DNA of 64,000 nucleotides from Rhodanobacter denitrificans (GTDB lineage: Bacteria; Pseudomonadota; Gammaproteobacteria; Xanthomonadales; Rhodanobacteraceae), in contig NC_020541.1 in assembly GCF_000230695.2 (NCBI RefSeq), forward strand, positions 1,860,001 to 1,924,000, given 5' to 3'. Shown here in pieces: positions 1 to 64,000 of the stretch. The position numbers were made by a program, and so were the translations under genes. Numbering within the stretch: the first letter of the stretch is position 1; each line of letters opens with the position of its first letter. The notes under the pieces were generated by a model. The model saw nothing but the letters and a program-made list of their open reading frames with translations. It made no database searches and was not told the DNA's origin.

Positions 1-89
1 CAGTCGCTCGGAGGGTCAATTTTTGAAGTGACGATAGATGTATATCACAGTATTACATTATATATATAACGATTAATCCTAGAAATTTA

Positions 90-107
90 CGATAACTCCT
101 ATAATCG
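90..107. other. Putative tyrosine-recombinase core site
   Basis: The 18-base sequence CGATAACTCCTATAATCG lies in an AT-rich stretch just before the recombinase gene. Its outer bases form an imperfect inverted repeat. It closely resembles the CGATAACTATCTATTATCG palindrome in the tnpS-tnpT intergenic region at 60269-60287. Position, symmetry and resemblance suggest a strand-exchange site for the adjacent recombinase; function is inferred. Confidence 0.35.
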
Positions 108-159
108 AAAGTCTTTTGACGATACCCTGCATATTCCGTGGCGTGGGACATTGGAAAGC

Positions 160-1323
160 ATGACTGAGCTGATAGTGAGTCTTTTGGCGTTGCCCCAAGC
201 CTTGCCGCCCGCCCTGTCCGGTTGCGTCGGCACCAATCGCGCACCGGCCAGCGTGGCGCGGCAGATTGCGGCCAACGACGACGTGGCCGCGATCGGCTTG
301 TGGTTGGCGGAATATCACGACTCGCCACATACCTTCCGCAGTTACCACAAAGAAGCCGAGCGGCTGTTGCTCTGGGCCACGCAAGTACGGGGCAAGCCGG
401 TGTCGAGCCTCACCCGCGAGGACGTGATCGCCTACGAAGCCTTCCTCGCGCATCCGCCTGCTACCTGGTGCGACGACGGCCTGGCGCGTCGCGGTGAGCA
501 TCGGCGACTCTTCGTCGGTCCGTTGGCCGAGCGCAGCCGCCGCCAAGCGTTGGGCATTCTGGCGGGACTGTTTAATTATCTCGTACGCGCCGGCTATCTC
601 GCTGGCAGTCCGTTTGTGCTGCAGCGACGACGGGCGCGCCGCGGAACCCGGCGCACCATCGAGCGCTATCTGGACCGCGCTCTCTGGGAGGACGTACTGC
701 GGATCGTCGATGGCTGGCCGCAAGACACTTCGAGGGAGCGGCAACGCTACGAACGCGTTCGGTGGATCCTTCGTTTCCTCTATGAAACCGCACTGCGGGC
801 CGCCGAAGCGGCGGCCACCGGCGAAAGTGATTTCCAACAACTCCGTGGGCGGTGGTGGCTACACACCGTGGGCAAAGGCGGCGTTGAGGGCACGATTCCG
901 CTGAGCGATGGTCTCATGGTGGATTTCGCACGCTATCGACGCTTTTATGGATTGCCACCAATACCTGCGATGGAGGGCAAGATACCGGCCATTCTCGGTA
1001 TCGCCGGAAGGCCGTCTCCGTTGACGTCTACCGCGGTCTACCAGATCGTCAAGGACGCCTTCCGACGCGTGGCCGATACGTTGCAAAAGGAGGATTGTGC
1101 CAAAGCCACGCGTCTGCGGCGGGCATCAACACACTGGCTGCGGCATACAGCCGCCACGCACCAAGCCGAGGACGGCACACCGATTCACCACATCCAACAG
1201 AACCTGCGCCACAGCTCTATTGGCACGACGTCGATCTACATTCATGCGGAAGAAGATGCACGGCATGCCAGCACCACGAAAACACGCAGCGAGACATCCG
1301 CTCCCCCAGGAGACGTGCCATGA
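160..1323 (+). CDS. Tyrosine recombinase (phage-type integrase)
   Basis: This is a site-specific DNA recombinase of about 387 residues. The N-terminal SAM-like core-binding domain spans roughly residues 40-150 and the catalytic domain follows. Catalytic residues can be read in order: Arg in ETALRAAE, a beta-hairpin Lys in VGKGGVEG, HWLRH (HxxR), NLRHSS (His) and the nucleophile Tyr in SIYIH. The ATG at 160 is preferred; a TTG at 151 in the same frame is an alternative. The stop overlaps the start of the next gene by ATGA, so the two are probably translationally coupled. An AT-rich upstream region carries a palindromic core-like site. It may belong to the same mobile element as the transposition genes at 53-61 kb, but this cannot be proved within the window. 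Confidence 0.85.
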   Translation: MTELIVSLLALPQALPPALSGCVGTNRAPASVARQIAANDDVAAIGLWLAEYHDSPHTFRSYHKEAERLLLWATQVRGKPVSSLTREDVIAYEAFLAHPPATWCDDGLARRGEHRRLFVGPLAERSRRQALGILAGLFNYLVRAGYLAGSPFVLQRRRARRGTRRTIERYLDRALWEDVLRIVDGWPQDTSRERQRYERVRWILRFLYETALRAAEAAATGESDFQQLRGRWWLHTVGKGGVEGTIPLSDGLMVDFARYRRFYGLPPIPAMEGKIPAILGIAGRPSPLTSTAVYQIVKDAFRRVADTLQKEDCAKATRLRRASTHWLRHTAATHQAEDGTPIHHIQQNLRHSSIGTTSIYIHAEEDARHASTTKTRSETSAPPGDVP

Positions 1324-1628
1324 CTGACCCCGACGATCGCTTTGGCATGCCCGACAGTGCGTTCAAGTCCGCCCGGGAAAGCCATGGCTTGAATAGCCCG
1401 GTTTTCCGTGCAGGTATGTATGTCCCGTCCCGGCATGAAGTAGCCACTCTTTCTGCCGCCAAACTTCTACCCATCGTGGTCGACTGGATGTGGGAAAGTC
1501 CGTCGGAGTTGATCCCTAATAACGATCAGATTTCGCAGCTGCGCGCCATACTTCTGAGCCGCCCTGATGCCGCCGCACCCGAGGTACGCGAACTCATCGT
1601 GGCCTGTGAGGATTATTTGAAGGTGTAA
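1320..1628 (+). CDS. Small hypothetical protein coupled to the recombinase
   Basis: The protein is 102 residues, mostly hydrophilic, with no signal peptide or membrane segment. Its ATG overlaps the stop codon of the recombinase gene, and an AGGAG ribosome-binding site sits eight bases before it. The coding sequence is therefore likely real and co-translated. I do not recognise a family. Features are an acidic start (MTDPDDRFGMPD) and a helical C-terminal half (LRAILLSRPDAAAPEVRELI). Its position directly after a recombinase suggests an accessory role such as directionality or regulation, but nothing in the sequence shows this. Confidence 0.6.
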   Translation: MTDPDDRFGMPDSAFKSARESHGLNSPVFRAGMYVPSRHEVATLSAAKLLPIVVDWMWESPSELIPNNDQISQLRAILLSRPDAAAPEVRELIVACEDYLKV

Positions 1629-1739
1629 GCAGATGGCCCGAAGCAGAGTGAACTATCGCCAGGAATTTCAACTTCCGTTAACACGAATGGGCACACGATC
1701 TCACCGTTGCGTCTGGCAACTCATCGTTGGGACAGCGAT

Positions 1740-2069
1740 ATGACTATTTCACGCAAATCATTACTTTCGACGTTTGGCTCTCTGGTGCTCGCTTTGGCCC
1801 TAAGTGGTGTCGCCGTGGCTCAGGACAGCACGCCCGCAAGCGGCATGGACAAAATGGGGGCCATGCACTCGGACATGAAGGGTATGCACGGCAACATGAT
1901 GGGTATGCACAAGATGCCAGCGACCGTGACGGCGGCGGATGCAAAGACCGGTGTGGTCGATGTGACGACCGAAGGTATGGCTTTGAAGGTGCATTTCCCA
2001 CCGTCCGCCATGGCCAGCCTGAAAGCCGGAGACAAGATCACGTTGCATATGGGCTTCAGCAAGCCGTGA
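1740..2069 (+). CDS. Exported Met-rich CusF-like copper-binding protein
   Basis: This is a 109-residue protein with a clear Sec signal peptide ending near VAVAQD. A short Met/His-rich stretch follows (MGAMHSDMKGMHGNMMGMHKM), then about 55 residues predicted to form a small beta-barrel (VTAADAKTGVVDVTTEGMAL, HFPPSAMASLKAGDKITLHM). That tail resembles CusF-type OB folds. The ATG at 1740 gives the signal peptide directly; an upstream in-frame start at 1707 would put charged residues before it. It opens the copper region and is followed by copL. A periplasmic copper chaperone or buffer is the likely role, inferred from composition and context. Confidence 0.65.
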   Translation: MTISRKSLLSTFGSLVLALALSGVAVAQDSTPASGMDKMGAMHSDMKGMHGNMMGMHKMPATVTAADAKTGVVDVTTEGMALKVHFPPSAMASLKAGDKITLHMGFSKP

Positions 2070-2127
2070 ATCATCTGAACCCACCTCCAGAGTTGAGGGT
2101 GCCAGGTCGCACGGGTATGCTCGCCAT

Positions 2128-2535
2128 ATGACCTTCTCGCTGCGTCAGCTCGCCCGTTCACGTCGCCTCCGGGCGATGGGCATGCTGGCGTGGCTGATGC
2201 TGGTCATCAACTCATTGGCCGCTGCACCGATGGGCATGACGGGAATGCCTCATTCCCATCCCATGCACACAACGGTTGCGGCGGTCAGTGAACACTGTCA
2301 TCACCACGTAGCCGCCAACAAGGCAGCCCGACCCTGTTGCGACGATCAGGCAGGTTGCTGCGGCGGCATGACCGGTCACACCTGTAATTGTGCAGCGATG
2401 TGCAGCACCACCATGCCACCCGAGCCGGCTGTGGCTTTGGTCTCGGCCGCGATCACCGCCCGTTACGCCATGCCGCTGCCCCGTAGCGCGCCCTCGTTGA
2501 ATACCGCCCCTCCGTTGCGACCACCGGCGGTCTGA
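2128..2535 (+). CDS. copL: CopL-family metal-binding regulatory/leader protein
   Basis: The 135-residue protein has an N-terminal hydrophobic export segment (GMLAWLMLVINSLAAAP), a His/Cys-rich centre (SEHCHHHV, RPCCDDQAGCCGG, HTCNCAAMCSTT) and a Pro-rich tail ending RPPAV. This layout, directly in front of copA and copB, is that of CopL in Xanthomonas-type copLAB operons, where CopL is required for copper-inducible expression. That role is known from the family, not shown here. The many Cys and His residues make direct copper binding plausible. Three other small proteins in this window share the exported plan and the Pro-rich end and also precede efflux operons. Confidence 0.75.
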   Translation: MTFSLRQLARSRRLRAMGMLAWLMLVINSLAAAPMGMTGMPHSHPMHTTVAAVSEHCHHHVAANKAARPCCDDQAGCCGGMTGHTCNCAAMCSTTMPPEPAVALVSAAITARYAMPLPRSAPSLNTAPPLRPPAV

Positions 2536-2648
2536 CTCTCCCTCGTTTCTGATGAGCTTTGCTGGCGATCGTCGTGTGTCGATGATTGCCAGCAATCGGC
2601 TGTGATCGGTATCGGCATGATCGGTACCGCCTGCCCTGGAGAGAGTCC

Positions 2649-4427
2649 ATGAACCTGTTTTCCCCGCCCCCTGCAGATTTGTCGCGGCGACGTTTCGTCC
2701 AGGGTGTCGCCATCGGCGGCGCTGTGGCCGGTTTGGGCCTGCTGCGTCCCTCGAACGTCTGGGCATTGACCAACCCCGGTCACCCCACGGTGCTGAGCGG
2801 CACCGACTTCGCGCTGGATATCGCCGAAACACCGGTCAACTACACCGGTGCCACGCGTCTGGCCACCACGGTCAATGGCGGCATCCCTGGCCCGATCCTG
2901 CGCTGGAAGGAAGGCACCACGGTGAACCTGCGCGTGACCAACCGACTGCGCGTGCCGACTTCGATCCACTGGCACGGCATCATCCTGCCGTTTCAGGAAG
3001 ATGGCGTGCCCGGCATCAGTTTCGATGGCATTGCGCCCGGCGAAACCTTCCTCTATCAGTTCAAGGTGCGTCAGTCCGGCACCTACTGGTATCACTCGCA
3101 TTCGGGTTTCCAGGAACAGACGGGTCTGTACGGCCCGCTGGTGATTGAACCCGCCGGCCCCGATCGCCATCCCACCGATCGCGATTATGTGGTGATGCTC
3201 AACGACTGGACCGACGAAAATCCCGAACGGATTTTCGCCAAGCTTAAGAAACAGAGCGACTACTACAACTTCGCCCAGCCCACCGTGCCGGATTTCTTCC
3301 GCGATGTGCGCGAGAAAGGCCTGAGTCAAGCCCTGGCCATGCGCAAGATGTGGAACGAGATGCGCATGAATCCGACCGATTTTGGCGACGTTTCCGGCTA
3401 CACCTACACCTATCTGATGAACGGTGCGGCACCGGCCGGCAACTGGACCGGTATCTTCAAACCCGGCGAGAAGCTTCGGCTGCGTTTCATCAACGGCTCG
3501 GCGCAGACGATCTTCGACGTGCGCATTCCGGGCCTGAAAATGACGGTGATCTCGGCCGACGGCCAGGACATCGAGCCGGTGTCGGTCGACGAATTCCGCA
3601 TCTCGGTGGCCGAAACCTATGACGTTATCGTCGAGCCGCAGGAGGAACGCGCCTATACGCTGTTCGCCCAGTCAATCGACCGCTCGGGCTACGCCCGCGG
3701 CACCCTGGCACCACGCGCTGGCATGGAAGCGGAGGTGCCCAAGCCCGATCCCATTCAGTGGCTCGCCATGGATGACATGATGGGCGCGATGGCGATGGGT
3801 GGTTCCGGTCACGGCAGCATGCAAGGCATGTCGGGCATGAGTGGCATGCAGGGCATGGCCGGCATGGATCATGGTGCGATGCCAGGCATGACCGACCCTG
3901 CGCCTCCCGTGGTGCGGCACGCCCGCACGGAATACGGCCCCGGTGTCGACATGCACGTGGATATGCCGCGGACCAACCTCGACGATCCGGGCATCGGCCT
4001 GCGCGATAACGGTCGCCGGGTGCTGACCTACGCCGACCTGCACACGATCGGCGGCCCGATCGATGCACGCGAGCCCACTCGCGAGATCGAGTTGCACCTG
4101 ACCGGCAACATGGAGCGCTTCATCTGGTCGTTCGACGGCGTGAAGTTCTCCGATGCCAAGCCGGTGCATTTCAACAGCGGCGAGCGGCTGCGCATCGTGC
4201 TGGTCAACGACACCATGATGAACCACCCGATACACCTCCATGGCATGTGGAGCGAGATGGAAAATCCGCAAGGCCAGTTCCAGGTACGCAAACACACCAT
4301 CAACGTGCAGCCGGCGCAGCGCATCACCTATGCCGTGTCGGCGGACAATCCCGGCCGCTGGGCCTACCACTGCCACCTGCTGTACCACATGGAAGCTGGC
4401 ATGTTCCGCGAGGTGGTGGTGTCATGA
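2649..4427 (+). CDS. copA: Copper resistance multicopper oxidase CopA
   Basis: This periplasmic multicopper oxidase of 592 residues oxidises and sequesters copper. The Tat signal SRRRFVQG lies in the first 20 residues, and cleavage is expected after SNVWA near residue 39. The copper ligand motifs of a three-cupredoxin oxidase are all present: HWHG near 106, HSHSG near 148, HPIHLHG near 525 and HCHLLYHMEAGM near 573. A Met-rich segment (repeats of GMxxMxGM) lies near 375-415, as in Pseudomonas and Xanthomonas CopA. The ATG at 2649 is chosen because it starts right before the Tat motif and follows a GAGAG ribosome-binding site. The stop overlaps the copB start by four bases. Confidence 0.95.
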   Translation: MNLFSPPPADLSRRRFVQGVAIGGAVAGLGLLRPSNVWALTNPGHPTVLSGTDFALDIAETPVNYTGATRLATTVNGGIPGPILRWKEGTTVNLRVTNRLRVPTSIHWHGIILPFQEDGVPGISFDGIAPGETFLYQFKVRQSGTYWYHSHSGFQEQTGLYGPLVIEPAGPDRHPTDRDYVVMLNDWTDENPERIFAKLKKQSDYYNFAQPTVPDFFRDVREKGLSQALAMRKMWNEMRMNPTDFGDVSGYTYTYLMNGAAPAGNWTGIFKPGEKLRLRFINGSAQTIFDVRIPGLKMTVISADGQDIEPVSVDEFRISVAETYDVIVEPQEERAYTLFAQSIDRSGYARGTLAPRAGMEAEVPKPDPIQWLAMDDMMGAMAMGGSGHGSMQGMSGMSGMQGMAGMDHGAMPGMTDPAPPVVRHARTEYGPGVDMHVDMPRTNLDDPGIGLRDNGRRVLTYADLHTIGGPIDAREPTREIELHLTGNMERFIWSFDGVKFSDAKPVHFNSGERLRIVLVNDTMMNHPIHLHGMWSEMENPQGQFQVRKHTINVQPAQRITYAVSADNPGRWAYHCHLLYHMEAGMFREVVVS

Positions 4428-5683
4428 AAGTGAATCGTCGAAACACCTCAACCGCTCCGCACCGCTCGGTATGGCTGGCTGCAGTGCTGCTGGCGTTGCC
4501 GCTGGCTGCTACGGCGCAGAGCGCGCCCGCGTCCAGCAGCACCTCGTCGATGGACATGAGTTCGATGCCGGGCATGGATCACGGCAGCATGGCCGGTATG
4601 ACGATGCCGGCTCCCGCCAGTAGCGCCGCGAAACCGGCCACGAAAGCGCCCGCCAAGAAAGCCAAGAAGAAACCCGTCTCTGCTGCCCCGACACCGGCTT
4701 CCCACGCTATGGACGGCATGAAGGGCATGGATCACAGCACCATGCCAAACATGGACCACAGCACGATGTCGGACATGCCGATGCCGGCCAAGCCCGCCGC
4801 ATCGGCAGCCCCCGTCGGCGACATGCCCGGGATGGATCATTCATCGATGCCCGGCATGAGTCCGGGAGCGATGCAAGGGATGGATCACAGCGCGACGCCC
4901 CCAAAGGGACAAGGCGACATGACTGGCATGGCCGCGATGCCTGGCATGACGATGGGCCCCATGCAGGGCGGCAGTCCGCCGCCTAACGCACGGAGCCCCG
5001 ATTACTCCGATGGCGTCGGCTACGGTTCCATGAAGGGCATGGACATGGCTGACAACGCGTCGTTGGGCATGCTGTTGATCGATCAGCTCGAAGCGTTCCA
5101 CGGTCGCGATGCCAATGGCCAGAGCTGGGAAGCCGAAGGCTGGTATGGCAACGACGAGAATAAGTTGTGGGTACGTACCGAAGGCGAGCGTAGCCGCGGC
5201 AAGCTGGAAGACGGCGACCTTGAAGCGTTCTGGAACCACAACATCGCTACCTACTGGAGCACCCAGCTGGGTGCCAGGCAGGATCTGGGTGAAGGCCCCA
5301 AACGCACGTGGGCGGCCTTCGGCGTACAGGGCCTGGCACCGTACTGGTTCGAGGTGGAGGCGACGGGCTACGTCGGGGCTTCCGGTCGCACGGCGGCACG
5401 CTTGCGTGCCGACTACGAAATGCTCTTCACCCAGCGCCTGATCCTGCAGCCGGAAGCGGAAATCAACCTCTACGGCAAGAACGATCCGCAGCGCCGGATC
5501 GGTAGCGGCGTGTCCGACGTCCAGTTCGGCTTGCGGCTGCGCTATGAGATTCGCCGGCAGTTCGCGCCCTACATCGGGGTGAACTGGGTGCGCCGCATCG
5601 GCACCACGGCCGACTACGCACGCCAGGATCATCAACCCATTCTCGACCGGCAGATCGTGGCCGGCGTCCGACTCTGGTTCTAA
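4424..5683 (+). CDS. copB: Copper resistance protein CopB (outer membrane)
   Basis: The 419-residue protein has a signal peptide ending at TAQSA. A long Met/His/Asp-rich region follows (many MDHSxM and MPGM repeats, about residues 45-205), with a Lys/Ala-rich patch (KKAKKKPVS). The C-terminal portion of about 215 residues has the alternating pattern of an outer-membrane beta-barrel and ends in a terminal aromatic (VRLWF). This is the normal CopB layout. CopB is thought to bind copper at the outer membrane and works with CopA. Translation is coupled to copA through ATGA. The Met-rich repeats are internal to the protein and do not indicate a repeat array. Confidence 0.93.
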   Translation: MKVNRRNTSTAPHRSVWLAAVLLALPLAATAQSAPASSSTSSMDMSSMPGMDHGSMAGMTMPAPASSAAKPATKAPAKKAKKKPVSAAPTPASHAMDGMKGMDHSTMPNMDHSTMSDMPMPAKPAASAAPVGDMPGMDHSSMPGMSPGAMQGMDHSATPPKGQGDMTGMAAMPGMTMGPMQGGSPPPNARSPDYSDGVGYGSMKGMDMADNASLGMLLIDQLEAFHGRDANGQSWEAEGWYGNDENKLWVRTEGERSRGKLEDGDLEAFWNHNIATYWSTQLGARQDLGEGPKRTWAAFGVQGLAPYWFEVEATGYVGASGRTAARLRADYEMLFTQRLILQPEAEINLYGKNDPQRRIGSGVSDVQFGLRLRYEIRRQFAPYIGVNWVRRIGTTADYARQDHQPILDRQIVAGVRLWF

Positions 5684-5694
5684 GGGGAAATACC

Positions 5695-6810
5695 ATGAAA
5701 CAGCACATCAAGCATCACAGCATTACCGTTGCCGTTGTCCTGGGCGTTCTTGCCCTCGGCGCCGGTGCGTTTGTGTATTCCGGCCTCTACAACATCGGTG
5801 CTGACGACCACCACACCAAGCCGGTGTTCGCGGTAATGCAGACCCTGCGAGAGCAATCCATCCATGCCCGCTCGAAAGACATCGTGGTACCCGACCTCAA
5901 TGACGAGCAGTTGATCTTGAAAGGGGCCGGCCTGTACGCGGCGATGTGCACCCAGTGTCATCTCAAGCCTGGGATGAAGGACTCGGAGCTTCGCCAAGGC
6001 CTGTACCCGCTACCGCCAAACCTGTCGCAGGTAAGGGTCGATCCGAAGGATGCGTTCTGGATCATCAAGCACGGCATCAAGATGAGCGGGATGCCGGCTT
6101 GGGGCATGGTGCCCGGTCACGACGACCCCACTATCTGGAGCATGGTCGCGTTCATCGAAAAACTGCCGGGCATGACGCCCGCGCAATACAAAGCCATGGT
6201 TGCCAAGGCCCCGCCGGATGAGGACATGCATATGGGAGAGGACGGTGGCCATGGCCACGGTGAGGCCGCCGATGAGGACGCCCACGGTGCTGCCGACATG
6301 GAAGGCATGGACATGTCCGGTGAGGCCGGTCACAGCCATGGCGCGGCTGCGGGAGATGACCACGGTCATGCGGCGGCCGCCGCGCCCGCGGCTGAAGCCC
6401 CGCTTTCGCTGGAGGGCATGAAGCCGAAGGCGGCACCCGAGGCCGAGGCCGTGGCACAGGCGTTCCAGGCGGCCTTGCAGCACGGCGATCGGGCGGCCGT
6501 ACTCGCTTTGCTGGCTCCCAATGTCACCATCAGCGAAGGCGGCCATGTCCAGACGCGTGACGCCTACGCGGCTGGTCACTTGGGCGAGGACATCGCGTTC
6601 CTGAATAGTGCCAAGATCACCCCGGTCTCGCTGGGTTCAATGCCGATGGGCGACACCGCCATGGTCGGTAGCGAGAGCGACATCCAGGCCACGGTCAAGG
6701 GCAAATCGACCACGCTGCGCAGCCGCGAGATGCTCAACCTCAGAAAAGATGGCGACAGCTGGAAGATCGTGTCCATCCAGTGGCAAACCACCCCGGTAGC
6801 AGGAGAATGA
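5695..6810 (+). CDS. Cytochrome c / His-rich linker / NTF2-like fusion
   Basis: This 371-residue protein has three parts. After an N-terminal membrane anchor (VAVVLGVLALGAGAFVY) comes a class I cytochrome c domain with the haem motif CTQCH near residue 85 and a distal-ligand candidate in MSGMPAWGM. A His/Asp/Glu/Met-rich linker (about 180-245) follows. The last 125 residues look like an NTF2/SnoaL-type (DUF4440) domain: VAQAFQAALQHGDRAAVLALL at its start and WKIVSIQW at its end. It starts 11 bases after copB with a GGGGAAA ribosome-binding site. It probably passes electrons in the periplasm next to the copper oxidases. The partner, and whether the linker binds copper, are inferred. Confidence 0.75.
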   Translation: MKQHIKHHSITVAVVLGVLALGAGAFVYSGLYNIGADDHHTKPVFAVMQTLREQSIHARSKDIVVPDLNDEQLILKGAGLYAAMCTQCHLKPGMKDSELRQGLYPLPPNLSQVRVDPKDAFWIIKHGIKMSGMPAWGMVPGHDDPTIWSMVAFIEKLPGMTPAQYKAMVAKAPPDEDMHMGEDGGHGHGEAADEDAHGAADMEGMDMSGEAGHSHGAAAGDDHGHAAAAAPAAEAPLSLEGMKPKAAPEAEAVAQAFQAALQHGDRAAVLALLAPNVTISEGGHVQTRDAYAAGHLGEDIAFLNSAKITPVSLGSMPMGDTAMVGSESDIQATVKGKSTTLRSREMLNLRKDGDSWKIVSIQWQTTPVAGE

Positions 6811-6812
6811 CG

Positions 6813-7265
6813 ATGAAGCGATGGTTTTCCCGCATGGGCATCAGTTTGCTGTTTGCCGTGCTGTTCGCGCCGGCGGCGATGGCCGCGAACGCGTTGGACG
6901 TGTACAGCGACCCGTCCTGCGGCTGCTGCGACGCGTGGGTCGATTACATGCGCGCGCAGGGCTACACCGTCACCGTGCACCAGGACCAGCCGATGGCGAG
7001 CGTAAAGGCACGGCTTGGTGTGCCGGCCGATGTCGTCTCCTGTCACACCGCGCTGATCGATGGTTATGTGATCGAGGGTCACGTGCCGGTGGAAGATGTT
7101 CAGCGCCTGCTCGCCGAGCGCCCTGACGCCCGGGGCCTGGCGGCACCGGGTATGCCGATGGGCTCGCCTGGCATGGAGATGGGTGCGCCGGAACGCTATG
7201 ACGTGGTGTTGATCGGCCGGGATGGATCGTCCCGCGTCTTTGCCACCCACGGTCCGAAAGCGTGA
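6813..7265 (+). CDS. DUF411 (CopG-like) periplasmic metal-binding protein
   Basis: The 150-residue protein has a signal peptide (ISLLFAVLFAPAAMA) and a DUF411 thioredoxin-like domain. Its signature is SDPSCGCCDAWVDYMRAQGY, followed by a second metal/redox site in VVSCHTALIDGYVIEGHVP. DUF411 proteins include CopG, a periplasmic copper redox protein. The C-terminal part carries a short Met-rich insert (GMPMGSPGMEMG). Two in-frame ATGs exist (6807 and 6813). The second is better spaced from AGGAG at 6801-6805; the first overlaps the preceding stop. Its place between the cytochrome fusion and a multicopper oxidase supports a copper role. Confidence 0.85.
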   Translation: MKRWFSRMGISLLFAVLFAPAAMAANALDVYSDPSCGCCDAWVDYMRAQGYTVTVHQDQPMASVKARLGVPADVVSCHTALIDGYVIEGHVPVEDVQRLLAERPDARGLAAPGMPMGSPGMEMGAPERYDVVLIGRDGSSRVFATHGPKA

Positions 7266-7359
7266 TCGCCGTGGCCGGTGGACGAACCGCCCGTTCGTGT
7301 GCCGGCCACGATCGCGCCATACCGATTCCTGACCTCTCTGTACGGTTCGGAGAGTGACG

Positions 7360-9408
7360 ATGCTCCTGCAGCCGATCGATATTTTTGTCTACGCGTGGCT
7401 TGCCATTGCGGTGCTCTCGGCGATCTATGTGGCGTGGGATCAGTTCCGCGGCAATCCCGAACCCACGGTCATGAAGTGGGGCTTCGTACTGATCACGCTG
7501 TACATGGGGCCGATCGGCTTGTTGCTCTACGTGATGGCGGACAAGGAGCCGACACCGGGTACGCATGAAGCGTTTGTACAGCCGCTGTGGAAACAGGGCG
7601 CAGGCTCGGCCGTGCACTGTGTCGCTGGTGATGCGACCGGCATCATTCTCGCCGCGGTGGTGGTTTCGCTGATTGGCCTACCGATGTGGGCCGATCTGAT
7701 CGTCGAATACGCCGCCGGCTTCCTGTTTGGCCTGCTGATTTTCCAGTCGCTGTTCATGCGCAAGATGATGGGCGGGTCGTATCTGGAAAATGTACGCAAG
7801 TCGTTCATGCCCGAATTCATCTCGATGAACGCGATGATGGCCGGTATGGCGCCGGTCATGGTGCTGTTGATGATGGGGCGCGACATGCGCGCGATGTGGC
7901 CGGGTGAGCCGCTGTTCTGGTTCGTGATGTCGCTGGGCGTTACGGCCGGCTATGCGGTGACCTATCCAGTCAACGTGTGGCTGGTGTCGCGCGGCATGAA
8001 GCACGGACTGATGACGGTGCGCGACGATGCCCCTCCCCAGCACGATGAACGGCCGCAGGCATCGACGAGCGCGTCGCACGATCATGGCGCGATGGCGTCG
8101 ATGCCCGCCGATCACGTAATGTCGGCGGTCACGGGAAAGGATGACGGCAAGCATGGAATGCACGACGCGTCCTCCGGCCACGGCATGCACGGCGGCGGCA
8201 AGACGCCGACCCGCGCGCAGCTCATCGCGGTCACTGCCTTCACCAGCCTGATGCTGATCGCCGGCATGACGCTACCCTCCGCCTTCGTCAACATGCGGTT
8301 GTCCGCGCACGAGGTCGGCAAGCTGATCATGCCGCCGGGCATGATCACCACCCAGGAAACCCCGGCCGCGACCATGCGCGACATGGCAGGTATCGATCCG
8401 CGTACCAGCGTGTACACCGCACCGGTCGCTGCCCAAGGCGATCAACTGCTGCAGCCGCAGATCGTCGAGGGGGTGAAGGTGTTTCACTTCAACCTCGAAG
8501 TGATCCAGTGGAGCATCCTCGCCGATCGACCGGTGAACGCTTATGCGGTCAATCGCCAGGTGCCCGGCCCACGCATCGAGCTGGAGCAAGGCGATCACGT
8601 GCGCTTCGTGGTCACCAACCATCTGCCGGAATCAACCACGCTACATTGGCATGGATTGATCGTGCCCAACGCGATGGACGGCCCGGCCATGGTCACGCAG
8701 AAGCCTATCGCGCCCGGCGCCACGTTCACTTACGACTATGTGGTGCCACAGGTCGGCACCTACTTCTATCACTCACACGATCATCCGGATCGCCAGCAAA
8801 GCCTGGGCCTCTACGGCGCACTCATCGTGCGTCCCACGCACAACTTGGAGAACCTCAAGCGCCTCGCGGCGCTGCACCTGCCGCCGGAAGAGGTAACGGC
8901 GGCGGCCGATCCGGCGAAAGAAGTGAAAGCCGACCACGAGTACACCCTCCTGCTGCAGGAATGGCTGGCTCGTGACGGCATCACCTATCCGGCGATGAAC
9001 ATGGAAGGCGGTCTACCCAACTACTTCACCATCAACGGCAAGGCCTACCCGTCGACCGATACGGTAAAAATGCGCGTGGGCGAAACGATCAAGATCCGCT
9101 TCATCGGCAGCAACACCAATTTCGTGCATCCCATGCATATCCACGGCGGGCCGTTCACCGTGGTCGCACGCGATGGCGTTGACCTACCCAAGGATGCGCA
9201 GTTCCAGGCGGACACCGTGAATGTCGGCCCCGGACAGCGTTACGACGTGATCTGGACCGCGCGCAAACCGGGACGCTGGCTGGTGCACTGCCATATCCCG
9301 CACCATACGACCAACAACAACCAGGAGCAGCAAGGCGGCGGCGGCTTGATGATGGTGCTCGATGTGCTCGACGCCAACGGACATTCGTTGCCAATGCCGC
9401 CACAGTAA
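7360..9408 (+). CDS. DUF4396 membrane domain fused to multicopper oxidase
   Basis: The protein is 682 residues. Residues 1-215 are a DUF4396 membrane domain with several transmembrane helices. A His/Met-rich linker follows (HDHGAMASMPADHVM, GHGMHGGGK, about 225-280), then one more helix (AVTAFTSLMLIAGMTL). From about 370 to the end is a two-domain-type multicopper oxidase with HWHG near 428, HSHDHP near 470, HPMHIHG near 589 and HCHIPHHTTNN near 643, so the trinuclear-cluster histidines are present. It ends the first copper block. The oxidase is expected to face the periplasm, tethered by the membrane part. The coupling of the two activities is unknown. ATG 7360 is chosen over GTG 7354. Confidence 0.85.
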   Translation: MLLQPIDIFVYAWLAIAVLSAIYVAWDQFRGNPEPTVMKWGFVLITLYMGPIGLLLYVMADKEPTPGTHEAFVQPLWKQGAGSAVHCVAGDATGIILAAVVVSLIGLPMWADLIVEYAAGFLFGLLIFQSLFMRKMMGGSYLENVRKSFMPEFISMNAMMAGMAPVMVLLMMGRDMRAMWPGEPLFWFVMSLGVTAGYAVTYPVNVWLVSRGMKHGLMTVRDDAPPQHDERPQASTSASHDHGAMASMPADHVMSAVTGKDDGKHGMHDASSGHGMHGGGKTPTRAQLIAVTAFTSLMLIAGMTLPSAFVNMRLSAHEVGKLIMPPGMITTQETPAATMRDMAGIDPRTSVYTAPVAAQGDQLLQPQIVEGVKVFHFNLEVIQWSILADRPVNAYAVNRQVPGPRIELEQGDHVRFVVTNHLPESTTLHWHGLIVPNAMDGPAMVTQKPIAPGATFTYDYVVPQVGTYFYHSHDHPDRQQSLGLYGALIVRPTHNLENLKRLAALHLPPEEVTAAADPAKEVKADHEYTLLLQEWLARDGITYPAMNMEGGLPNYFTINGKAYPSTDTVKMRVGETIKIRFIGSNTNFVHPMHIHGGPFTVVARDGVDLPKDAQFQADTVNVGPGQRYDVIWTARKPGRWLVHCHIPHHTTNNNQEQQGGGGLMMVLDVLDANGHSLPMPPQ

Positions 9409-9613
9409 GAGCGACTTTTGGCCGTGACGCCCGAAGGCACGAGATCCTCGTTCCGGGCCTGCCGGCCGCATCCCTCGGGAATGGCGCCGCCTGTGACCGC
9501 GTTCCGCCCCATGTCGTCGAGCCGCCCACGATTGACACCACATCCACCTCGCCGCTTACACGTGCTTGCACATCAATCGACGTCAATCCATTGCCATCGT
9601 CATGGGAGGCTAC

Positions 9614-11962
9614 ATGAACACTCGCCATCACCACACGGGCGCCAACAAACACGGACACGGCGCCCATCCCGGCTCGGCGACAACCGCGCTTGATCCGGTC
9701 TGCGGCATGCGAGTCGATCCGAATCAAACGGCTTACCACGCCGAGTATCAAGGAGTAACGCGCCACTTTTGTTCGGCGCGCTGCCGGGAGCGCTTCGTGG
9801 CTGATCCGGCCAAATATCTGTCCGGGCAGCCCGATGACGCCTCCGCGGAGGCACCGGCGGGAACGATGTACATCTGCCCCATGCATCCGCAGGTACGCCA
9901 GGAAGATCCCGGCATTTGCCCCATTTGCGGCATGGCGCTGGAGCCGGAAATGCCGGGGCTGGACGACGAGGACCAACCCGAACTGCGTGATTTCAGCCGT
10001 CGCTTCTGGTGGACCTTGCCGGCGACGCTGGTGGTGCTCGTGCTGGCGATGTTCGGCCATTACTTACCCCGGTTGCCGGTGAACACCCGAACCTGGATCG
10101 AACTGGTACTGACCATGCCAGTCGTGTTGTGGGCAGGCTGGCCGTTCTTCGTTCGCTGCGTGCAGTCGGTCCGCAACCTGAGCCCCAACATGTGGACCCT
10201 GATCGGCATCGGCGTTGGCGCGGCGTTCGGCTACAGCATCGTTGCCACCCTCGCACCGGACGTGTTCCCGGAGTCGTTTCACGAACATGGCCGCGTGGGT
10301 GTCTATTTCGAAGCCGCCGCGGTGATCGTTTCGCTGACTCTGCTTGGGCAGTTGCTCGAACTGCGTGCCCGCTCCAAGACCTCGACTGCCCTGAAAGCCC
10401 TGCTGGGGCTGGCGCCAAAGACTGCGCGCCGCCTGCGCGACGACGGCGGCGAGGAGGATGTCGAACTCGGCAACGTTCACGTCGGCGATCGCCTGCGGGT
10501 ACGCCCGGGCGAAAAGGTGCCGGTGGACGGCGAAGTGATCGAGGGACGCTCCCTTGTCGACGAGTCGATGCTGACCGGCGAACCCGTCCCGGTCGAGAAG
10601 TCCATCGGCTCCAGCGTGATCGGCGCGACCCTCAACGGCACTGGCAGCCTGGTGATCCGGGCGGAGAAGGTCGGTTCGGCGACGGTGCTGTCGCAAATCG
10701 TGCAACTGGTCGCCCAGGCGCAACGCTCACGCGCACCGATGCAGCGCATGGCTGACAAGGTGGCTTTCTGGTTCGTGCTGGCGGTCCTGGCGATTGCCGT
10801 CGCCACCTTTGTCGTGTGGGGGCTGTTTGGACCGGAACCGTCGTGGACGTTCGCGGTGCTCAACGCGATCTCGGTCTTGATCATCGCCTGTCCCTGCGCG
10901 CTGGGACTGGCCACACCGATGTCGATCATGGTGGCGACCGGCCGTGCCGCCGGGGAAGGCGTGTTGTTCCGCGATGCCGAGGCGATCGAGAACCTGCGCA
11001 AGATCGATACCCTGATCGTGGACAAGACCGGAACCCTGACCGAGGGACGTCCGGCATTCCATACCGCACTCGCGGCCAAAGGGTTCACTGAGCATGAGGT
11101 GCTGCGCCTTGCGGCCAGCCTCGACCAGGGCAGCGAGCACCCGCTGGCCGACGCGATCGTCGCGGAAGCCCGCCATCGTGGCCTGGCACTGGAGACGCCG
11201 GAGAGCTTCGAGTCGTCCACCGGCATCGGGGTGCGCGGCAAGGTGGGAGGCGCCACGCTGGCGATCGGCAACACCGCGCTGATGGACGAGGTCGGAGTCG
11301 ATGCCACCGTTCTTTCCGTTCCGGCCGAGAAGCTGCGCAGAGCCGGTGCCAGCGTGATGTATTTGGCGGTCGATGGTGTCCTGGCTGGCCTGCTCGCGGT
11401 CGCCGACCCGATCAAGGCGACCACCGCTGATGCCATTGCATCGCTGCACGATGCAGGCCTGAAAATCGTGATGGCCACCGGCGACGGCGCCACCACGGCC
11501 CATGCGGTTGCACGCACCTTGGGCATCGACGAAGTCCATGGCGAGGTTCGCCCAAAGGACAAGATCGACCTCGTGCAGCAGCTGCAAGCCAAGGGCCATC
11601 GGGTCGCGATGGCGGGCGACGGGATCAACGACGCACCCGCGCTTGCCGGCGCCGATGTCGGCATCGCGATGGGCACCGGTACCGATGTGGCGATGTCGAG
11701 CGCGCAGGTGACACTGGTGAAAGGCGATTTGCGTGGCATCGTGCGGGCACGGTCGATTTCCAACGACACCGTCGCCAACATGAAGCAAAACCTGGGCTTC
11801 GCATTTCTCTACAACGCATTGGGTGTACCGGTCGCGGCCGGCGTGCTCTACCCCCTGACTGGCCTGCTGCTCAGCCCCATGATCGCCGCTTTGGCGATGA
11901 GTTTGAGCTCCGTGTCGGTGGTTGCCAACGCATTGCGGCTGGGCCGAAAGCGGCATGGCTGA
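9614..11962 (+). CDS. copA: Copper-translocating P-type ATPase with YHS and HMBD domains
   Basis: This 782-residue Cu(I)-type P1B ATPase exports copper from cytoplasm to periplasm. After a His-rich start come a YHS domain (DPVCGM at 27-32, [11 protein letters not shown]) and a heavy-metal-binding domain ([17 protein letters not shown] at 86-110) in place of classical HMA domains. The ATPase core shows TGEPVP, the membrane site CPC in IACPCALG near 425, phosphorylation motif DKTGT near 469, HP in SEHPLADAI and GDGIND near 668. ATG 9614 follows GGGAGG. It stands alone between the copper-oxidation block and the cus operon. The symbol is used in the ATPase sense, distinct from the oxidase CopA at 2649. 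Confidence 0.93.
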
Positions 11963-12030
11963 AATGACCAACGCCGGCGAGCGGAGCGAACCCGGCGCAA
12001 TGCCTTCGCCGGTCGACGGACAATCCGTAG

Positions 12031-12061
12031 TTGATTCAAGTCAAGGAAACCTTGATATTAT
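12031..12061 (+). promoter_or_regulatory. MerR-type promoter/operator upstream of the cus operon
   Basis: TTGATT (12031-12036) and TATTAT (12056-12061) are separated by 19 bases, the overlong spacer used by MerR-family activators. The spacer contains the perfect inverted repeat TCAAGG-AAA-CCTTGA (12041-12055). The site lies 20 bases before the leader gene of the cusCBAF operon. A CueR-like regulator is the natural candidate; one is encoded at 38.4-38.8 kb. Binding is inferred. Confidence 0.6.
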
Positions 12062-12080
12062 CCGAGATAAAGTGGTGTCC

Positions 12081-12494
12081 ATGGCCCGTCCTTTCCGCAT
12101 GCATCGCACCACACGTCGCCGCCTGTTCTGGCTGGTGACGCTGCTGATGCTTTGGCAGCAGACGGCACTGGCTGCTTATATCTGTCCGACTGTGCCCGAA
12201 GCGGCGACGGCGACCGCGTTGGTAAACTCGATGCCGGGCATGGACGACGGCTGTGTGCAGCATCAGGATACCCCCGCCAGCCCGTTGTGCCAGAAACATT
12301 GCGTGCCCGAGCACGCCACGCAGGTTGAGGCGCACACGGCGTCGGTGCCGCTGAGCCCATTGCCGGCCATGCCGCCGATGCTGATATCGGTCGCGGCCGT
12401 TACGCTGCCATCGAATCGCGCGCTCCAACGGATCGGGCATTTGCGCGCGCCACCACCTCCGCCCATATTGTTGTTCTGCTCACTCCTGATCTGA
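12081..12494 (+). CDS. Small exported protein preceding cusCBAF
   Basis: The 137-residue protein has a signal-like segment (FWLVTLLMLWQQTALAAY). Scattered Cys/His residues follow (ICPT, DGCVQHQ, PLCQKHCVPEHA), then a Pro-rich end (HLRAPPPPPI). The start is placed at the ATG immediately downstream of the MerR-type promoter; earlier in-frame starts would precede that promoter. The plan (export signal, Cys/His centre, R-P-P motif near the end, position directly before an RND operon) matches CopL at 2128 and the small proteins at 27641 and 50072. A role in metal sensing or as a periplasmic metal buffer is inferred. Confidence 0.6.
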   Translation: MARPFRMHRTTRRRLFWLVTLLMLWQQTALAAYICPTVPEAATATALVNSMPGMDDGCVQHQDTPASPLCQKHCVPEHATQVEAHTASVPLSPLPAMPPMLISVAAVTLPSNRALQRIGHLRAPPPPPILLFCSLLI

Positions 12495-12576
12495 TCTGAC
12501 ACGTCGAGGCATTGACGTACGTGGCGTCGCGTCTGCGTGGCGCGCCGCAAACCGCAGATCGACGGAGTATTCATCC

Positions 12577-13851
12577 ATGTTGTCCATTCATTTCGCTCGG
12601 CACCTGATGGTGGCGGGCTTGGCCACGCTCCTGTGTGGGGCCGTGGCTGCGGCGGCGCAGGCCGCCGAACCGCCGCTGACGCTGGAAGCGGCCGTGCAGC
12701 ACGGCCTGGCGCGGGCGCCGCAACTCGATGCGCGTACCGCCGACACGGTGGCAGCCCGCGAGGAAGCCGCGCGGGCCGGGCAGTTGCCGGATCCCACCCT
12801 GACGTTCGGGCTTTCCAATTTTCCCGTCACCAGCCCGGGCGCTTTCAGCTTGCGTTCGGAGGGGATGACGGCGCGCACCGTCGGCGTGATGCAGGCTATC
12901 CCATCACGCACGGCGCGTCGCGCGGAGCGCGCCTTGGCCAGCGCCCGGATCGATGCGGCCCAGGCCGATCGCGTGGCCACCGTGCAGAGTGTGCGCGAGC
13001 GCATCGCCGATGCCTGGATCGACGTATGGGTGACCGAGCAGCAGCGATCATTGCTGGCTGCCTTGCATGATGAGGCGGGGTTGGCTGTGCGGATAGCGCA
13101 GGCACGCTTGCGCGGCGGCGAAGGCAACGCGACGGATGTGCTGGCCGTCCGAGCCGAGGCTGCCACGCTGGATAACCGTCTGGAAGCGATTGGCGCGGAT
13201 CTCGTCGCCGCCCAAGCCGGCCTGCAGCGCTGGCTTGGTCCGGGCGTTTTCGATCTGGCCGAGGCCCCGGATTTTGGTCGACTGCCGGTCACCGCAGATC
13301 ACTTGGAGCAGCGCATCGACCAACAGGCGCCGATGCAGGCGTGGCAGGCACGCGAGCAAGTTGCGCAGGCGGCGCTCGAGCAGGCGCGTGCGGCCAAGCA
13401 CCCGGACTGGAGCGTGACTGCCAGCTATGGTCGGCGCGCCCCGGGCCTGTCGGACATGGTGATGCTGGAGGTGGGCGTCAGCCTGCCGCTGTTCACGCGC
13501 AACCGGCAGGACCGCGGCATCAGCGCCCGGCAGGCGCAATGGGATGCGGTGCAGGCCGATCACGAGGACGCGCGGCGCGCCCAGCGCGAGGCAGTCACAC
13601 GCGCCGTAGCGACGTGGCAGGGATGGAATCAGCAAGTCCAGCGCTATCAGGACACCCTGCTGCTGCTGGCGCGTGACCGCGCGCAAACCGCGCTGGCCGG
13701 CTATCGCGGCGGCGGCTCGTTGCAGCCGTGGCTGGATGCCCGTCGCGCCGAGATTGAGTTGCGTCTGAATTATGCCGATGCGCTTGCCGCCCGCGCCCGG
13801 TTATGGGCCTCGCTGGCTTATCTGTTGCCTACCTCGGAGACGACGCCATGA
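12577..13851 (+). CDS. cusC: Outer-membrane efflux channel, TolC/CusC family
   Basis: The 424-residue protein has a signal peptide (LATLLCGAVAAAAQAAE) and two outer-membrane-efflux repeats. These show the long amphipathic helices of TolC-type channels (LTLEAAVQHGLARAPQLDARTA at the start; GVSLPLFTRNRQDRG in the second repeat). It is the outer-membrane duct for the adaptor and RND pump encoded directly downstream, and its stop overlaps the adaptor start by ATGA. Substrate (Cu/Ag) is assigned from the CusA-type pump. A GGAG site precedes the ATG at 12577. Confidence 0.9.
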   Translation: MLSIHFARHLMVAGLATLLCGAVAAAAQAAEPPLTLEAAVQHGLARAPQLDARTADTVAAREEAARAGQLPDPTLTFGLSNFPVTSPGAFSLRSEGMTARTVGVMQAIPSRTARRAERALASARIDAAQADRVATVQSVRERIADAWIDVWVTEQQRSLLAALHDEAGLAVRIAQARLRGGEGNATDVLAVRAEAATLDNRLEAIGADLVAAQAGLQRWLGPGVFDLAEAPDFGRLPVTADHLEQRIDQQAPMQAWQAREQVAQAALEQARAAKHPDWSVTASYGRRAPGLSDMVMLEVGVSLPLFTRNRQDRGISARQAQWDAVQADHEDARRAQREAVTRAVATWQGWNQQVQRYQDTLLLLARDRAQTALAGYRGGGSLQPWLDARRAEIELRLNYADALAARARLWASLAYLLPTSETTP

Positions 13852-15140
13852 AGCGTGCACCGATAATCCTAGCCAGTGTTTTGCTGGCAGCCCTTTTGCT
13901 TTTGGTGGGGTACTTCGGCGGTCGTCGGCATCCGCCAGCGTCGTCCGCTCAGACAGGGTCCGCTATGCCTGCTGCCCACGGCGGCGACAAAAAAATCCTG
14001 TACTGGTACGACACGATGGTGCCGCAGCAGCATTTCGACAAGCCGGGCCTGTCGCCGATGGGCATGCAGATGGTGCCCAAGTATGCCGACGAAGGCGTGG
14101 CCAAGGATGTCGTCAGGATCGACCCGGCGACGGTGCAGAATTTGGGTGTGCGCACCGCTTCGGTCGAGCGTCGTGTGCTGGCATCGGCGATCCGGGTGCC
14201 GGGCACCATCACCTGGGATCTGCGCCAAGCCACCACCATCAGCGCACGCACCGATGCGGTGGTGAGCAAGCTGGACGTGCGCGCACCCTACACCGCGGTC
14301 AAAGCCGGCGAACCGCTGGCGGAGTTGTTGGCGCCGCAATGGAGCAGCGCACTGGCCGAATATGCTGCGCTTCAACAGGCGCACTCGGCCGACGCAAAAG
14401 GCCTTCGCGCGGCTTCGCGGGAACGCCTGCAGGTGTTGGGCCTGACCCCCGAGGATATCCGGGCGGCTCGTCATGGTTCGGGGGCCGCGATCACGCTGCA
14501 CGCCCCGCAGGCGGGCGTCGTCACGACACTGGATGTGCGTGAAGGTCAGCGCGTCAGTGCGGGCCAGACCCTGATGACCGTGAACGGCCTGTCCACCGTG
14601 TGGATCGAGGCCGCCCTGCCGCAGGCGGCGGCAGGTGCAGTGCACAGCGGCACGCCCGTCACCGTCACGGTCGATGCACTCCCAGGTCGATCGTTCCACG
14701 GCATCGTCGAAACCTTGTTGCCGGACGTCGATGCCATGACGCGCACCCAGCGCGCCCGCGTCGTACTCGCCAATCCCGGCGAGGCCTTGAGTCCGGGCAT
14801 GTTCGCCACCGTGCAACTCGACCCGACTCCCGACGCGGCGGTGCCGGTGGTGCCGGACGACGCGCTGATCGCGACGGGGACCCACACACGCGTCATTCTC
14901 GCCGAGGGGGATGGCCACTTCCGTGCCGTGTCGGTGCGTACGGGACGCGCAGCCGGCGGCTATACGGAAATTCTCGATGGCCTCAGCGGTGGCGAGAAGG
15001 TAGTGGTCTCCGGCCAGTTCCTGATCGATTCGGAGGCAAGCCTGTCCGGTGCGCTGGAACGCCTGAATGACGCCTCGGCGCCTCCGGCACCGGCGGCGAG
15101 TGCGCCAATGCCGGGCATGCCGATGGGAGGCAAACCATGA
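13848..15140 (+). CDS. cusB: RND periplasmic adaptor CusB
   Basis: This is a membrane-fusion protein of 430 residues. It has an N-terminal anchor ([18 protein letters not shown]) and a heavy-metal-binding domain ([28 protein letters not shown], about residues 45-75) typical of CusB-type adaptors. A lipoyl/beta-barrel adaptor core follows ([36 protein letters not shown]). The Met-rich tail [10 protein letters not shown] may bind Cu(I). It links CusC to CusA across the periplasm. Overlapping start and stop codons on both sides show an operon. Confidence 0.93.
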
Positions 15141-18100
15141 TCGCCGCCCTGATCCGTGCTGCCATCGCGCATCGCGTGTTCGTATTGCTGGCCGCGCTGG
15201 CCCTGGCAGCGGTCGGCGTGTTTTCCGCGTTGCACACCTCGATCGACGCATTGCCCGATCTGTCCGACACCCAGGTGATTATTCGCACCAGCTATCCGGG
15301 GCAGTCGCCGCAGGTAGTCGAGGATCAAGTCACCTATCCGCTGGCCACCACCATGCTGTCGGTGCCGGGCGCGACGACCGTACGTGCGTTTTCGTTTTTC
15401 GGTGACTCCTACGTCGACGTGCTGTTCGATGACAGCACCGACCTGTACTGGGCGCGCTCACGGGTACTGGAGTACCTGAGCCAGGCACGCGATCGCCTGC
15501 CGGCGGGCGTTACGCCCGCCCTCGGCCCCGATGCCACGGGACTGGGCTGGATCTACGAATACGCCCTGATCGACCGCACCGGCCAGCACGACCTCGGCCA
15601 GCTACGCGCGCTGCAGGATTGGTTTCTGCGCTATCAGCTCAAGACCGTGCCGAATGTCGCCGAGGTGGCCACCCTGGGTGGCATGGAGCGCGCGTGGCAG
15701 ATCGTGCCCGATCCGCAAGCGCTGGCGGCGCGCGGGATCACGGTGGCGCAGCTGGTCGATGCGGTGCGCAGCGCGAACGGTGCCAACGGCGGCTCGGTGA
15801 TCGAACAGGGCGAAGCGGAACTGATGGTGCGCAGCGAAGGCTACCTGAAGAGCCGCACGGACTTCGAAAACGTCCCCATCACGACCAACGCCGGCGGCGT
15901 ACCGGTGCTATTGCACGATGTGGCGACGGTGCGGCGGGGTCCGACGTTCCGCCGCGGCCTCGCCGAGCTGGATGGCCAGGGCGAAGTGGTCGGCGGCATC
16001 ATCGTGATGCGCACGGGCAAGAACGCCAAGGCCACCATCGCCGCCGTGAAATCGCGATTGGCGGAACTGCAGCGCAGTCTGCCGGCCGGCGTCGAGATCG
16101 TGCCTACCTATGACCGCTCGCGGCTGATCGACGCCGCGGTGGAGAACCTGTGGGGCAAGTTGCTGGAAGAGTTCCTGATCGTGGCGCTGGTCTGTGTGCT
16201 GTTTCTCGGCCATCTGCGCTCGGCGCTGGTTGCGGTGATCACCTTGCCGCTGGGCGTGCTGACCGCGTTTATCGTGATGAATCTGCAAGGGGTATCGGCG
16301 AATCTGATGTCGCTGGGCGGCATCGCGATCGCGATCGGCGCGATGGTCGACGCGGCGATCGTGATGATCGAGAACACGCACAAGCATCTGGAACATTGGC
16401 GTAGTGCGAACGACGGACGTGAACCGCAAGGCGCGCAGCGATGGTCGTTGATCGCCGATGCCGCCGCCGAGGTGGGGCCCGCACTGTTTGTGAGCCTGTT
16501 GATCATCGCGCTGTCGTTCGTGCCGGTGTTTGCGCTGCAGGGCCAGGAAGGCAAACTGTTCAAGCCGCTGGCTTTCACCAAGACCTACGCGATGGCGGCG
16601 GCGGCCGGGCTGGCGGTGACGCTGGTGCCGGTGCTGATGGGCTATCTGATCCGCGGGCGCATCCGTGCCGAGCGCGACAATCCGCTCAACCGCGGATTGA
16701 TCCGCGGCTATCGGCCCCTCCTCGAAGCCGTGCTGCGCCATCCGAAAGCGACCCTGGTGCTGGCCGGTGTGTTGCTGCTCACCGCGATCATTCCGATGAC
16801 CAGGCTCGGCAGCGAGTTCATGCCCGCGATGGACGAAGGCACGTTGTTGTACATGCCCACCGCATTGCCGGGACTGTCCGCCGGCAAGGCCTCGCAGTTG
16901 CTGCAATTGACCGATCGCATGATCAAGACCGTGCCCGAGGTCGATCATGTGTTCGGCAAGGCGGGGCGCGCCGACACGGCCACCGATCCGGCGCCGCTGG
17001 AGATGTTCGAGACCACGATCACCTTCAAGCCGAAGGACCAGTGGCGGCCGGGCATGACCATGGACAAGATCAAGGCGGAGCTGGACAAGGCCGTGCACGT
17101 GCCGGGACTGACGAACTTGTTCGTGCCGCCGATCCGCAATCGCATCGACATGCTCTCCACCGGCATCAAGAGCCCGATCGGCATCAAGGTGCTGGGCACC
17201 GATCTGGCCGCGCTGCAGACCGTGGCCGATCGGATCGAGACGGTGGCGAAGACCGTACCCGGTGTCAGTTCGGCGATTGCCGAGCGTCCAACCAGTGGCC
17301 GCTACGTCGATGTGGCCATCCGCCGTGATGCCGCCGCACGTTACGGGCTGACCCAGGAGCGCGTGCAGCAACTGATTGCGACCGTGGTCGGCGGCGACCC
17401 GATCGGTCAGACCGTCGAAGGGCGCGAACGCTATCCCATCGTGGTGCGCTATCCGCGCGCTGAGCGTGACTCGGTCGAGGCCTTGCGACGGCTACCGATC
17501 GTCGCCGCCAACGGCGCCCAACTCGCGCTGAGTCAGGTGGCCGATATTGCCGTGGTTGCAGGACCGTCCATGCTGAAAAGCGAGGGCGGCCAGTTGGCCA
17601 CGTATGTCTACGTCGATACGGCCGGCAGCGATTTGGGCACGGTGGTGGCCAACCTGCAACGCGCAGTGGCGCAGCAGGTCACCTTGCCGCCGGGTACGAC
17701 CGTGGCGTGGTCCGGTCAGTTCGAATACCTAGCCAGTGCCATGGAAAGACTCAAGGTGGTAGTGCCGATTGCGCTGGTGATCATCTTCCTTCTGATTTAC
17801 GCCGTGTTCCGACGCATGAGCGAAGCGGCACTGATCATGGCCAGCGTGCCGCTGGCCCTGGTCGGTGGGCTGTGGCTGATCTGGCTGCTCGGTCATGCGG
17901 TATCGGTCGCCACGATCATCGGCTTCATCGCGCTGGCCGGTGTCGCCGCCGAGTTCGGGGTGGTGATGCTGCTGTATCTGCGCCAAGCCTGGGACCGGCA
18001 GCTCGTGCGCGATCCGCAGGCCGGTCTCAACGCACTGGATGAAGCCATTCGCGAAGGTGCCGTGCAGCGCGTGCGCCCGAAGGCGATGACCGTGGCGGTC

Positions 18101-18313
18101 ATTCTCGCCGGTCTGTTTCCGATCCTGCTCGGCCATGGTGCTGGCTCGGAAGTGATGCAACGTATCGCCGCCCCGATGATCGGCGGCATGGTCACTGCGC
18201 CCTTGCTATCCATGCTTGTCATACCCGCGGCGTACCGCCTGCTGGTTCGTCATCGGCTGCGTAAAGCCAGCAAGGCAAACGCCACACTTCATCCCAACCC
18301 ACAAGGAAACTGA
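15137..18313 (+). CDS. cusA: Cu(I)/Ag(I) RND efflux pump CusA
   Basis: This 1058-residue inner-membrane proton-driven pump is of the heavy-metal-efflux RND family. The signature [20 protein letters not shown] in TM4 is that of CusA. The three methionines of the periplasmic Cu(I) site are present: [20 protein letters not shown] and [13 protein letters not shown], matching the known CusA Met triad. Twelve membrane segments and two large periplasmic loops fit normal length. ATGA overlap with cusB; cusF follows four bases after the stop. Substrate assignment to Cu/Ag is strong because of the Met triad. Confidence 0.96.
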
Positions 18314-18316
18314 CCC

Positions 18317-18670
18317 ATGAAAAAGCCATGCATCACCCTCGCAATTACCGCTGCGCTGTTCACCGCTCCGGCGTTTGCCAACCCTCAGCAGATGGATCCC
18401 AACATGCCGGGCATGGCCGGGATGCACGAAGCCACACCTGCCGATGTGCAGGGCGTGGGCGTGGTCAAGGCGGTCGACACCGCCAAGGGCACCATCACGC
18501 TGCAGCATGAGGCGATTGCCGCGATCGGCTGGCCGGCCATGACGATGACCTTCAAGCTGGCGTCACCGGATCTGCTCAAGGGCGTCAAGGTCGGCGACAA
18601 AGTGCGTTTCAGCTTGCATCCGGCCGGCATCGCGAGCACGGTCACGGCGATCGCGCCGGCGCAACCGTAA
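18317..18670 (+). CDS. cusF: Periplasmic Cu(I)/Ag(I) chaperone CusF
   Basis: The 117-residue protein has a signal peptide (LAITAALFTAPAFA), a short Met-rich stretch (MDPNMPGMAGMHE) and a CusF OB fold. The family's metal site can be read: His in TLQHEAI, Trp in IGWPAM and the Met pair in PAMTMTFKL, the cation-pi Cu(I) arrangement. It delivers copper to CusB/CusA and is the last gene of the operon. A strong hairpin follows at 18702-18724. Confidence 0.95.
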   Translation: MKKPCITLAITAALFTAPAFANPQQMDPNMPGMAGMHEATPADVQGVGVVKAVDTAKGTITLQHEAIAAIGWPAMTMTFKLASPDLLKGVKVGDKVRFSLHPAGIASTVTAIAPAQP

Positions 18671-18701
18671 GCGGATCGCGTGCATCTGTCGCCATAAGCC
18701 A

Positions 18702-18724
18702 GCGGCCGTCACAGTGACGGCCGC
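18702..18724. terminator. Hairpin between convergent cusF and DUF305 gene
   Basis: GCGGCCGTCAC-A-GTGACGGCCGC is a perfect inverted repeat of 11 bases per arm centred on one base. It lies 32 bases after cusF and 12 bases beyond the stop of the opposite-strand gene, so it can act on both transcripts. No strong T-run follows on either strand, so intrinsic termination is only probable. Confidence 0.5.
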
Positions 18725-18735
18725 CAAACGGGTTC

Positions 18736-19200
18736 TTAGGGCTGCGCCTGCTTCGATTCCAGATCCTTGATCAGTCCCTTCATCTCGCCGATCTCGCGCT
18801 TTTGCGACGTGATAATTTCATCGGCGAGCTTGCGCACACGCGGATCCGAAATGTGGGCGCGTTCGCTGGTGAGAATGGCGATCGAGTGATGCGGAATCAT
18901 CGCTTTCATGTAGGAAACATCGCCCACGGTGGCCTGGCTGCGCACGAGATAGAGCGCCGCGGCAAACACCACCACGGCGCCGCCAACGATGGCGAGGTTC
19001 ATCGTGCGGCTGCCGTACATGTGCAGCATGAAGCCAAGCATGATCACCGCCATGGTCGCGCCCATCACCAGCGCCATCCAGGCGCGGGTCTGGCTCCAGA
19101 ACACGTGATCCAGCCGGTAAGTGTTGAGGTACATCACGCCGAACATGACCACCGTGGCGGTGGCAATCATGGCGAGGAAGCGCACGTAGGAATTCTTCAT
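18736..19200 (-). CDS. DUF305 membrane protein
   Basis: The 154-residue protein has three or more predicted transmembrane helices in the first 95 residues (AMIATATVVMFGVMYL, ALVMGATMAVIMLGFMLHMY, AIVGGAVVVFAAALYLV). A DUF305 tail follows, with the family signature MKAMIPHHSIAILTSERAHI and IITSQKREIGEMKGLI. DUF305 proteins are frequent in copper clusters and carry His/Met pairs that may bind metal; function is not established. The start at 19200 gives a normal N-terminus (MKNSYVRFLAM), and longer frames upstream look non-coding. It converges on cusF and diverges from the large fusion gene at 19466. Confidence 0.85.
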   Translation of the reverse strand: MKNSYVRFLAMIATATVVMFGVMYLNTYRLDHVFWSQTRAWMALVMGATMAVIMLGFMLHMYGSRTMNLAIVGGAVVVFAAALYLVRSQATVGDVSYMKAMIPHHSIAILTSERAHISDPRVRKLADEIITSQKREIGEMKGLIKDLESKQAQP

Positions 19201-19465
19201 CGGGGATCTCCGTAGGAAACGGCAACAAGGTAGGCGATAGCCTGTCGGAAGTTCGTGACCGAGTGGAACGGCTATGCCGACGCGCCGTCTCGCGCTTCCG
19301 CGCAGCCCGCCCGCGCTCGGGCGGCGATCGAAACGACTGCACCTGACGCTCGGATACTGAATGCACAGCAGCACACACGCGAACTCGACACGCCATGCGA
19401 AAAGATGAAGGATCGGCGCGGCGGTCACGTACGTCGGAGGGTCGGAAACGGTCGAGGACAACGTC

Positions 19466-22012
19466 ATGGAAACATCCAAACCCATGGTCATCGTGACCGG
19501 CAGCAGCGGCTACATCGGCTCGGCGGTAGTGCGTGCCTTCGCTGAGCACTTCGATCTGGTCGGGCTCGATCGCGAAACCTCGCCGCATCCTCCTATCGAT
19601 GCCGAATGCGTGTGCGTCGACCTGACCTCGGATGAGAGCGTGGCGACCGCGCTCCAGCGCGTGCGGCATGCGCACGGCGCGCGCATTGCCTCGGTCATCC
19701 ATCTGGCCGCCTATTTCGACCTGACCGGCAAGCCCGATCCGCGATACGAAGCGATCACGGTGCAGGGAACCGCGCGCTTGTTGCACGCGTTGCAGGCGTT
19801 CGAGGTCGAGCAGTTCGTGTTTCTCAGCACGATGCTGGTGCATGCGCCCACGCAACCGGGGCACCCAATTAATGAAGACTCGCCGCTGGATCTGCAGCCG
19901 CTGCCGTATCGCGAATCGAAGATCCGCACCGAGCAGTTGATCCGCGAACAGCACGACGGCATGCCCGTGGTGATCGTGCGCCCGGGCGGCGTGTACGACG
20001 ACGGCGGCCATTCGGCGTTTCTCGCCCAGCAGATCGCGCGCATCTACGAGCGGCAGCTAGTCGGCCACGTCTATCCCGGTGCGCTCGAAACCGGACAGCC
20101 GTTCCTGCACCTGGCCGATCTGGTGGCCGCGCTGCTGGCGATCGTGTTGCGTCGCGCGGAGCTGCCCGGCCAGCTGACCCTGCTGCTGGCCGAACCCGAG
20201 GCGATCGGCACCGGCGACATGCAGCAAACCCTGGGCCGGCTGCTTCACGGCGAGGACTGGGTGACGCGCCAGATTCCCAAGCCGGTGGCCAAGGCTGGCG
20301 CCTGGTTGCAGAACGACGTGCTGGACGAGCACACCTTCGTGCGCGACTGGATGATCGATAGCGCCGACGACCATTACGAGATCGACACGGCGCGCGCCCG
20401 GCACTGGCTCGATTGGCGACCGGGCCATGCACTACGCGATGCGTTGCCGAGTATCGTCGCGAAGCTCAAAGCCGATCCTGTCGGCTGGTATCGCAGCAAC
20501 AAGCTGGACGCCGCACGGGTCGCCACGCTCGCGGTGAAGCCCGCGCCGCCCGCGCCGCCGCCAACCAACGACGACATGGCGCAGCATGCCGCGATGATGC
20601 GCAAGCATGTCGAGGACATGCGCGCGATGCATTTCGACATGCTGTGGGTGCACTATGTGGCGATGATGCTGGGCGCGTGGCTGGCGTTCTCGCCCTTCGT
20701 GTTCGGCAGTTTCGAGAGCACCGGCTTCAGCGATGCGGTCATGCGCGTCACCGCCGCGCGCGGCTTGCCCGATCCGGCACTGCGCAGCGCGATGTTGGGT
20801 TACAGCGACGTGGTCAGCGGCTTGCTGGTGATGCTGTTCGGCGCGCTGTCGTTGTCGCCGCGATTTGCCTGGGCGCAATGGGCGAATGCGGTGACCGGCG
20901 CGTGGCTGCTGCTCGCGCCGCTGGTGTTCTGGGCGACCAGCGCGGCGGCTTACGCCAACGACACGCTGGTCGGCGCACTGGTGATCGCGTTCGCAATCCT
21001 GGTGCCGATGATGCCAGGCATGAGCATGGCCGGCATGATGGACAACTCCGACCTGCCGCCAGGCTGGACCTATTGTCCGTCCACCTACCTGCAGCGTCTG
21101 CCGATAGTGGCGCTGGCCGTGGTGGGCCTGCTGATTTCGCGCCATCTGGCGGCGTACCAGCTGGGCCACATTCCGACGGCAATCGAGCCGTTCTTCTCTG
21201 GCAGCCATGGTCTCAACGGCACCGAAACGATCATCACCTCGACGGTGTCCAAGGCGTGGCCGATCGCCGACGGCGGCCTGGGCGCGGTCAGCTACATGGC
21301 CGAGATCCTGATGGGCGTGATGGGCGACCGCCGGCGTTGGCGCACGATGCCGTGGATGGTGGCGATGTTCGGCATCGTGGTGGTGCCGCTAGGCGTGGTG
21401 AGCATCTACTTCATCATCATCCAGCCGATCGTCATCGGCACCTGGTGCAGCCTGTGCCTGCTGGCCGGACTGGCGATGCTGGTGATGATTCCGTACAGCC
21501 TCGACGAGCTCGTCGCGACCGGGCAGTTCCTGGTGCAGGACCATCGGCGCGGCGGCAAGTTCTGGCGCACGTTCTTCCGCGGCGGCGCACAACCCGATGG
21601 TGCCTGCGACCATCATCCCGGTTTCGATGCACCGCTGACCGCGGCCACGAGGTCAGCCATGCGCGGCGTCGGCATGCCGTGGACTTTGCTGGCCAGCGCC
21701 GCCCTGGGTCTGTGGCTGATGTTCACTCGGTTGAGCCTGGGAACACATCCGCCACTGGCCGACAGCGATCACCTGATGGGCGCGTTGATCGTCACCGTCG
21801 CGGTGATTGCGATGGCCGAAGTGGCCCGGGCGTTGCGCTTCGTCAATATCATTTTTGGCTTATGGCTGATCGCTGCGCCGTGGTGGATTGCCGGTAGCAG
21901 CATGCTCGCTTCCTGGCTGGGTGTGCTGGTCGGCCTGCTGGTGATCGGCCTCAGCTTGCCACGCGGTACGCGCAGCCACGACCACTACGGAAGCTGGGAT
22001 CGCTTCGTGTGA
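19466..22012 (+). CDS. NAD-dependent epimerase / SPW / VKOR-like membrane fusion
   Basis: This is an unusually long 848-residue protein. Residues 1-320 are a short-chain epimerase/dehydratase domain with the nucleotide-binding GSSGYIGSAVVRAF and the catalytic-type YRESK. Residues 380-520 form a membrane region with SPW-type repeats (WVHYVAMMLGAWLAFSPFVF). Residues 540-700 look like a vitamin K epoxide reductase domain with its CxxC in TWCSLCLLAGL. A second SPW-like membrane block (MPWTLLASAALGLWLMF, LIAAPWWI) ends the protein. The VKOR part could drive disulfide formation in the periplasm while the epimerase part stays cytosolic; the joint role is unknown. It lies between a DUF305 gene and a decayed cusF. 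Confidence 0.8.
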   Translation: METSKPMVIVTGSSGYIGSAVVRAFAEHFDLVGLDRETSPHPPIDAECVCVDLTSDESVATALQRVRHAHGARIASVIHLAAYFDLTGKPDPRYEAITVQGTARLLHALQAFEVEQFVFLSTMLVHAPTQPGHPINEDSPLDLQPLPYRESKIRTEQLIREQHDGMPVVIVRPGGVYDDGGHSAFLAQQIARIYERQLVGHVYPGALETGQPFLHLADLVAALLAIVLRRAELPGQLTLLLAEPEAIGTGDMQQTLGRLLHGEDWVTRQIPKPVAKAGAWLQNDVLDEHTFVRDWMIDSADDHYEIDTARARHWLDWRPGHALRDALPSIVAKLKADPVGWYRSNKLDAARVATLAVKPAPPAPPPTNDDMAQHAAMMRKHVEDMRAMHFDMLWVHYVAMMLGAWLAFSPFVFGSFESTGFSDAVMRVTAARGLPDPALRSAMLGYSDVVSGLLVMLFGALSLSPRFAWAQWANAVTGAWLLLAPLVFWATSAAAYANDTLVGALVIAFAILVPMMPGMSMAGMMDNSDLPPGWTYCPSTYLQRLPIVALAVVGLLISRHLAAYQLGHIPTAIEPFFSGSHGLNGTETIITSTVSKAWPIADGGLGAVSYMAEILMGVMGDRRRWRTMPWMVAMFGIVVVPLGVVSIYFIIIQPIVIGTWCSLCLLAGLAMLVMIPYSLDELVATGQFLVQDHRRGGKFWRTFFRGGAQPDGACDHHPGFDAPLTAATRSAMRGVGMPWTLLASAALGLWLMFTRLSLGTHPPLADSDHLMGALIVTVAVIAMAEVARALRFVNIIFGLWLIAAPWWIAGSSMLASWLGVLVGLLVIGLSLPRGTRSHDHYGSWDRFV

Positions 22013-22139
22013 TGACCCGCGTATCCATTGCACCGCCCAAGCACGGCATGGTCGACTGGCTGCCGCTCTGTCGCAGCGTCATCTTCGTGCACATGCGGAA
22101 GCCGGCTCACCGATCGCTACTTCAATCACCACCCAACAG

Positions 22140-22308
22140 ATGGGCGATGGATGCGACCAAGGGACCCTTACGTTGCAGCATGAAGCGATTGCCGCGACCG
22201 GCCGACCGTCCATGACCATGCAAGGTGGCGTCGCCCGAGTTGCTGAAGGACGTGAAAGTCGACGCCAAGGTGCAGTTCTCCCCGCGGCCGAGATGGCCGG
22301 CCCAGTGA
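22140..22308 (+). pseudogene. Decayed second cusF copy
   Basis: Conserved CusF segments are spread over three frames. MDATKG begins at 22147 in one frame, GTLTLQHEAIAATGRPSMTM follows in a second, and VASPELLKDVKVDAKVQFS in a third. The matching segments of the intact cusF at 18317 are AKGTITLQHEAIAAIGWPAM and KLASPDLLKGVKVGDKVRFS. At least two frameshifts are needed, no signal peptide remains and the key Trp is replaced by Arg, so this is a remnant. Confidence 0.75.
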
Positions 22309-22371
22309 TGGCGAACACGCCGGTGCTGCCCGTAAGTGGATGCACGTGTGCCTGTGCGAGCAGACGCGCGA

Positions 22372-22770
22372 CTATGCCTGCCGAAGGAAATCCAGTGTCG
22401 GACAGTGACCGTCACGAGGTGTCTGTGCGCAGTCACCGGCGAGTTGTACGAGTTCCGCCTCCAGTCGTCGCAGTTCCTCCAACTTGCGGCGCACATCGAA
22501 AAGCTTGTGCTCGATCAGTCGGCGTGTCTGCGCACAGGCCCGTTTACCTTTGAGCTGCAGCAGTCCGGCGATCTCCTCCAGCGTGAAGCCCATGGTCTTG
22601 GCGCGGCGGATGAATTGCAGGCGCGCCAGATCATGATGTTCATAGCGGCGCACGCCGCCTAGGGGCCGCTCGGGCTCATGCAACAGGCCCACACGCTGGT
22701 AGTAGCGCACAGTTTCGACGTGCACGTCAGCGGCCAAAGCCAACCGACCGATAGTGAGAGCAGAATTCAT
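22372..22770 (-). CDS. merR: Mercury-responsive regulator MerR
   Basis: The 132-residue MerR-family activator has an N-terminal winged helix-turn-helix (LTIGRLALAADVHVETVRYYQRVGLL) and a long dimerisation helix. The three Hg(II)-binding cysteines sit at 79, 114 and 123 (KRACAQT, GDCAQTP, GHCPTL), with the same spacing as Cys82, 117 and 126 of classical MerR. It is divergent from merT, with a classical mer operator between them. It should repress and, with Hg(II), activate merTP and probably autoregulate. Confidence 0.95.
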   Translation of the reverse strand: MNSALTIGRLALAADVHVETVRYYQRVGLLHEPERPLGGVRRYEHHDLARLQFIRRAKTMGFTLEEIAGLLQLKGKRACAQTRRLIEHKLFDVRRKLEELRRLEAELVQLAGDCAQTPRDGHCPTLDFLRQA

Positions 22771-22772
22771 GC

Positions 22773-22803
22773 TTGACTCCGTAGTGGGGTACGGAAGTTA
22801 GTA
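22773..22803 (+). promoter_or_regulatory. mer operator-promoter
   Basis: TTGACT (22773-22778) and TTAGTA (22798-22803) are 19 bases apart. The dyad CCGTA-6-TACGG (22779-22794) fills the spacer. The -35 and dyad match the well-known Tn21/Tn501 mer operator arrangement almost base for base. It drives merT, and the overlapping region would serve merR on the other strand. Confidence 0.85.
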
Positions 22804-22810
22804 TGCACGC

Positions 22811-23167
22811 ATGAGCTCGATACCTGCCAAGTCGTCCTTGCCCGCCGTGATCGTTGCGTTGCTCGCGGCGATCGGCGCGTCGGTGTGCTGCGTGGTGCCG
22901 CTGGTGCTGGTGTTGTTGGGCGTCAGCGGCGCGTGGATCGCCCATCTCACCGCACTCGATCCCTGGCGGCCGTGGTTCATCGCGGCCACCTTGCTTTGCC
23001 TGGCGCTCGCGTTCTGGACGCTGTATGGGCCCTCGTCACGCTGCCGTACGGAAGGTGTTTGCGTTGATCCGCCGGTCTTGCGCCGGCGCCGGCGCTGGTT
23101 ATGGCTGGCTACGGCATTGATCATGCTTTTGTTGCTGTTTCCCTATGTCGTGGGCTGGTTTCTGTAG
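22811..23167 (+). CDS. merT: Mercuric ion transporter MerT
   Basis: The 118-residue inner-membrane protein has three hydrophobic helices. The paired cysteines that receive Hg(II) in the first helix are seen in ASVCCVVPL, and a second cysteine pair lies in the loop (SRCRTEGVCVDPP). This is the family's normal size and layout. It takes Hg(II) from MerP into the cytoplasm. It is the first gene behind the mer promoter; merP follows after 10 bases. Confidence 0.93.
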   Translation: MSSIPAKSSLPAVIVALLAAIGASVCCVVPLVLVLLGVSGAWIAHLTALDPWRPWFIAATLLCLALAFWTLYGPSSRCRTEGVCVDPPVLRRRRRWLWLATALIMLLLLFPYVVGWFL

Positions 23168-23177
23168 GAGTTGATTG

Positions 23178-23465
23178 ATGTGCATCAAGACAGCTGGAAT
23201 GGTGGCGACCCTTTGGCTCGGCCTGGCACATGCGGCGACGCCCACCACAACGGTGTTGCATGCCGCGAACATGACCTGTCCCGCCTGCAACGTAACGATC
23301 GAGAAGGCATTGAGTCGCGTACCCGGGGTGACGAGCACGAAGGTCGATCTGAAAGCCGAGACAGTCACGGTGATTTTCGATGCGGATCGCACCACGGTGC
23401 CGGTGTTGGCGCGTACGGTCACCGATGCCGGTTTCCCGGCTACGGCGAAAGCCCATGGCGGTTGA
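23178..23465 (+). CDS. merP: Periplasmic mercury-binding protein MerP
   Basis: The 95-residue protein has a signal peptide (MVATLWLGLAHAA) and one HMA ferredoxin-like fold with the metal site NMTCPAC; the classical start of this motif is GMTC. It binds Hg(II) in the periplasm for MerT. The ATG at 23178 is spaced seven bases from AGGAG at 23166-23170. The end overlaps the next small gene. Confidence 0.93.
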   Translation: MCIKTAGMVATLWLGLAHAATPTTTVLHAANMTCPACNVTIEKALSRVPGVTSTKVDLKAETVTVIFDADRTTVPVLARTVTDAGFPATAKAHGG

Positions 23466-23679
23466 GCCCATCTTGCAGAGCACGTTGACCTGTCCGCATT
23501 GCGGCCACCAGGCCAACGAGACCATGCCGACCGATGCCTGCCAGTTCTTCTACGACTGCAAGGGGTGCGGCGAATTGCTCCGGCCCAAGGCGGGCGACTG
23601 CTGCGTGTTCTGCTCGTACGGCAGCGTGCCGTGTCCGCCGATCCAGCAGCAGAAGCCGTGCTGCGAAAGCGGTCGCTGA
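23455..23679 (+). CDS. GDCCVxC-type Cys-rich small protein
   Basis: The 74-residue protein carries five CxxC/CC motifs: TCPHCGHQ, DCKGCGELL, GDCCVFCSYG, PCPPIQ and a final PCCESG. This composition is that of the GDCCVxC family often found next to merT/merP. The function is not established; a cytoplasmic metal-thiol binding or zinc-ribbon role is likely. The ATG at 23455 overlaps the end of merP by 11 bases, which supports co-translation in the mer operon. It is the last gene of that operon; no reductase gene follows. Confidence 0.75.
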   Translation: MAVEPILQSTLTCPHCGHQANETMPTDACQFFYDCKGCGELLRPKAGDCCVFCSYGSVPCPPIQQQKPCCESGR

Positions 23680-23689
23680 ATTTCACTCA

Positions 23690-24052
23690 TCAGGCTGTTC
23701 GGATTTTGCTTCGCAATTTATCCGTTGACGGCTTGCACGAAGTCTCGCCAACTTGGCAACTGCCGTCGGACTGACTGCAGCAATGATCTGTGAGGTAGCC
23801 GATGAGGTCGTTCATGGCCTCGATCACGGGGGCGTAATAGATGAAACGTCCACTTTGCTGGCTGGTCACAAGGCCGGCGTGCGACAGCTCTTTCAAATGA
23901 AACGAAAGCGTGGCGTTGGCCAGTCCCAGCTTCTCGGCAATCGCACTGGCGGCAAGACCGTCCGGCGCGTGCTCGATCAACAGCCGATAGACCGCCAACC
24001 GCGACTCCTGAGCGAGCGCGGAAAGGATCGTGAGGACTTGTTTGGTCTGCAT
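23690..24052 (-). CDS. arsR: Arsenic-responsive repressor ArsR
   Basis: The 120-residue ArsR/SmtB winged-helix repressor has its recognition helix in LANATLSFHLKELSHAGLV and wing SGRFIYYAP. Unlike E. coli ArsR (CVC in the DNA-binding helix), its cysteines are C-terminal: Cys91-Cys92, Cys99 and Cys106 (DHCCSQSDGSCQ). This resembles the Acidithiobacillus-type ArsR, where a C-terminal trio binds As(III). It is the promoter-distal gene of the ars unit on this strand. It likely controls the divergent arsC/arsH region at 26246-26317. Confidence 0.9.
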   Translation of the reverse strand: MQTKQVLTILSALAQESRLAVYRLLIEHAPDGLAASAIAEKLGLANATLSFHLKELSHAGLVTSQQSGRFIYYAPVIEAMNDLIGYLTDHCCSQSDGSCQVGETSCKPSTDKLRSKIRTA

Positions 24053-24124
24053 AGTGCGAATAGCCGTCTCAGAACGCTGCGTATTGTCCGCTTTTGCAGT
24101 GTAGTGCTTGCGCTCACCACCGGA

Positions 24125-24637
24125 TCAACCGGCTGCGCCGTTACTGGGCGCTTTACCGATGGTATCAAGCCGACTGGACAGCGCGAGCCGATCCAAGGCC
24201 GTCAAGTTTAAATTGAGCAGCAAGCTGATCCGTTGCTGCAGAAGGTTCCTGGCCAGCACGAAGGCTTTGTAAACGCTGGCCTGATCGCCTTGCGCCTTCG
24301 CTGGATCAGGGATGTCCCAGTGCGCGGTGATAGGCGCACCGGGCCACGCGGGGCAAACCTCGCCGGCCACCTGGTCACACACGGTGATCACGAAATCCAT
24401 CACCGGCGCTTCCGGTGCCATGAACTCCGCCCAGCTCTTGCTGCGAAGCCCATCGATGGGAAGATCCACGGCCTTGAGCACCTCCAGCGTCTGGGGGTAG
24501 ATGAAACCTTTGGGCTGGCTTCCGGCGCTGTAGCCATGAAAACGATCGCGGCCAAAGTGATGCACGGTCGCTTCGGCCAAAATGCTACGCGCCGAGTTGC
24601 CGGTGCAGACGAACAACACGTTGTAGTGACCCTGCAT
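24125..24637 (-). CDS. arsC: Arsenate reductase, low-molecular-weight phosphatase type
   Basis: The 170-residue enzyme reduces arsenate to arsenite. The phosphate-binding loop FVCTGNSARSI (C-x5-R) is at the N-terminus, and the second and third redox cysteines are in ITVCDQVAGEVCP. This is the thioredoxin- or glutathione-coupled family, distinct from the glutaredoxin type at 27106. It lies 13 bases downstream of acr3 on the same strand. A paralogue is present upstream of acr3. Confidence 0.93.
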   Translation of the reverse strand: MQGHYNVLFVCTGNSARSILAEATVHHFGRDRFHGYSAGSQPKGFIYPQTLEVLKAVDLPIDGLRSKSWAEFMAPEAPVMDFVITVCDQVAGEVCPAWPGAPITAHWDIPDPAKAQGDQASVYKAFVLARNLLQQRISLLLNLNLTALDRLALSSRLDTIGKAPSNGAAG

Positions 24638-24650
24638 GACGATGCTCCGC

Positions 24651-25739
24651 TCAAGCCTGCTTTAATTCGTACCAACGCTTGCTGCCGTTGACGATGCGAA
24701 CCACCGACAACATCACCGGCACTTCAATCAACACGCCAACCACGGTGGCCAGCGCGGCGCCGGAGTGCACGCCGAACAGACCCACCGCGGTGGCGACGGC
24801 TAGCTCGAAAAAGTTGCTGGCCCCGATCAGCGCCGAGGGCCCGGCCACGCAATGGGGCACCCCGAACCGACGGTTGAGCACGTAGGCCAGTCCGGAGTTG
24901 AAATACACCTGGATCAGGATCGGCACGGCCAGCATCGCGATTACCGCCGGCTGGGCCAGGATCTGCTGCCCCTGAAAACCGAACAGCAGCACGAGGGTGG
25001 CCAGCAGCGCGAACAAGGACGCCGGTCCCAGGCGCTGTAGCAGTTTCTGCAGCTGTGGCTCGCCGCCTCGCGAGAGCACCCAACGACGAAGCACCACGCT
25101 GATAGCCACCGGCACAACGATGTAGAGCAGCACCGACAACAGCAACGTGTTCCAGGGCACCGTGATCGAAGAGATGCCCAGCAGCAGCGCCACGATGGGC
25201 GCAAACGCCACGACCATGATCGTGTCGTTCAAGGCGACCTGGCTCAGCGTGAAGTTCGGCTCGCCGTGGCAGAGATTGCTCCACACGAACACCATCGCCG
25301 TGCACGGTGCCGCGGCCAGCAGGATCAGGCCGGCAATGTAGGAGTCGAGCTGGTCAGCAGGAAGGTAGCCGGCGAAGACGTGGCGGATGAATATCCAACC
25401 CAGCAGCGCCATCGAAAACGGCTTCACCGCCCAATTGATGAAAAGCGTGACGCCAATGCCTTTCCACTGACGGCGCACGCCACCAAGCGCGCTGAAATCA
25501 ATCTTCAACAGCATCGGGATGATCATCAACCAGATGAGCACGGCCACTGGCAGATTGACTTGCGCGACCTGCATGCCCCCCAAGGCCTCAAAAGTGTCCG
25601 GCAGCCAGTGACCCAGAAGCGTGCCCACCACGATACACAGCAAGACCCAGACTGTGAGGTAGCGCTCGAAGAAGCCGATGCGGCTGCCACTGGCCGTATC
25701 CGGATCGGCGTCGACCACTTCAGCTGACAACTGGTTCAT
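24651..25739 (-). CDS. acr3: Arsenite efflux transporter ACR3
   Basis: The 362-residue inner-membrane carrier has ten predicted helices. The conserved cysteine of the ACR3 family is in LLAAAPCTAMVFVWS. It exports the arsenite made by the arsenate reductases on both sides of it. Its start overlaps the stop of the upstream arsC by four bases. Length and topology are normal. Confidence 0.95.
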   Translation of the reverse strand: MNQLSAEVVDADPDTASGSRIGFFERYLTVWVLLCIVVGTLLGHWLPDTFEALGGMQVAQVNLPVAVLIWLMIIPMLLKIDFSALGGVRRQWKGIGVTLFINWAVKPFSMALLGWIFIRHVFAGYLPADQLDSYIAGLILLAAAPCTAMVFVWSNLCHGEPNFTLSQVALNDTIMVVAFAPIVALLLGISSITVPWNTLLLSVLLYIVVPVAISVVLRRWVLSRGGEPQLQKLLQRLGPASLFALLATLVLLFGFQGQQILAQPAVIAMLAVPILIQVYFNSGLAYVLNRRFGVPHCVAGPSALIGASNFFELAVATAVGLFGVHSGAALATVVGVLIEVPVMLSVVRIVNGSKRWYELKQA

Positions 25740-26245
25740 GCGTGTTCCTCATCGGCGTCGGTGATGGTGCCGATGTGATCAAGGGCCAACTTCAACTCGT
25801 CCCGGCTCATCGTTTCCACCGGCAGGTTCAGCAACGCGTTGACTCGATAAAGCACGAGCGTGTGGGCAAGCCGGAAGGCTTCGATCACGGCACCTTCACC
25901 GTGGGCTGCCGCCGGATCGGGCTGACCCCAGTGGGTTTTCACAAAATCGCCGAACAGCACCGGGCACGTCTCATTCGCTGCGTTGTCGCAGACCGTGATG
26001 ACGATATCCAGCGGCGGCGCACCCTCCCCCGTGAAGCGATCCCAGGACTTGCTGCTGAGTCCTTCGGTGGGTATGCCGAGGGCCTTGAGCTCGCCGATCG
26101 CATAGGGGTTGACGCGGCCGGTCGGCTGGCTGCCCGCGCTGAAGGCTTCGAAGCGGCCTTTGCCCAAATGGTTGAGGGTCGCTTCGGACAGGATGCTGCG
26201 GGCGGAATTGCCCGTGCAGATGAATAGAACGCGGCACGGATGCAT
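25736..26245 (-). CDS. arsC: Second LMW-type arsenate reductase
   Basis: The 169-residue paralogue of the enzyme at 24125 has the P-loop FICTGNSARSI and the redox pair in VITVCDNAANETCP. The start at 26245 (MHPCRVLF) is chosen because upstream codons would run into the divergent promoter. It is the first gene of the minus-strand ars unit. The two LMW copies share motifs but differ across much of their length, so they look like separate acquisitions rather than a recent tandem duplication. Confidence 0.92.
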   Translation of the reverse strand: MHPCRVLFICTGNSARSILSEATLNHLGKGRFEAFSAGSQPTGRVNPYAIGELKALGIPTEGLSSKSWDRFTGEGAPPLDIVITVCDNAANETCPVLFGDFVKTHWGQPDPAAAHGEGAVIEAFRLAHTLVLYRVNALLNLPVETMSRDELKLALDHIGTITDADEEHA

Positions 26246-26262
26246 GACGGTCTCGAATTGGC

Positions 26263-26286
26263 TTCTATATTTCCATAATGATAGAA
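26263..26286. promoter_or_regulatory. Putative ArsR operator in the divergent arsC/arsH region
   Basis: TTCTAT and ATAGAA form an inverted repeat with a 12-base centre in the 72-base AT-rich gap between two divergent ars genes. ArsR-family operators are imperfect AT-rich dyads of this kind overlapping promoters. The assignment rests on position and symmetry only. Confidence 0.45.
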
Positions 26287-26317
26287 TCATTTAGTCAAAG
26301 CAACAGGAAACATACCC

Positions 26318-27103
26318 ATGACGATGCCGGATCTGCCCCACATTGCCGCCGATGTGCTGGATACCCCAACCCTGGCCAAACTGGCGCTGCCGGCGGACTC
26401 TAGCCATCCGCCGCGCATCCTGATCCTTTATGGATCACTGCGTCCGCAGTCGTTCAGTCGCAAGTTGGCCCTGGAAGCCGAGCGCATCTTGCGCCAGTTC
26501 GGCGCCGAGACCCGCGTGTTCGATCCACATGAGTTGCCCATTCTGGACAGCGTGCCCAACACGCATCCCAAAGTGCAGGAGTTGCGGGCGCTGTCCTTGT
26601 GGTCGGAAGGCCAGGTCTGGGTCAGCCCCGAGCGCCACGGTTCGGTGACAGCCGTCTTCAAGAATCAGATCGACTGGTTGCCACTGGAAGAGGGCAGCGT
26701 GCGACCGACCCAAGGGCGCACCCTGGCGGTCATGCAGGTCAGCGGTGGCTCGCAATCGTTCAACGTCGTCAATGCACTGCGCGTGCTGGGCCGCTGGATG
26801 CGCATGGTGGTCATACCGAATCAATCATCGGTCGCCAAGGCTTGGCAGGAGTTCGACGATGCGGGTCGGATGAAGCCATCACCGTTCTACGATCGCGTTG
26901 TGGACGTCATGGAGGAACTGTTCAAGTTCACCCTGATGGTGCGCGATCGCAGCGACTATCTGGTGGACCGCTATAGCGAGCGCAAAGGTGCGGCTGAGGC
27001 ACATGCCTTGTTGGTGGCTGCCGGCGTGACCGAAGAAGCGGCGCCGGCTCCGGTCGTGGTGGAACCGGCCAAGACCAGCTGTTGTTTCAGTGGAGCCTGC
27101 TGA
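26318..27103 (+). CDS. arsH: Organoarsenical oxidase ArsH (NADPH-FMN)
   Basis: The 261-residue flavodoxin-like enzyme has the FMN phosphate loop [15 protein letters not shown] and the ArsH signatures [20 protein letters not shown] and [21 protein letters not shown]. ArsH oxidises trivalent organoarsenicals using NADPH/FMN. The tail ends in [10 protein letters not shown], a Cys-rich end that could bind As(III). It is divergent from the minus-strand ars genes and followed after two bases by another arsC. Confidence 0.95.
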
Positions 27104-27105
27104 CG

Positions 27106-27561
27106 ATGAATACGACGACACCGATGACCGCCACGATCTATCACAACCCGGACTGCGGAACCTCGCGCAATACGTTGGCCTTGATTCGCCACGCTGGCAT
27201 CGAGCCCACGGTGATCGAATATCTCAGAACGCCGCCCAGTCGTAAACAGCTAACCAAGCTTATCGACGAAGCCATGCTCAAGCCCCGTGAGGCGTTGCGT
27301 GAAAAGGGAACGCCCTTCGCCGAGCTGGGGTTGGACGAGGCCGGCATCACCGACGACGTCATCATCGACGCCATGTTGCAGCATCCGATCCTCATCAATC
27401 GCCCCTTTGTGGTGACACCACGTGGCACACGTCTGTGTCGTCCCTCCGAAGTCGTACTGAACATCCTTCCGCCAAACCTCCAACCGTTCACCAAGGAAGA
27501 TGGGGAAGTTGTCGTAGGCCGCGAGCCCTTGGCGATCTTCCCGGATGCTGACCCGCGTTGA
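27106..27561 (+). CDS. arsC: Arsenate reductase, glutaredoxin-dependent type
   Basis: The 151-residue ArsC of the E. coli plasmid R773 type has the catalytic cysteine in HNPDCGTSRNT near residue 18 and the substrate-binding region in INRPFVVTPRGTRLCRP. It uses glutathione and glutaredoxin. The ATG at 27106 lies two bases after arsH. This makes three arsenate reductases from two unrelated folds in one cluster. Confidence 0.93.
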   Translation: MNTTTPMTATIYHNPDCGTSRNTLALIRHAGIEPTVIEYLRTPPSRKQLTKLIDEAMLKPREALREKGTPFAELGLDEAGITDDVIIDAMLQHPILINRPFVVTPRGTRLCRPSEVVLNILPPNLQPFTKEDGEVVVGREPLAIFPDADPR

Positions 27562-27640
27562 TGTTTTTGCGTGAGTCGTCAAACCGTTCGGAGAGCAAAT
27601 GAAATTGTCTAACACCTACGAGGCTGGGTAACATGGCTAG

Positions 27641-28030
27641 ATGCCATGCGCCCGATCATCACTGCTGAGTCACCTGCGCCGCCATCGCGGCCTATGGGTG
27701 TTGGCTGTGGCTGTATTGCTGATCAAGCTGGTCAGCGGATCAATCTGCGTTGCCGATGGACCGCGGGCGCAATTCGTTTTGGCGACTGCTGCTGCTCCGG
27801 CCACCTTATTGGCGGATACCGCCGTCAGCACGGTATCGGCTGACGATGTGAACACCTGTCTTCTGGGTGAAGGTGCCGGTTGCCATTGTGCCTGTGCGCA
27901 CTCGGTGACGTTGCCGGCCACTGCGCCGATGTCCATCGCCAGAATGGAGCCGCGCTTCGCGCCGCTCACCATCCATTCGGGATTCACGCCGGCCATGACC
28001 GGCTCGCTGCTGCGCCCTCCCATCGCCTGA
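27641..28030 (+). CDS. Small exported protein preceding the czc-like operon
   Basis: The 129-residue protein has an N-terminal hydrophobic export segment (LWVLAVAVLLIKLVSGSICV). A Cys/His cluster in the middle (TCLLGEGAGCHCACAHS) and the tail GSLLRPPIA follow. It sits 72 bases before an RND operon. Its plan and end match the small protein at 50072 (ends LHRPPIA) and CopL. It is probably periplasmic and metal-binding. No family name is certain. Confidence 0.6.
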   Translation: MPCARSSLLSHLRRHRGLWVLAVAVLLIKLVSGSICVADGPRAQFVLATAAAPATLLADTAVSTVSADDVNTCLLGEGAGCHCACAHSVTLPATAPMSIARMEPRFAPLTIHSGFTPAMTGSLLRPPIA

Positions 28031-28102
28031 GAACAATCCCGTTCTGCGATGAAACCGCCTGTGCGGTTCCTCGCTTCGTGATCGTTTTGAGGAGATAGCT
28101 TC

Positions 28103-29407
28103 ATGTCTGTTTTACGTTCGGTGCCCTTTGGCGCCGTGTGTCTGCTGTACGCGGCAATACTCAGTGCCACCCCCGTAACCCATCCTTCCCCACCGGTAGT
28201 GGCCCCCGCGCCATCGTTGGCATCGTCCTCGCTGCAAGAGGCGATGCGCCGCATTTGGCAAGCCAGCCCCGAGGTGCAGGCGGCTCGTGCGGATCTCGAC
28301 GCCGCCCGGGCCCGTGCGCGTGCCGCCGCGCAACCGCTGTACAACCCCTCGCTGTCGCTCGATGCGGAGAACGCCGATGTCAATCGGCGCACGGCCGGCA
28401 TCAGTCTGCCACTGGATCTGTCCGGCAAGCGTCGCGCTCGCACCAGCCAGGGTGAGGCCGACCTGCTCGCCGCCGAGGCGAGCTACAACGTGCGGCGTCG
28501 TGACGTCGCCGCCCGCTGGTTGACGGCGTGGTCGACAGCGGTGCTCGCGGCTCGACAAAGTGAACTGGGTCGCCGTCGTCTCGCGTTGATGCAGCGCTTC
28601 GACGATTTGGCCGCCCAGCGACTCAAGGTCGGTGACATCAGCAGCCCCGAACGCGATCTGGCCGGTCTGGCACTCGGCGAGGCGCAGGTGCAACAAGCCA
28701 CGCTCGCCGGTAACGAAGCGGCAGCCCGTGCGGCATTGCTGGCCATCAGTGGCGATCAACCCATGGCCCTGCCACCACTGCCCAACGGGCTGTCACCAGC
28801 GACGGACAGTGTGATGCCATTGCCCGTCGACGAGTTGCCTGAACTGCGTCAGGCCCGCGCTCAGCAAGCAAGCGCCGAGGCGGGCGTGCAGGTCGCACGT
28901 CGCGCGCGCATTCCCGATCCGACACTCAGCCTGACCGGTGGCCAGGTGCGCAGTGGGCCACGCACCGATCAGGTGATCGGCGTGAGTGTGTCCATTCCGT
29001 TGCCGGTGCTCAACACCGGACGCGCCGAAGTGGATGCCGCCCGGGCGGAAGCCGACGCAGCCGCGGCCGGCGTGCGTTCGCGCCAGTTTGTATTGCGCGC
29101 GGGATTACAGGAAGCGCAAGCCCGTTACGCCGCTCTGCGCGGTGCGACTGAAGCGTTCCGCAGCGGCCGTGCCGCGGCGTTCGAGGATCGCACCACGCTA
29201 CTGGAAAAGCTCTGGCGTGCTGGTGAAATCAGCACCTCCGATTACCTCGTGCAACTCAAGCAAAGCCTGGATACCGCGTTGTCCGGCCAGGAACTGGAAA
29301 GCCAAACCTGGCAGACCTGGTTCGACTACCTCACCGCTGCGGGCCGTCTAACCGACTGGCTCGATGGCCGTACTCAGGACGGCCACAATCAGGACATGAC
29401 CCGATGA
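28103..29407 (+). CDS. czcC: Outer-membrane efflux channel, CzcC-like
   Basis: The 434-residue TolC-family channel has a signal-like start and paired coiled-coil repeats (LQEAMRRIWQASPEVQAARA; VSIPLPVLNTGRAEVDAARA). It is the outer duct of the following adaptor and pump. A GAGGAG site precedes the ATG, and the stop overlaps the adaptor start by ATGA. The czc naming follows gene order; the true substrate is not fixed by the sequence. Confidence 0.85.
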   Translation: MSVLRSVPFGAVCLLYAAILSATPVTHPSPPVVAPAPSLASSSLQEAMRRIWQASPEVQAARADLDAARARARAAAQPLYNPSLSLDAENADVNRRTAGISLPLDLSGKRRARTSQGEADLLAAEASYNVRRRDVAARWLTAWSTAVLAARQSELGRRRLALMQRFDDLAAQRLKVGDISSPERDLAGLALGEAQVQQATLAGNEAAARAALLAISGDQPMALPPLPNGLSPATDSVMPLPVDELPELRQARAQQASAEAGVQVARRARIPDPTLSLTGGQVRSGPRTDQVIGVSVSIPLPVLNTGRAEVDAARAEADAAAAGVRSRQFVLRAGLQEAQARYAALRGATEAFRSGRAAAFEDRTTLLEKLWRAGEISTSDYLVQLKQSLDTALSGQELESQTWQTWFDYLTAAGRLTDWLDGRTQDGHNQDMTR

Positions 29408-30501
29408 CTATTTCTCTTTTGAAACGCAGCCTGCTGGGATTGGCGCTGCTCGCTGCGCTGGCCGGCCCCGTCCTGGCACAGGAACCGGCGCCCGCCAATC
29501 CGCTCGCACTGGACGCCAAGGCGATCAAGGACGCCGGTATTGTCCTCGACAAGGCTGCTCCCCGTGCACTGACGGATGAACTCAAAGCCCCTGGTGAAGT
29601 GAAAGCCGACGCGTACTCCACCGTACTGGTGTCGCCGCGCGTGGAATCGCAGGTGCTCGCCCGCAAAGCCAAGCTGGGTGACGTCGTGAAGGCCGGCGAT
29701 GCGCTGGTCGTGCTCTCCAGCGTCGAGGTGGCCACCACGCAAGGTGCGTTGATCGTAGCCGAACAGGACTGGCAACGGATCGCGTCGCTCGGGCCCCAGG
29801 CGGTGTCGGCCCGGCGCTACAACGAGGCGAAAGTGCAACGCGACCAGGCACGCGCCAAGTTGCGCGCCTACGGCTTGTCCGACGGTCAGATCGGTGGGTT
29901 GCTGCGCAAGGGATCGGCCGGTGCGGATGGCAGCTTCGAGCTGCTTGCGCCCGCCGCCGGTCGCGTCACCACCGATGAATTTTTGGTCGGTGAGCGGGTG
30001 GAACCCGGCCGCACCTTGTTCACCCTGGTCAAGGAAGATTCGGTCTGGGTCGTCGCGCAGATGGCACCGGCCGATGCCGAACGGGTCAAGCCCGATGCCG
30101 ATGCCCGCATCCTCGTGCATGACACCGAGATACCCGGCAAGGTCGTCCAGCGCTCGCATCAGACCGATGAGCGCACCCGCACGGTGCCGGTGCGCATCGA
30201 AGTCGACAACCGCAAGGATCTGTTGCACCCGGGTGAGCTGGTCGAAGCGCGCATCGCCGCCGGTAGCGCCGTGCAGAAGCTCGCGGTGCCGGCTGAAGCA
30301 ATCGTATTGCTGCAGAACCAGCCGACCGTGTTCCTCGCCAAAGGCAATGGCCCGTTCGAGCCGGCATCAGTCATGGTTGGCGATACGCGTGATGGCTGGA
30401 CGGTGATCACGCAGGGCCTGAAATCCGGCGACACCTACGTGCGCAAGGGCGCGTTCGCCTTAAAGGCCCGCTTGCTGCGCTCGCAGCTGGGAGAAGAATG
30501 A
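29404..30501 (+). CDS. czcB: RND periplasmic adaptor, CzcB-like
   Basis: The 365-residue membrane-fusion protein has a signal peptide (LALLAALAGPVLAQE) and the halves of a lipoyl domain (ESQVLARKAKLGDVVKAGD; AGRVTTDEFLVGERVEPG). The beta-barrel region (FTLVKEDSVWVVAQMAPAD) and a C-terminal membrane-proximal domain follow. No N-terminal metal-binding domain is present, unlike the CusB at 13848. Both ends overlap neighbouring genes, so it is part of a tight operon. Confidence 0.88.
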   Translation: MTISLLKRSLLGLALLAALAGPVLAQEPAPANPLALDAKAIKDAGIVLDKAAPRALTDELKAPGEVKADAYSTVLVSPRVESQVLARKAKLGDVVKAGDALVVLSSVEVATTQGALIVAEQDWQRIASLGPQAVSARRYNEAKVQRDQARAKLRAYGLSDGQIGGLLRKGSAGADGSFELLAPAAGRVTTDEFLVGERVEPGRTLFTLVKEDSVWVVAQMAPADAERVKPDADARILVHDTEIPGKVVQRSHQTDERTRTVPVRIEVDNRKDLLHPGELVEARIAAGSAVQKLAVPAEAIVLLQNQPTVFLAKGNGPFEPASVMVGDTRDGWTVITQGLKSGDTYVRKGAFALKARLLRSQLGEE

Positions 30502-33500
30502 TGCTGGAACGTCTGGTTGAATTCTCTCTGCGCTACAAGGTGCTGGTACTGATCATCTTCGTGGTGATCGGTTTTCTCGGCTTTCAGGCCGTGCGTCAGC
30601 TACCCATCGATGCCTTCCCGGACGTGACGCCGGTACAGGTCAACGTCTACACCGAAGCCTCGGGACTCGCAGCGGAGGATGTGGAGCAATTGCTCACCAC
30701 TCCGGTGGAGTCGGCACTCGCCGGCTTGCCCAAGGTGGAACAGATCCGCTCGGTGAGCCTGTTCGGCTTGTCGTATGTGTCGGTGTACTTCGACGACAGC
30801 ATGGACATCTACTTCGCCCGTCAGCTGGTCAACGAGCGGCTGCAACAGGTCGGCGATCGTTTGCCGGCGGGTTATGGCAAACCGGAAATGGGACCGAACA
30901 CCTCCGGTCTCGGCCAGGTGTTCTGGTACACGGTCGAACGCGCCGACGACACGCTGAGAGGCACCACAGCCGGTACGGCACCGAACGACATGGATCTGCG
31001 CACACTGCAGGACTGGACCATCCGTTTGATCCTGCGCACCGCGCCGGGCGTCGATGACGTCAGCTCATGGGGCGGGCAGGAAAAACAGTTCCAGGTGCGC
31101 ATCGATCCCATGAAATTGATCGCGCACAAACTCGGCTTCAAGAACGTGATTGAGGCGCTGCAGGCGAACAACGCGCAAGTCGGCGGCAACTTCGTCGACG
31201 TGGGGCGCGAGCAGTATCTCGTGCGCGGACTGGGCTTGATCCAGAACGCCAAGGATCTGGGCAACATCGTGCTCAAGACCGAAGACGGCACGCCGGTCTA
31301 CGTGCGGGACGTGGCCACCATTACCGAGGCCGGGGCACCGCGCACCGGGGCGGTGACGCGCGACGGCAAGGAAGTCGTGCTGGGCATGGCGCTGGCGCGT
31401 ATTGGTGAGAACGCCAAGAGCGTGGTCGATGCGGTCAAAGCCAAGCTCGATACGGTGAAGCAATCCTTGCCGCCGGGCGTGGTCGTGAAACCGGTGTACG
31501 AGCGTACCGAACTGGTCAACGCGGCGGTGGGTACTGCCGTGCGCGCGCTGGTGGAAGGTTCGATCCTGGTGGCGCTGGTGCTGTTCCTGTTCCTGGGCGA
31601 GTTCCGCAGCGCGTTGGTGGTGGTTGTGGCGTTGCCGTTGGCGATGCTGATCGCCTTCATCTGCATGAACCAGGTGGGGCTGTCGGCCAACTTGATGTCG
31701 CTGGCGGGGCTGGCTATCGGTATCGGCATGATGGTGGATGGCGCGGTGGTGATGGTGGAGAACGCCTATCGCATCATGGCCGAACGCAAGGCGCACGGCG
31801 GTCCGGTGGATCGTACCGCTGCCGTGTTGGCAGCCGCCCGCGAGGTGGCTAACCCGATGGCGTTCGCGATCCTGATCATCATCGTGGTGTTCCTGCCGCT
31901 GTTCAGCCTGCAGGGGCTGGAAGGCAAGATGTTCAAGCCGATGGCGTTCAACATCAGCTTCGCGATGGCCGGCTCGCTGATCCTCGCGCTGACGCTGATT
32001 CCGGTGCTGGCCGCATTGGTGTTGAAGCCCAAGGAAGAGAAAGACACCTGGCTGGTCGCGTTCCTGAAACGCCATTACGCCACGGTGCTCGCCTGGGCGC
32101 TGGCGCGGCGCAAGCTGGTGCTGGGCATCGCTGCCGGTGCCTTGATCGGCAGCCTGGCGTTGTTCCCGTTCCTGGGCAAGGAGTTCATGCCCAACCTGAA
32201 AGAGGGTGCCATCATGTGGCGCATCACGTCGATTCCGTCGGCCTCGCTGGATGAATCGATCAACATCTCCAGACAGGTGTCGGCGCTGATCAAGCAGAAG
32301 TTTCCGGAGGTGGACACTACCCTGGCGATGATTGGCCGCGCTGAAAAAGGCGAGACCGCCGACGTGAACTACATGGAGGTCTACACACCGCTCAAGCCCA
32401 AGGACCAATGGCGCAAGGGCGAGACGCTGGAAAGCATCGAGGAGGCAATGCAGAAGGAGTTGTCGGCCGCCTTGCCCACCGCCGTGGTGAGCTATACCCA
32501 GCCGATCCAGATGCGCATCGAGGAACTGATCTCCGGCGTGCGGGCCACGTTGGCGTTGAAGATTTACGGCGATGATCTGGGCGAGCTCGATCGTCTCAGC
32601 GGCCGCATCAAGAATGTGCTGGCCGGCGTGCCGGGCGTGGCCGATCTCGCGCTGGAGGCGAACATCGGCAAGCCGCAGATCCGCATCAAGGTGGATCGCG
32701 ATGCGCTGGCCCGTTACGGCCTCAACGCCGACGACGTGCTGACCGTGGTGAAGAACGGCATCGGCGGCGAACCCGTGACGACGCTGCTCGATGGCGTGAA
32801 GCGCTTCGACATCGCGGTACGGCTGGACGATGCCGACAAGGCGTCCCTGCCGGCGATCCAGCGCATACCGATCCGCACCGCCAGCGGTGCGCTGGTGCAG
32901 CTGTCGCAGGTGGCCGAGGTCAGTGATGCGGAAGGCTATTCGTTCATCCGTCGCGAGCAGTTGCAACGCTATGCGGTGATCCAGATGGACGTGCGCGGTC
33001 GTGACATCGACGGCTTCGTCAAGGATGCCAACGCGGCCATCGCGCAACAGGTGAGGCTGCCGACTGGCTATTACAGCGAGTGGGGCGGCGCGTTCGAGAA
33101 CCAGCAGCGGGCGTTGAAGCGGTTGTCGCTGATCGTGCCGGCGACGATCTTCTTCATCTTCGTCTTGCTCTACACCGCGTTCAACTCGGTAAAGCACGCC
33201 ACGCTGATCCTGGCCAACGTGCCGTTCGCCACTATTGGCGGCATCGTCGGGTTGGCGATCACCGGGCAATACCTGTCGGTGCCCTCGGCGATCGGCTTCA
33301 TCGCGGTGTTCGGCGTGGCGATGTTGAACGGCATCGTGCTGGTGAGTTTTTTGAACGAGCAACGTGAGAAAGGCTTGCCCGTGCGGGAGGCGGTGATCCG
33401 CGGCACCGCGCTGCGCATGCGGCCGGTGATGATGACCGCCAGCGTGGCGATCCTGGGCCTGGTGCCGATGCTGCTCTCCAGCGGCGTCGGTGCGGAAACC

Positions 33501-33635
33501 CAGCGTCCGCTCGCTACCGTGGTGGTCGGCGGCCTGATCACCTCGACGTTGCTGACGCTGGTACTGCTGCCGGTGCTCTACGACTGGATCGAAGAACGCG
33601 CCGCAAGGCGCCTGGCCAAGGAAAACACCCCATGA
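30498..33635 (+). CDS. czcA: Heavy-metal RND efflux pump, CzcA-like
   Basis: This 1045-residue HME-family pump has TM4 signature LAIGIGMMVDGAVVMVEN. It lacks the DFGIIVDG motif of the classical Zn/Co/Cd CzcA and lacks the CusA methionine triad (IMWRITSIPSASL in place of [10 protein letters not shown]). A divalent cation is therefore likely but which one is open. Twelve membrane segments and two periplasmic loops are present. Two adjacent ATGs (30498, 30501) are possible; the first overlaps the adaptor stop. A PII-like gene overlaps its end. Confidence 0.9.
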   Translation: MMLERLVEFSLRYKVLVLIIFVVIGFLGFQAVRQLPIDAFPDVTPVQVNVYTEASGLAAEDVEQLLTTPVESALAGLPKVEQIRSVSLFGLSYVSVYFDDSMDIYFARQLVNERLQQVGDRLPAGYGKPEMGPNTSGLGQVFWYTVERADDTLRGTTAGTAPNDMDLRTLQDWTIRLILRTAPGVDDVSSWGGQEKQFQVRIDPMKLIAHKLGFKNVIEALQANNAQVGGNFVDVGREQYLVRGLGLIQNAKDLGNIVLKTEDGTPVYVRDVATITEAGAPRTGAVTRDGKEVVLGMALARIGENAKSVVDAVKAKLDTVKQSLPPGVVVKPVYERTELVNAAVGTAVRALVEGSILVALVLFLFLGEFRSALVVVVALPLAMLIAFICMNQVGLSANLMSLAGLAIGIGMMVDGAVVMVENAYRIMAERKAHGGPVDRTAAVLAAAREVANPMAFAILIIIVVFLPLFSLQGLEGKMFKPMAFNISFAMAGSLILALTLIPVLAALVLKPKEEKDTWLVAFLKRHYATVLAWALARRKLVLGIAAGALIGSLALFPFLGKEFMPNLKEGAIMWRITSIPSASLDESINISRQVSALIKQKFPEVDTTLAMIGRAEKGETADVNYMEVYTPLKPKDQWRKGETLESIEEAMQKELSAALPTAVVSYTQPIQMRIEELISGVRATLALKIYGDDLGELDRLSGRIKNVLAGVPGVADLALEANIGKPQIRIKVDRDALARYGLNADDVLTVVKNGIGGEPVTTLLDGVKRFDIAVRLDDADKASLPAIQRIPIRTASGALVQLSQVAEVSDAEGYSFIRREQLQRYAVIQMDVRGRDIDGFVKDANAAIAQQVRLPTGYYSEWGGAFENQQRALKRLSLIVPATIFFIFVLLYTAFNSVKHATLILANVPFATIGGIVGLAITGQYLSVPSAIGFIAVFGVAMLNGIVLVSFLNEQREKGLPVREAVIRGTALRMRPVMMTASVAILGLVPMLLSSGVGAETQRPLATVVVGGLITSTLLTLVLLPVLYDWIEERAARRLAKENTP

Positions 33636-33955
33636 AAGAAGTGAAGGCATTCATCCACCGCGGTCGCGTGGTCGACGTCATCCACGCCTTGGAGGACGGT
33701 GGATTTCGTTACCTGTCCGTCAGCGACGTCAAAGGTCTGCTCACCGCGCTCAGCGCCCAGGAACAGATCTATTCAATGGAGCTGGGCGAACGGGTTACCC
33801 GGCAGATCAAGCTCGAAGTGTTCTGCGAGGACGATCAGGCTGATCGCGCGGTACAACTGATTCGCCTGCACGGACGCACCGGTCAGAGCGTGGCCGGTTG
33901 GGTCTATCAGAGCACGGTGGATCGGGCATGGCCCATCGACGGTGCCGTGGACTGA
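33632..33955 (+). CDS. PII-like small protein coupled to the RND pump
   Basis: The 107-residue protein has the alternating beta/alpha pattern of PII/CutA ferredoxin-like trimers (MKEVKAFIHRGRVVDVIHAL at the N-terminus; QIKLEVFCEDDQADRAVQLI in the second half). Its ATG overlaps the pump's stop, so the two are co-translated. PII-like proteins of this type in metal-efflux operons are thought to sense metal or nucleotide and tune the pump; this is family knowledge, not shown here. Compare the DUF3240 protein in the second RND operon at 45305. Confidence 0.75.
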   Translation: MKEVKAFIHRGRVVDVIHALEDGGFRYLSVSDVKGLLTALSAQEQIYSMELGERVTRQIKLEVFCEDDQADRAVQLIRLHGRTGQSVAGWVYQSTVDRAWPIDGAVD

Positions 33956-33959
33956 AGGC

Positions 33960-33984
33960 GATGGGCGGGTTACGCCCGCCCATC
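33960..33984 (+). terminator. Hairpin after the czc-like operon
   Basis: GATGGGCGGG and CCCGCCCATC form a perfect 10-base stem with a five-base loop, four bases after the last gene of the operon. The following bases (CTTCC) give only a weak U-tract, so it is a probable terminator or transcript stabiliser. Confidence 0.55.
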
Positions 33985-34049
33985 CTTCCGGGTGTCATTA
34001 CATAACGCTGCAGCGGTCGCGTAAGGTGACCGCCGCACGGGAGACTTCG

Positions 34050-35012
34050 ATGAGCACGTCAGAGCCACACAAACACGATCACGATCATCACCACGACCAC
34101 AGCCACGGCGTGGCACCGGATGCGAACAAGAAATACCTGACCATCGCGCTGCTGTTGCTGCTCGGTTTCATGGCGGTCGAGGTGGTGGTCGGCATGCTGG
34201 CCAAGTCGCTGGCCTTGATTTCCGACGCCGGCCACATGCTTACCGACGTCGGCTCGATCGGGCTCGCCCTGGTGGCGATGCGCCTGGCCAAACGACCGGC
34301 CAGCGGTAGCTACACGTTCGGGCTCAAGCGCGTGGAAATCCTGAGTGCGCAGGCGAACGGGCTGACGTTGTTGTTGCTGTCGGTGTGGTTCATCGTCGAG
34401 GCGATTCGTCGCCTGATCGATCCGCCGGTGGTGGAAGGCTTGCTGGTCACGGTAATTGCGGTGATCGGCATCGGTGTCAACCTGCTCGCCGTGTGGGCGA
34501 TGAGCAAGGCCAACCGACAGAGCCTCAACGTGGAAGGCAGCTTTCAGCACATCCTCACCGATCTGTATGCCTTTATTGCTACCGCGATTGCCGGTGGCAT
34601 CATTTGGTGGACCGGCTGGAATCGCGTGGATTCGATCGCCGCGCTGGTCGTGGCCGGATTGATGCTGAAAGCCGGCATCGGGCTGGTGCGCGAATCGGGA
34701 CGTATCTTTCTGGAGGCAGCACCGCGCGGCCTCGATCCAGTCACGATTGCCGAGGCGATCCGTGCTTTGCCCGCCGTGACCCGACTGGACGACCTGCACG
34801 TATGGGAAGTGACCTCGGGCATGCCGGCACTGTCGGGGCACATCTATGTGAACCACGACATCGACTGCCACGACGTGCGCCGGGCGGTCGAAGCGATGCT
34901 GCACGATCGTTTCAAGATCACGCACACGACATTGCAAACCGATCATGGAGCCACCGACGAATCGGCCAGCGCCGCAGGTTGCAGCTTTGCCTCAACTGGC
35001 GGGGCGCACTAA
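34050..35012 (+). CDS. czcD: Cation diffusion facilitator CzcD
   Basis: The 320-residue CDF exporter has a His-rich N-terminus (HKHDHDHHHDHSHG). The six-helix membrane core holds the zinc-site motif SDAGHMLTD in TM2 and an equivalent HILTD in TM5. A cytoplasmic C-terminal domain follows (LHVWEVTSGMPALSGHIYV). It exports Zn and related divalent cations to the periplasm, where the RND pump can take over. The start at 34050 is preferred because the upstream frame has no ribosome-binding site. Confidence 0.93.
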   Translation: MSTSEPHKHDHDHHHDHSHGVAPDANKKYLTIALLLLLGFMAVEVVVGMLAKSLALISDAGHMLTDVGSIGLALVAMRLAKRPASGSYTFGLKRVEILSAQANGLTLLLLSVWFIVEAIRRLIDPPVVEGLLVTVIAVIGIGVNLLAVWAMSKANRQSLNVEGSFQHILTDLYAFIATAIAGGIIWWTGWNRVDSIAALVVAGLMLKAGIGLVRESGRIFLEAAPRGLDPVTIAEAIRALPAVTRLDDLHVWEVTSGMPALSGHIYVNHDIDCHDVRRAVEAMLHDRFKITHTTLQTDHGATDESASAAGCSFASTGGAH

Positions 35013-35043
35013 GGGCGTCGCTGTGCTGGCGATGAACGGCACC

Positions 35044-35631
35044 TCACGTCGGTGACGATGAGGACACGATGGCAGGCGTCGTCGCAGGGCGGCGAAGCCA
35101 CCCCCAGCCAATCCACATAGCCAGAGCCCCCATCGCCAGAGCGCCGAGCATGTCGCCGGGATAATGCACTCCCAAGTAGATGCGTGCCCATGCCATGGGC
35201 AGGCCGAGCAGCGCAATCGCGAGGCTCCAGGCTCGGGTACGTCGATCCAGCAACAGCATGCCGGCGATGACCCACTGCGCGGTCAGATGATCACTGGGAA
35301 AACTGCCGGTCGCCGCATGAGATACCCACGCCTGACCGGCACCGGCCACGAAGGGGCGTGCGCGATCCCAAATCAAGCCAATGATCAGATTCGCGAGCAA
35401 TGTCGCTGCGGCGGCAACCGATGCTTTCAGGGCGGTAGAGCGCATCGACCACCGAGGAACCATCAGCATCGTCCCAAGAAAAGCGGCGGTCAGGATCAAT
35501 GGCCCATCGGCCAAGCCGCGCGCCACCTGCAGCATCGCGGACGATGGCGGTGTAGACGGATGGATGGCGTGGAACAGTCGCAGGTCAACGGCGTACGCCA
35601 AGGTGCCGAACCCCGAGATCGGCGATGTCAT
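35044..35631 (-). CDS. PAP2-family membrane phosphatase
   Basis: The 195-residue integral membrane phosphatase has the PAP2 signature motifs IWDRARPF (KxxxxxRP-type), GSFPSDH (the catalytic His motif) and RIYLGVHYPGDM. This family includes undecaprenyl diphosphatases and other lipid-phosphate phosphatases. The start at 35631 overlaps the stop of the upstream CDF gene by four bases, so the two are translated together. A link to metal efflux is not obvious. Longer frames to the left start out of phase with the neighbour and are ignored. Confidence 0.85.
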   Translation of the reverse strand: MTSPISGFGTLAYAVDLRLFHAIHPSTPPSSAMLQVARGLADGPLILTAAFLGTMLMVPRWSMRSTALKASVAAAATLLANLIIGLIWDRARPFVAGAGQAWVSHAATGSFPSDHLTAQWVIAGMLLLDRRTRAWSLAIALLGLPMAWARIYLGVHYPGDMLGALAMGALAMWIGWGWLRRPATTPAIVSSSSPT

Positions 35632-36251
35632 GGTTTGCCGATCGGTGCAAGGGCAGCGGCCCGTGCTTCCTTCGCTTCGCGCAGGATGCCGAACGCCTCC
35701 TTCAGCACATAGCAGGCGATGGCCGCACCGATGACCAGATCGGGGACCGCACTGTGTAGAAGCAGCACCAGCACACCGGAGACGATCACCGCCAGGTTGG
35801 CGATGACGTCGACTCGCGTGAACAGCCACGTGGCGCGCAGATGCACTTCGCCGTGACGGAACCGCTCCAACAACCGTAGCACGGTGGCATTCACGATCAA
35901 GGCGATGAAGGCAATACCCATCATCCAGCCACCCTCGGGATGACTGCCCGCGACGAGTCGCCACACTACGCCGGCGAGGACACCCGCGCCCAGGATCAGC
36001 AGCAACGTGCCACTCAGAGTGGCGGCCGATGCCTTGAAGCTTGCGGTGCGCTGCCAAGCGACGAGCGCGATGCCGTACGCACTCGCGTCGGCGAGCATGT
36101 CCAGCGAATCGGCGACCAGCCCCATCGATTGCGCGATCAGACCGGCGATCACACCGACCACAAACATCGTGGCGTTGAGAACCAGCGCGAAGCGCAGGAT
36201 GCGTCGCTCCGCTTCGTTGCTGCCTTCAGCATGGCAACCACATTCACTCAT
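35628..36251 (-). CDS. Short cation diffusion facilitator-type transporter
   Basis: The 207-residue protein has six transmembrane helices and CDF-type metal motifs in TM2 (ADSLDMLADASAYGIAL) and TM5 (TRVDVIANLAVIVSG). It lacks the cytoplasmic C-terminal domain of normal CDFs such as the CzcD at 34050 and starts with a Cys/His cluster (MSECGCHAEG). It lies between the FTR1 permease and the PAP2 gene on the same strand. It is likely a divalent cation exporter; the metal is unknown. Confidence 0.8.
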   Translation of the reverse strand: MSECGCHAEGSNEAERRILRFALVLNATMFVVGVIAGLIAQSMGLVADSLDMLADASAYGIALVAWQRTASFKASAATLSGTLLLILGAGVLAGVVWRLVAGSHPEGGWMMGIAFIALIVNATVLRLLERFRHGEVHLRATWLFTRVDVIANLAVIVSGVLVLLLHSAVPDLVIGAAIACYVLKEAFGILREAKEARAAALAPIGKP

Positions 36252-36263
36252 GTCCTATCGCCT

Positions 36264-38249
36264 TCATTTTGCATCGGGAACCACTTCCTGGGCTCCCTGG
36301 GGTGACGGCAAGGGCTGGCGGCCACGACGGATGTTGAACACGAACCCGACAGCCAGTAGCACCAGAATTGCCAACTGGGCCAGCAAGGATTGCCAGGTCG
36401 GATAGATGCCCAGCAGTTCGATATGCGGCACCGGGGCGACGCTCACCGCCACCCAGCCGGCCTCCTGCAGGGCGGCGACGCCCTTGCCGGTCAGTACGAC
36501 AGCAAGCACAGCGATCAGCACGGAACTGGCGGAGAAGAACGTACCGATCGGCAGCCGATGACTGGTGCGCAACAGCACCCAGGCGATCAACCCCAGCGCC
36601 GCCGCACCGGCGGCGATACCGCCGAGCAGCCACACTTCCTGGCCGTCATTCCAAAGGGCGGCATAGAACAGGATGCTCTCGAACACCTCGCGATACACCG
36701 AGATGAAGGCCAGCCCGAACAAGAACCAGGCGGAACGTCGGTTGAGCGCGGCAGCCATCTTTTCCTTCAGATACGCCTGCCAGCGACCGCCGATACTTTT
36801 CTGGTGCATCCACAGACCGACCCCAAGGAGCACGAACGCCGCAAACAGCGACGACAGCCCCTCGGTCAACTCACGGCCAGCGCCACTGATGGAAATGGCA
36901 TAGCTGGCAATGGCCCAGGTAACGCCGCCGGCGACCAACGCAAGGCTCCAGCCGGCATGCACGTAGCGCCGTGCTTCGGGTCGCGCAGCCTTGCGCAGGA
37001 AGGCGAGTAACGCGACCACGACCAGCAGGGCTTCCAGACCCTCTCGTACCAAGATGGTGAAAGCCCCCAGGAAAGTGGCGGCGGCATCGCCAGCAGCATC
37101 GCTAGTGACTTCTTGCGCACGCAGCAGCAGGCCATCGACCTCATCGGACTGTTTCGCCACCGATGCCACCGAGGTGCTGCTCGTCAGTGCGGTGCGATAG
37201 GCACCCATCGCCGTTTCAAGCTGAGCGCGCAGCGCGCCGTCCCGTGCGTTGAGTTGCGGTTCGACCGGCTCCACGCCATCGAGGTAGGCGGACAGTGCCA
37301 GTTGGGTGGCTTGCGTCTTCGCTCCGGCACGATAAGCCGTCAGGCTCGCCGCCAGTCGCGCGCGCGCCAACGGGATGCCCGCCAACGCCTGCTGATGAAT
37401 GACGTCGGGGTGTGCCCGCAAATAGCCCACGATCGCCCGGGCACGCTCCGCACCGAGGGTAGGTGTCAGCTGCGCGACGCGCACACGCGACAATTCCTTC
37501 AAGTCGGCGATCTGTGCACGGGCGGCGGTGTCGTGTTGCCAGGTATCAGCGCCAGTGGCGGATTCCTGGGTGTAAGCCAGCGAACCCACGTAGTAAGCCA
37601 GTGCCCAGCGGTCGTCGGACGACAGCTGCTGCGCGTAGCTCGCCATCGGCGTGCCTTCCACACCTTGGCTGATCACCTCGTACAACGACAACGCGCTGCG
37701 CTGATCCGCCCGCGTCTGGTCGGTGAAGTTCACCGGGTGGGGCGACAGTTGCAGGCCGGCCGGACCATCGCCATGGCCGGTCGCTCCATGACAGGCGGCG
37801 CACCGGTTCTGATAGAGCGTCGCCCCACGCGCCAGATCGGGGGCGTGTTCTGGAGCGGTCGGCACCGGATACGCTTGCAGCAACGCATCGGCCAGCGCGT
37901 GCGCTTGCGTCGCCACTTGGGCTGGCGCCGCCTTGGCATCGACCGAGGCCACCAATGTATCGGCCTGCTTCATGAGTGCGGGCGTGGTCGCGGTCGGTGG
38001 CAACGCGTCGATGCGCGATCGAGTCGTCGCCGTGAATTCCCGCATCTCGGCGTACTCGGACGCGCTGATCACCGCGCCATCCTTCACCGCACCAGCGTAG
38101 TCGGTCGCCAGGTAATCCAGCATCTGCCACGTTTGTGGAACGGTCGTAGTGGCATCCTGAGCCATCACCGTAAAGGTCGTCACACCGCACAGGAGTAGCG
38201 CCGCTATGGACAGTTTGCGCAAGGCACTGCGAATAAGAGTCGTTATCAT
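36264..38249 (-). CDS. Cytochrome c / FTR1-type permease fusion
   Basis: The 661-residue protein has a signal peptide and a helical spacer. A cytochrome c domain follows with the haem motif CAACHG near residue 150 and Met ligand candidates (GTPMASYAQQL). A coupling helical region precedes an FTR1-type seven-helix iron permease from about 400. The two REGLE/RExxE-type motifs are REGLEALLVV near 408 and REVFESILF near 526. This layout is found in bacterial FTR1 permeases that oxidise Fe(II) before uptake. It heads a unit with the short CDF and PAP2 genes. Its upstream region holds a weak AT-rich Fur-box-like stretch. Confidence 0.88.
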   Translation of the reverse strand: MITTLIRSALRKLSIAALLLCGVTTFTVMAQDATTTVPQTWQMLDYLATDYAGAVKDGAVISASEYAEMREFTATTRSRIDALPPTATTPALMKQADTLVASVDAKAAPAQVATQAHALADALLQAYPVPTAPEHAPDLARGATLYQNRCAACHGATGHGDGPAGLQLSPHPVNFTDQTRADQRSALSLYEVISQGVEGTPMASYAQQLSSDDRWALAYYVGSLAYTQESATGADTWQHDTAARAQIADLKELSRVRVAQLTPTLGAERARAIVGYLRAHPDVIHQQALAGIPLARARLAASLTAYRAGAKTQATQLALSAYLDGVEPVEPQLNARDGALRAQLETAMGAYRTALTSSTSVASVAKQSDEVDGLLLRAQEVTSDAAGDAAATFLGAFTILVREGLEALLVVVALLAFLRKAARPEARRYVHAGWSLALVAGGVTWAIASYAISISGAGRELTEGLSSLFAAFVLLGVGLWMHQKSIGGRWQAYLKEKMAAALNRRSAWFLFGLAFISVYREVFESILFYAALWNDGQEVWLLGGIAAGAAALGLIAWVLLRTSHRLPIGTFFSASSVLIAVLAVVLTGKGVAALQEAGWVAVSVAPVPHIELLGIYPTWQSLLAQLAILVLLAVGFVFNIRRGRQPLPSPQGAQEVVPDAK

Positions 38250-38355
38250 TAATGCATGGTACTCGCCCTTCGATCGTTCGTCAGCAGTTGCTCGCCAGAC
38301 AATGTTCTCGTTACCAAACGTGCCCCTCGCGTCGCAACGAACTCAACCCTGACGG

Positions 38356-38817
38356 TTAATTCGTTGCTTTCCGGCTCGTCCCCGCCAAATCTTCCAGAAT
38401 TGGACAATCCGGATGATTATCGCCATGGCAGCGCCGGGCCAGATCCGTGAGCGTGGCGCGCATGGATTCCATTTCGCGGATCTTCTGTTCCAGTGCCCTG
38501 GCGTGTTGCAGCGCCAATTGCTTCACCTCGCTGCTCGCCCGTTGTCGATCGTCCCACAGACTTAGCAGTTGCTCGATTTCCTTGATCGAGAACCCCAAGG
38601 TTCGCGCACGTTTGATGAAGCGCAGGCGATGCAGATCGCTCTCGGCGTACAGGCGATAGCCGGCGAACGTGCGACCTGCGGTCGGCATGAGTCCGATCGA
38701 CTCGTAGTGACGAATCATCTTGGCGGTGACCGCGCTGGCGAGCGCGGCTTCGCCAATGGTGTGCAGTCCCAGAGCACGTGCATCGGCGGCTTCGGGGCGT
38801 AGCGCAGGACGTGGCAT
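38356..38817 (-). CDS. cueR: Copper-responsive regulator CueR
   Basis: The 153-residue MerR-family activator has an N-terminal HTH (HTIGEAALASAVTAKMIRHYES), a dimerisation helix, and the metal loop RRCHGDNHPDCPILEDL. The two cysteines are eight residues apart as in CueR Cys112/Cys120, so it senses Cu(I)/Ag(I). It lies 12 bases downstream of the P-type ATPase gene. It probably acts on the CueR-type sites at 41296-41382 and possibly on the cus promoter at 12031. The N-terminus is about 15 residues longer than usual, so a later start is possible. Confidence 0.92.
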   Translation of the reverse strand: MPRPALRPEAADARALGLHTIGEAALASAVTAKMIRHYESIGLMPTAGRTFAGYRLYAESDLHRLRFIKRARTLGFSIKEIEQLLSLWDDRQRASSEVKQLALQHARALEQKIREMESMRATLTDLARRCHGDNHPDCPILEDLAGTSRKATN

Positions 38818-38829
38818 CGGTGTCTCCAG

Positions 38830-41268
38830 TCATTCCTCGTGGGTATGGGGACGCCAGCGGCGCAGCAACAAGGTGTTGCCCACCACACTGACGCTGGACA
38901 GCGCCATCGCGGCCCCAGCGATCATCGGATTGAGCATGCCCAGGGCAGCCAAAGGTATGCCGATTGCGTTGTAGATGAAGGCCCAGAATAGATTCTGACG
39001 GATCTTGCGCGTGGTACGCCTCGAAATCTCGATTGCATCAGCAATCAGGCGCGGGTCGCTGCGCATCAGGGTCACCCCGGCGGTTTCCATCGCCACATCG
39101 GTGCCGGACCCCATCGCAAAGCCGACGGCGGCTGCGGCAAGCGCCGGCGCATCGTTGATGCCATCACCGACCATCGCGACATGGTCGCCGGCATCGGTAA
39201 GCGCTGTGACAGCCTGCGCCTTCTGTTCGGGCAGCGTATCGGCAATCACAGTGTCGATACCCAGTTCGGTGGCGATGGCCTCGGCGGCGGCGCGGCGGTC
39301 ACCGGAGATCATGACCGTGCGCAAGCCGAGTGCATGCAGCTGGTCGACGGCCTCGCGCGCTGTCGTGCGCGGCGCATCGCGAAAGGTGAGAACGCCGCGC
39401 ACCACGGTGCCTGTCGCACTGCGCTCGGCCAGCCACGCGGTAGTTTGCGCGCTGGCGTCTAGCCCAAGGCCGATGCGTTCCATCACGCTGCGATCCACAC
39501 CCAACTCGTCCATCCAGCGTTCGCTACCCAGAACGAGTTCGCGCCCTGCCACGTCACCACGCACACCACGACCGACCACGGCCGCCACCTTCGTCGCTGG
39601 CACGATGCGGCGCTGACCGTCCGTCGCTGCCTGCAGCACGGCCTTTGACAGCGGATGCTCGCTGCCGGCCTGCAGACTGGCGGCATCGTCCAACAGCGCG
39701 TTGTCGTCGCCACGGATCGCGAGGCGTTGCACCAACGTCGGGCGACCTTCGGTCAGAGTGCCGGTCTTGTCGAAGGCGACCACGGTGACCGACCGCGCGA
39801 CCTCAAGCACCTCGGCGTCCTTGATCAGGATGCCTGCGCGAGCAGCCACCCCGGTACCGGTCATGATCGCGGTGGGCGTGGCCAGACCCAAGGCACAGGG
39901 ACAGGCGATGACCAGCACGGCCACCGCATTGAGGATCGCGCGACTCCAATCGCCGGTACTCACACCCCATGCGAGCAGGGTGATGAGTGCCAAGACGATG
40001 ACGACAGGTACGAAGACTGCGCTCACACGATCCACGATGCGCTGGATCGGCGCCTTCTTGGCCTGGGCGTCCTCCACGGCACGAATGATCCGCGCCAGTC
40101 GGCTCTGGGCGCCGACTGCCTCCGTAGCCAGCACGAGCCGGCCTTCACCGTTGATCGCACCACCAATGACGGCATCGCCCGTGTGTTTGGCCACCGGCAT
40201 GCTTTCCCCGGTAATGAGTGACTCGTCGACTTGTGAGATGCCTTCGAGCACAAGACCGTCGACCGGAATGCGTTCACCGGGAAGCACGACGACCACATCG
40301 TCCACGCGAATCATCTCCAACGGTACCCAGATTTCCTGATCGCCTTCGCGCCGACGCGCCTGCTCGGGGCGCAAGGACTGCAGGGCGCGAATCGCTTCGG
40401 TGGTCTGTCGCTTGGCTCGCGCCTCCAGCCATTTGCCCAGCAGGATCAGGGTAATCAGTACGGCGGAGGCCTCGAAATACAGCGGCGCGTGATTGACGCC
40501 GATACCATCGCGTAGCAAATGAAAGACGCTAAGACCGTAGGCAGCCGACGTGCCCATGGCCACCAGCAGGTCCATGTTGCCAGTGCGTGCCCGCACTGCC
40601 TTGTACGCCGCCCGGTAAAACCGGGCACCCAACCAAAATTGCACGGGCGTGGCCAACAGCCACTCCAGCCAGCCGGGCAGCATCAGGTGAATACCTAATG
40701 GCATGGCCAGCATCGGTGCCATCAATGGCAGCGATAGCATCGTGGCCCAGATCAGGTGACGACGCTCTTTGGCGGCACCGGCGGACTTCGTCGGAGTCGG
40801 TACGGAAGATGACTCCGCATCCGCGATGTTGGCCTGGTAACCGGCGTCCACGATCGCCTTGATCAACAAGGCGGCATCGGTCCCCGCGTTGATCATGACG
40901 GCAGCCCGTTCGGTGGCCAGGTTGACGCTGCTCGCGATGACCCCCGGCACTGCACGCAGGGCGCGTTCGACGCGTCCCACACAGGACGCGCAGGTCATGC
41001 CTTCAATCCGCAGCGCCACCGAGTCGATGGCAGCCTCGTAACCGGCGGCTGCCACGGCAGCGTGGAGGGCCGGCAACGCCTGCGGCGTGGATGTCCGCAC
41101 CGTCGCCTGCTCGGTGGAGAGGTTCACCGTCGCATCGATCGTCCCGGCCACCGCCTTCAGGGCCCGCTCGACGCGCCCGACGCAAGAGGCGCACGTCATT
41201 CCGACAATACCGAAGCGGACAATGGATGGCGTGTCTGGAGAGGAAAGTGGTGTGGCGTGAGTGTTCAT
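38830..41268 (-). CDS. copA: Copper-exporting P1B-type ATPase with two HMA domains
   Basis: The 812-residue Cu(I) ATPase has two N-terminal HMA domains, each with [15 protein letters not shown] (near residues 23 and 92). The core follows with CPC in [16 protein letters not shown] near 456, DKTGT near 500, HP in SEHPLSK and GDGIND near 700. It pumps Cu(I) to the periplasm. The gene is driven by the minus-strand CueR-type promoter, with cueR immediately downstream and copZ divergent. This classical domain plan contrasts with the YHS-type copper ATPase at 9614. Confidence 0.95.
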
Positions 41269-41295
41269 GAGGAGGAACTCCCGAGAGGGAGCGCC

Positions 41296-41326
41296 ATCAT
41301 GATGTCTCCCATCATGGGAAGGTCAA
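41296..41326 (-). promoter_or_regulatory. CueR-type promoter for the copper ATPase
   Basis: On the minus strand TTGACC (complement of 41321-41326) and CATGAT (complement of 41296-41301) are 19 bases apart. The spacer includes the perfect dyad TCCCAT-C-ATGGGA (41307-41319). Together with TTGACCTTCCCA, this is the classical layout of CueR-activated promoters. Confidence 0.75.
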
Positions 41327-41351
41327 GCATGCCGGCTGAAAGCGCTGAGGC

Positions 41352-41382
41352 TTGACCTTCCCACCATGGCAAGCCTCATTCT
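41352..41382 (+). promoter_or_regulatory. CueR-type promoter for copZ
   Basis: On the plus strand TTGACC (41352-41357) and CATTCT (41377-41382) are 19 bases apart. The dyad CTTCCCA-CCA-TGGCAAG (41357-41373, one mismatch) lies in the spacer. It shares the TTGACCTTCCCA start with the opposite promoter 25 bases away, so the two units form a divergent copper-inducible pair. Confidence 0.7.
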
Positions 41383-41422
41383 TTTCCCCACTGGCAGCCT
41401 GCCTGACGATGGAGAGATCACC

Positions 41423-41671
41423 ATGCAATTTTCAGTCGACAACATGACCTGCGGACACTGTGTCCGAGCCATCACCGCCGCCTTGCAAGACCTCGATGCC
41501 CACGCCAAGGTCGATGTTGATCTGCTGAGCGGAAGGGTTCAGACAGAAGGTCGTTTTACTTCGGCGGCCGCCGTCGCGGCGATGGAAGCGGCGGGCTATC
41601 ACGCAACGTCTGAGATCAGCAGTCAGGCTCCGTCGACCTCCGAATCGTGCTGCGGGCACTGTCACACATGA
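41423..41671 (+). CDS. copZ: Copper chaperone CopZ-like (HMA) protein
   Basis: The 82-residue HMA-domain protein has the metal site NMTCGHC near residue 8 and a ferredoxin-like fold. The tail carries an extra Cys/His cluster (ESCCGHCHT) not usual for CopZ. It likely carries Cu(I) to the ATPases. The start at 41423 follows GGAGAG; the earlier in-frame ATG at 41366 lies inside the promoter spacer. Confidence 0.85.
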   Translation: MQFSVDNMTCGHCVRAITAALQDLDAHAKVDVDLLSGRVQTEGRFTSAAAVAAMEAAGYHATSEISSQAPSTSESCCGHCHT

Positions 41672-41765
41672 CCATGGAAGCAAGCTGATGTTGGATGGGG
41701 CGATATCAGCTGACGGGCTCCGCAGCCTTTGCCTGATAGACCCGAGGGAGCGCCGCTATGGAGCG

Positions 41766-41872
41766 ATGCGTCTTGTCATTGTGGAAGACGATATCGCGAT
41801 CAGCACACTCCTCGGCGATGTATTCACCCAACGAGGTGATGCGACCGTCAGTACCGAGACAGCGCGTACGCT
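41766..41872 (+). pseudogene. Truncated response-regulator receiver fragment
   Basis: MRLVIVEDDIAISTLLGDVF starts like an OmpR-type receiver domain, with the acidic pair (EDD) and first helix. After about 35 residues the frame leaves the family and runs antisense into the VIT gene. It is the 5' end of a lost regulator gene of the CopR/CzcR kind, left by a rearrangement. The phosphoacceptor Asp and the DNA-binding domain are absent. Confidence 0.65.
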
Positions 41873-41881
41873 TGGCTTCAG

Positions 41882-42589
41882 TTATCCGCCAACCCCGAAC
41901 ACCGAGCCGACGATTTTGCCGACGCCAGCGGTAACGCCCATCGCAAGCATCCCCCAAAAACTAATGCGCCATGCACCCCGGACCATATTCGCCCCACCGG
42001 CATACGCTGCCAAACCGCCTAGTAGCGTAAGCAAGATCAGCGAAGTGGCCGCCACCAGTACGATCAACATTTCCGTGGGCGCGAGGGCGACCACCAGCAA
42101 CGGCAATGCAGCGCCCGCAAAGAAGCTGAGCCCCGAGGCCAACGCGGCTTGCAATGGGCGTGCCTTGAGCGTCTCGGTGATACCCAACTCGTCGCGCGCA
42201 TGGGCATCCAACGCGTTGTGACTCATCAATTGAGCTGCGACTTGGCTGGCCAAGTTGGGATCAAGTCCACGCTTGGCATAGATCGCGGCCAGCTCCCTGT
42301 GCTCACCATCATCGTCATTACGCAAATGTTGACGTTCGCGGTTCAATTCAGCCTTTTCCGTATCGGCTTGTGAGTGAACGGAGACGTATTCACCGGCGGC
42401 CATGGACATCGAGCCGGCCACCAATCCCGCCATACCGGCAACTAGGATCGCTGTGTGAGTGGCTTGTGCCGAGGCAACACCCAGCACGAGGCTTGCGGTC
42501 GAAAGAATTCCATCATCCGCACCCAGGACAGCCGCGCGCAGCCACCCGCTGCGGCCGATTCGATGTTTGTCAGAACTCTGCAAGGGCAT
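41882..42589 (-). CDS. VIT-family Fe/Mn transporter
   Basis: The 235-residue membrane protein of the VIT1/CCC1 family has the signature start LRAAVLGADDGILSTASLVLGVASA, the second helix SMSMAAGEYVSV with its metal-site Met/Glu, and a cytoplasmic acidic/His loop. These proteins move Fe or Mn out of the cytoplasm. It lies 33 bases downstream of the MFS exporter on the same strand. It is full length for the family. Confidence 0.88.
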   Translation of the reverse strand: MPLQSSDKHRIGRSGWLRAAVLGADDGILSTASLVLGVASAQATHTAILVAGMAGLVAGSMSMAAGEYVSVHSQADTEKAELNRERQHLRNDDDGEHRELAAIYAKRGLDPNLASQVAAQLMSHNALDAHARDELGITETLKARPLQAALASGLSFFAGAALPLLVVALAPTEMLIVLVAATSLILLTLLGGLAAYAGGANMVRGAWRISFWGMLAMGVTAGVGKIVGSVFGVGG

Positions 42590-42622
42590 TTGCGGTCATT
42601 CTCCCTGTTGGCGGCGCTTTCT

Positions 42623-43960
42623 TCATTTCGGTGAGGGCCAATGCGGATGCATGTCGTCGATGACATATGGATGGGCATGCACATGCCCGGAGGCCACTTC
42701 GCCTGAGGTCAGGTGGGAATGATCGAGCGGCAGATCGTCGTGATGATGGATGAGCACCTCGGGATCGCGCGACGGCCATAGCAGGAAACCCGCGACCACC
42801 GCCATGACCACGATGACTGCCATCGATGCGGCGCCCCACGCTGGCGATGACAAGGTGCCCAGCCAGCCTGCCAGGGGATACATCAACAGCCAGCAGGCGT
42901 GGGACAGGGAAAATTGCGCGGCAAACAAGGCCGGTCGATCCTCGGCGTTACCCGAACGCTTCAGCAAACGGCCGCCCGGAGTGAGTATGGCGGCGTAGCC
43001 AGCGCCGATCAGCCCCCATGCGGCGGCGATCAACCATCGACGTTCCGCCACCGGAACCAGTGAAGCGAGCGCCGCGAAGAGCACCAGACCCAAGCCGGCC
43101 AGCACGGCACCACTCAGCATCACGCTCCGATCGGGCCAGCGTTTGAGCAAGCGTGGCAGGCTGAGCGCCGCCACCATCGAGAAGCCGCCGAATACCGCGG
43201 TGGTCAACGCCACGTCGCGATTGTTGCCGCCCAGCCAGTCGCGCACATAGATGACGGTGTTGACGATGACCAGTGAACCGGCGGCCGCCTCGGCGAAACT
43301 CAGGCACAGCATGCCGCGCAACCTTGGCGTGGCGAGGTAGCGGCGCATGCCGGCCAACACTTTGGGCCGTACCGCCGCCAGCGCGAGCCGACGCGGGAGT
43401 GGAATGGTCGCCACCAAGGCCGCGGAACTGACGAAGCCGAGCAAGGTGAAGCCGAACAATCCACGGAAACTGATCACCCCCAGCAGCAGTGCCGCCAGCA
43501 GCGGGCTGAGCAGGTTTTCCAGATCGTAGGCCAGGCGCGACAGCGACAGCGCGCGGGTGTACTGCGCCTCATCGGTCAGCACTTCGGGGATGGTGGCCTG
43601 GAAGGTCGGGGTGAAGGCCGCCGAGCAAGTCTGCAAGACGGCGACCAGCACATAGATCTGCCACACAGCAGTGACCCATGGCAGGCACAAGACCAGAACC
43701 GCCCGGATCAGATCCATGCTGACCAGAAAGGGTTTGCGCGGCCACCGCGCGGTGTATGCGGTGGCCAGCGGCGCGACCAGCACATAGACCGCCATCTTGA
43801 TGCCCAGCGCCGTGCCGAGCACCACCGAGGCGCGGTCACCGGCGAGGTCATAAGCCAGCAGACCCAACGCTACGGTCATCAAACCGGTGCCGATCAGCGA
43901 GGTGGCCTGTGCCGCAAACAGGTGCCGATAGACGCGATCGGTAAGGACTTCAAACAGCAT
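42623..43960 (-). CDS. MFS exporter with His-rich tail (NreB-like)
   Basis: The 445-residue major facilitator has twelve predicted helices. The cytoplasmic tail is strongly His/Asp-rich (HHHDDLPLDHSHL, GHVHAHPYVIDDMHPHWP). This combination is typical of NreB-type nickel exporters, where the His tail binds metal. The start at 43960 (MLFEVLTDRVYRHLF) is chosen because it begins the first helix normally; longer frames have no ribosome-binding site. It is followed by the VIT gene. Nickel as substrate is an inference, supported by the RcnR-like sensor at 50601. Confidence 0.75.
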   Translation of the reverse strand: MLFEVLTDRVYRHLFAAQATSLIGTGLMTVALGLLAYDLAGDRASVVLGTALGIKMAVYVLVAPLATAYTARWPRKPFLVSMDLIRAVLVLCLPWVTAVWQIYVLVAVLQTCSAAFTPTFQATIPEVLTDEAQYTRALSLSRLAYDLENLLSPLLAALLLGVISFRGLFGFTLLGFVSSAALVATIPLPRRLALAAVRPKVLAGMRRYLATPRLRGMLCLSFAEAAAGSLVIVNTVIYVRDWLGGNNRDVALTTAVFGGFSMVAALSLPRLLKRWPDRSVMLSGAVLAGLGLVLFAALASLVPVAERRWLIAAAWGLIGAGYAAILTPGGRLLKRSGNAEDRPALFAAQFSLSHACWLLMYPLAGWLGTLSSPAWGAASMAVIVVMAVVAGFLLWPSRDPEVLIHHHDDLPLDHSHLTSGEVASGHVHAHPYVIDDMHPHWPSPK

Positions 43961-44063
43961 GCATGGCTCCAGTGGATAAGGAAGCTTGGCGCCGTCGGAA
44001 TTCGCCAAGCAAAAACCGCCGACCCGATGGAACTTCATTCGCCGGATCGGTCCGTCGTGCAGC

Positions 44064-45308
44064 TTACTCGTGGGCCAGCCCCCAGATTCGGTGGGCGTCG
44101 ATGAGCAGGCGATAGTACGCACGCAGGGCGGTAACGCGCGCGTCAAGAGCCGCTTCCGAGGCTTGCAGCGATTGCCGGCGAGCCAGCAGCAAGGTCTGCA
44201 CGTCGGCTTCCCCCAGCGTATAGGCGCGCTGGGTCAGCCGCGCGGTATCGGCCGCATGGCGCGCGCCTTTCGTAGCCAGTTGCCAGCGCGCGTGGTTGCC
44301 GCTGGCATCGGCATAGGCCTCGGCGATTTCGGTCTCGACGACCCTTTGCTGGCGATCGCGGGCGGCGGTCGCCGCGTCCACGGCGGTCAGAGCCTGGCCG
44401 AGGCGTTCACGGCGATAGCCACCCGGCAACGGGATCGACACACTGACACCGATGATGCGTTCGCGACTGAACGCTTCGGAGGCGGTGAATACGCCGACCG
44501 TCGGATCAGGCAATCGGTCGGCGCGCGCGCGGTCAGCTTGCTGTTCCGCTTTGCGCATTTCCAGCTCGGCAATGCGCAACGGGTCGCTGCTGGCCATCAC
44601 CAGCTCATGCCATGCCTGTTCCGGCATGGCGACGGGTTGCGGTTCGCTGAGCGTAGGCAGACCCGACGGCACGTCCGGGAAACGGATTCGCAGCCGTGCT
44701 TGCGCCTTGGCCGCCTCGGCGCTGGCTTGCGCAAATCGTTGCTGAATTTCAACCAGATCGCCGGCGGCGACATTCACCTCCAGGCGCGATGCATCCCCCG
44801 CACGCTGCCGCGTCTTGGCCGCCTGCAGGTTGGACTGCGCAAACGTGGTTTGTTCGGCTATCAACTTCTTCGCGTGCTCGGTTTGCGCCCAAGCCATCCA
44901 CAGATCCAGCAGGCTGCGTGCCGCCTCATGGATCGCCTCACCCAGACGCGCCTGTGCCAGGTCGACTTCCACGTCGCCCAGCTGGCGATCCATCGCCTTC
45001 TTGCCGGGCAAGCGGATCGTGCGCTCCAGTTGCGCTGCCCATTCACGAGATGTGGGACCCGCTTCGTAACGACGTTGTTGCGAGGTCGCCTTGACCGTCC
45101 ATTCATGCGGCGAAGCACGCAACATGCCGGCCACGTGACCAGCACCGGCCATGTCCGCCAACGCTTCCTGCACCGCGGGGTCCTGCCGCAGCCAAACCTG
45201 CGCTGATTCGGTGGAGGGCAGATCGGTGGGCGTGGGCATGTCGACGTCCATCGCCGAGATCGAACAGGACGCCATGCCCAGTAAAAGCAAACTCCACCAG
45301 CGCTTCAT
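44064..45308 (-). CDS. TolC-family outer-membrane channel of the second HME operon
   Basis: The 414-residue TolC-family protein has a lipoprotein-like signal (LLLLGMASCSISAMD with a candidate lipid Cys) and two efflux repeats (SAQVWLRQDPAVQEALADM; VSVSIPLPGGYRRERLGQAL). It is the last gene of the operon, after the DUF3240 gene whose stop overlaps its start. The order here, adaptor then pump then small protein then channel, differs from the other two RND operons in the window. Confidence 0.83.
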   Translation of the reverse strand: MKRWWSLLLLGMASCSISAMDVDMPTPTDLPSTESAQVWLRQDPAVQEALADMAGAGHVAGMLRASPHEWTVKATSQQRRYEAGPTSREWAAQLERTIRLPGKKAMDRQLGDVEVDLAQARLGEAIHEAARSLLDLWMAWAQTEHAKKLIAEQTTFAQSNLQAAKTRQRAGDASRLEVNVAAGDLVEIQQRFAQASAEAAKAQARLRIRFPDVPSGLPTLSEPQPVAMPEQAWHELVMASSDPLRIAELEMRKAEQQADRARADRLPDPTVGVFTASEAFSRERIIGVSVSIPLPGGYRRERLGQALTAVDAATAARDRQQRVVETEIAEAYADASGNHARWQLATKGARHAADTARLTQRAYTLGEADVQTLLLARRQSLQASEAALDARVTALRAYYRLLIDAHRIWGLAHE

Positions 45309-45622
45309 GCGAGTTCTCCTTCCAGCGAAATCGGCGACACCCAATAACGAATACCGGTACCGGCGAAATCCGCGTGCAGCAGCTGCTGCAGGGATTCGCT
45401 TTCGGCCTTGGTCAGCAGAATTTGCACGTAGACCGAGCGACTGCGCCCGAGCACTTGTTCCAGCGGATTCAACAGGCCGCCGGCGGTTCCATGACTGAAG
45501 GTGGGCAGGCTGAAGAAGACCTCGTCGCCAAAATTGAGCAGCAACGTGTCGAGGAGTTTTTCTTCGATGTCCGTCGCACAAACCAGGGAAAAACTGCATT
45601 TATCGAACGTGGACTTATCCAT
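45305..45622 (-). CDS. DUF3240-type small protein in the RND operon
   Basis: The 105-residue protein of the DUF3240 type has a PII/CutA-like ferredoxin fold (CSFSLVCATDIEEKLLDTLL at the N-terminus; VYVQILLTKAESESLQQLL in the second half). Its start overlaps the end of the pump gene and its stop overlaps the channel start. It is the counterpart of the PII-like gene at 33632, in a different operon. It probably modulates or monitors the pump; this is inferred from position and fold. Confidence 0.75.
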   Translation of the reverse strand: MDKSTFDKCSFSLVCATDIEEKLLDTLLLNFGDEVFFSLPTFSHGTAGGLLNPLEQVLGRSRSVYVQILLTKAESESLQQLLHADFAGTGIRYWVSPISLEGELA

Positions 45623-48600
45623 GACATACCTCCGCGGTTGCATGGGCGAACCGCAGGTAAAGGATGGGAAGCAGGATCAGGGTCAGCGCAGTGGCGGTGA
45701 CCAGGCCACCGATGACCACGATCGCCAGCGGTCGCTGCACTTCGGAGCCCGGACCGCTGGCGAACAGCAGCGGGATCAGGCCGAAGGCGGTGATCGAGGC
45801 GGTCATCATCACCGGACGCAGACGGCGCTCGGCACCGACGACGACGCATTGCAGTCGACTCAATCCTTCGGCGTGCAGCTGATTGAAGTAGCTGACCAGC
45901 ACCACGCCGTTGAGCACTGCGATACCGAGCAGCGCGATAAAGCCGACCGATGCCGGTACCGAGAGGTATTCCCCCGTCACCCACAAGGCGATGACGCCGC
46001 CCATCAGCGCGAACGGGATATTGCTCAGCACCAGCAGCGATTGGCGTACGGATCCGAAGGTGGAGAACAGGATCAGGAAGATCACGCCGAGCGCGAGCGG
46101 CACCACCAGTGTCAGCCGCGCCGCCGCCCGCTGCTGGTTCTCGAACTGTCCGCCCCAGCTGATCCGGTAACCGGTCGGCAAGCTCACCGCCTTGGCGATC
46201 TTTGCCTTGGCCTCTTTCACGAAGCCCACCAGATCGCGGCCGCTGACGTTGGCGATGACCACGCTGTAGCGGCTGCCCATCTCGCGATCGATCTTCACCG
46301 GGCCGCCATCGCGCACCAGCCTGGCCACGCTTTCCAACGGCACGCTGGTGCCATCGGCGGCCGTGATGCGCAGCATCGCGAACTCCGCTGGCGACAGCTT
46401 CACGCGCTCCGGTCCGCGCAGCACGATCGGCACGCGCTGGTTGCCTTCGATCACCAAGCCGGCGCGCTGTCCTTCGATCTGGGCGCGCAGCGCGTCCTGC
46501 ACGTCTTCTACCGACAGACCAAACTGACCGGCCGCCAGCCGATCCACGATCACCCGCAGGTATTGCACGCCGTCGTTCTGCACGGTGTAGACGTCCTGGT
46601 TTCCAGGAACGGTTTTCACCTGCGCTTCGATCTGGCTCGCGAGCTCGTCCAATATCGCGAGGTCGGGGCCAAACACCTTGATCGCCAAGTCGCCGCGCAC
46701 GCCGATGATCATTTCCTGCACGCGCATGTCGATCGGCTGGGTGAAGCTGTATTTGATGCCTGGCAGTTCATCGAGTACGCCGCGAATTTTGGTGATCAAC
46801 GCGCCTTTGTCTTTGGCCTGCCATTCGTTGGTGGGCTTGAGTACCAGAAACGTGTCGGTCTGGTTCAATCCCATCGGGTCCAGGCCGATCTCGTCAGAGC
46901 CGGCGCGGGCCACCACGCCGATGATCTCGGGGACCTTCGACATCAGTGCCTGCTGGATCTTCAGATCGAGCGCGGCGCTTTCCTCCAGGCTCACGCTGGG
47001 CAGTTTCTCGATACCGACGATCAGGTCGCCCTCATTCATGGTCGGCATGAACGTCTTGCCGACCATCACGTAGACACCGATCGTGACCGCCAACATCACG
47101 CCCGCGGCAATGAACACCACGCGTTGACGCCGCATGGCCCACGCCAGCGCCGGGCGGTAGGCGGCCAGCAGTTTGCGCGGCAGCCACGGATCGTCGCGTG
47201 GAACCTTCCTGAGCAGGAACGACGCCAGCACCGGAATCACCGTCAGCGACAGCACCAGCGAGCTGGCCAGCGCAAACGCGATGGTCAATGCCACCGGCAC
47301 GAACATCTTGCCTTCCAGATCCTGCAAGGTCAGCAGCGGCAGGAACACCGTTATGATGATCAGGATGCCGGCCGTGACCGGCACCGCCACTTCGCGTACG
47401 GCGCGAAAGATGATGTGCAGACGCGGCAGTTTGCCACCGGCCTTGTCATGGGCCAGGTGCTGCACGATGTTTTCCACCACCACGACCGCCGCATCGACCA
47501 GCATGCCGATGGCGATTGCCAGACCGCCGAGGCTCATCAGGTTGGCCGACATCCCGCCCACGCGCATCAGGATGAAGGTGGCCAGCGCCGCCAGTGGCAA
47601 GACCACGGCGACCGTGATCGCCGCCCGTACGTTGCCCAGGAACGCACCCAACAGCACGAGCACCAACAGCGTGCCTTCGATCAGCGCCTTCGTGACCGTG
47701 CCCACGGCCTTGTTGACCAGGTCGGCGCGGTTGTAGAACACCTGCAGCTTCACGCCCGCGGGAAGGCTCGGTGCCAGCTCCGCGAGCTTTTTCTCCACGC
47801 CGCTCACCACGTCGCGGGCGTTGGCGCCGGCCAGGCCGAGCACCAGGCCTTCGACGGCTTCGCCGCGACCGTCCTTGGTGACGACGCCATAGCGCGTCAG
47901 CGCACCGATGCGCACTTCGGCGACATCACCCATGCGCACCGGCACGCCATCCTTGCGGGTGACGACGATGGCGCGCAGATCGTCCAGATGGCGGATGTTG
48001 CCCTCGGTGCGAACCAGCAGCACCTCGTCACCCTCGCTGAGCCGGCCGGCGCCGTCGTTGCGGTTGTTGGCACCGATCGCCGCTTGCAAGTCGTTGGTCG
48101 AAAGACCCACCGCGGCCAGCTTCACCGGGTCGGGCACCACCTCGTAACTGCGCACCAAGCCACCGAGCGCGTTGACGTCGGCTACGCCCGGCACGGCGCG
48201 CAGCGCCGGCCGGATCACCCAATCAAGCAGGCTTCGACGTTCGGTGATCGACATGTTTTCCGCTTCCACGGTGAACATGAACATCTCGCCCAGCGGCGTG
48301 GTGATCGGCGCCATACCGCCGCTGATGCCTTCGGGCAAATCGGCGAGGATGCCGTTCAAGCGTTCGGCCACCTGCTGACGCGCCCAGTAGATGTCGGTGC
48401 CATCCTGAAAGTCGATGGTCACGTCGACCAGGCCGTACTTGGACACCGAACGCAGCATGCGCTGATCGGGGATGCCCAGCATCTCCACTTCGATCGGAAT
48501 CGCAATCCGGGTCTCGATCTCTTCCGGGGTCATACCCGGCGCTTTCATGATCACCTTGACCTGGGTGCTGGAGACGTCGGGGAAGGCATCGATCGGCAGG

Positions 48601-48698
48601 TGCTGGAAGGCGAACCAGCCGGCGGCGGCCAGCAAGGCGGCAGCCAACAGCACGAACAACCGTTGGGCGAGCGCGAATTGAATCAGGCGATTGAGCAT
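45615..48698 (-). CDS. Heavy-metal RND efflux pump (second czcA-like)
   Basis: This 1027-residue HME-family RND pump has TM4 signature GGLAIAIGMLVDAAVVVVEN. It has neither the CzcA DFG motif nor the CusA Met triad (DLIVGIEKLPSVSL in place of [10 protein letters not shown]), so a divalent metal is likely. The nearby RcnR-like sensor makes nickel or cobalt candidates. Twelve helices and two periplasmic loops are complete. It starts two bases after the adaptor stop. Confidence 0.9.
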   Translation of the reverse strand: MLNRLIQFALAQRLFVLLAAALLAAAGWFAFQHLPIDAFPDVSSTQVKVIMKAPGMTPEEIETRIAIPIEVEMLGIPDQRMLRSVSKYGLVDVTIDFQDGTDIYWARQQVAERLNGILADLPEGISGGMAPITTPLGEMFMFTVEAENMSITERRSLLDWVIRPALRAVPGVADVNALGGLVRSYEVVPDPVKLAAVGLSTNDLQAAIGANNRNDGAGRLSEGDEVLLVRTEGNIRHLDDLRAIVVTRKDGVPVRMGDVAEVRIGALTRYGVVTKDGRGEAVEGLVLGLAGANARDVVSGVEKKLAELAPSLPAGVKLQVFYNRADLVNKAVGTVTKALIEGTLLVLVLLGAFLGNVRAAITVAVVLPLAALATFILMRVGGMSANLMSLGGLAIAIGMLVDAAVVVVENIVQHLAHDKAGGKLPRLHIIFRAVREVAVPVTAGILIIITVFLPLLTLQDLEGKMFVPVALTIAFALASSLVLSLTVIPVLASFLLRKVPRDDPWLPRKLLAAYRPALAWAMRRQRVVFIAAGVMLAVTIGVYVMVGKTFMPTMNEGDLIVGIEKLPSVSLEESAALDLKIQQALMSKVPEIIGVVARAGSDEIGLDPMGLNQTDTFLVLKPTNEWQAKDKGALITKIRGVLDELPGIKYSFTQPIDMRVQEMIIGVRGDLAIKVFGPDLAILDELASQIEAQVKTVPGNQDVYTVQNDGVQYLRVIVDRLAAGQFGLSVEDVQDALRAQIEGQRAGLVIEGNQRVPIVLRGPERVKLSPAEFAMLRITAADGTSVPLESVARLVRDGGPVKIDREMGSRYSVVIANVSGRDLVGFVKEAKAKIAKAVSLPTGYRISWGGQFENQQRAAARLTLVVPLALGVIFLILFSTFGSVRQSLLVLSNIPFALMGGVIALWVTGEYLSVPASVGFIALLGIAVLNGVVLVSYFNQLHAEGLSRLQCVVVGAERRLRPVMMTASITAFGLIPLLFASGPGSEVQRPLAIVVIGGLVTATALTLILLPILYLRFAHATAEVCHG

Positions 48699-48699
48699 C

Positions 48700-49812
48700 T
48701 CATTCGCCCCCGCTCTCGCCGAGCCAGGCGGCCTTCAGCGCGATCACGCTGCTGACGGCGACCTGGTCGGCGCTCTTGAGAGGGCCTAGCACGCTTACCG
48801 ATTGCCCAGCGCTGGCGACCACGTTGACCTTGCGCGCGTCGAAACCCTGAGCGGTCCGGACAAACACGTAGGCCTGCTCACCCTGGCGGGCGACGGCTGC
48901 CAACGGCAGCGACCACGCATTCGCGCGATCGGCAAATGGCACCTGCACCTGCACGGCCTCGCCCGGTCGTACGCGATCGACCCCGGCGCTGATTCGCGCA
49001 CGCAGGCTCACGGTCTGGCCTTCGCCCACCACGGCTCCAGCCTGCATCGGTCGGGCCGTGACGGGGCGTCCCACGACGGTGATGTCGCCGTCCTTCGCCC
49101 AGGCATCGGCGCGCTTGGCCGGAATCTGGATGTCCAGCCACAGTTGGCTGGGATCGGCAATGCGCAGCAGCGGGTCGGCGGCAGCGACCCGCTGGCCCGG
49201 TTTGGCCTGCAGATCGACCACGAGCCCCGCGCTACGCGCCTTCAGCGTCAATGATTCCTGCAAGGCACCGGAGCCGATCAGGCGAGCAACGGCCGGCGCG
49301 TCCAGGCCCGCCAGGCGCAGCGCGGCGCTGGTCTGGCGCAAGCCTGCCTTGCCATCGCTGGCTGCGGCCTCGGCTTCGAGCAAGCGACGTTGCGGCACGA
49401 TGCCTTCGGCGAACAGCTGCTTCTCGCGCTGCAAGGTCTGCTGCGCCAGGCGGTTCTTGTTGGCCGCTTCCAGCGCGGCCAACTGCAGCTCACCGAATTC
49501 CGGGCTGGCCAATCGCAACAACGGTTGGCCGATCGTCAATCGTTGATGTTCGGTCACCAGCAATTGCTCGACGACACCGGCGACCGGCGCGCTGATCACC
49601 ACATCCTGCTGGGGCGGCAGAATCACCCGCGCCGGATAACTCAGGCCACGGATCGCGGCGGGTTTGTCCAGCCGTTGCACGGTAATGCCCAGGGCGCGCA
49701 TCTGTGCGGCGGATACCGGAAACGTGTTGTTGACGGCGACAGCAGCCACCGGGAAAAGCAAGGCACCAACCAGCGCGCTGCGCGCGCCAGTTCGCCACAG
49801 TCGATAACTCAT
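48700..49812 (-). CDS. RND periplasmic adaptor of the second HME operon
   Basis: The 370-residue membrane-fusion protein has a signal peptide (VGALLFPVAAVAVNN) and lipoyl half-motifs (VISAPVAGVVEQLLVTEHQR; KARSAGLVVDLQAKPGQRV). A beta-barrel and tail domain follow (WLDIQIPAKRADAWAKDGDI). It is the first structural gene of the operon, 260 bases after the small exported protein at 50072. Those 260 bases contain no gene I can support. Confidence 0.88.
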   Translation of the reverse strand: MSYRLWRTGARSALVGALLFPVAAVAVNNTFPVSAAQMRALGITVQRLDKPAAIRGLSYPARVILPPQQDVVISAPVAGVVEQLLVTEHQRLTIGQPLLRLASPEFGELQLAALEAANKNRLAQQTLQREKQLFAEGIVPQRRLLEAEAAASDGKAGLRQTSAALRLAGLDAPAVARLIGSGALQESLTLKARSAGLVVDLQAKPGQRVAAADPLLRIADPSQLWLDIQIPAKRADAWAKDGDITVVGRPVTARPMQAGAVVGEGQTVSLRARISAGVDRVRPGEAVQVQVPFADRANAWSLPLAAVARQGEQAYVFVRTAQGFDARKVNVVASAGQSVSVLGPLKSADQVAVSSVIALKAAWLGESGGE

Positions 49813-50071
49813 GGGACAGGACTCCAGAGAGGGAATGAATCAGGCGCGCTTGTGCCGCAAGAAAGCGGCACAGAGAGGCCTTGCATCGAGCCAAAAGCCC
49901 GGACGCCAGCAGGGGAAGAGGAAGAAAAAATCCCATCGGGTTGCCCGCAGCCACGGACAAGCCCGACCCAGCTGCGCACGGCAGCCGGCGAGGACAACGC
50001 AAAGAAGACACCAGCGTGCTCCGATCGGATCGGGTCAACGAAAGGCCGTTATCGGCCGGTCAACGTGGCGA

Positions 50072-50461
50072 TCAGGCGATAGGAGGGCGGTGCAGCGTGG
50101 CGAGCAAGCCTTGCGGCGTCAGCGCATTGCGCCACGGCGGGCAGTGATTGCCCGCCGGGTTGAGCTGATGAAGCTGGCCGAACAGCGCGGGCAGCGTGAA
50201 GGCTGCACCGGCAAGGTAATGCACATGGGTATGCGAAACATCGGATGGCGTCATGTCAGCGACATCGGCATTGGCCACATGGTGCTCGAGGGTCTGATCA
50301 GCCGTAAGCAGGAACCCGGACGCCTGGTTGCCGTCGTGAGCATGGACCACCCACCGCGGCATCGTCGACAACATCACGATGGCCAACACCAGCAACAGCA
50401 TCCACCGCACCATCGTGAGATGGCGTCGATGCAATCGGCGGATGGTTCGAAGGGCAGACAT
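50072..50461 (-). CDS. Small exported His-rich protein preceding an RND operon
   Basis: The 129-residue protein has an N-terminal membrane or signal segment (MVRWMLLLVLAIVMLS). A His-rich middle (HAHDGNQ, EHHVANADVADM, SHTHVHYLAG) and the end LATLHRPPIA follow. The ending is nearly the same as that of the small protein at 27641 (LLRPPIA), though the centre uses His rather than Cys. It is divergent from the RcnR-like sensor, with the G-tract operator between them. A periplasmic nickel/cobalt-binding or sensing role is a reasonable guess. Confidence 0.6.
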   Translation of the reverse strand: MSALRTIRRLHRRHLTMVRWMLLLVLAIVMLSTMPRWVVHAHDGNQASGFLLTADQTLEHHVANADVADMTPSDVSHTHVHYLAGAAFTLPALFGQLHQLNPAGNHCPPWRNALTPQGLLATLHRPPIA

Positions 50462-50532
50462 GGGAACTCAGCATGCGGGGTACGGACGAAACAGGCAAGC
50501 CATCACGAGAAATTGCAGCGGGTGGCGATGGC

Positions 50533-50560
50533 TATAATACCATAGGGGGGTATATTATAG
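50533..50560. promoter_or_regulatory. CsoR/RcnR-type G-tract operator over a promoter
   Basis: The stretch ATA-GGGGGG-TAT (50542-50553) has the A/T-flanked G6 tract that CsoR/RcnR-family repressors use. It lies within a larger imperfect palindrome running from TATAAT (50533-50538) to TATTATA. It is centred between the divergent small exported protein and the RcnR-like gene, so it can repress both. Confidence 0.65.
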
Positions 50561-50600
50561 CCCGTCTACGATCACGACGGTTGCCGGCAAGGAGAAGTTC

Positions 50601-50879
50601 ATGGGACATCTGGCGAAGGACAACAGCAAGTTGCTTGGCCGCGTGCGCCGTATCAAGGGCCAGATCGAAGGCGTCGAACGGGCACTGAACAGCGAAAAGG
50701 ACTGTGCCGAGATCCTGCGACAAATCGCCGCGATCCGCGGCGCGATCAATGGACTGATGGCCAAGGTCGTCGAGGACCATATCGAGATGCACGTGGCCCA
50801 TCCGGACATCACCGATCCCGCGGAACGCAAGCAAGGCGCGCAAGAACTGATCGACGTGATCCGCACGTATCTGAAGTAA
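50601..50879 (+). CDS. RcnR-like Ni/Co-sensing repressor
   Basis: The 92-residue all-helical repressor is of the CsoR/RcnR/FrmR family. The full nickel/cobalt ligand set of RcnR is present: His3, Cys35, His60, His64 and His67 (MGHL, KDCAE, EDHIEMHVAHP). CsoR-type copper sites (Cys-His-Cys) and the FrmR Glu64 are absent. It should release DNA on Ni(II)/Co(II) binding. A matching G-tract operator lies 48 bases upstream. The P-type ATPase gene follows 44 bases later, so it may be autoregulated together with that gene. Confidence 0.88.
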   Translation: MGHLAKDNSKLLGRVRRIKGQIEGVERALNSEKDCAEILRQIAAIRGAINGLMAKVVEDHIEMHVAHPDITDPAERKQGAQELIDVIRTYLK

Positions 50880-50923
50880 TCAAGTTTCGCCGCAACCCAG
50901 TCTGCAGCAATCAGGAGTTCCTC

Positions 50924-52882
50924 ATGACCGACCCCCAGCCGCGTGCTGACACGGATCTATCGGCGCAGGCAGAGCAGCGCACGATCGCGCCGGCGGCCGA
51001 GCCGCATGATCACGAACACGCTTTCGACATCCCGGAGGCGCTGCGCATCGGTGCCGTGGCGCTGGCGGCGATCGCCGTGTGGTTTCACTGGTGGGAACCG
51101 TGGCCCCGATTCAGCGTGATCGGCGTGGCTGGATTGCTGATCGGCGGTTGGCCGATCTTCAAGGAGGCGATAGAGAACCTGCTCGCGCGGCGCATGACAA
51201 TGGAATTGTCGATGACTATCGCGATCGTTGCGGCGGCCGCCATCTCGGAATTCTTCACCGCGCTGATGATCACCGTGTTCGTGCTGGTGGCCGAGGTGCT
51301 GGAGGGCATGACGGTATCGCGCGGGCGACGCGCCATTCGCGATCTGCTGGATTTCCTGCCGCGCGAGGTCTCGGTTCGACGTGATGGCGCGATCCGCGAA
51401 GTCGACAGCGGCTCACTCGCCGTGGGCGATACCGTGCTGGTCAATCCAGGCGGCCGCATTCCCGTCGACGGCCGCGTCGTCGATGGGCATTCGTTTGTCG
51501 ACCAGGCGCGGATTACCGGCGAATCCATGCCGGTGGAAAAGACTGCCGGCACCGAGGTATATGCCGGCTCCATCAATCAATCCGGCGCGCTGGAAATTCT
51601 GGCGCAACGGATCGGCCGCGACACCAGCTACGGCAAGATCATCGATGCCGTGGAAGAGGCGGAGCGTTCGCGCGCTCCGGTGCAAGGGCTAGCCGACAGA
51701 ATGGCCGGCTACCTGGTCTATTTCGCGCTGGCCGCAGCGCTGCTGACCTACCTGATCACGCGGGACATTCGCGCCACCATTTCCGTGATCATCGTCGCCG
51801 GGGCCTGCGGCATCGCCGCCGGTACGCCGCTGGCGATCCTGGGTGCCATTGGTCGCGCGGCGCGTGGCGGCGCCATCATCAAGGGCGGCCTGTATCTGGA
51901 GCAGCTCGGCCGGGTGGATACCGTTGTGCTGGACAAGACCGGCACGCTGACTTATGGCGAGCCGGAAGTGCAGTCACTGGTGGTCGCCCCTGGTGCCGTC
52001 GTCGACGATGTCCTACGGCTGATGGCATCCGCTGAGCTGCGTTCGGAGCACCCATTGGGCAAGACGCTGGTGCGTTATGTGCGTGCGCAGGGCGTGACAC
52101 CCGTCGAGCCGGAGGCTTTTCAGTACACGCCGGGCCTCGGCATTTCCGCCACCGTCAACGGCGAGCGCATCCTGGTGGGCAATGAAGCGCTGTTGCGCAA
52201 GTGTGGCATCGCGCTGCCCGAGGAGCTGCTGACGCAGCAGCCGGCCGCCGCCAAGGTATGGCTGGCCCGTGGCGATGCGTGGCTGGGCATGGCCATCGTC
52301 GCCGATACCATCCGCAGCGAATCGCGAAGCGCGCTGCAGGCAATGCACGCCATGGGTCTTCGCACCGTGCTGTTGACTGGCGATACCAAGGCCGTCGCCC
52401 AAGCCGTGGGCGCCGAGCTGGGTATCGACACCATCGTGGCCGACGTGCTGCCGGACGCCAAACTCGCCTACATCGAACAGCTGACCGCCGGCAAGGCCGT
52501 GGTGGCCATGGTCGGCGACGGCATCAACGATGCGCCCGCCCTGATGAAGGCGCATGTCGGCGTGGCGATGGGCTCGGGCACCGATGTCGCCCGCGAGAGC
52601 GCGGACGTAGTGCTGCTGGGTAACGATCTGGTCAAGTTCGTGCAGACACTGCAGCTGGCACGACGTACGCGACGCATCATCTGGGCCAACTTCGTCGGCA
52701 CGGTGGCGGTGGATCTCGTCGGCATCGCGCTGGCCGCCGCCGGCTTGCTGAATCCTTTGCTTGCCGCTTTTATCCATGTCGCTTCGGAGATGACCTTCAT
52801 CCTTAATTCGGCCCGATTGCTGCCGGCCGTTGAGTCCAAAGAGAAACCCGGTGCCGTACGGCTAGTTGCAGAGCATCACTGA
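50924..52882 (+). CDS. Heavy-metal P-type ATPase with GAC in place of CPC
   Basis: The 652-residue P1B-type ATPase has a short His-rich start (PHDHEHAFD), no HMA domain and a complete ATPase core (TGESMP, DKTGT near 335, HP in [15 protein letters not shown]). The usual transmembrane metal motif is altered: where copper pumps have [11 protein letters not shown], this protein has AGACGIAAGTP near residue 293. Only the second Cys is kept. The metal cannot be assigned from motifs. The upstream RcnR-like gene suggests Ni/Co. The stop is one base before the next gene. Confidence 0.85.
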   Translation: MTDPQPRADTDLSAQAEQRTIAPAAEPHDHEHAFDIPEALRIGAVALAAIAVWFHWWEPWPRFSVIGVAGLLIGGWPIFKEAIENLLARRMTMELSMTIAIVAAAAISEFFTALMITVFVLVAEVLEGMTVSRGRRAIRDLLDFLPREVSVRRDGAIREVDSGSLAVGDTVLVNPGGRIPVDGRVVDGHSFVDQARITGESMPVEKTAGTEVYAGSINQSGALEILAQRIGRDTSYGKIIDAVEEAERSRAPVQGLADRMAGYLVYFALAAALLTYLITRDIRATISVIIVAGACGIAAGTPLAILGAIGRAARGGAIIKGGLYLEQLGRVDTVVLDKTGTLTYGEPEVQSLVVAPGAVVDDVLRLMASAELRSEHPLGKTLVRYVRAQGVTPVEPEAFQYTPGLGISATVNGERILVGNEALLRKCGIALPEELLTQQPAAAKVWLARGDAWLGMAIVADTIRSESRSALQAMHAMGLRTVLLTGDTKAVAQAVGAELGIDTIVADVLPDAKLAYIEQLTAGKAVVAMVGDGINDAPALMKAHVGVAMGSGTDVARESADVVLLGNDLVKFVQTLQLARRTRRIIWANFVGTVAVDLVGIALAAAGLLNPLLAAFIHVASEMTFILNSARLLPAVESKEKPGAVRLVAEHH

Positions 52883-52883
52883 C

Positions 52884-53063
52884 ATGGCGCTTGCGTCACC
52901 TTGCGGCGACGTCTGTCGGTTCAATCGAAAAGCCGACGTGTGCGTTGGCTGCTTCCGCACGACAACGGAGATTCGTCAGTGGCGGAAGCTCACCGATTAT
53001 CGGCGGCGGGAGATCTTGGCGGATCTTGCGCGACGGGCTCACAAGCTGAAGGGCGGTCGCTGA
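52884..53063 (+). CDS. DUF1289 small protein
   Basis: The 59-residue protein has the family signature SPCGDVCRFNRKADVCVGCFRT, a cluster of four Cys, followed by a basic helix (IRQWRKLTDYRRREILADL). The Cys set suggests a metal or zinc-ribbon site; the function of DUF1289 proteins is unknown. It starts one base after the ATPase stop, so it is probably co-transcribed with it. Confidence 0.75.
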   Translation: MALASPCGDVCRFNRKADVCVGCFRTTTEIRQWRKLTDYRRREILADLARRAHKLKGGR

Positions 53064-53182
53064 TTTCAAGGATCGCCTGGCCAAGGTGTAACGGCGCGCC
53101 GACTGCACTGCGGAAACACCGCGTTCCAGCCCTCGCCGCTTAGCGAAAACTTCTTCCTACACCATCCTGTCGAGCCACCACC

Positions 53183-53533
53183 ATGCCGTGGAGCATCACC
53201 AAATACCTCATCACCGCAGCTGTCGTAGTAGCCGTCTCCGAACTGGCCAAACGCAGCGATCGGTTAGGCGCCTTGCTTGCATCACTTCCGCTGGTGACGC
53301 TGCTCGCGCTGACCTGGCTCTATCTGGACAAGCAGCCCGCGGAGAAGATCGCGAATCACGCCTGGTATACGTTCTGGTATGTCGTGCCGACGCTGCCGAT
53401 GTTCCTGATCTTTCCGCGTCTGTTTGCACGCTTCGGTTTCTGGCCTGCATTGGCACTGAGCGCAGTCATTACGGTGGTGTGCTTTGGCATTTTTGCGCTG
53501 GCCGTCAAGCCCTTCGGGATCAAATTGCTTTAG
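53183..53533 (+). CDS. DUF3147-like membrane protein
   Basis: The 116-residue protein has four predicted transmembrane helices (KYLITAAVVVAVSELAKR, LLASLPLVTLLALTWLY, WYVVPTLPMFLIFPRLF, ALSAVITVVCFGIFALAV). The layout is that of the small DUF3147 family, whose role is unknown. It lies between the last metal gene and the transposase and may mark the edge of the metal island. Confidence 0.65.
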   Translation: MPWSITKYLITAAVVVAVSELAKRSDRLGALLASLPLVTLLALTWLYLDKQPAEKIANHAWYTFWYVVPTLPMFLIFPRLFARFGFWPALALSAVITVVCFGIFALAVKPFGIKLL

Positions 53534-53580
53534 CTTCTTCTTTTTTTGGCGGCGGCAAGCATGTCGCACCGTGGATTCGC

Positions 53581-56550
53581 ATGAGCACGATTCAGGACAC
53601 TGCCTATCCCCAATTGAAGAAGGATCTCAGCGCCCGTGAACTGGCGGTCATATACACGCCCACGGCCGATGAGTGCGCGTTTGCCATGGGAGTTTCCGCA
53701 CGTAAGCCCACCCAGGCATTGCTGTTGATCCAGCTAAAAATCCTTCAGCGCTTGGGTTACTTCGAGTTGCTGTCGACGTTGCCGCGTGTGATTGTCGATC
53801 ACGTATGTAGCAGTGCCCAGATGCGTGTTCCCACCATGCGCGAATTGAAGGCTTACGACGCGTCGGGAAGCCGCTCGCGACATCTGCAGAAGATCCGTGA
53901 CTTTATCGGTGTGCAGCGGTTTGTGGAAACCGATTGGTCCTGGCTGGATCAAGTTGCCCGCGAGGCGGCCTCGACCAAACAGGAATTGGAGGACATCATC
54001 AATGTCCTCATTGAAGAACTCGTTCGGCAGAAATTCGAACTACCCGGGTTCACTCAGCTTGTGCGTGCCGCGCGGGCGGCGCGTAACGCTGTCAACACCG
54101 CAATCTTCAAATCGGTCACGGAGCAGTTGTCGGCCGAACAGCGCCAGATGCTGGACGACCTGATCCTGCAGCGGCGTGGGGTCACCCTATGGGATCAGCT
54201 CAAGCGTGAACCGAAAAGGCCCGCCGTGCGTGAAGTGGCAAAATTTCTTGAGCATATCCGCTGGCTCAAAAGCCTGGGTCATGGATTACCCGATACCCGC
54301 GAGATGGCGGTGACCAAGCGCCATCAGTTGATGTTGGAAGCTCGGGCGTTGGATGCGAAGGACATCCGAACCGTCAAGCTGATCAAACGTCATACCCTGG
54401 CCGTGCTGCTGATCCAGTCGCAGTTGGAGAAAGCCACTGACGACGTAGCGAACATTTTCATCAAGATCATGCATGGCATCGACAACCAGGCCGAGGAGCG
54501 GCTGCGCCAGTATCGCTTGGACCATGCCGAGCAAACCGATCGTCTGATTGGCCAATTTCGCGAGGTGCTGGCCGCCATGCAAGAGGGCGAGTCGGCCAAG
54601 AAGCGCGTGGCAAATATGGAACGGGTGCTGGGCGATGATCCGGAACAATGGATCATCCAATGCGATGAGCACGCCGCCTTCGCGGGGAACAACTATCTTC
54701 CCTTCATGTTGAAACCCTACGGGAACAAACGTGCGTTGCTGTATCAATGCCTGGACGTGCTCGAACTTCAGTCCAGCTCACAAGACGATACGCTGGTACG
54801 AGCCATCGCCTGGATCCGAGAGTGGCGCACGGCACGCCGCGAACACCTCGATCTAGCGGTGTTGCCCAAGGGCATCGATCTGAAGCGTTGGCTGCCCGAC
54901 GCCTGGTATCGCCTGATCGCAGTGGTGTCGCCAGAAGACGAACCACGTATCCATCGAAAATACCTCGAACTGTTCATCTGCATGTCGATCATGAAAGACC
55001 TGCAGTCCGGCGATCTGTACTCGGCGCACAGCAACGACTTCGATGACTACCGGGAACATCTGGTGTCTTGGGATGAGTACGGCGGGGAACTGAGCCGCTA
55101 CTGCGATATCACCTCGCTGCCCAAGGATGGCGCGGGTTTTGTTGCACAACTCAAGGCTGAGATGTCGACGCTGGCCAAGCAGGTGGACGACAGCTTTCCC
55201 GAGAACGAGTTCGTACGGATCGGTGACAACGGTCTGGTCATCCAGCGGCTCGACCGCAAGCAGGATCCACCGGAGTTGGCTCTGTTGGAGGCACGACTCA
55301 AGGAGGATATGCCTCCCGTCAACATACTGGACCTGCTGACCGAGTCCGAGCAGTGGCTCGACCTACATCGATTGTTCGGACCATTGTCCGGCTTTGAAAC
55401 CAAGATCGACGACCCACGAAAACGCTTCATCACCACCTTGTTTTGCTACGGCTGCAACCTGGGCCCCACGCAGACAGCGCGCTCGGTGCAGGGGCTGAGT
55501 CGCAAGCAGGTCGCGTGGCTCAACCTTCGCCATATCACCGAGGAACGTTTGGACAAGGCGATCGTACGGGTGATCAACGCCTTCAACACCTTCGCCTTGC
55601 CCAAATTCTGGGGCACCGGCAAACACGTTTCGGCCGACGGCACGAAGTGGAGCATCTACGAGCAGAACCTACTATCGGAGTACCACGTTCGCTATGGCGG
55701 TTACGGTGGCATCGGCTATTACCATGTCTCGGATATGTACATCGCGCTCTTCAGCAACTTCATTCCGTGTGGCGTGCATGAGGCGGTTTATATCCTCGAC
55801 GGCCTGATCAAGAATGAATCTGATGTGCAGCCGGACACGATCCACGGTGACACGCAGGCTCAGAGTGCACCCGTGTTCGGCTTGTCGCACCTCTTGGGCA
55901 TCCGTCTCATGCCGCGTATCCGTGGCATCAAACAGCTGGTGTTCTACAAGCCCGACCGGAAGGCCAAATACGATCACATCAACAGCTTATTCACCGAAGC
56001 GATCAACTGGGAGCTCATCGAGCGGCACTACCCGGACATGCTGCGCGTGGCCATCTCGATCAAGGCAGGGCGGATCACTCCCTCAATGATCCTTCGGCGC
56101 TTGGGTGTGGCCAGCCGCAAGAACAAGCTGTATTTCGCGTTCCGCGAACTCGGTCGGGCGATTCGAACCCGGTTCCTCCTGAACTACATCAATGATGTTG
56201 AGCTGCGCCGCGTGATCCACCAGTCGACGAACAAGAGCGAGCAGTTCAACGACTTCGCCCAATGGTTGCACTTCGCGAATGACGGAATCATTGCGGAAAA
56301 CATTCGCCACGAGCAGCGAAAAGTCGTGAAATACAACCACCTCGTGGCCAACATGGTCATCCTGCACAACGTCCATACGATGTCGCGGACGCTGAAAGTT
56401 CTTCAAGAGCAGGGCGTTCCGCTCAGCGAAGAGCTGCTGAATCGGCTGTCGCCATACCGGCGAGAGCATATCAATCGGCTAGGCCACTACTCACTGGACT
56501 TTGAGCGATACCAAAGCGCCATGGCCAAAGACATTAAATTTACCTTGTAG
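53581..56550 (+). CDS. tnpA: Tn3-family transposase TnpA
   Basis: The 989-residue DDE transposase of the Tn3 family catalyses replicative transposition. The DUF4158 N-terminal DNA-binding domain begins with YPQLKKDLSARELAVIYTPT. The catalytic domain carries the first Asp in SADGTKWS near 685, a second Asp in TIHGDTQAQ near 757 and Glu in NKSEQFND near 887. The start at 53581 gives the family's usual length; the 131-codon extension upstream overlaps another gene. A terminal-repeat-like sequence follows 55 bases after the stop. Confidence 0.95.
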   Translation: MSTIQDTAYPQLKKDLSARELAVIYTPTADECAFAMGVSARKPTQALLLIQLKILQRLGYFELLSTLPRVIVDHVCSSAQMRVPTMRELKAYDASGSRSRHLQKIRDFIGVQRFVETDWSWLDQVAREAASTKQELEDIINVLIEELVRQKFELPGFTQLVRAARAARNAVNTAIFKSVTEQLSAEQRQMLDDLILQRRGVTLWDQLKREPKRPAVREVAKFLEHIRWLKSLGHGLPDTREMAVTKRHQLMLEARALDAKDIRTVKLIKRHTLAVLLIQSQLEKATDDVANIFIKIMHGIDNQAEERLRQYRLDHAEQTDRLIGQFREVLAAMQEGESAKKRVANMERVLGDDPEQWIIQCDEHAAFAGNNYLPFMLKPYGNKRALLYQCLDVLELQSSSQDDTLVRAIAWIREWRTARREHLDLAVLPKGIDLKRWLPDAWYRLIAVVSPEDEPRIHRKYLELFICMSIMKDLQSGDLYSAHSNDFDDYREHLVSWDEYGGELSRYCDITSLPKDGAGFVAQLKAEMSTLAKQVDDSFPENEFVRIGDNGLVIQRLDRKQDPPELALLEARLKEDMPPVNILDLLTESEQWLDLHRLFGPLSGFETKIDDPRKRFITTLFCYGCNLGPTQTARSVQGLSRKQVAWLNLRHITEERLDKAIVRVINAFNTFALPKFWGTGKHVSADGTKWSIYEQNLLSEYHVRYGGYGGIGYYHVSDMYIALFSNFIPCGVHEAVYILDGLIKNESDVQPDTIHGDTQAQSAPVFGLSHLLGIRLMPRIRGIKQLVFYKPDRKAKYDHINSLFTEAINWELIERHYPDMLRVAISIKAGRITPSMILRRLGVASRKNKLYFAFRELGRAIRTRFLLNYINDVELRRVIHQSTNKSEQFNDFAQWLHFANDGIIAENIRHEQRKVVKYNHLVANMVILHNVHTMSRTLKVLQEQGVPLSEELLNRLSPYRREHINRLGHYSLDFERYQSAMAKDIKFTL

Positions 56551-56559
56551 CCTCAAGGA

Positions 56560-56605
56560 CTTATTGCTCATTTTGCGAAAATTTCCAGAATCCCGGCCGA
56601 ACCTC
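56560..56605 (-). repeat. Tn3-type terminal repeat next to tnpA
   Basis: Read inward on the minus strand it starts GAGGTTCGGCCGGGATTC and continues into an AT-rich stretch. The first 18 bases match 14 of the 18 at the 61487 end (GGGGTCCGGCCGAGATAC). Its place just after the tnpA stop is normal for Tn3-family ends. It cuts the third CBASS gene exactly at codon 44. Confidence 0.6.
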
Positions 56606-56737
56606 ACGTTGGCAGGCGAGTGTGCCTTCGAAACGCCGCGCGTATCCCGCGCGCGGCAGCTGGGCGAAGCCGCGATCGTGCAATGCCCGCAGGGCTGCAG
56701 CGAGTTCGCCGTGTGCGACGAGCGGGGCGTCAGGCAT
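56606..56737 (-). pseudogene. Truncated third CBASS gene (cap2-like start)
   Basis: The ATG at 56737 overlaps the CD-NTase stop (TAATG). The frame gives 44 residues, including LRALHDRGFAQLPRAGYARR and FEGTLACQR, before it meets the transposon end at 56605 and stops at 56561. The pattern of a helix followed by a strand with EGTL resembles the start of the E2-like domain of Cap2, the gene usually found at this position. The identification is inferred from position and this short stretch. Confidence 0.5.
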
Positions 56738-57900
56738 TAGCCGGCCTTCGTGGCACCCACCACCGGAGGCACCACTTGGGCGGCCGGCACGCGGCGCACG
56801 TCGGTGCCATCGTCGGCTGCCACCAGTTCGCAGTTATCGGCGATGCGCGGGCCAAACTGCGCGCGCACGTTATCGACAGCCGTCTGCCTGAGGCCCGGCC
56901 CGAAGTGGCGGCTAAGGGACATCTGACGGGCCAGCGACTCCGCCCGCTGCACCGCGATCAGGCGCTCGCCGGATGACATGCGGTTAAAATCCTCCTCGCC
57001 GCCGTCAATGCCGCGCTCGTACACCCCGTCGCCCAACGCCCGGGCGAGTGTCATGGCGGCCCGCTCGACGGCCAGATCATCGCGTCGCGGGGTGGCGTCA
57101 AACGCTTGAGTAACCACGATCATGATCAATACCGAACTCGGACCGCCGCCATCGCGCCAGTGATAGTCGCGCCATGCCTTGAGGTAGCAGCACACACGCC
57201 GCAGCTGCTCGCCATGCACCAGCACTTGATCATCGAACCACTTCGCCACGGCCTCCGGATCGGACGGCAGCCAGCGGCCGTCACGCGTTGCTACATGGAT
57301 CTCGTCCAGCAGCTCCCAGAAGGGCTCCGGCGCTTCGTCCAGCGCCGCGCTTTCGCGTAGGTGAAGGTAGGCATGGTGGGCACTATTCAACGCCACGGCT
57401 TTTTCCATTACCTGGTGAAACTTGGCCTCGGGGGCGGCATACAGGGGCACATCGATGTGAGCCCAATCGGCAATTCGGATCCGAACGCAGCGTGTGTTGC
57501 CACGCTCCAGTCGCCAGCCCTCGCGTTCGCACAATTGGCCCAGCGAACGTTCCACCAGCTCAAAATACAACTTGGCCATGCGGGCCGGCGGGGCATGCTC
57601 GTCCCACACGGTCACCGGCAGATAGACGCCGAAATCCCAGTCCATCTCCTGCGGTGGGCGGTGGGCGGCTTGCACGCAGGTCTTGTAGGCCCACGAACCC
57701 TGAGTGCGAAAGCGCGGCGTCACCATGCGATCCATGCCAAGCACGGTAGTTGTAGCTGCCCGAATGTCCGCGCGAAGATGCTCGCGAATGGCATTTTTGG
57801 CGGCCATCAGCGTCCGACGCTGACTATCCGTCGGCGCAATCACCTCATCGAAGCTGTCGGGCGCGCCCGCGTTCAAAAACAACTTATGCAGTGACAGCAT
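56737..57900 (-). CDS. CD-NTase (DncV-like cyclic oligonucleotide synthase) of CBASS
   Basis: The 387-residue cGAS/DncV-like nucleotidyltransferase makes a cyclic nucleotide signal on phage infection. The nucleotidyltransferase motif GSWAYKT is at 68-74. The metal-binding Asp pair is in MDWDFGVYLP (Asp87, Asp89) and the third Asp is in HIDVPLYA (Asp150). The layout resembles clade A, V. cholerae DncV, whose motif is D-x-D-D-G. The start at 57900 overlaps the end of the phospholipase gene by 17 bases. The product is probably cGAMP or a related molecule; this is inferred from its partner. Confidence 0.9.
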   Translation of the reverse strand: MLSLHKLFLNAGAPDSFDEVIAPTDSQRRTLMAAKNAIREHLRADIRAATTTVLGMDRMVTPRFRTQGSWAYKTCVQAAHRPPQEMDWDFGVYLPVTVWDEHAPPARMAKLYFELVERSLGQLCEREGWRLERGNTRCVRIRIADWAHIDVPLYAAPEAKFHQVMEKAVALNSAHHAYLHLRESAALDEAPEPFWELLDEIHVATRDGRWLPSDPEAVAKWFDDQVLVHGEQLRRVCCYLKAWRDYHWRDGGGPSSVLIMIVVTQAFDATPRRDDLAVERAAMTLARALGDGVYERGIDGGEEDFNRMSSGERLIAVQRAESLARQMSLSRHFGPGLRQTAVDNVRAQFGPRIADNCELVAADDGTDVRRVPAAQVVPPVVGATKAG

Positions 57901-58957
57901 CGCGAGCGACTCCTTCTTCGTGGTGGGCATGGATACCGTGGTAGAAGCGGGGGGCGATGGGGGAGTGTTGGAGGACGGTCCGAAAAGCTGGGTCACCAAG
58001 ACACCATTTCGCGCGTTCGGCGCCCACACCAAGCAGCACTTCGCGTGCGGCCGCGTTGGCCTTGTCGAGTGCCACCGCGCGAGCACGTGCATCGGTCAGG
58101 TCGTCATCCACGTGGAAGTATTGGCCAGGAGCCAGCTGATGGCCCAGCAGGTGATGGACCAGCGATTCCTGCGCGGAGATGGCGACGCCAAACAACCGCT
58201 TGGGCGTTTCCGCCGGGTGCCAGCCGCCCCAGTCGTAGGTGCCACCACTCCGATTGCGCCGTGGGTCAACGGTGAATCGCGCGGACATGGTGCCGATGGC
58301 GACTAGGCAGATGTCTTCCCGGGGGCGGCCGAGGAAATGTTGGGCCTCATGCAGGGCGAGCAAACCCGGGGCGTTGGCAAAGAGTCCGCCATCGATGTAC
58401 TGACGATGATCGAAGACGTGGCGCGGAAAGTATGCGGGGGCTGCACTGGTGGCCAAGGCCACATCAATCAGCTGGTAGCGGAAATCGCGGGAGAAATTCG
58501 GGTGATGCGGTGTCTTGAAGAGCACCGGGAGGCCAGTGCTGTAGTTGATGGTGGGTACCAGCACCGGGTGAAGGCACGCCTCCAAACGGCGATCACCGAA
58601 CAGGTCATCCTGCGCCAGCAACGCGGCCAGCGGTGCCTGCGAGTAAGGGGCGCGGACGATGCCGCGCAACGACCACCGACGCCGAAAGATCGCTTCCCCG
58701 TGCCGCTCGAAAAGCGTCACCATACGCTCCGCGGGAATTTCCAGCGCCACCGCCAAGGCCAGGATGCCCCCGATGGATGTGCCGGCGATGAGATCGAAAT
58801 GGCGGCCAATGGGCGCCCCGATATGTTGTTCGAGGTCGGCCAAAATCTTCGCGGTATATAACCCGCGGTAACCCCCGCCGGAGAGGGCAAGAATCTGGAA
58901 TCGCTGGTTAGGTGGGCGTTCCGAACCCTGCCCGATAGCCACTGCGGACGTGCTCAT
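57884..58957 (-). CDS. capV: CapV-like patatin phospholipase, CBASS effector
   Basis: The 357-residue patatin-family phospholipase has the oxyanion motif SGGGYRG (27-32), the nucleophile in GTSIGG (Ser61) and the catalytic Asp in DGG (Asp189). In CBASS such an enzyme is switched on by the CD-NTase product and degrades the cell membrane, aborting infection. It is the first gene of the operon. The start at 58957 follows GGGGAAAG; an upstream ATG at 58972 is possible. Confidence 0.92.
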   Translation of the reverse strand: MSTSAVAIGQGSERPPNQRFQILALSGGGYRGLYTAKILADLEQHIGAPIGRHFDLIAGTSIGGILALAVALEIPAERMVTLFERHGEAIFRRRWSLRGIVRAPYSQAPLAALLAQDDLFGDRRLEACLHPVLVPTINYSTGLPVLFKTPHHPNFSRDFRYQLIDVALATSAAPAYFPRHVFDHRQYIDGGLFANAPGLLALHEAQHFLGRPREDICLVAIGTMSARFTVDPRRNRSGGTYDWGGWHPAETPKRLFGVAISAQESLVHHLLGHQLAPGQYFHVDDDLTDARARAVALDKANAAAREVLLGVGAERAKWCLGDPAFRTVLQHSPIAPRFYHGIHAHHEEGVARDAVTA

Positions 58958-59080
58958 GTTGTCTTTCCCCATCAGGTGACGCGCTGCCCGGAGTCTCTGG
59001 TCGCGGCATCTCACCGGTTGCGACGACCCCTTTGGATTAGGCACATCCACGCATCACACATTGGGGTGCTGTTCACGTTT

Positions 59081-60226
59081 TCAACATCGTATTTTCTCGG
59101 GCTCTTCACACGCCACGACGGTGGGGCGGCCGACCGATCCTTCATCGGCGTCGGGAGCATCCATCAAGCGGGCTGCCGGATTCTGGTCTGCCGATCCGGC
59201 ATGGAAATAACCCATCACACTACTGACCGACCGATGCTCGGTCATCGCCATCAACGCGGGCAAGGCGACACCTTGGCGCGCGCCCTCGGTGACGAAGCCC
59301 GAGCGCAGGCTGTGGCCCCCGAAATCCCCCGTGAGCCCCGCGAGTGCCGCGCGCCGTTGCACGATGGCCCCGACCGCCGCCGGCGACAACGATCCGCCGA
59401 TCCGCTGCTTCCAGAGGCGCCTAAAGATCGCGCCTTCGGTGAGCCCACTCGCATCGAGCCAAGCACGCAGGGCAATCGCCGCATTGCCTAGGAGCGGCTT
59501 GTCCGGCGTGTCGGTGGCGGTTGGACCCGCCTGGCGGGTCTTGCTACAAGGCAGGTGATAAACATAGCCTTGGTCGATGCCCTTCAAGTCGGCCAAGTCG
59601 GCCGCGGCCACCTCGCTACGCCGCCGGCCACCGCTGGCGAACGCGAAGCAGAGCAGGGCTCGGTCTCGCCGGCCCTCCAGCGAGTCGTCGCAGGTGGCCA
59701 GCATGGTTTCGAGCTCCTGACGAGTGATGGCTGTCTTCTTGGTCGGCCGCTCGCCGCGCTTGGTCGCCGCCCGGCGAGCGCGGGCCAGCAGGTGGCGCAC
59801 GCTCGGGCTCGCGCAAGGATTGGTCACGCGCCGCAGTTGATGTGCCTTGGACAGCACGGCGACCCGATGTGTCAGTGTGGCCAGCTTGAACGGCCCGGTT
59901 TTTTGCTTGAAGCCGCCAGCGATCAAGGCCGCATCCAAGGCCGGTGGCAGTTCCCAGACCAAACCGTGCTTGCCGCGGCGCGCCGTGTGGTCAACCAGGA
60001 ACTGCACGACCACAGCCTCCGACAACGGCAACACCAGCGTCTGCCCGTAGCGGCCGGTGAACCAGGCCGCCCAGTAGCGCAAGGCGCTGGCGTAGCTGCG
60101 GGTGGTGTTCGCCGCGACCGCTTCCGCCAGGAGTTCACGGACCGCGTCCGCCGCGCGCGCATCCAGCGTCGCCGGATCCAGCATGGGTAAGGCGTTCGCC
60201 AGCGGCAACAGGTCATGTTTTTTCAT
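59081..60226 (-). CDS. tnpS: Cointegrate-resolving tyrosine recombinase TnpS
   Basis: The 381-residue tyrosine recombinase has an N-terminal core-binding domain (TTRSYASALRYWAAWF). The catalytic set follows: Arg in ASGGRRRSEVA, HSLRSG (HxxR), TEHRSV (His) and the Tyr of MGYFHAG. Divergence from a KfrA-like gene with a short AT-rich gap between them is the known tnpS-tnpT arrangement of Tn4651 and TnXax1 transposons, where the pair resolves cointegrates made by TnpA. Confidence 0.85.
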   Translation of the reverse strand: MKKHDLLPLANALPMLDPATLDARAADAVRELLAEAVAANTTRSYASALRYWAAWFTGRYGQTLVLPLSEAVVVQFLVDHTARRGKHGLVWELPPALDAALIAGGFKQKTGPFKLATLTHRVAVLSKAHQLRRVTNPCASPSVRHLLARARRAATKRGERPTKKTAITRQELETMLATCDDSLEGRRDRALLCFAFASGGRRRSEVAAADLADLKGIDQGYVYHLPCSKTRQAGPTATDTPDKPLLGNAAIALRAWLDASGLTEGAIFRRLWKQRIGGSLSPAAVGAIVQRRAALAGLTGDFGGHSLRSGFVTEGARQGVALPALMAMTEHRSVSSVMGYFHAGSADQNPAARLMDAPDADEGSVGRPTVVACEEPEKIRC

Positions 60227-60334
60227 ATGTACTATGTATCATAATAAACGAAATAAACCATGTACCGACGATAACTATCTATTATCGCGAGTACGAAGCC
60301 AAGCGGGCAGGGCGCCGATCGAGGAGATCATCCG
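60227..60334. other. Recombination (rst) region between tnpS and tnpT
   Basis: This 108-base AT-rich gap contains the palindrome CGATAA-CTATCTA-TTATCG (60269-60287), the likely TnpS exchange core. It also holds the repeated element ATGTAC (60233-60238 and 60260-60265), a candidate for TnpT binding. The layout matches Tn4651-type rst sites, where TnpS cuts a core and TnpT binds flanking repeats. The promoters of both genes also lie here. Confidence 0.6.
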
Positions 60335-61225
60335 ATGCGCACAGGGATCACCCAAGACCAAGTCAACGCCGCCGCCGACGCGTTGGTCGCCGCCGGCGAC
60401 AAACCGACCGTGGAAAAAATCCGGGCCGCCTTGGGCACGGGCTCGCCGAACACCGTGACGCGCATGCTGGAGGTGTGGCGCAATCACTTGGCCGAACGCC
60501 TGCAGCAGGTGCTACAGCTGCCGGAGCTGCCGCCCGAAGCCGGGCAGGCGATGACCGAGTTGTGGCGCTTGGCGGTGGCGCATGCGGATCGCCTCCTCCA
60601 GGCCCGTGTGACCGAGACGCGCGACGCGTTGGCCACCGAGGCAGCTCACTTGGCCGAGGAACGGGCCCGCTGGGCGGCCACTCTGGCGGACGCTGAGGCC
60701 GCTGTGACCCAGGCCCAAACCCAACGCGAATTGTCCGAAAAGACCTGCACAAACTTGGACAGCCAGCTACGTGACAGCCACGCCTTGCGGGACGACTTGG
60801 TGCAGCAGCGGGATCGCCTGCAGGCGCTCTGCGATCGACAAGTCGCCGACATCGAGGCGCTGCAACGGGAAAAGAACGCGTCGACAACGGCGGCCGTCAA
60901 TGAGCGAGAGCGTGTGGAGGAGCATGTCCGTGCGGTGGAAGATCGCGCGCACCAGGAAGTGGACCGCGCGCGCCAGGAGCTCCAATCCTTTCGGCAGCAA
61001 CTGGAGGTACAGCGCCGCGAACATACCAAAGAGCGGGCGCAGACTCAGCGACAGCACAAGGCGCTCCAGCATGCGTTGCGAGAGGCCGAGAAAGCGGCAG
61101 CGCGTCATGCGGGGCGCGCGGATGCGTTGGAAGTGGCACGAGCCAAGGACAAGTCCGTGGCGGCAGCGAGCAAGCGTGGAAAACGGGTTCCTGCCAAGAA
61201 GCCACGCGGTGCGGGCCGCGCCTAA
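60335..61225 (+). CDS. tnpT: TnpT-like (KfrA-type) recombination accessory protein
   Basis: The 296-residue protein has an N-terminal KfrA-like DNA-binding domain (GITQDQVNAAADALVAAGDK, PTVEKIRAALG, SPNTVTRML). A long coiled coil (about 90-270) and a basic Lys/Arg/Ala tail (KSVAAASKRGKRVPAKK) follow. It is divergent from tnpS; TnpT proteins bind beside the recombination core and enhance TnpS-mediated resolution. A plasmid KfrA homologue is the alternative, but the pairing favours TnpT. Confidence 0.85.
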   Translation: MRTGITQDQVNAAADALVAAGDKPTVEKIRAALGTGSPNTVTRMLEVWRNHLAERLQQVLQLPELPPEAGQAMTELWRLAVAHADRLLQARVTETRDALATEAAHLAEERARWAATLADAEAAVTQAQTQRELSEKTCTNLDSQLRDSHALRDDLVQQRDRLQALCDRQVADIEALQREKNASTTAAVNERERVEEHVRAVEDRAHQEVDRARQELQSFRQQLEVQRREHTKERAQTQRQHKALQHALREAEKAAARHAGRADALEVARAKDKSVAAASKRGKRVPAKKPRGAGRA

Positions 61226-61439
61226 CGAAAGTCGACGTATCGCTTCGCCGCTGATCAGCCGTCGAAACCCGCCAGAATCAGATCTTCCGTTGGGCCGCAT
61301 TTCAGTGCACTACTGGCCGAATCGGTTTACGCTGTTCGAGCCAGAGCCGATCAGGATTAACCTTTGGCGTTCGACTGGTCGCTTTAGCAGACCAGGATCG
61401 GCGCGAGAAATCTTGCGCTAACTCGTTGGACTGAAATTG

Positions 61440-61487
61440 TTTTTCAGCCCGAGTGTCCTATTTTTACACGTATCTCGGCCGGACCCC
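61440..61487 (-). repeat. Tn3-type right terminal repeat
   Basis: Read inward on the minus strand it begins GGGGTCCGGCCGAGATAC and continues with the AT-rich stretch GTGTAAAAATAGGACACT. The start GGGGTC, and the GCCGAGATA and GGACACT elements, are what Tn4651/Tn5041-type ends look like from memory. The first base outside, 61488, is the start of dnaE2 sequence. The 250 bases between this end and tnpT hold no recognisable gene. Confidence 0.65.
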
Positions 61488-62495
61488 GGCTACACGGCGG
61501 CATTCGCCGCGCGCATCTTCGAGCAGATCAAGGGCTTTGGTTCCTACGGTTTCCCCGAATCGCACGCGGCCAGTTTCGCCAACCTGGTCTACGCCTCGTG
61601 CTGGCTGAAATGTCATTACCCCGCGGCGTTCGCCTGCGCGCTGCTCAATGCGCAGCCGATGGGCTTCTACGGACCGAGCCAGATCGTGCAGGACGTGCGG
61701 CGTCATTGCGTCGCGGTGCGCCCGGTGGATGTGCGTTTCAGTGACTGGGACTGCACGCTGGAACCGGACCCGCGCGGCCATGCCGAGGCGCGCGCGATCC
61801 GGCTGGGCCTGCGCATGGTTCGTGGGTGTTCCGAAGCGGCAGCGCTTCGCCTGATGGCCGCGCGCCGGCAGCAGCCGTTCGCCGACGTCACCGACCTGTG
61901 CGTGCGATCCGGCCTCGATCGCCGTCACCAGGAGCTGCTGGCCGATGCGGCAGCCTTGCGCGGGCTGGCCGGCCATCGCCATCGCGCATGCTGGACGGTG
62001 GCCGGCGTCGAGGCGCAACTGCCGCTGTTCGGCAACACCAGTCCGGCCGAGCGGGCCGTGACCCTGCCGCTGCCGACGCAGGCCGAGGACACGCTGGCGG
62101 ATTATGCGCGGGTCGGCCTCAGCCTGGGCGTGCATCCGCTGCGACAGATCCGCGCCCGCCTGGACGCGGCGCGCTGCATCGACGGCAAGGTCCTGCGTCG
62201 GCAGCCGCACCACAGCCACGTGCGTGTGGCCGGGCTGGTGACGTCGCGACAGCAACCGCAAACCGCCAGCGGCATCATCTTTGTGACGCTGGAGGACGAG
62301 CATGGCCTGATCAACGTCATCGTGTGGCGGCAGGTGGCCGAAACCCAGCGCCGGGCGCTGCTGCAGGCGCGGTTGCTGGCAGTGGAAGGGCAGTGGGAGA
62401 ACGTCGAGGGCGTCCGTCACCTGGTCGCACACCGGCTGCAGGACCTCACCCCGCTGCTGGGCACGCTGGATGCGCGCTCGCGGGACTTCCACTGA
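61488..62495 (+). pseudogene. dnaE2: C-terminal third of DnaE2 (ImuC), split by the element
   Basis: The open frame from the transposon end encodes about 335 residues of an error-prone DNA polymerase III alpha subunit. It contains the family sequence [20 protein letters not shown], helix-hairpin-helix region and the C-terminal OB fold ([20 protein letters not shown]). The polymerase active-site half is missing. In the mutasome DnaE2 works with ImuA/ImuB in SOS mutagenesis; this copy cannot. The truncation point coincides with the transposon end. Confidence 0.85.
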
Positions 62496-62546
62496 GTTCG
62501 TCGCGGCTCACCCGTCGTTGCCCCGGCTTGCGCATACCCGGCGCGA

Positions 62547-62785
62547 ATGGCCAAAACGACCGCGCGTGAAAACGTCCCGGATCCGCGCCGCGAGACGCGT
62601 GCGATGGGGCTGGTCCATGTCAGCGACGCGCAGCCTGGCCTGAGCCGACGGCGCCGCGGCAAGGGCTTCAGCTACCGCGATGCGGATGGCCGGCCGGTGA
62701 CGGATCGCGATGAGCTGGCGCGCATCCGCGCGCTGGGGGATACCGCCCGCGTATACCCGGGTGTGGATCTGCAGCAACCTGCGCG
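62547..62785 (+). pseudogene. Topoisomerase IB N-terminal remnant
   Basis: MGLVHVSDAQPGLSRRRRGK and GFSYRDADGRPVTDRDELAR match the start of bacterial type IB topoisomerases. A run of five G at 62736-62740 shifts the frame; the family sequence IPPAYTRVWIC continues in the next frame. After that the similarity ends. The gene is both frameshifted and truncated. Confidence 0.7.
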
Positions 62786-62910
62786 GGTTCCGCCGCCAGC
62801 CACTGGCGGCAGGCGGCCTGTTCCGTGGCGTTCGCGCGCTTGTGCAACCGCGCTTTGCCGCGCGTCTCGTACTTGAAATGCTTGACCGTGTTGGTGAGAT
62901 AGCGCGCCAG
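62766..62910 (-). pseudogene. UdgX-like uracil-DNA glycosylase remnant
   Basis: On the minus strand RLARYLTNTVKHFKYETRGK followed by ARLHKRANATEQAACRQWLA matches the central part of UdgX-type family 4-like uracil-DNA glycosylases (VKHFK, RGKxRLHK, NAxExxACRxWL). The N-terminal and C-terminal parts are missing. It overlaps the tail of the topoisomerase remnant on the other strand, so two decayed genes meet here. Confidence 0.65.
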
Positions 62911-63665
62911 CCGCGGACCAGGAAGTAGAAGTTTCTCTGCGGAGAACAGGGGAGATGTGCCAGACCCGGCGACGGCGGGGCTTGCGTGCCCGCGCTGACC
63001 CCTTGGCAATTTCGCATAATGTATATTATGTCAAATAAATGCCTACGGCATCGCCGTGTTTGGCACATCAGCCCCGAGGGCTTCCGCACGCTCCACCACA
63101 GCTGCTTGCTGTCGCGCCCAGCGTGCGCGGACTTCCTCGGCGTCTGCCCGTGCACCGATCGCGTGCCCATGCATTGAGCTTGGCACGCCTGTTCCACGTT
63201 ATGCCTTACGCAGACGGCCTCCTTGGGGAAGCCGCTCTGCGCAGGTCTGCTTGTGGCTGGGCTGGGGACCTGGCTGGCGAAGGCATCCCGGCCAATATCG
63301 GACTTTACGCGCCGGAGCCCCGATTCGGGGACGGGGAGCCCGGTAGGCGTGATGCCGGCGTTCTGTCGATCCGCGAAACGGGCGACGGGCCCGGATCGCT
63401 TCATCATCCGGAGCGGCATCGGTCGTCCGACAGCCTGGCGCGCCATACCCGGCCCGGGCGGGTGCATGCGGGCATGGAATGCCGGAGAGCGGCGCGACCA
63501 TCGCGGAGCTTGCCGTCCATCAGCTCGGAGCCGGCGTCGCACACGCGCCAGACGGCTGGCGCAAATCGCTGCTCGTCGTGCGGCTGGCCTTGGGCTCTCG
63601 CCCCTGGCCTCTTGACGACTCAAATAGCAATGAGTAGCATTTACCAAACACGCGGGGATTTGCAG
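62911..63665. other. Stretch without a supportable gene
   Basis: About 750 bases hold open frames on both strands, but none has recognisable domains, normal composition or a ribosome-binding site. The sequence looks like decayed coding DNA. A short palindrome CATAAT-GTAT-ATTATG lies at 63016-63031. The AT-rich bases just before 63666 probably contain the promoter of the cupredoxin gene. Confidence 0.5.
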
Positions 63666-63998
63666 ATGAAGTATTTTTTGATGCTGGCCGGGGTCATCCT
63701 GCTGGCTGCTGCCGGAAACGTAGTGGCCGGCGAGTTGCCGGAGTACACCTTGGTCATCAAGAACCATCGCTATCAGCCGAGCGAGATCAGGATGCCGGCC
63801 AATACCAAGGTGCGCATTGTGGTGAACAACCAGGATCCGACGCCCGAGGAATTCGAAAGCACTGATTTCAGTCGCGAGAAGCTGGTGCTGCCCAACGGCA
63901 GCGCCACGGTTTATGTCGGCCCCTTGCGTGCCGGTACCTATGCCTTTTTTGGCGACTTCCACCAGGACACGGCCCAGGGGCGCCTGATCGTGGAATAG
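63666..63998 (+). CDS. Cupredoxin-domain periplasmic protein
   Basis: The 110-residue protein has a signal peptide (FLMLAGVILLAAAGNVVAGE) and a single cupredoxin-like beta-sandwich (YTLVIKNHRYQPSEIRMPAN; GPLRAGTYAFFGDFHQDTA). The Cys of type 1 copper sites is absent, as in proteins that accompany FTR1 iron permeases. Genes of this kind often precede an ftr1 gene, which would lie just outside the window. The ATG at 63666 is chosen because the longer frame upstream has no coding character. Confidence 0.85.
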   Translation: MKYFLMLAGVILLAAAGNVVAGELPEYTLVIKNHRYQPSEIRMPANTKVRIVVNNQDPTPEEFESTDFSREKLVLPNGSATVYVGPLRAGTYAFFGDFHQDTAQGRLIVE

Positions 63999-64000
63999 CT

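Follow-up and report, generated by a model that had tools for sequence, protein, structure and literature searches.

What remains of a phage-defence operon whose third gene stops dead at the end of a transposon? The question is raised by the right side of a 64-kb window (the whole stretch of DNA analysed, 64,000 nucleotides, G000:C1:1860001-1924000) from Rhodanobacter denitrificans, whose genome is assembled as a single contig of 4,225,490 bases. A phospholipase gene and a CD-NTase gene of the CBASS type stand there next to a metal-resistance transposon, and a preliminary description took them for a passenger of that transposon that had lost its activating half. The locus is very probably something else: a type II capV-cdnD-cap2-cap3 operon, itself the cargo of an outer transposon in dnaE2, that has been split within cap2 by a 58,477-bp metal-resistance transposon. 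The two insertions with their duplications, the anatomy of the elements, an identical plasmid copy of the inner one and the conservation of the gene pieces can all be read directly from the DNA.

In CBASS systems of this family, phage infection leads CdnD to make cGAMP, which activates the CapV phospholipase, and the membrane is destroyed. Cap2 conjugates CdnD via its C-terminal glycine and so raises its output, and Cap3 reverses the conjugation. In the window, the effector gene capV (57884..58957, minus strand) encodes a patatin-like CBASS phospholipase of 357 aa from an ATG at 58957, with 381.6 bits against NCBIfam NF041079 (CBASS phospholipase, cut-off 200) and an E-value of 4.6e-27 against Pfam Patatin. 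The DncV-like CD-NTase gene cdnD (56737..57900, minus strand) encodes 387 aa ending in ATKAG, with 342.2 bits against NF041078 (CBASS cGAMP synthase, cut-off 150) and matches to Pfam DncV-like_NTFase and DncV_C. PADLOC, given both reading frames in a longer form, also recognises CdnD as a Cyclase (E 1.9e-164) and CapV as a phospholipase effector (E 2.8e-115). The overlap of 17 bases between the two genes (58957-57884 against 57900-56737, both on the minus strand) is borne out by these coordinates, and their identities by scores above the NCBIfam cut-offs, as the preliminary description had it.

The stop codon of cdnD shares one A with the ATG of a third reading frame (TAATG). This frame, 56737-56561, encodes 58 aa: 44 codons of its own (56606..56737, minus strand), followed by 14 that belong to the inner transposon's inverted repeat and end at a stop (56561..56605, minus strand). 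The proposal that a third gene starts on the cdnD stop and is cut after 44 codons at a Tn3-type end is upheld by the 32-bp repeats and the 5-bp duplication found there. Its suggested identity as cap2 is weakly visible in the piece alone, which matches the PADLOC E1-E2 profile PDLC00853 over positions 6-40 with E 0.0085 and yields zero matches in a Pfam scan. The 44-codon piece is nevertheless firmly placed as cap2, because the profile match resumes at position 43 in the piece on the other side of the transposon.

That second piece lies outside the window. The preliminary description saw no cap2 remainder or cap3, which is true within the window and misleading beyond it, since both are found about 1.9-3.9 kb to the left of base 1, past the far end of the transposon. 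The cap2 remainder is a 517-aa open reading frame (G000:C1:1856564-1858117, equivalent to L003:12564-14117, minus strand) that is open from a GTG, with the frame open further upstream (540 codons). Its match to PDLC00853 spans positions 43-545 of 546 (E 4.6e-164); the 44-codon piece reaches position 40 of that profile on one side of the transposon, and the remainder takes over at position 43 on the other. The remainder carries ThiF and Prok-E2_B domains (Pfam), the Prok-E2_B match beginning at position 41 of 135, and it retains every cysteine that is invariant in relatives. Adjoining it is cap3 (L003:12106-12588, minus strand), which encodes a 160-aa JAB protein (Prok-JAB E 8.8e-14; PADLOC JAB E 3.2e-49) that scores 119.9 against the NCBI Cap3 model, under its cut-off of 200. 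A genome-wide search for a second cap2 returned none, the two other matches being confined to short ThiF stretches (37% and 34%). With the cap2 remainder and cap3 present past the transposon, both open and conserved, the activating half was not lost: the operon is complete and merely split. As the E1-E2 fusion is not encoded by a single gene but divided after codon 44, the locus is a broken descendant of type II CBASS rather than an intact member.

The element between the two halves is the inner, metal-resistance transposon (G000:C1:1858129-1916605, plus strand; window 1..56605), whose left end at 1858129 lies outside the window. Its right inverted repeat of 32 bp (56574..56605, minus strand) is identical to the left repeat at 30 of 32 positions, and it is followed by the target-site duplication ACGTT (56606..56610), the twin of which ends at G000:C1:1858128. 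The Tn3-family transposase gene tnpA (53581..56550, plus strand) has its start from the annotation of an identical plasmid copy; scored as the longer reading frame from 53188, its product reaches 711.4 bits against NCBIfam NF033527 (cut-off 500). Towards the left are a tnpS-like tyrosine recombinase gene (160..1323, plus strand), annotated as a site-specific integrase in the plasmid copy and XerC-like by NCBIfam, far under the cut-off, and, divergent from it, a tnpT-like gene for a KfrA_N protein (L003:14976-16019, minus strand; KfrA_N E 7.9e-17). The insertion point is cap2 after codon 44, and capV-cdnD-cap2(start) now stands 58.5 kb from cap2(rest)-cap3. Alternative boundaries at GGG with a GGCC duplication were rejected, as they give no 5-bp duplication; the alignments of relatives favour ends beginning GAGGT, and the plasmid copy agrees.

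The plasmid copy was found by searching the transposase end of the element against 72,556 plasmid records. It is matched by 327 of them, and at 99% or more over the whole query by just one, NZ_CP088926.1, a 261,808-bp plasmid of Rhodanobacter denitrificans FW104-MT042 from Tennessee. Positions 61673-120149 of this plasmid hold the whole inner element with 0 mismatches or gaps over 58,477 bp, flanked by a duplication of its own, AGCAC, unlike the ACGTT at cap2. The copy has 53 annotated genes (LRK55_RS18635 to RS18895), including those for copper, arsenic, RND efflux and a P-type ATPase. Its plasmid flanks match the genome of the window near 2,031,062, with 93% on the left (1,465/2,673 bases given) and 96% on the right, and there they meet with a single AGCAC and the element absent, which marks an empty site. 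The plasmid copy and the empty site therefore fix the boundaries of the inner element independently of cap2. According to PMC8809349, 1,011 of 3,447 orthologues are without substitutions between FW107-2APBS1 and MT042. Identity over 58 kb despite such divergence of the strains suggests that the inner transposition was recent, probably later than their separation.

The operon is in turn enclosed by a second transposon, which the preliminary description had not foreseen. Directly upstream of capV and on the same strand is a tnpS-like tyrosine recombinase gene (59081..60226, minus strand; Pfam Phage_integrase E 1e-13), and divergent from it a tnpT-like gene for a KfrA_N protein (60335..61225, plus strand; Pfam KfrA_N E 9e-21). 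The outer right inverted repeat follows (61454..61487, minus strand), identical at 29 of 34 positions to a left repeat at G000:C1:1831167, and then the target-site duplication GGCTA (61488..61492), which has its twin just left of that repeat. The flanking gene is dnaE2, with its 3' part at 61488..62495 (plus strand) and its 5' part at L087:4969-7167, past the outer left end; it is interrupted after 732 codons, and the inverted repeat directly follows. All 10 loci tested from the same genus, out of 19 fetched, have an uninterrupted dnaE2 at the insertion point. Because the outer repeats and GGCTA enclose the operon, CBASS is cargo of the outer element, which at present measures 90,321 bp; subtracting the inner element and its duplication leaves 31,839 bp. 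A genome search for Tn3 transposases gave nine matches, two of them apparently neighbouring parts of one broken gene; one match, 1831345-1832508, lies near the outer left end, and the outer transposase scores 773.5 bits against NF033527 (cut-off 500). The left flank (3,689 bases) was searched in 45 same-genus genomes and matches six, its own and five others over 360-765 bases, and the left part of the outer element matches 10 plasmid records over short stretches only. The cargo of the outer element was mostly named by eye. A PADLOC scan of five of its proteins was blank for four and gave the KfrA_N protein a marginal JetC match, which was rejected as an identity, E 0.00099 being taken as chance.

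Both elements have the marks of the Tn3 family, a DDE transposase, terminal inverted repeats and a 5-bp target duplication, and in both the recombinase/KfrA_N pair is arranged alike, at the end opposite tnpA. TnpT carries a KfrA_N domain. In layout, with a Tn3-family tnpA, inverted repeats, 5-bp duplications and a divergent recombinase/KfrA_N pair, the two elements resemble the Tn4651 subgroup, of which they may be members. Similarity between their recombinases is not significant (E 0.041), and their KfrA_N proteins share 33% over 64 residues (E 1.4e-5). Differences from the subgroup are that the inner ends begin GAGGT, not GGGGT, and that the cargo is metal resistance in the inner element and CBASS plus others in the outer one. 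The subgroup is characterised by tnpA with divergent tnpS/tnpT, a layout that the outer element follows (PMC7157771).

Comparison with relatives shows what the operon looked like when whole. The relatives comprise 25 loci from one genome collection and those of a family search that was positive in 11 of 233 genomes, the own genome included; the resulting 35 loci are not all independent cases, since the operon is identical or almost so within several groups, such as L006/L031, L011/L032, L007/L008, L018/L019 and the Brevundimonas loci L024-L028. Next to cdnD, 34 of the 35 have a relative of the cap2 remainder (on the other side of cdnD in the Acinetobacter loci L022 and L023); in the remaining one, L029, the contig ends within cdnD. 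The order capV-cdnD-cap2-cap3 is that of close relatives. The gene cap3 is present in 24 of the 25 collection loci; ten family loci as first fetched were too short to show it, and of eight that were refetched seven have it, the eighth contig being 3.3 kb long. A counterpart of the 44-codon piece is detected at the expected position in 14 of the 35 loci and not in 21, with E-values from 7.8e-6 to 0.63 that are weak because the query has just 48 residues. In the loci with the two best matches, L014 and L033, both cap2 pieces, aligned separately, lie 6 bases apart in one frame (in L014, they meet at 9301 and then 9308).

The separated pieces are well preserved, which does not fit the proposed decaying passenger. 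Against 14 chosen relatives, invariant residues are retained at 107 of 109 positions in CapV, 97 of 99 in CdnD and 34 of 34 in Cap3, including the lipase, nucleotidyltransferase and JAMM motifs (the last in Cap3). The Cap2 remainder keeps 81 of 86, and four more invariant columns lie upstream of it. Its five changes (P to S, D to G, L to V, Q to E and Y to F, three of them conservative) are the clearest candidate sign of drift. The C-terminus of CdnD, TKAG, has the Gly/Ala needed for conjugation, and a C-terminal glycine also ends the CdnD of 26 of the 27 relatives listed. The survey in PMC10097602 reports a conserved C-terminal Gly/Ala for 1,583 enzymes whose operons encode full Cap2 and Cap3, and not for enzymes from operons built otherwise. 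The glycine end of CdnD, taken with that survey, argues against a natural two-gene system, and no relative of that kind was encountered among the 35 loci, L029 being uninformative. With nearly all conserved residues surviving and the C-terminal glycine in place, the system has the appearance of neither a natural two-gene nor a decayed one.

The reading of CBASS as a passenger of the metal-resistance transposon, with cap2 and cap3 lost, drew on the window itself: no cap2 remainder is seen within its 64 kb, nor in a listing of open reading frames from 52000-64000. It is hardly credible once the remainder and cap3 are found across the element. The CBASS genes fall outside both ends of the inner transposon, and none of the 53 gene names annotated on the plasmid copy is a CBASS name, so the nesting is the reverse of that described, with the transposon inside cap2. 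A misplacement of the plasmid-borne transposon into cap2 during assembly is very unlikely too. Two assemblies of 2APBS1, probably the strain of the window, are reported to differ by 0.24 Mb (PMC8809349), a discrepancy that would suit such an artefact and through which the transposon/CBASS region could also differ between stocks of the strain; however, the duplications are distinct, ACGTT at cap2 and AGCAC in the plasmid copy, an assembly error would hardly be expected to produce any, and the plasmid insertion site is empty in the genome of the window.

In the order of events favoured here, a Tn4651-like Tn3-family transposon carrying CBASS would have landed in dnaE2, and the 58,477-bp metal-resistance transposon would then have entered cap2 after codon 44 and cut off cap3 from the operon transcript. 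It follows that a working Cap2 is presumably not made: the start is on one side, the rest of the E2 domain, the E1 domain and the conserved cysteines are on the other, and no promoter-like site was seen in 3.1 kb there. Expression of the 517-aa remainder, driven from the end of the transposon, might still yield a truncated E1-E2 enzyme that works, given its GTG start, its open upstream frame, its E1 domain and its invariant cysteines. This is improbable, with the first 44 codons left on the far side, a Prok-E2_B match that lacks its beginning, and 0 sigma-70-like sites in L003:12000-15100, where shuffled sequence predicts 0.7, a test of little power in this organism.

For a split operon without Cap2, the defence would probably be lost, or would persist only against phages whose restriction does not depend on Cap2. 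In the E. coli operon studied in PMC10097602, mutants of the E1 or E2 cysteine lose protection against T4, T6 and lambda, and the titres of P1, T2 and others are unaffected by the same mutations; protection against P1 needs cGAS, not Cap2. A B. cereus operon without cap2-cap3 is reported to lose all immunity (PMC11153139). On these precedents, the defence is rather likely to be dead or nearly so. That capV-cdnD still works against some phages as a two-gene system, giving a residual Cap2-independent defence, is conceivable on the P1 result and because both genes are open with nearly all invariant residues retained, but doubtful in view of the B. cereus result, a CdnD tail of the Cap2-dependent kind and the retention of cap2 in every relative whose contig extends past cdnD.

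The component parts are of known kinds. The operon has the same four genes, CD-NTase C-terminal glycine and Cap3 JAMM residues as type II CBASS of the E. coli TW11681 and V. cholerae type, and differs in its split cap2 and in the low score of Cap3. Tn7-like transposons also hold defence genes as cargo (PMC8649781), whereas the carrier here is a Tn3-family element. A literature search without supplements and subscription papers found no published type II CBASS as Tn3-family cargo and no report of the present disruption, and the words ‘transpos’, ‘phage’ and ‘CBASS’ do not occur in the main text of PMC8809349. The locus thus adds a Tn3-family carrier for CBASS, and what was a puzzling ‘minimal CBASS’ is accounted for as a disruption, a reminder that defence annotation confined to a single window can overlook half an operon. 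It is also a natural knock-out with a readable history, the same 58.5-kb transposon being present on a plasmid and in a defence gene, and the empty plasmid site as well; such a history suggests that the element has moved recently among strains from a site contaminated with metals and radionuclides, and that a phage defence was apparently the price.

The neighbourhoods of relatives hint that the outer arrangement may recur. In 4 of the 35 loci (L006, L011, L016 and L017; ten of the 35 have short flanks), CBASS has a tyrosine-recombinase/KfrA_N pair in its vicinity, and an outer-type recombinase is near CBASS also in one of the eight refetched loci (G020), a second of which shows a weak match of 31%. 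The recombinase was found in 13 of 13 genomes searched, which were partly picked for their neighbourhood. At a threshold of E 1e-10, a search for Tn3 transposases found none in the genomes of L011, L016 and L017, and the pairs there may therefore not be parts of transposons. It is an unlikely idea that type II CBASS regularly travels on Tn3-family, Tn4651-like transposons, with the operon beside tnpS/tnpT and its expression perhaps tied to the transposon control region, and that metal-resistance transposons invading this niche switch the defence off. If so, a single nested element would set metal resistance against phage defence in a contaminated aquifer. On plasmids, a megablast of the CBASS DNA (window 56606-64000) gave zero matches; matches to the CdnD protein occur on 28 plasmids, each with less than 60% identity.

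The Tn4651-like outer transposon that carries the CBASS operon as cargo disrupts dnaE2, leaving one piece beyond its left end (L087:4969-7167) and the other at 61488-62495 of the window. On the chromosome the broken gene belongs to an imuA-imuB-dnaE2 set, in which the first two genes were named by eye. The same genome has a second imuA region near 2.03 Mb, with 96% identity to the imuA region of the FW104-MT042 plasmid of R. denitrificans. Several Tn3 transposases and stretches akin to this plasmid are found at 2.00-2.28 Mb of the contig (G000:C1). Two 2APBS1 assemblies are described as differing by 0.24 Mb (PMC8809349), and our guess is that an integrated plasmid is perhaps involved.

In a Hydrogenophilus MAG, the capV of a CBASS operon is cut by a Tn3-type transposase (L018:90-3750 versus L019:7407-17170), which is preceded by a resolvase-like ORF recognised by eye; over the 9,764 bp that are left, this operon shares 99.3% identity with an intact one. 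As read from the MAG assembly, a Tn3-type element thus seems to have disrupted CBASS here as well, in a second operon.

The CBASS operons of several relatives have a tyrosine recombinase region no more than a few kb away (L006:2334-4560, L016:14671-16843, L017:14570-16670, L091:12624-13649 and L011:11365-13257, the last with the recombinase split over two frames), and most have a KfrA_N-type neighbour. In the Polaromonas loci, the gene immediately after cap3 encodes another CD-NTase, only distantly related at 27-28% identity (L016:11355-12002, L017:11360-12031), an arrangement that may represent tandem CBASS operons. In another relative, cap3 is followed by a second CapV-like phospholipase (42%; L095:12632-13597). 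One of the 27 relatives (L005, 9173 onward) has a CD-NTase that lacks the C-terminal glycine despite having cap2 and cap3, because the enzyme's frame continues beyond the usual AG end to WRSK.
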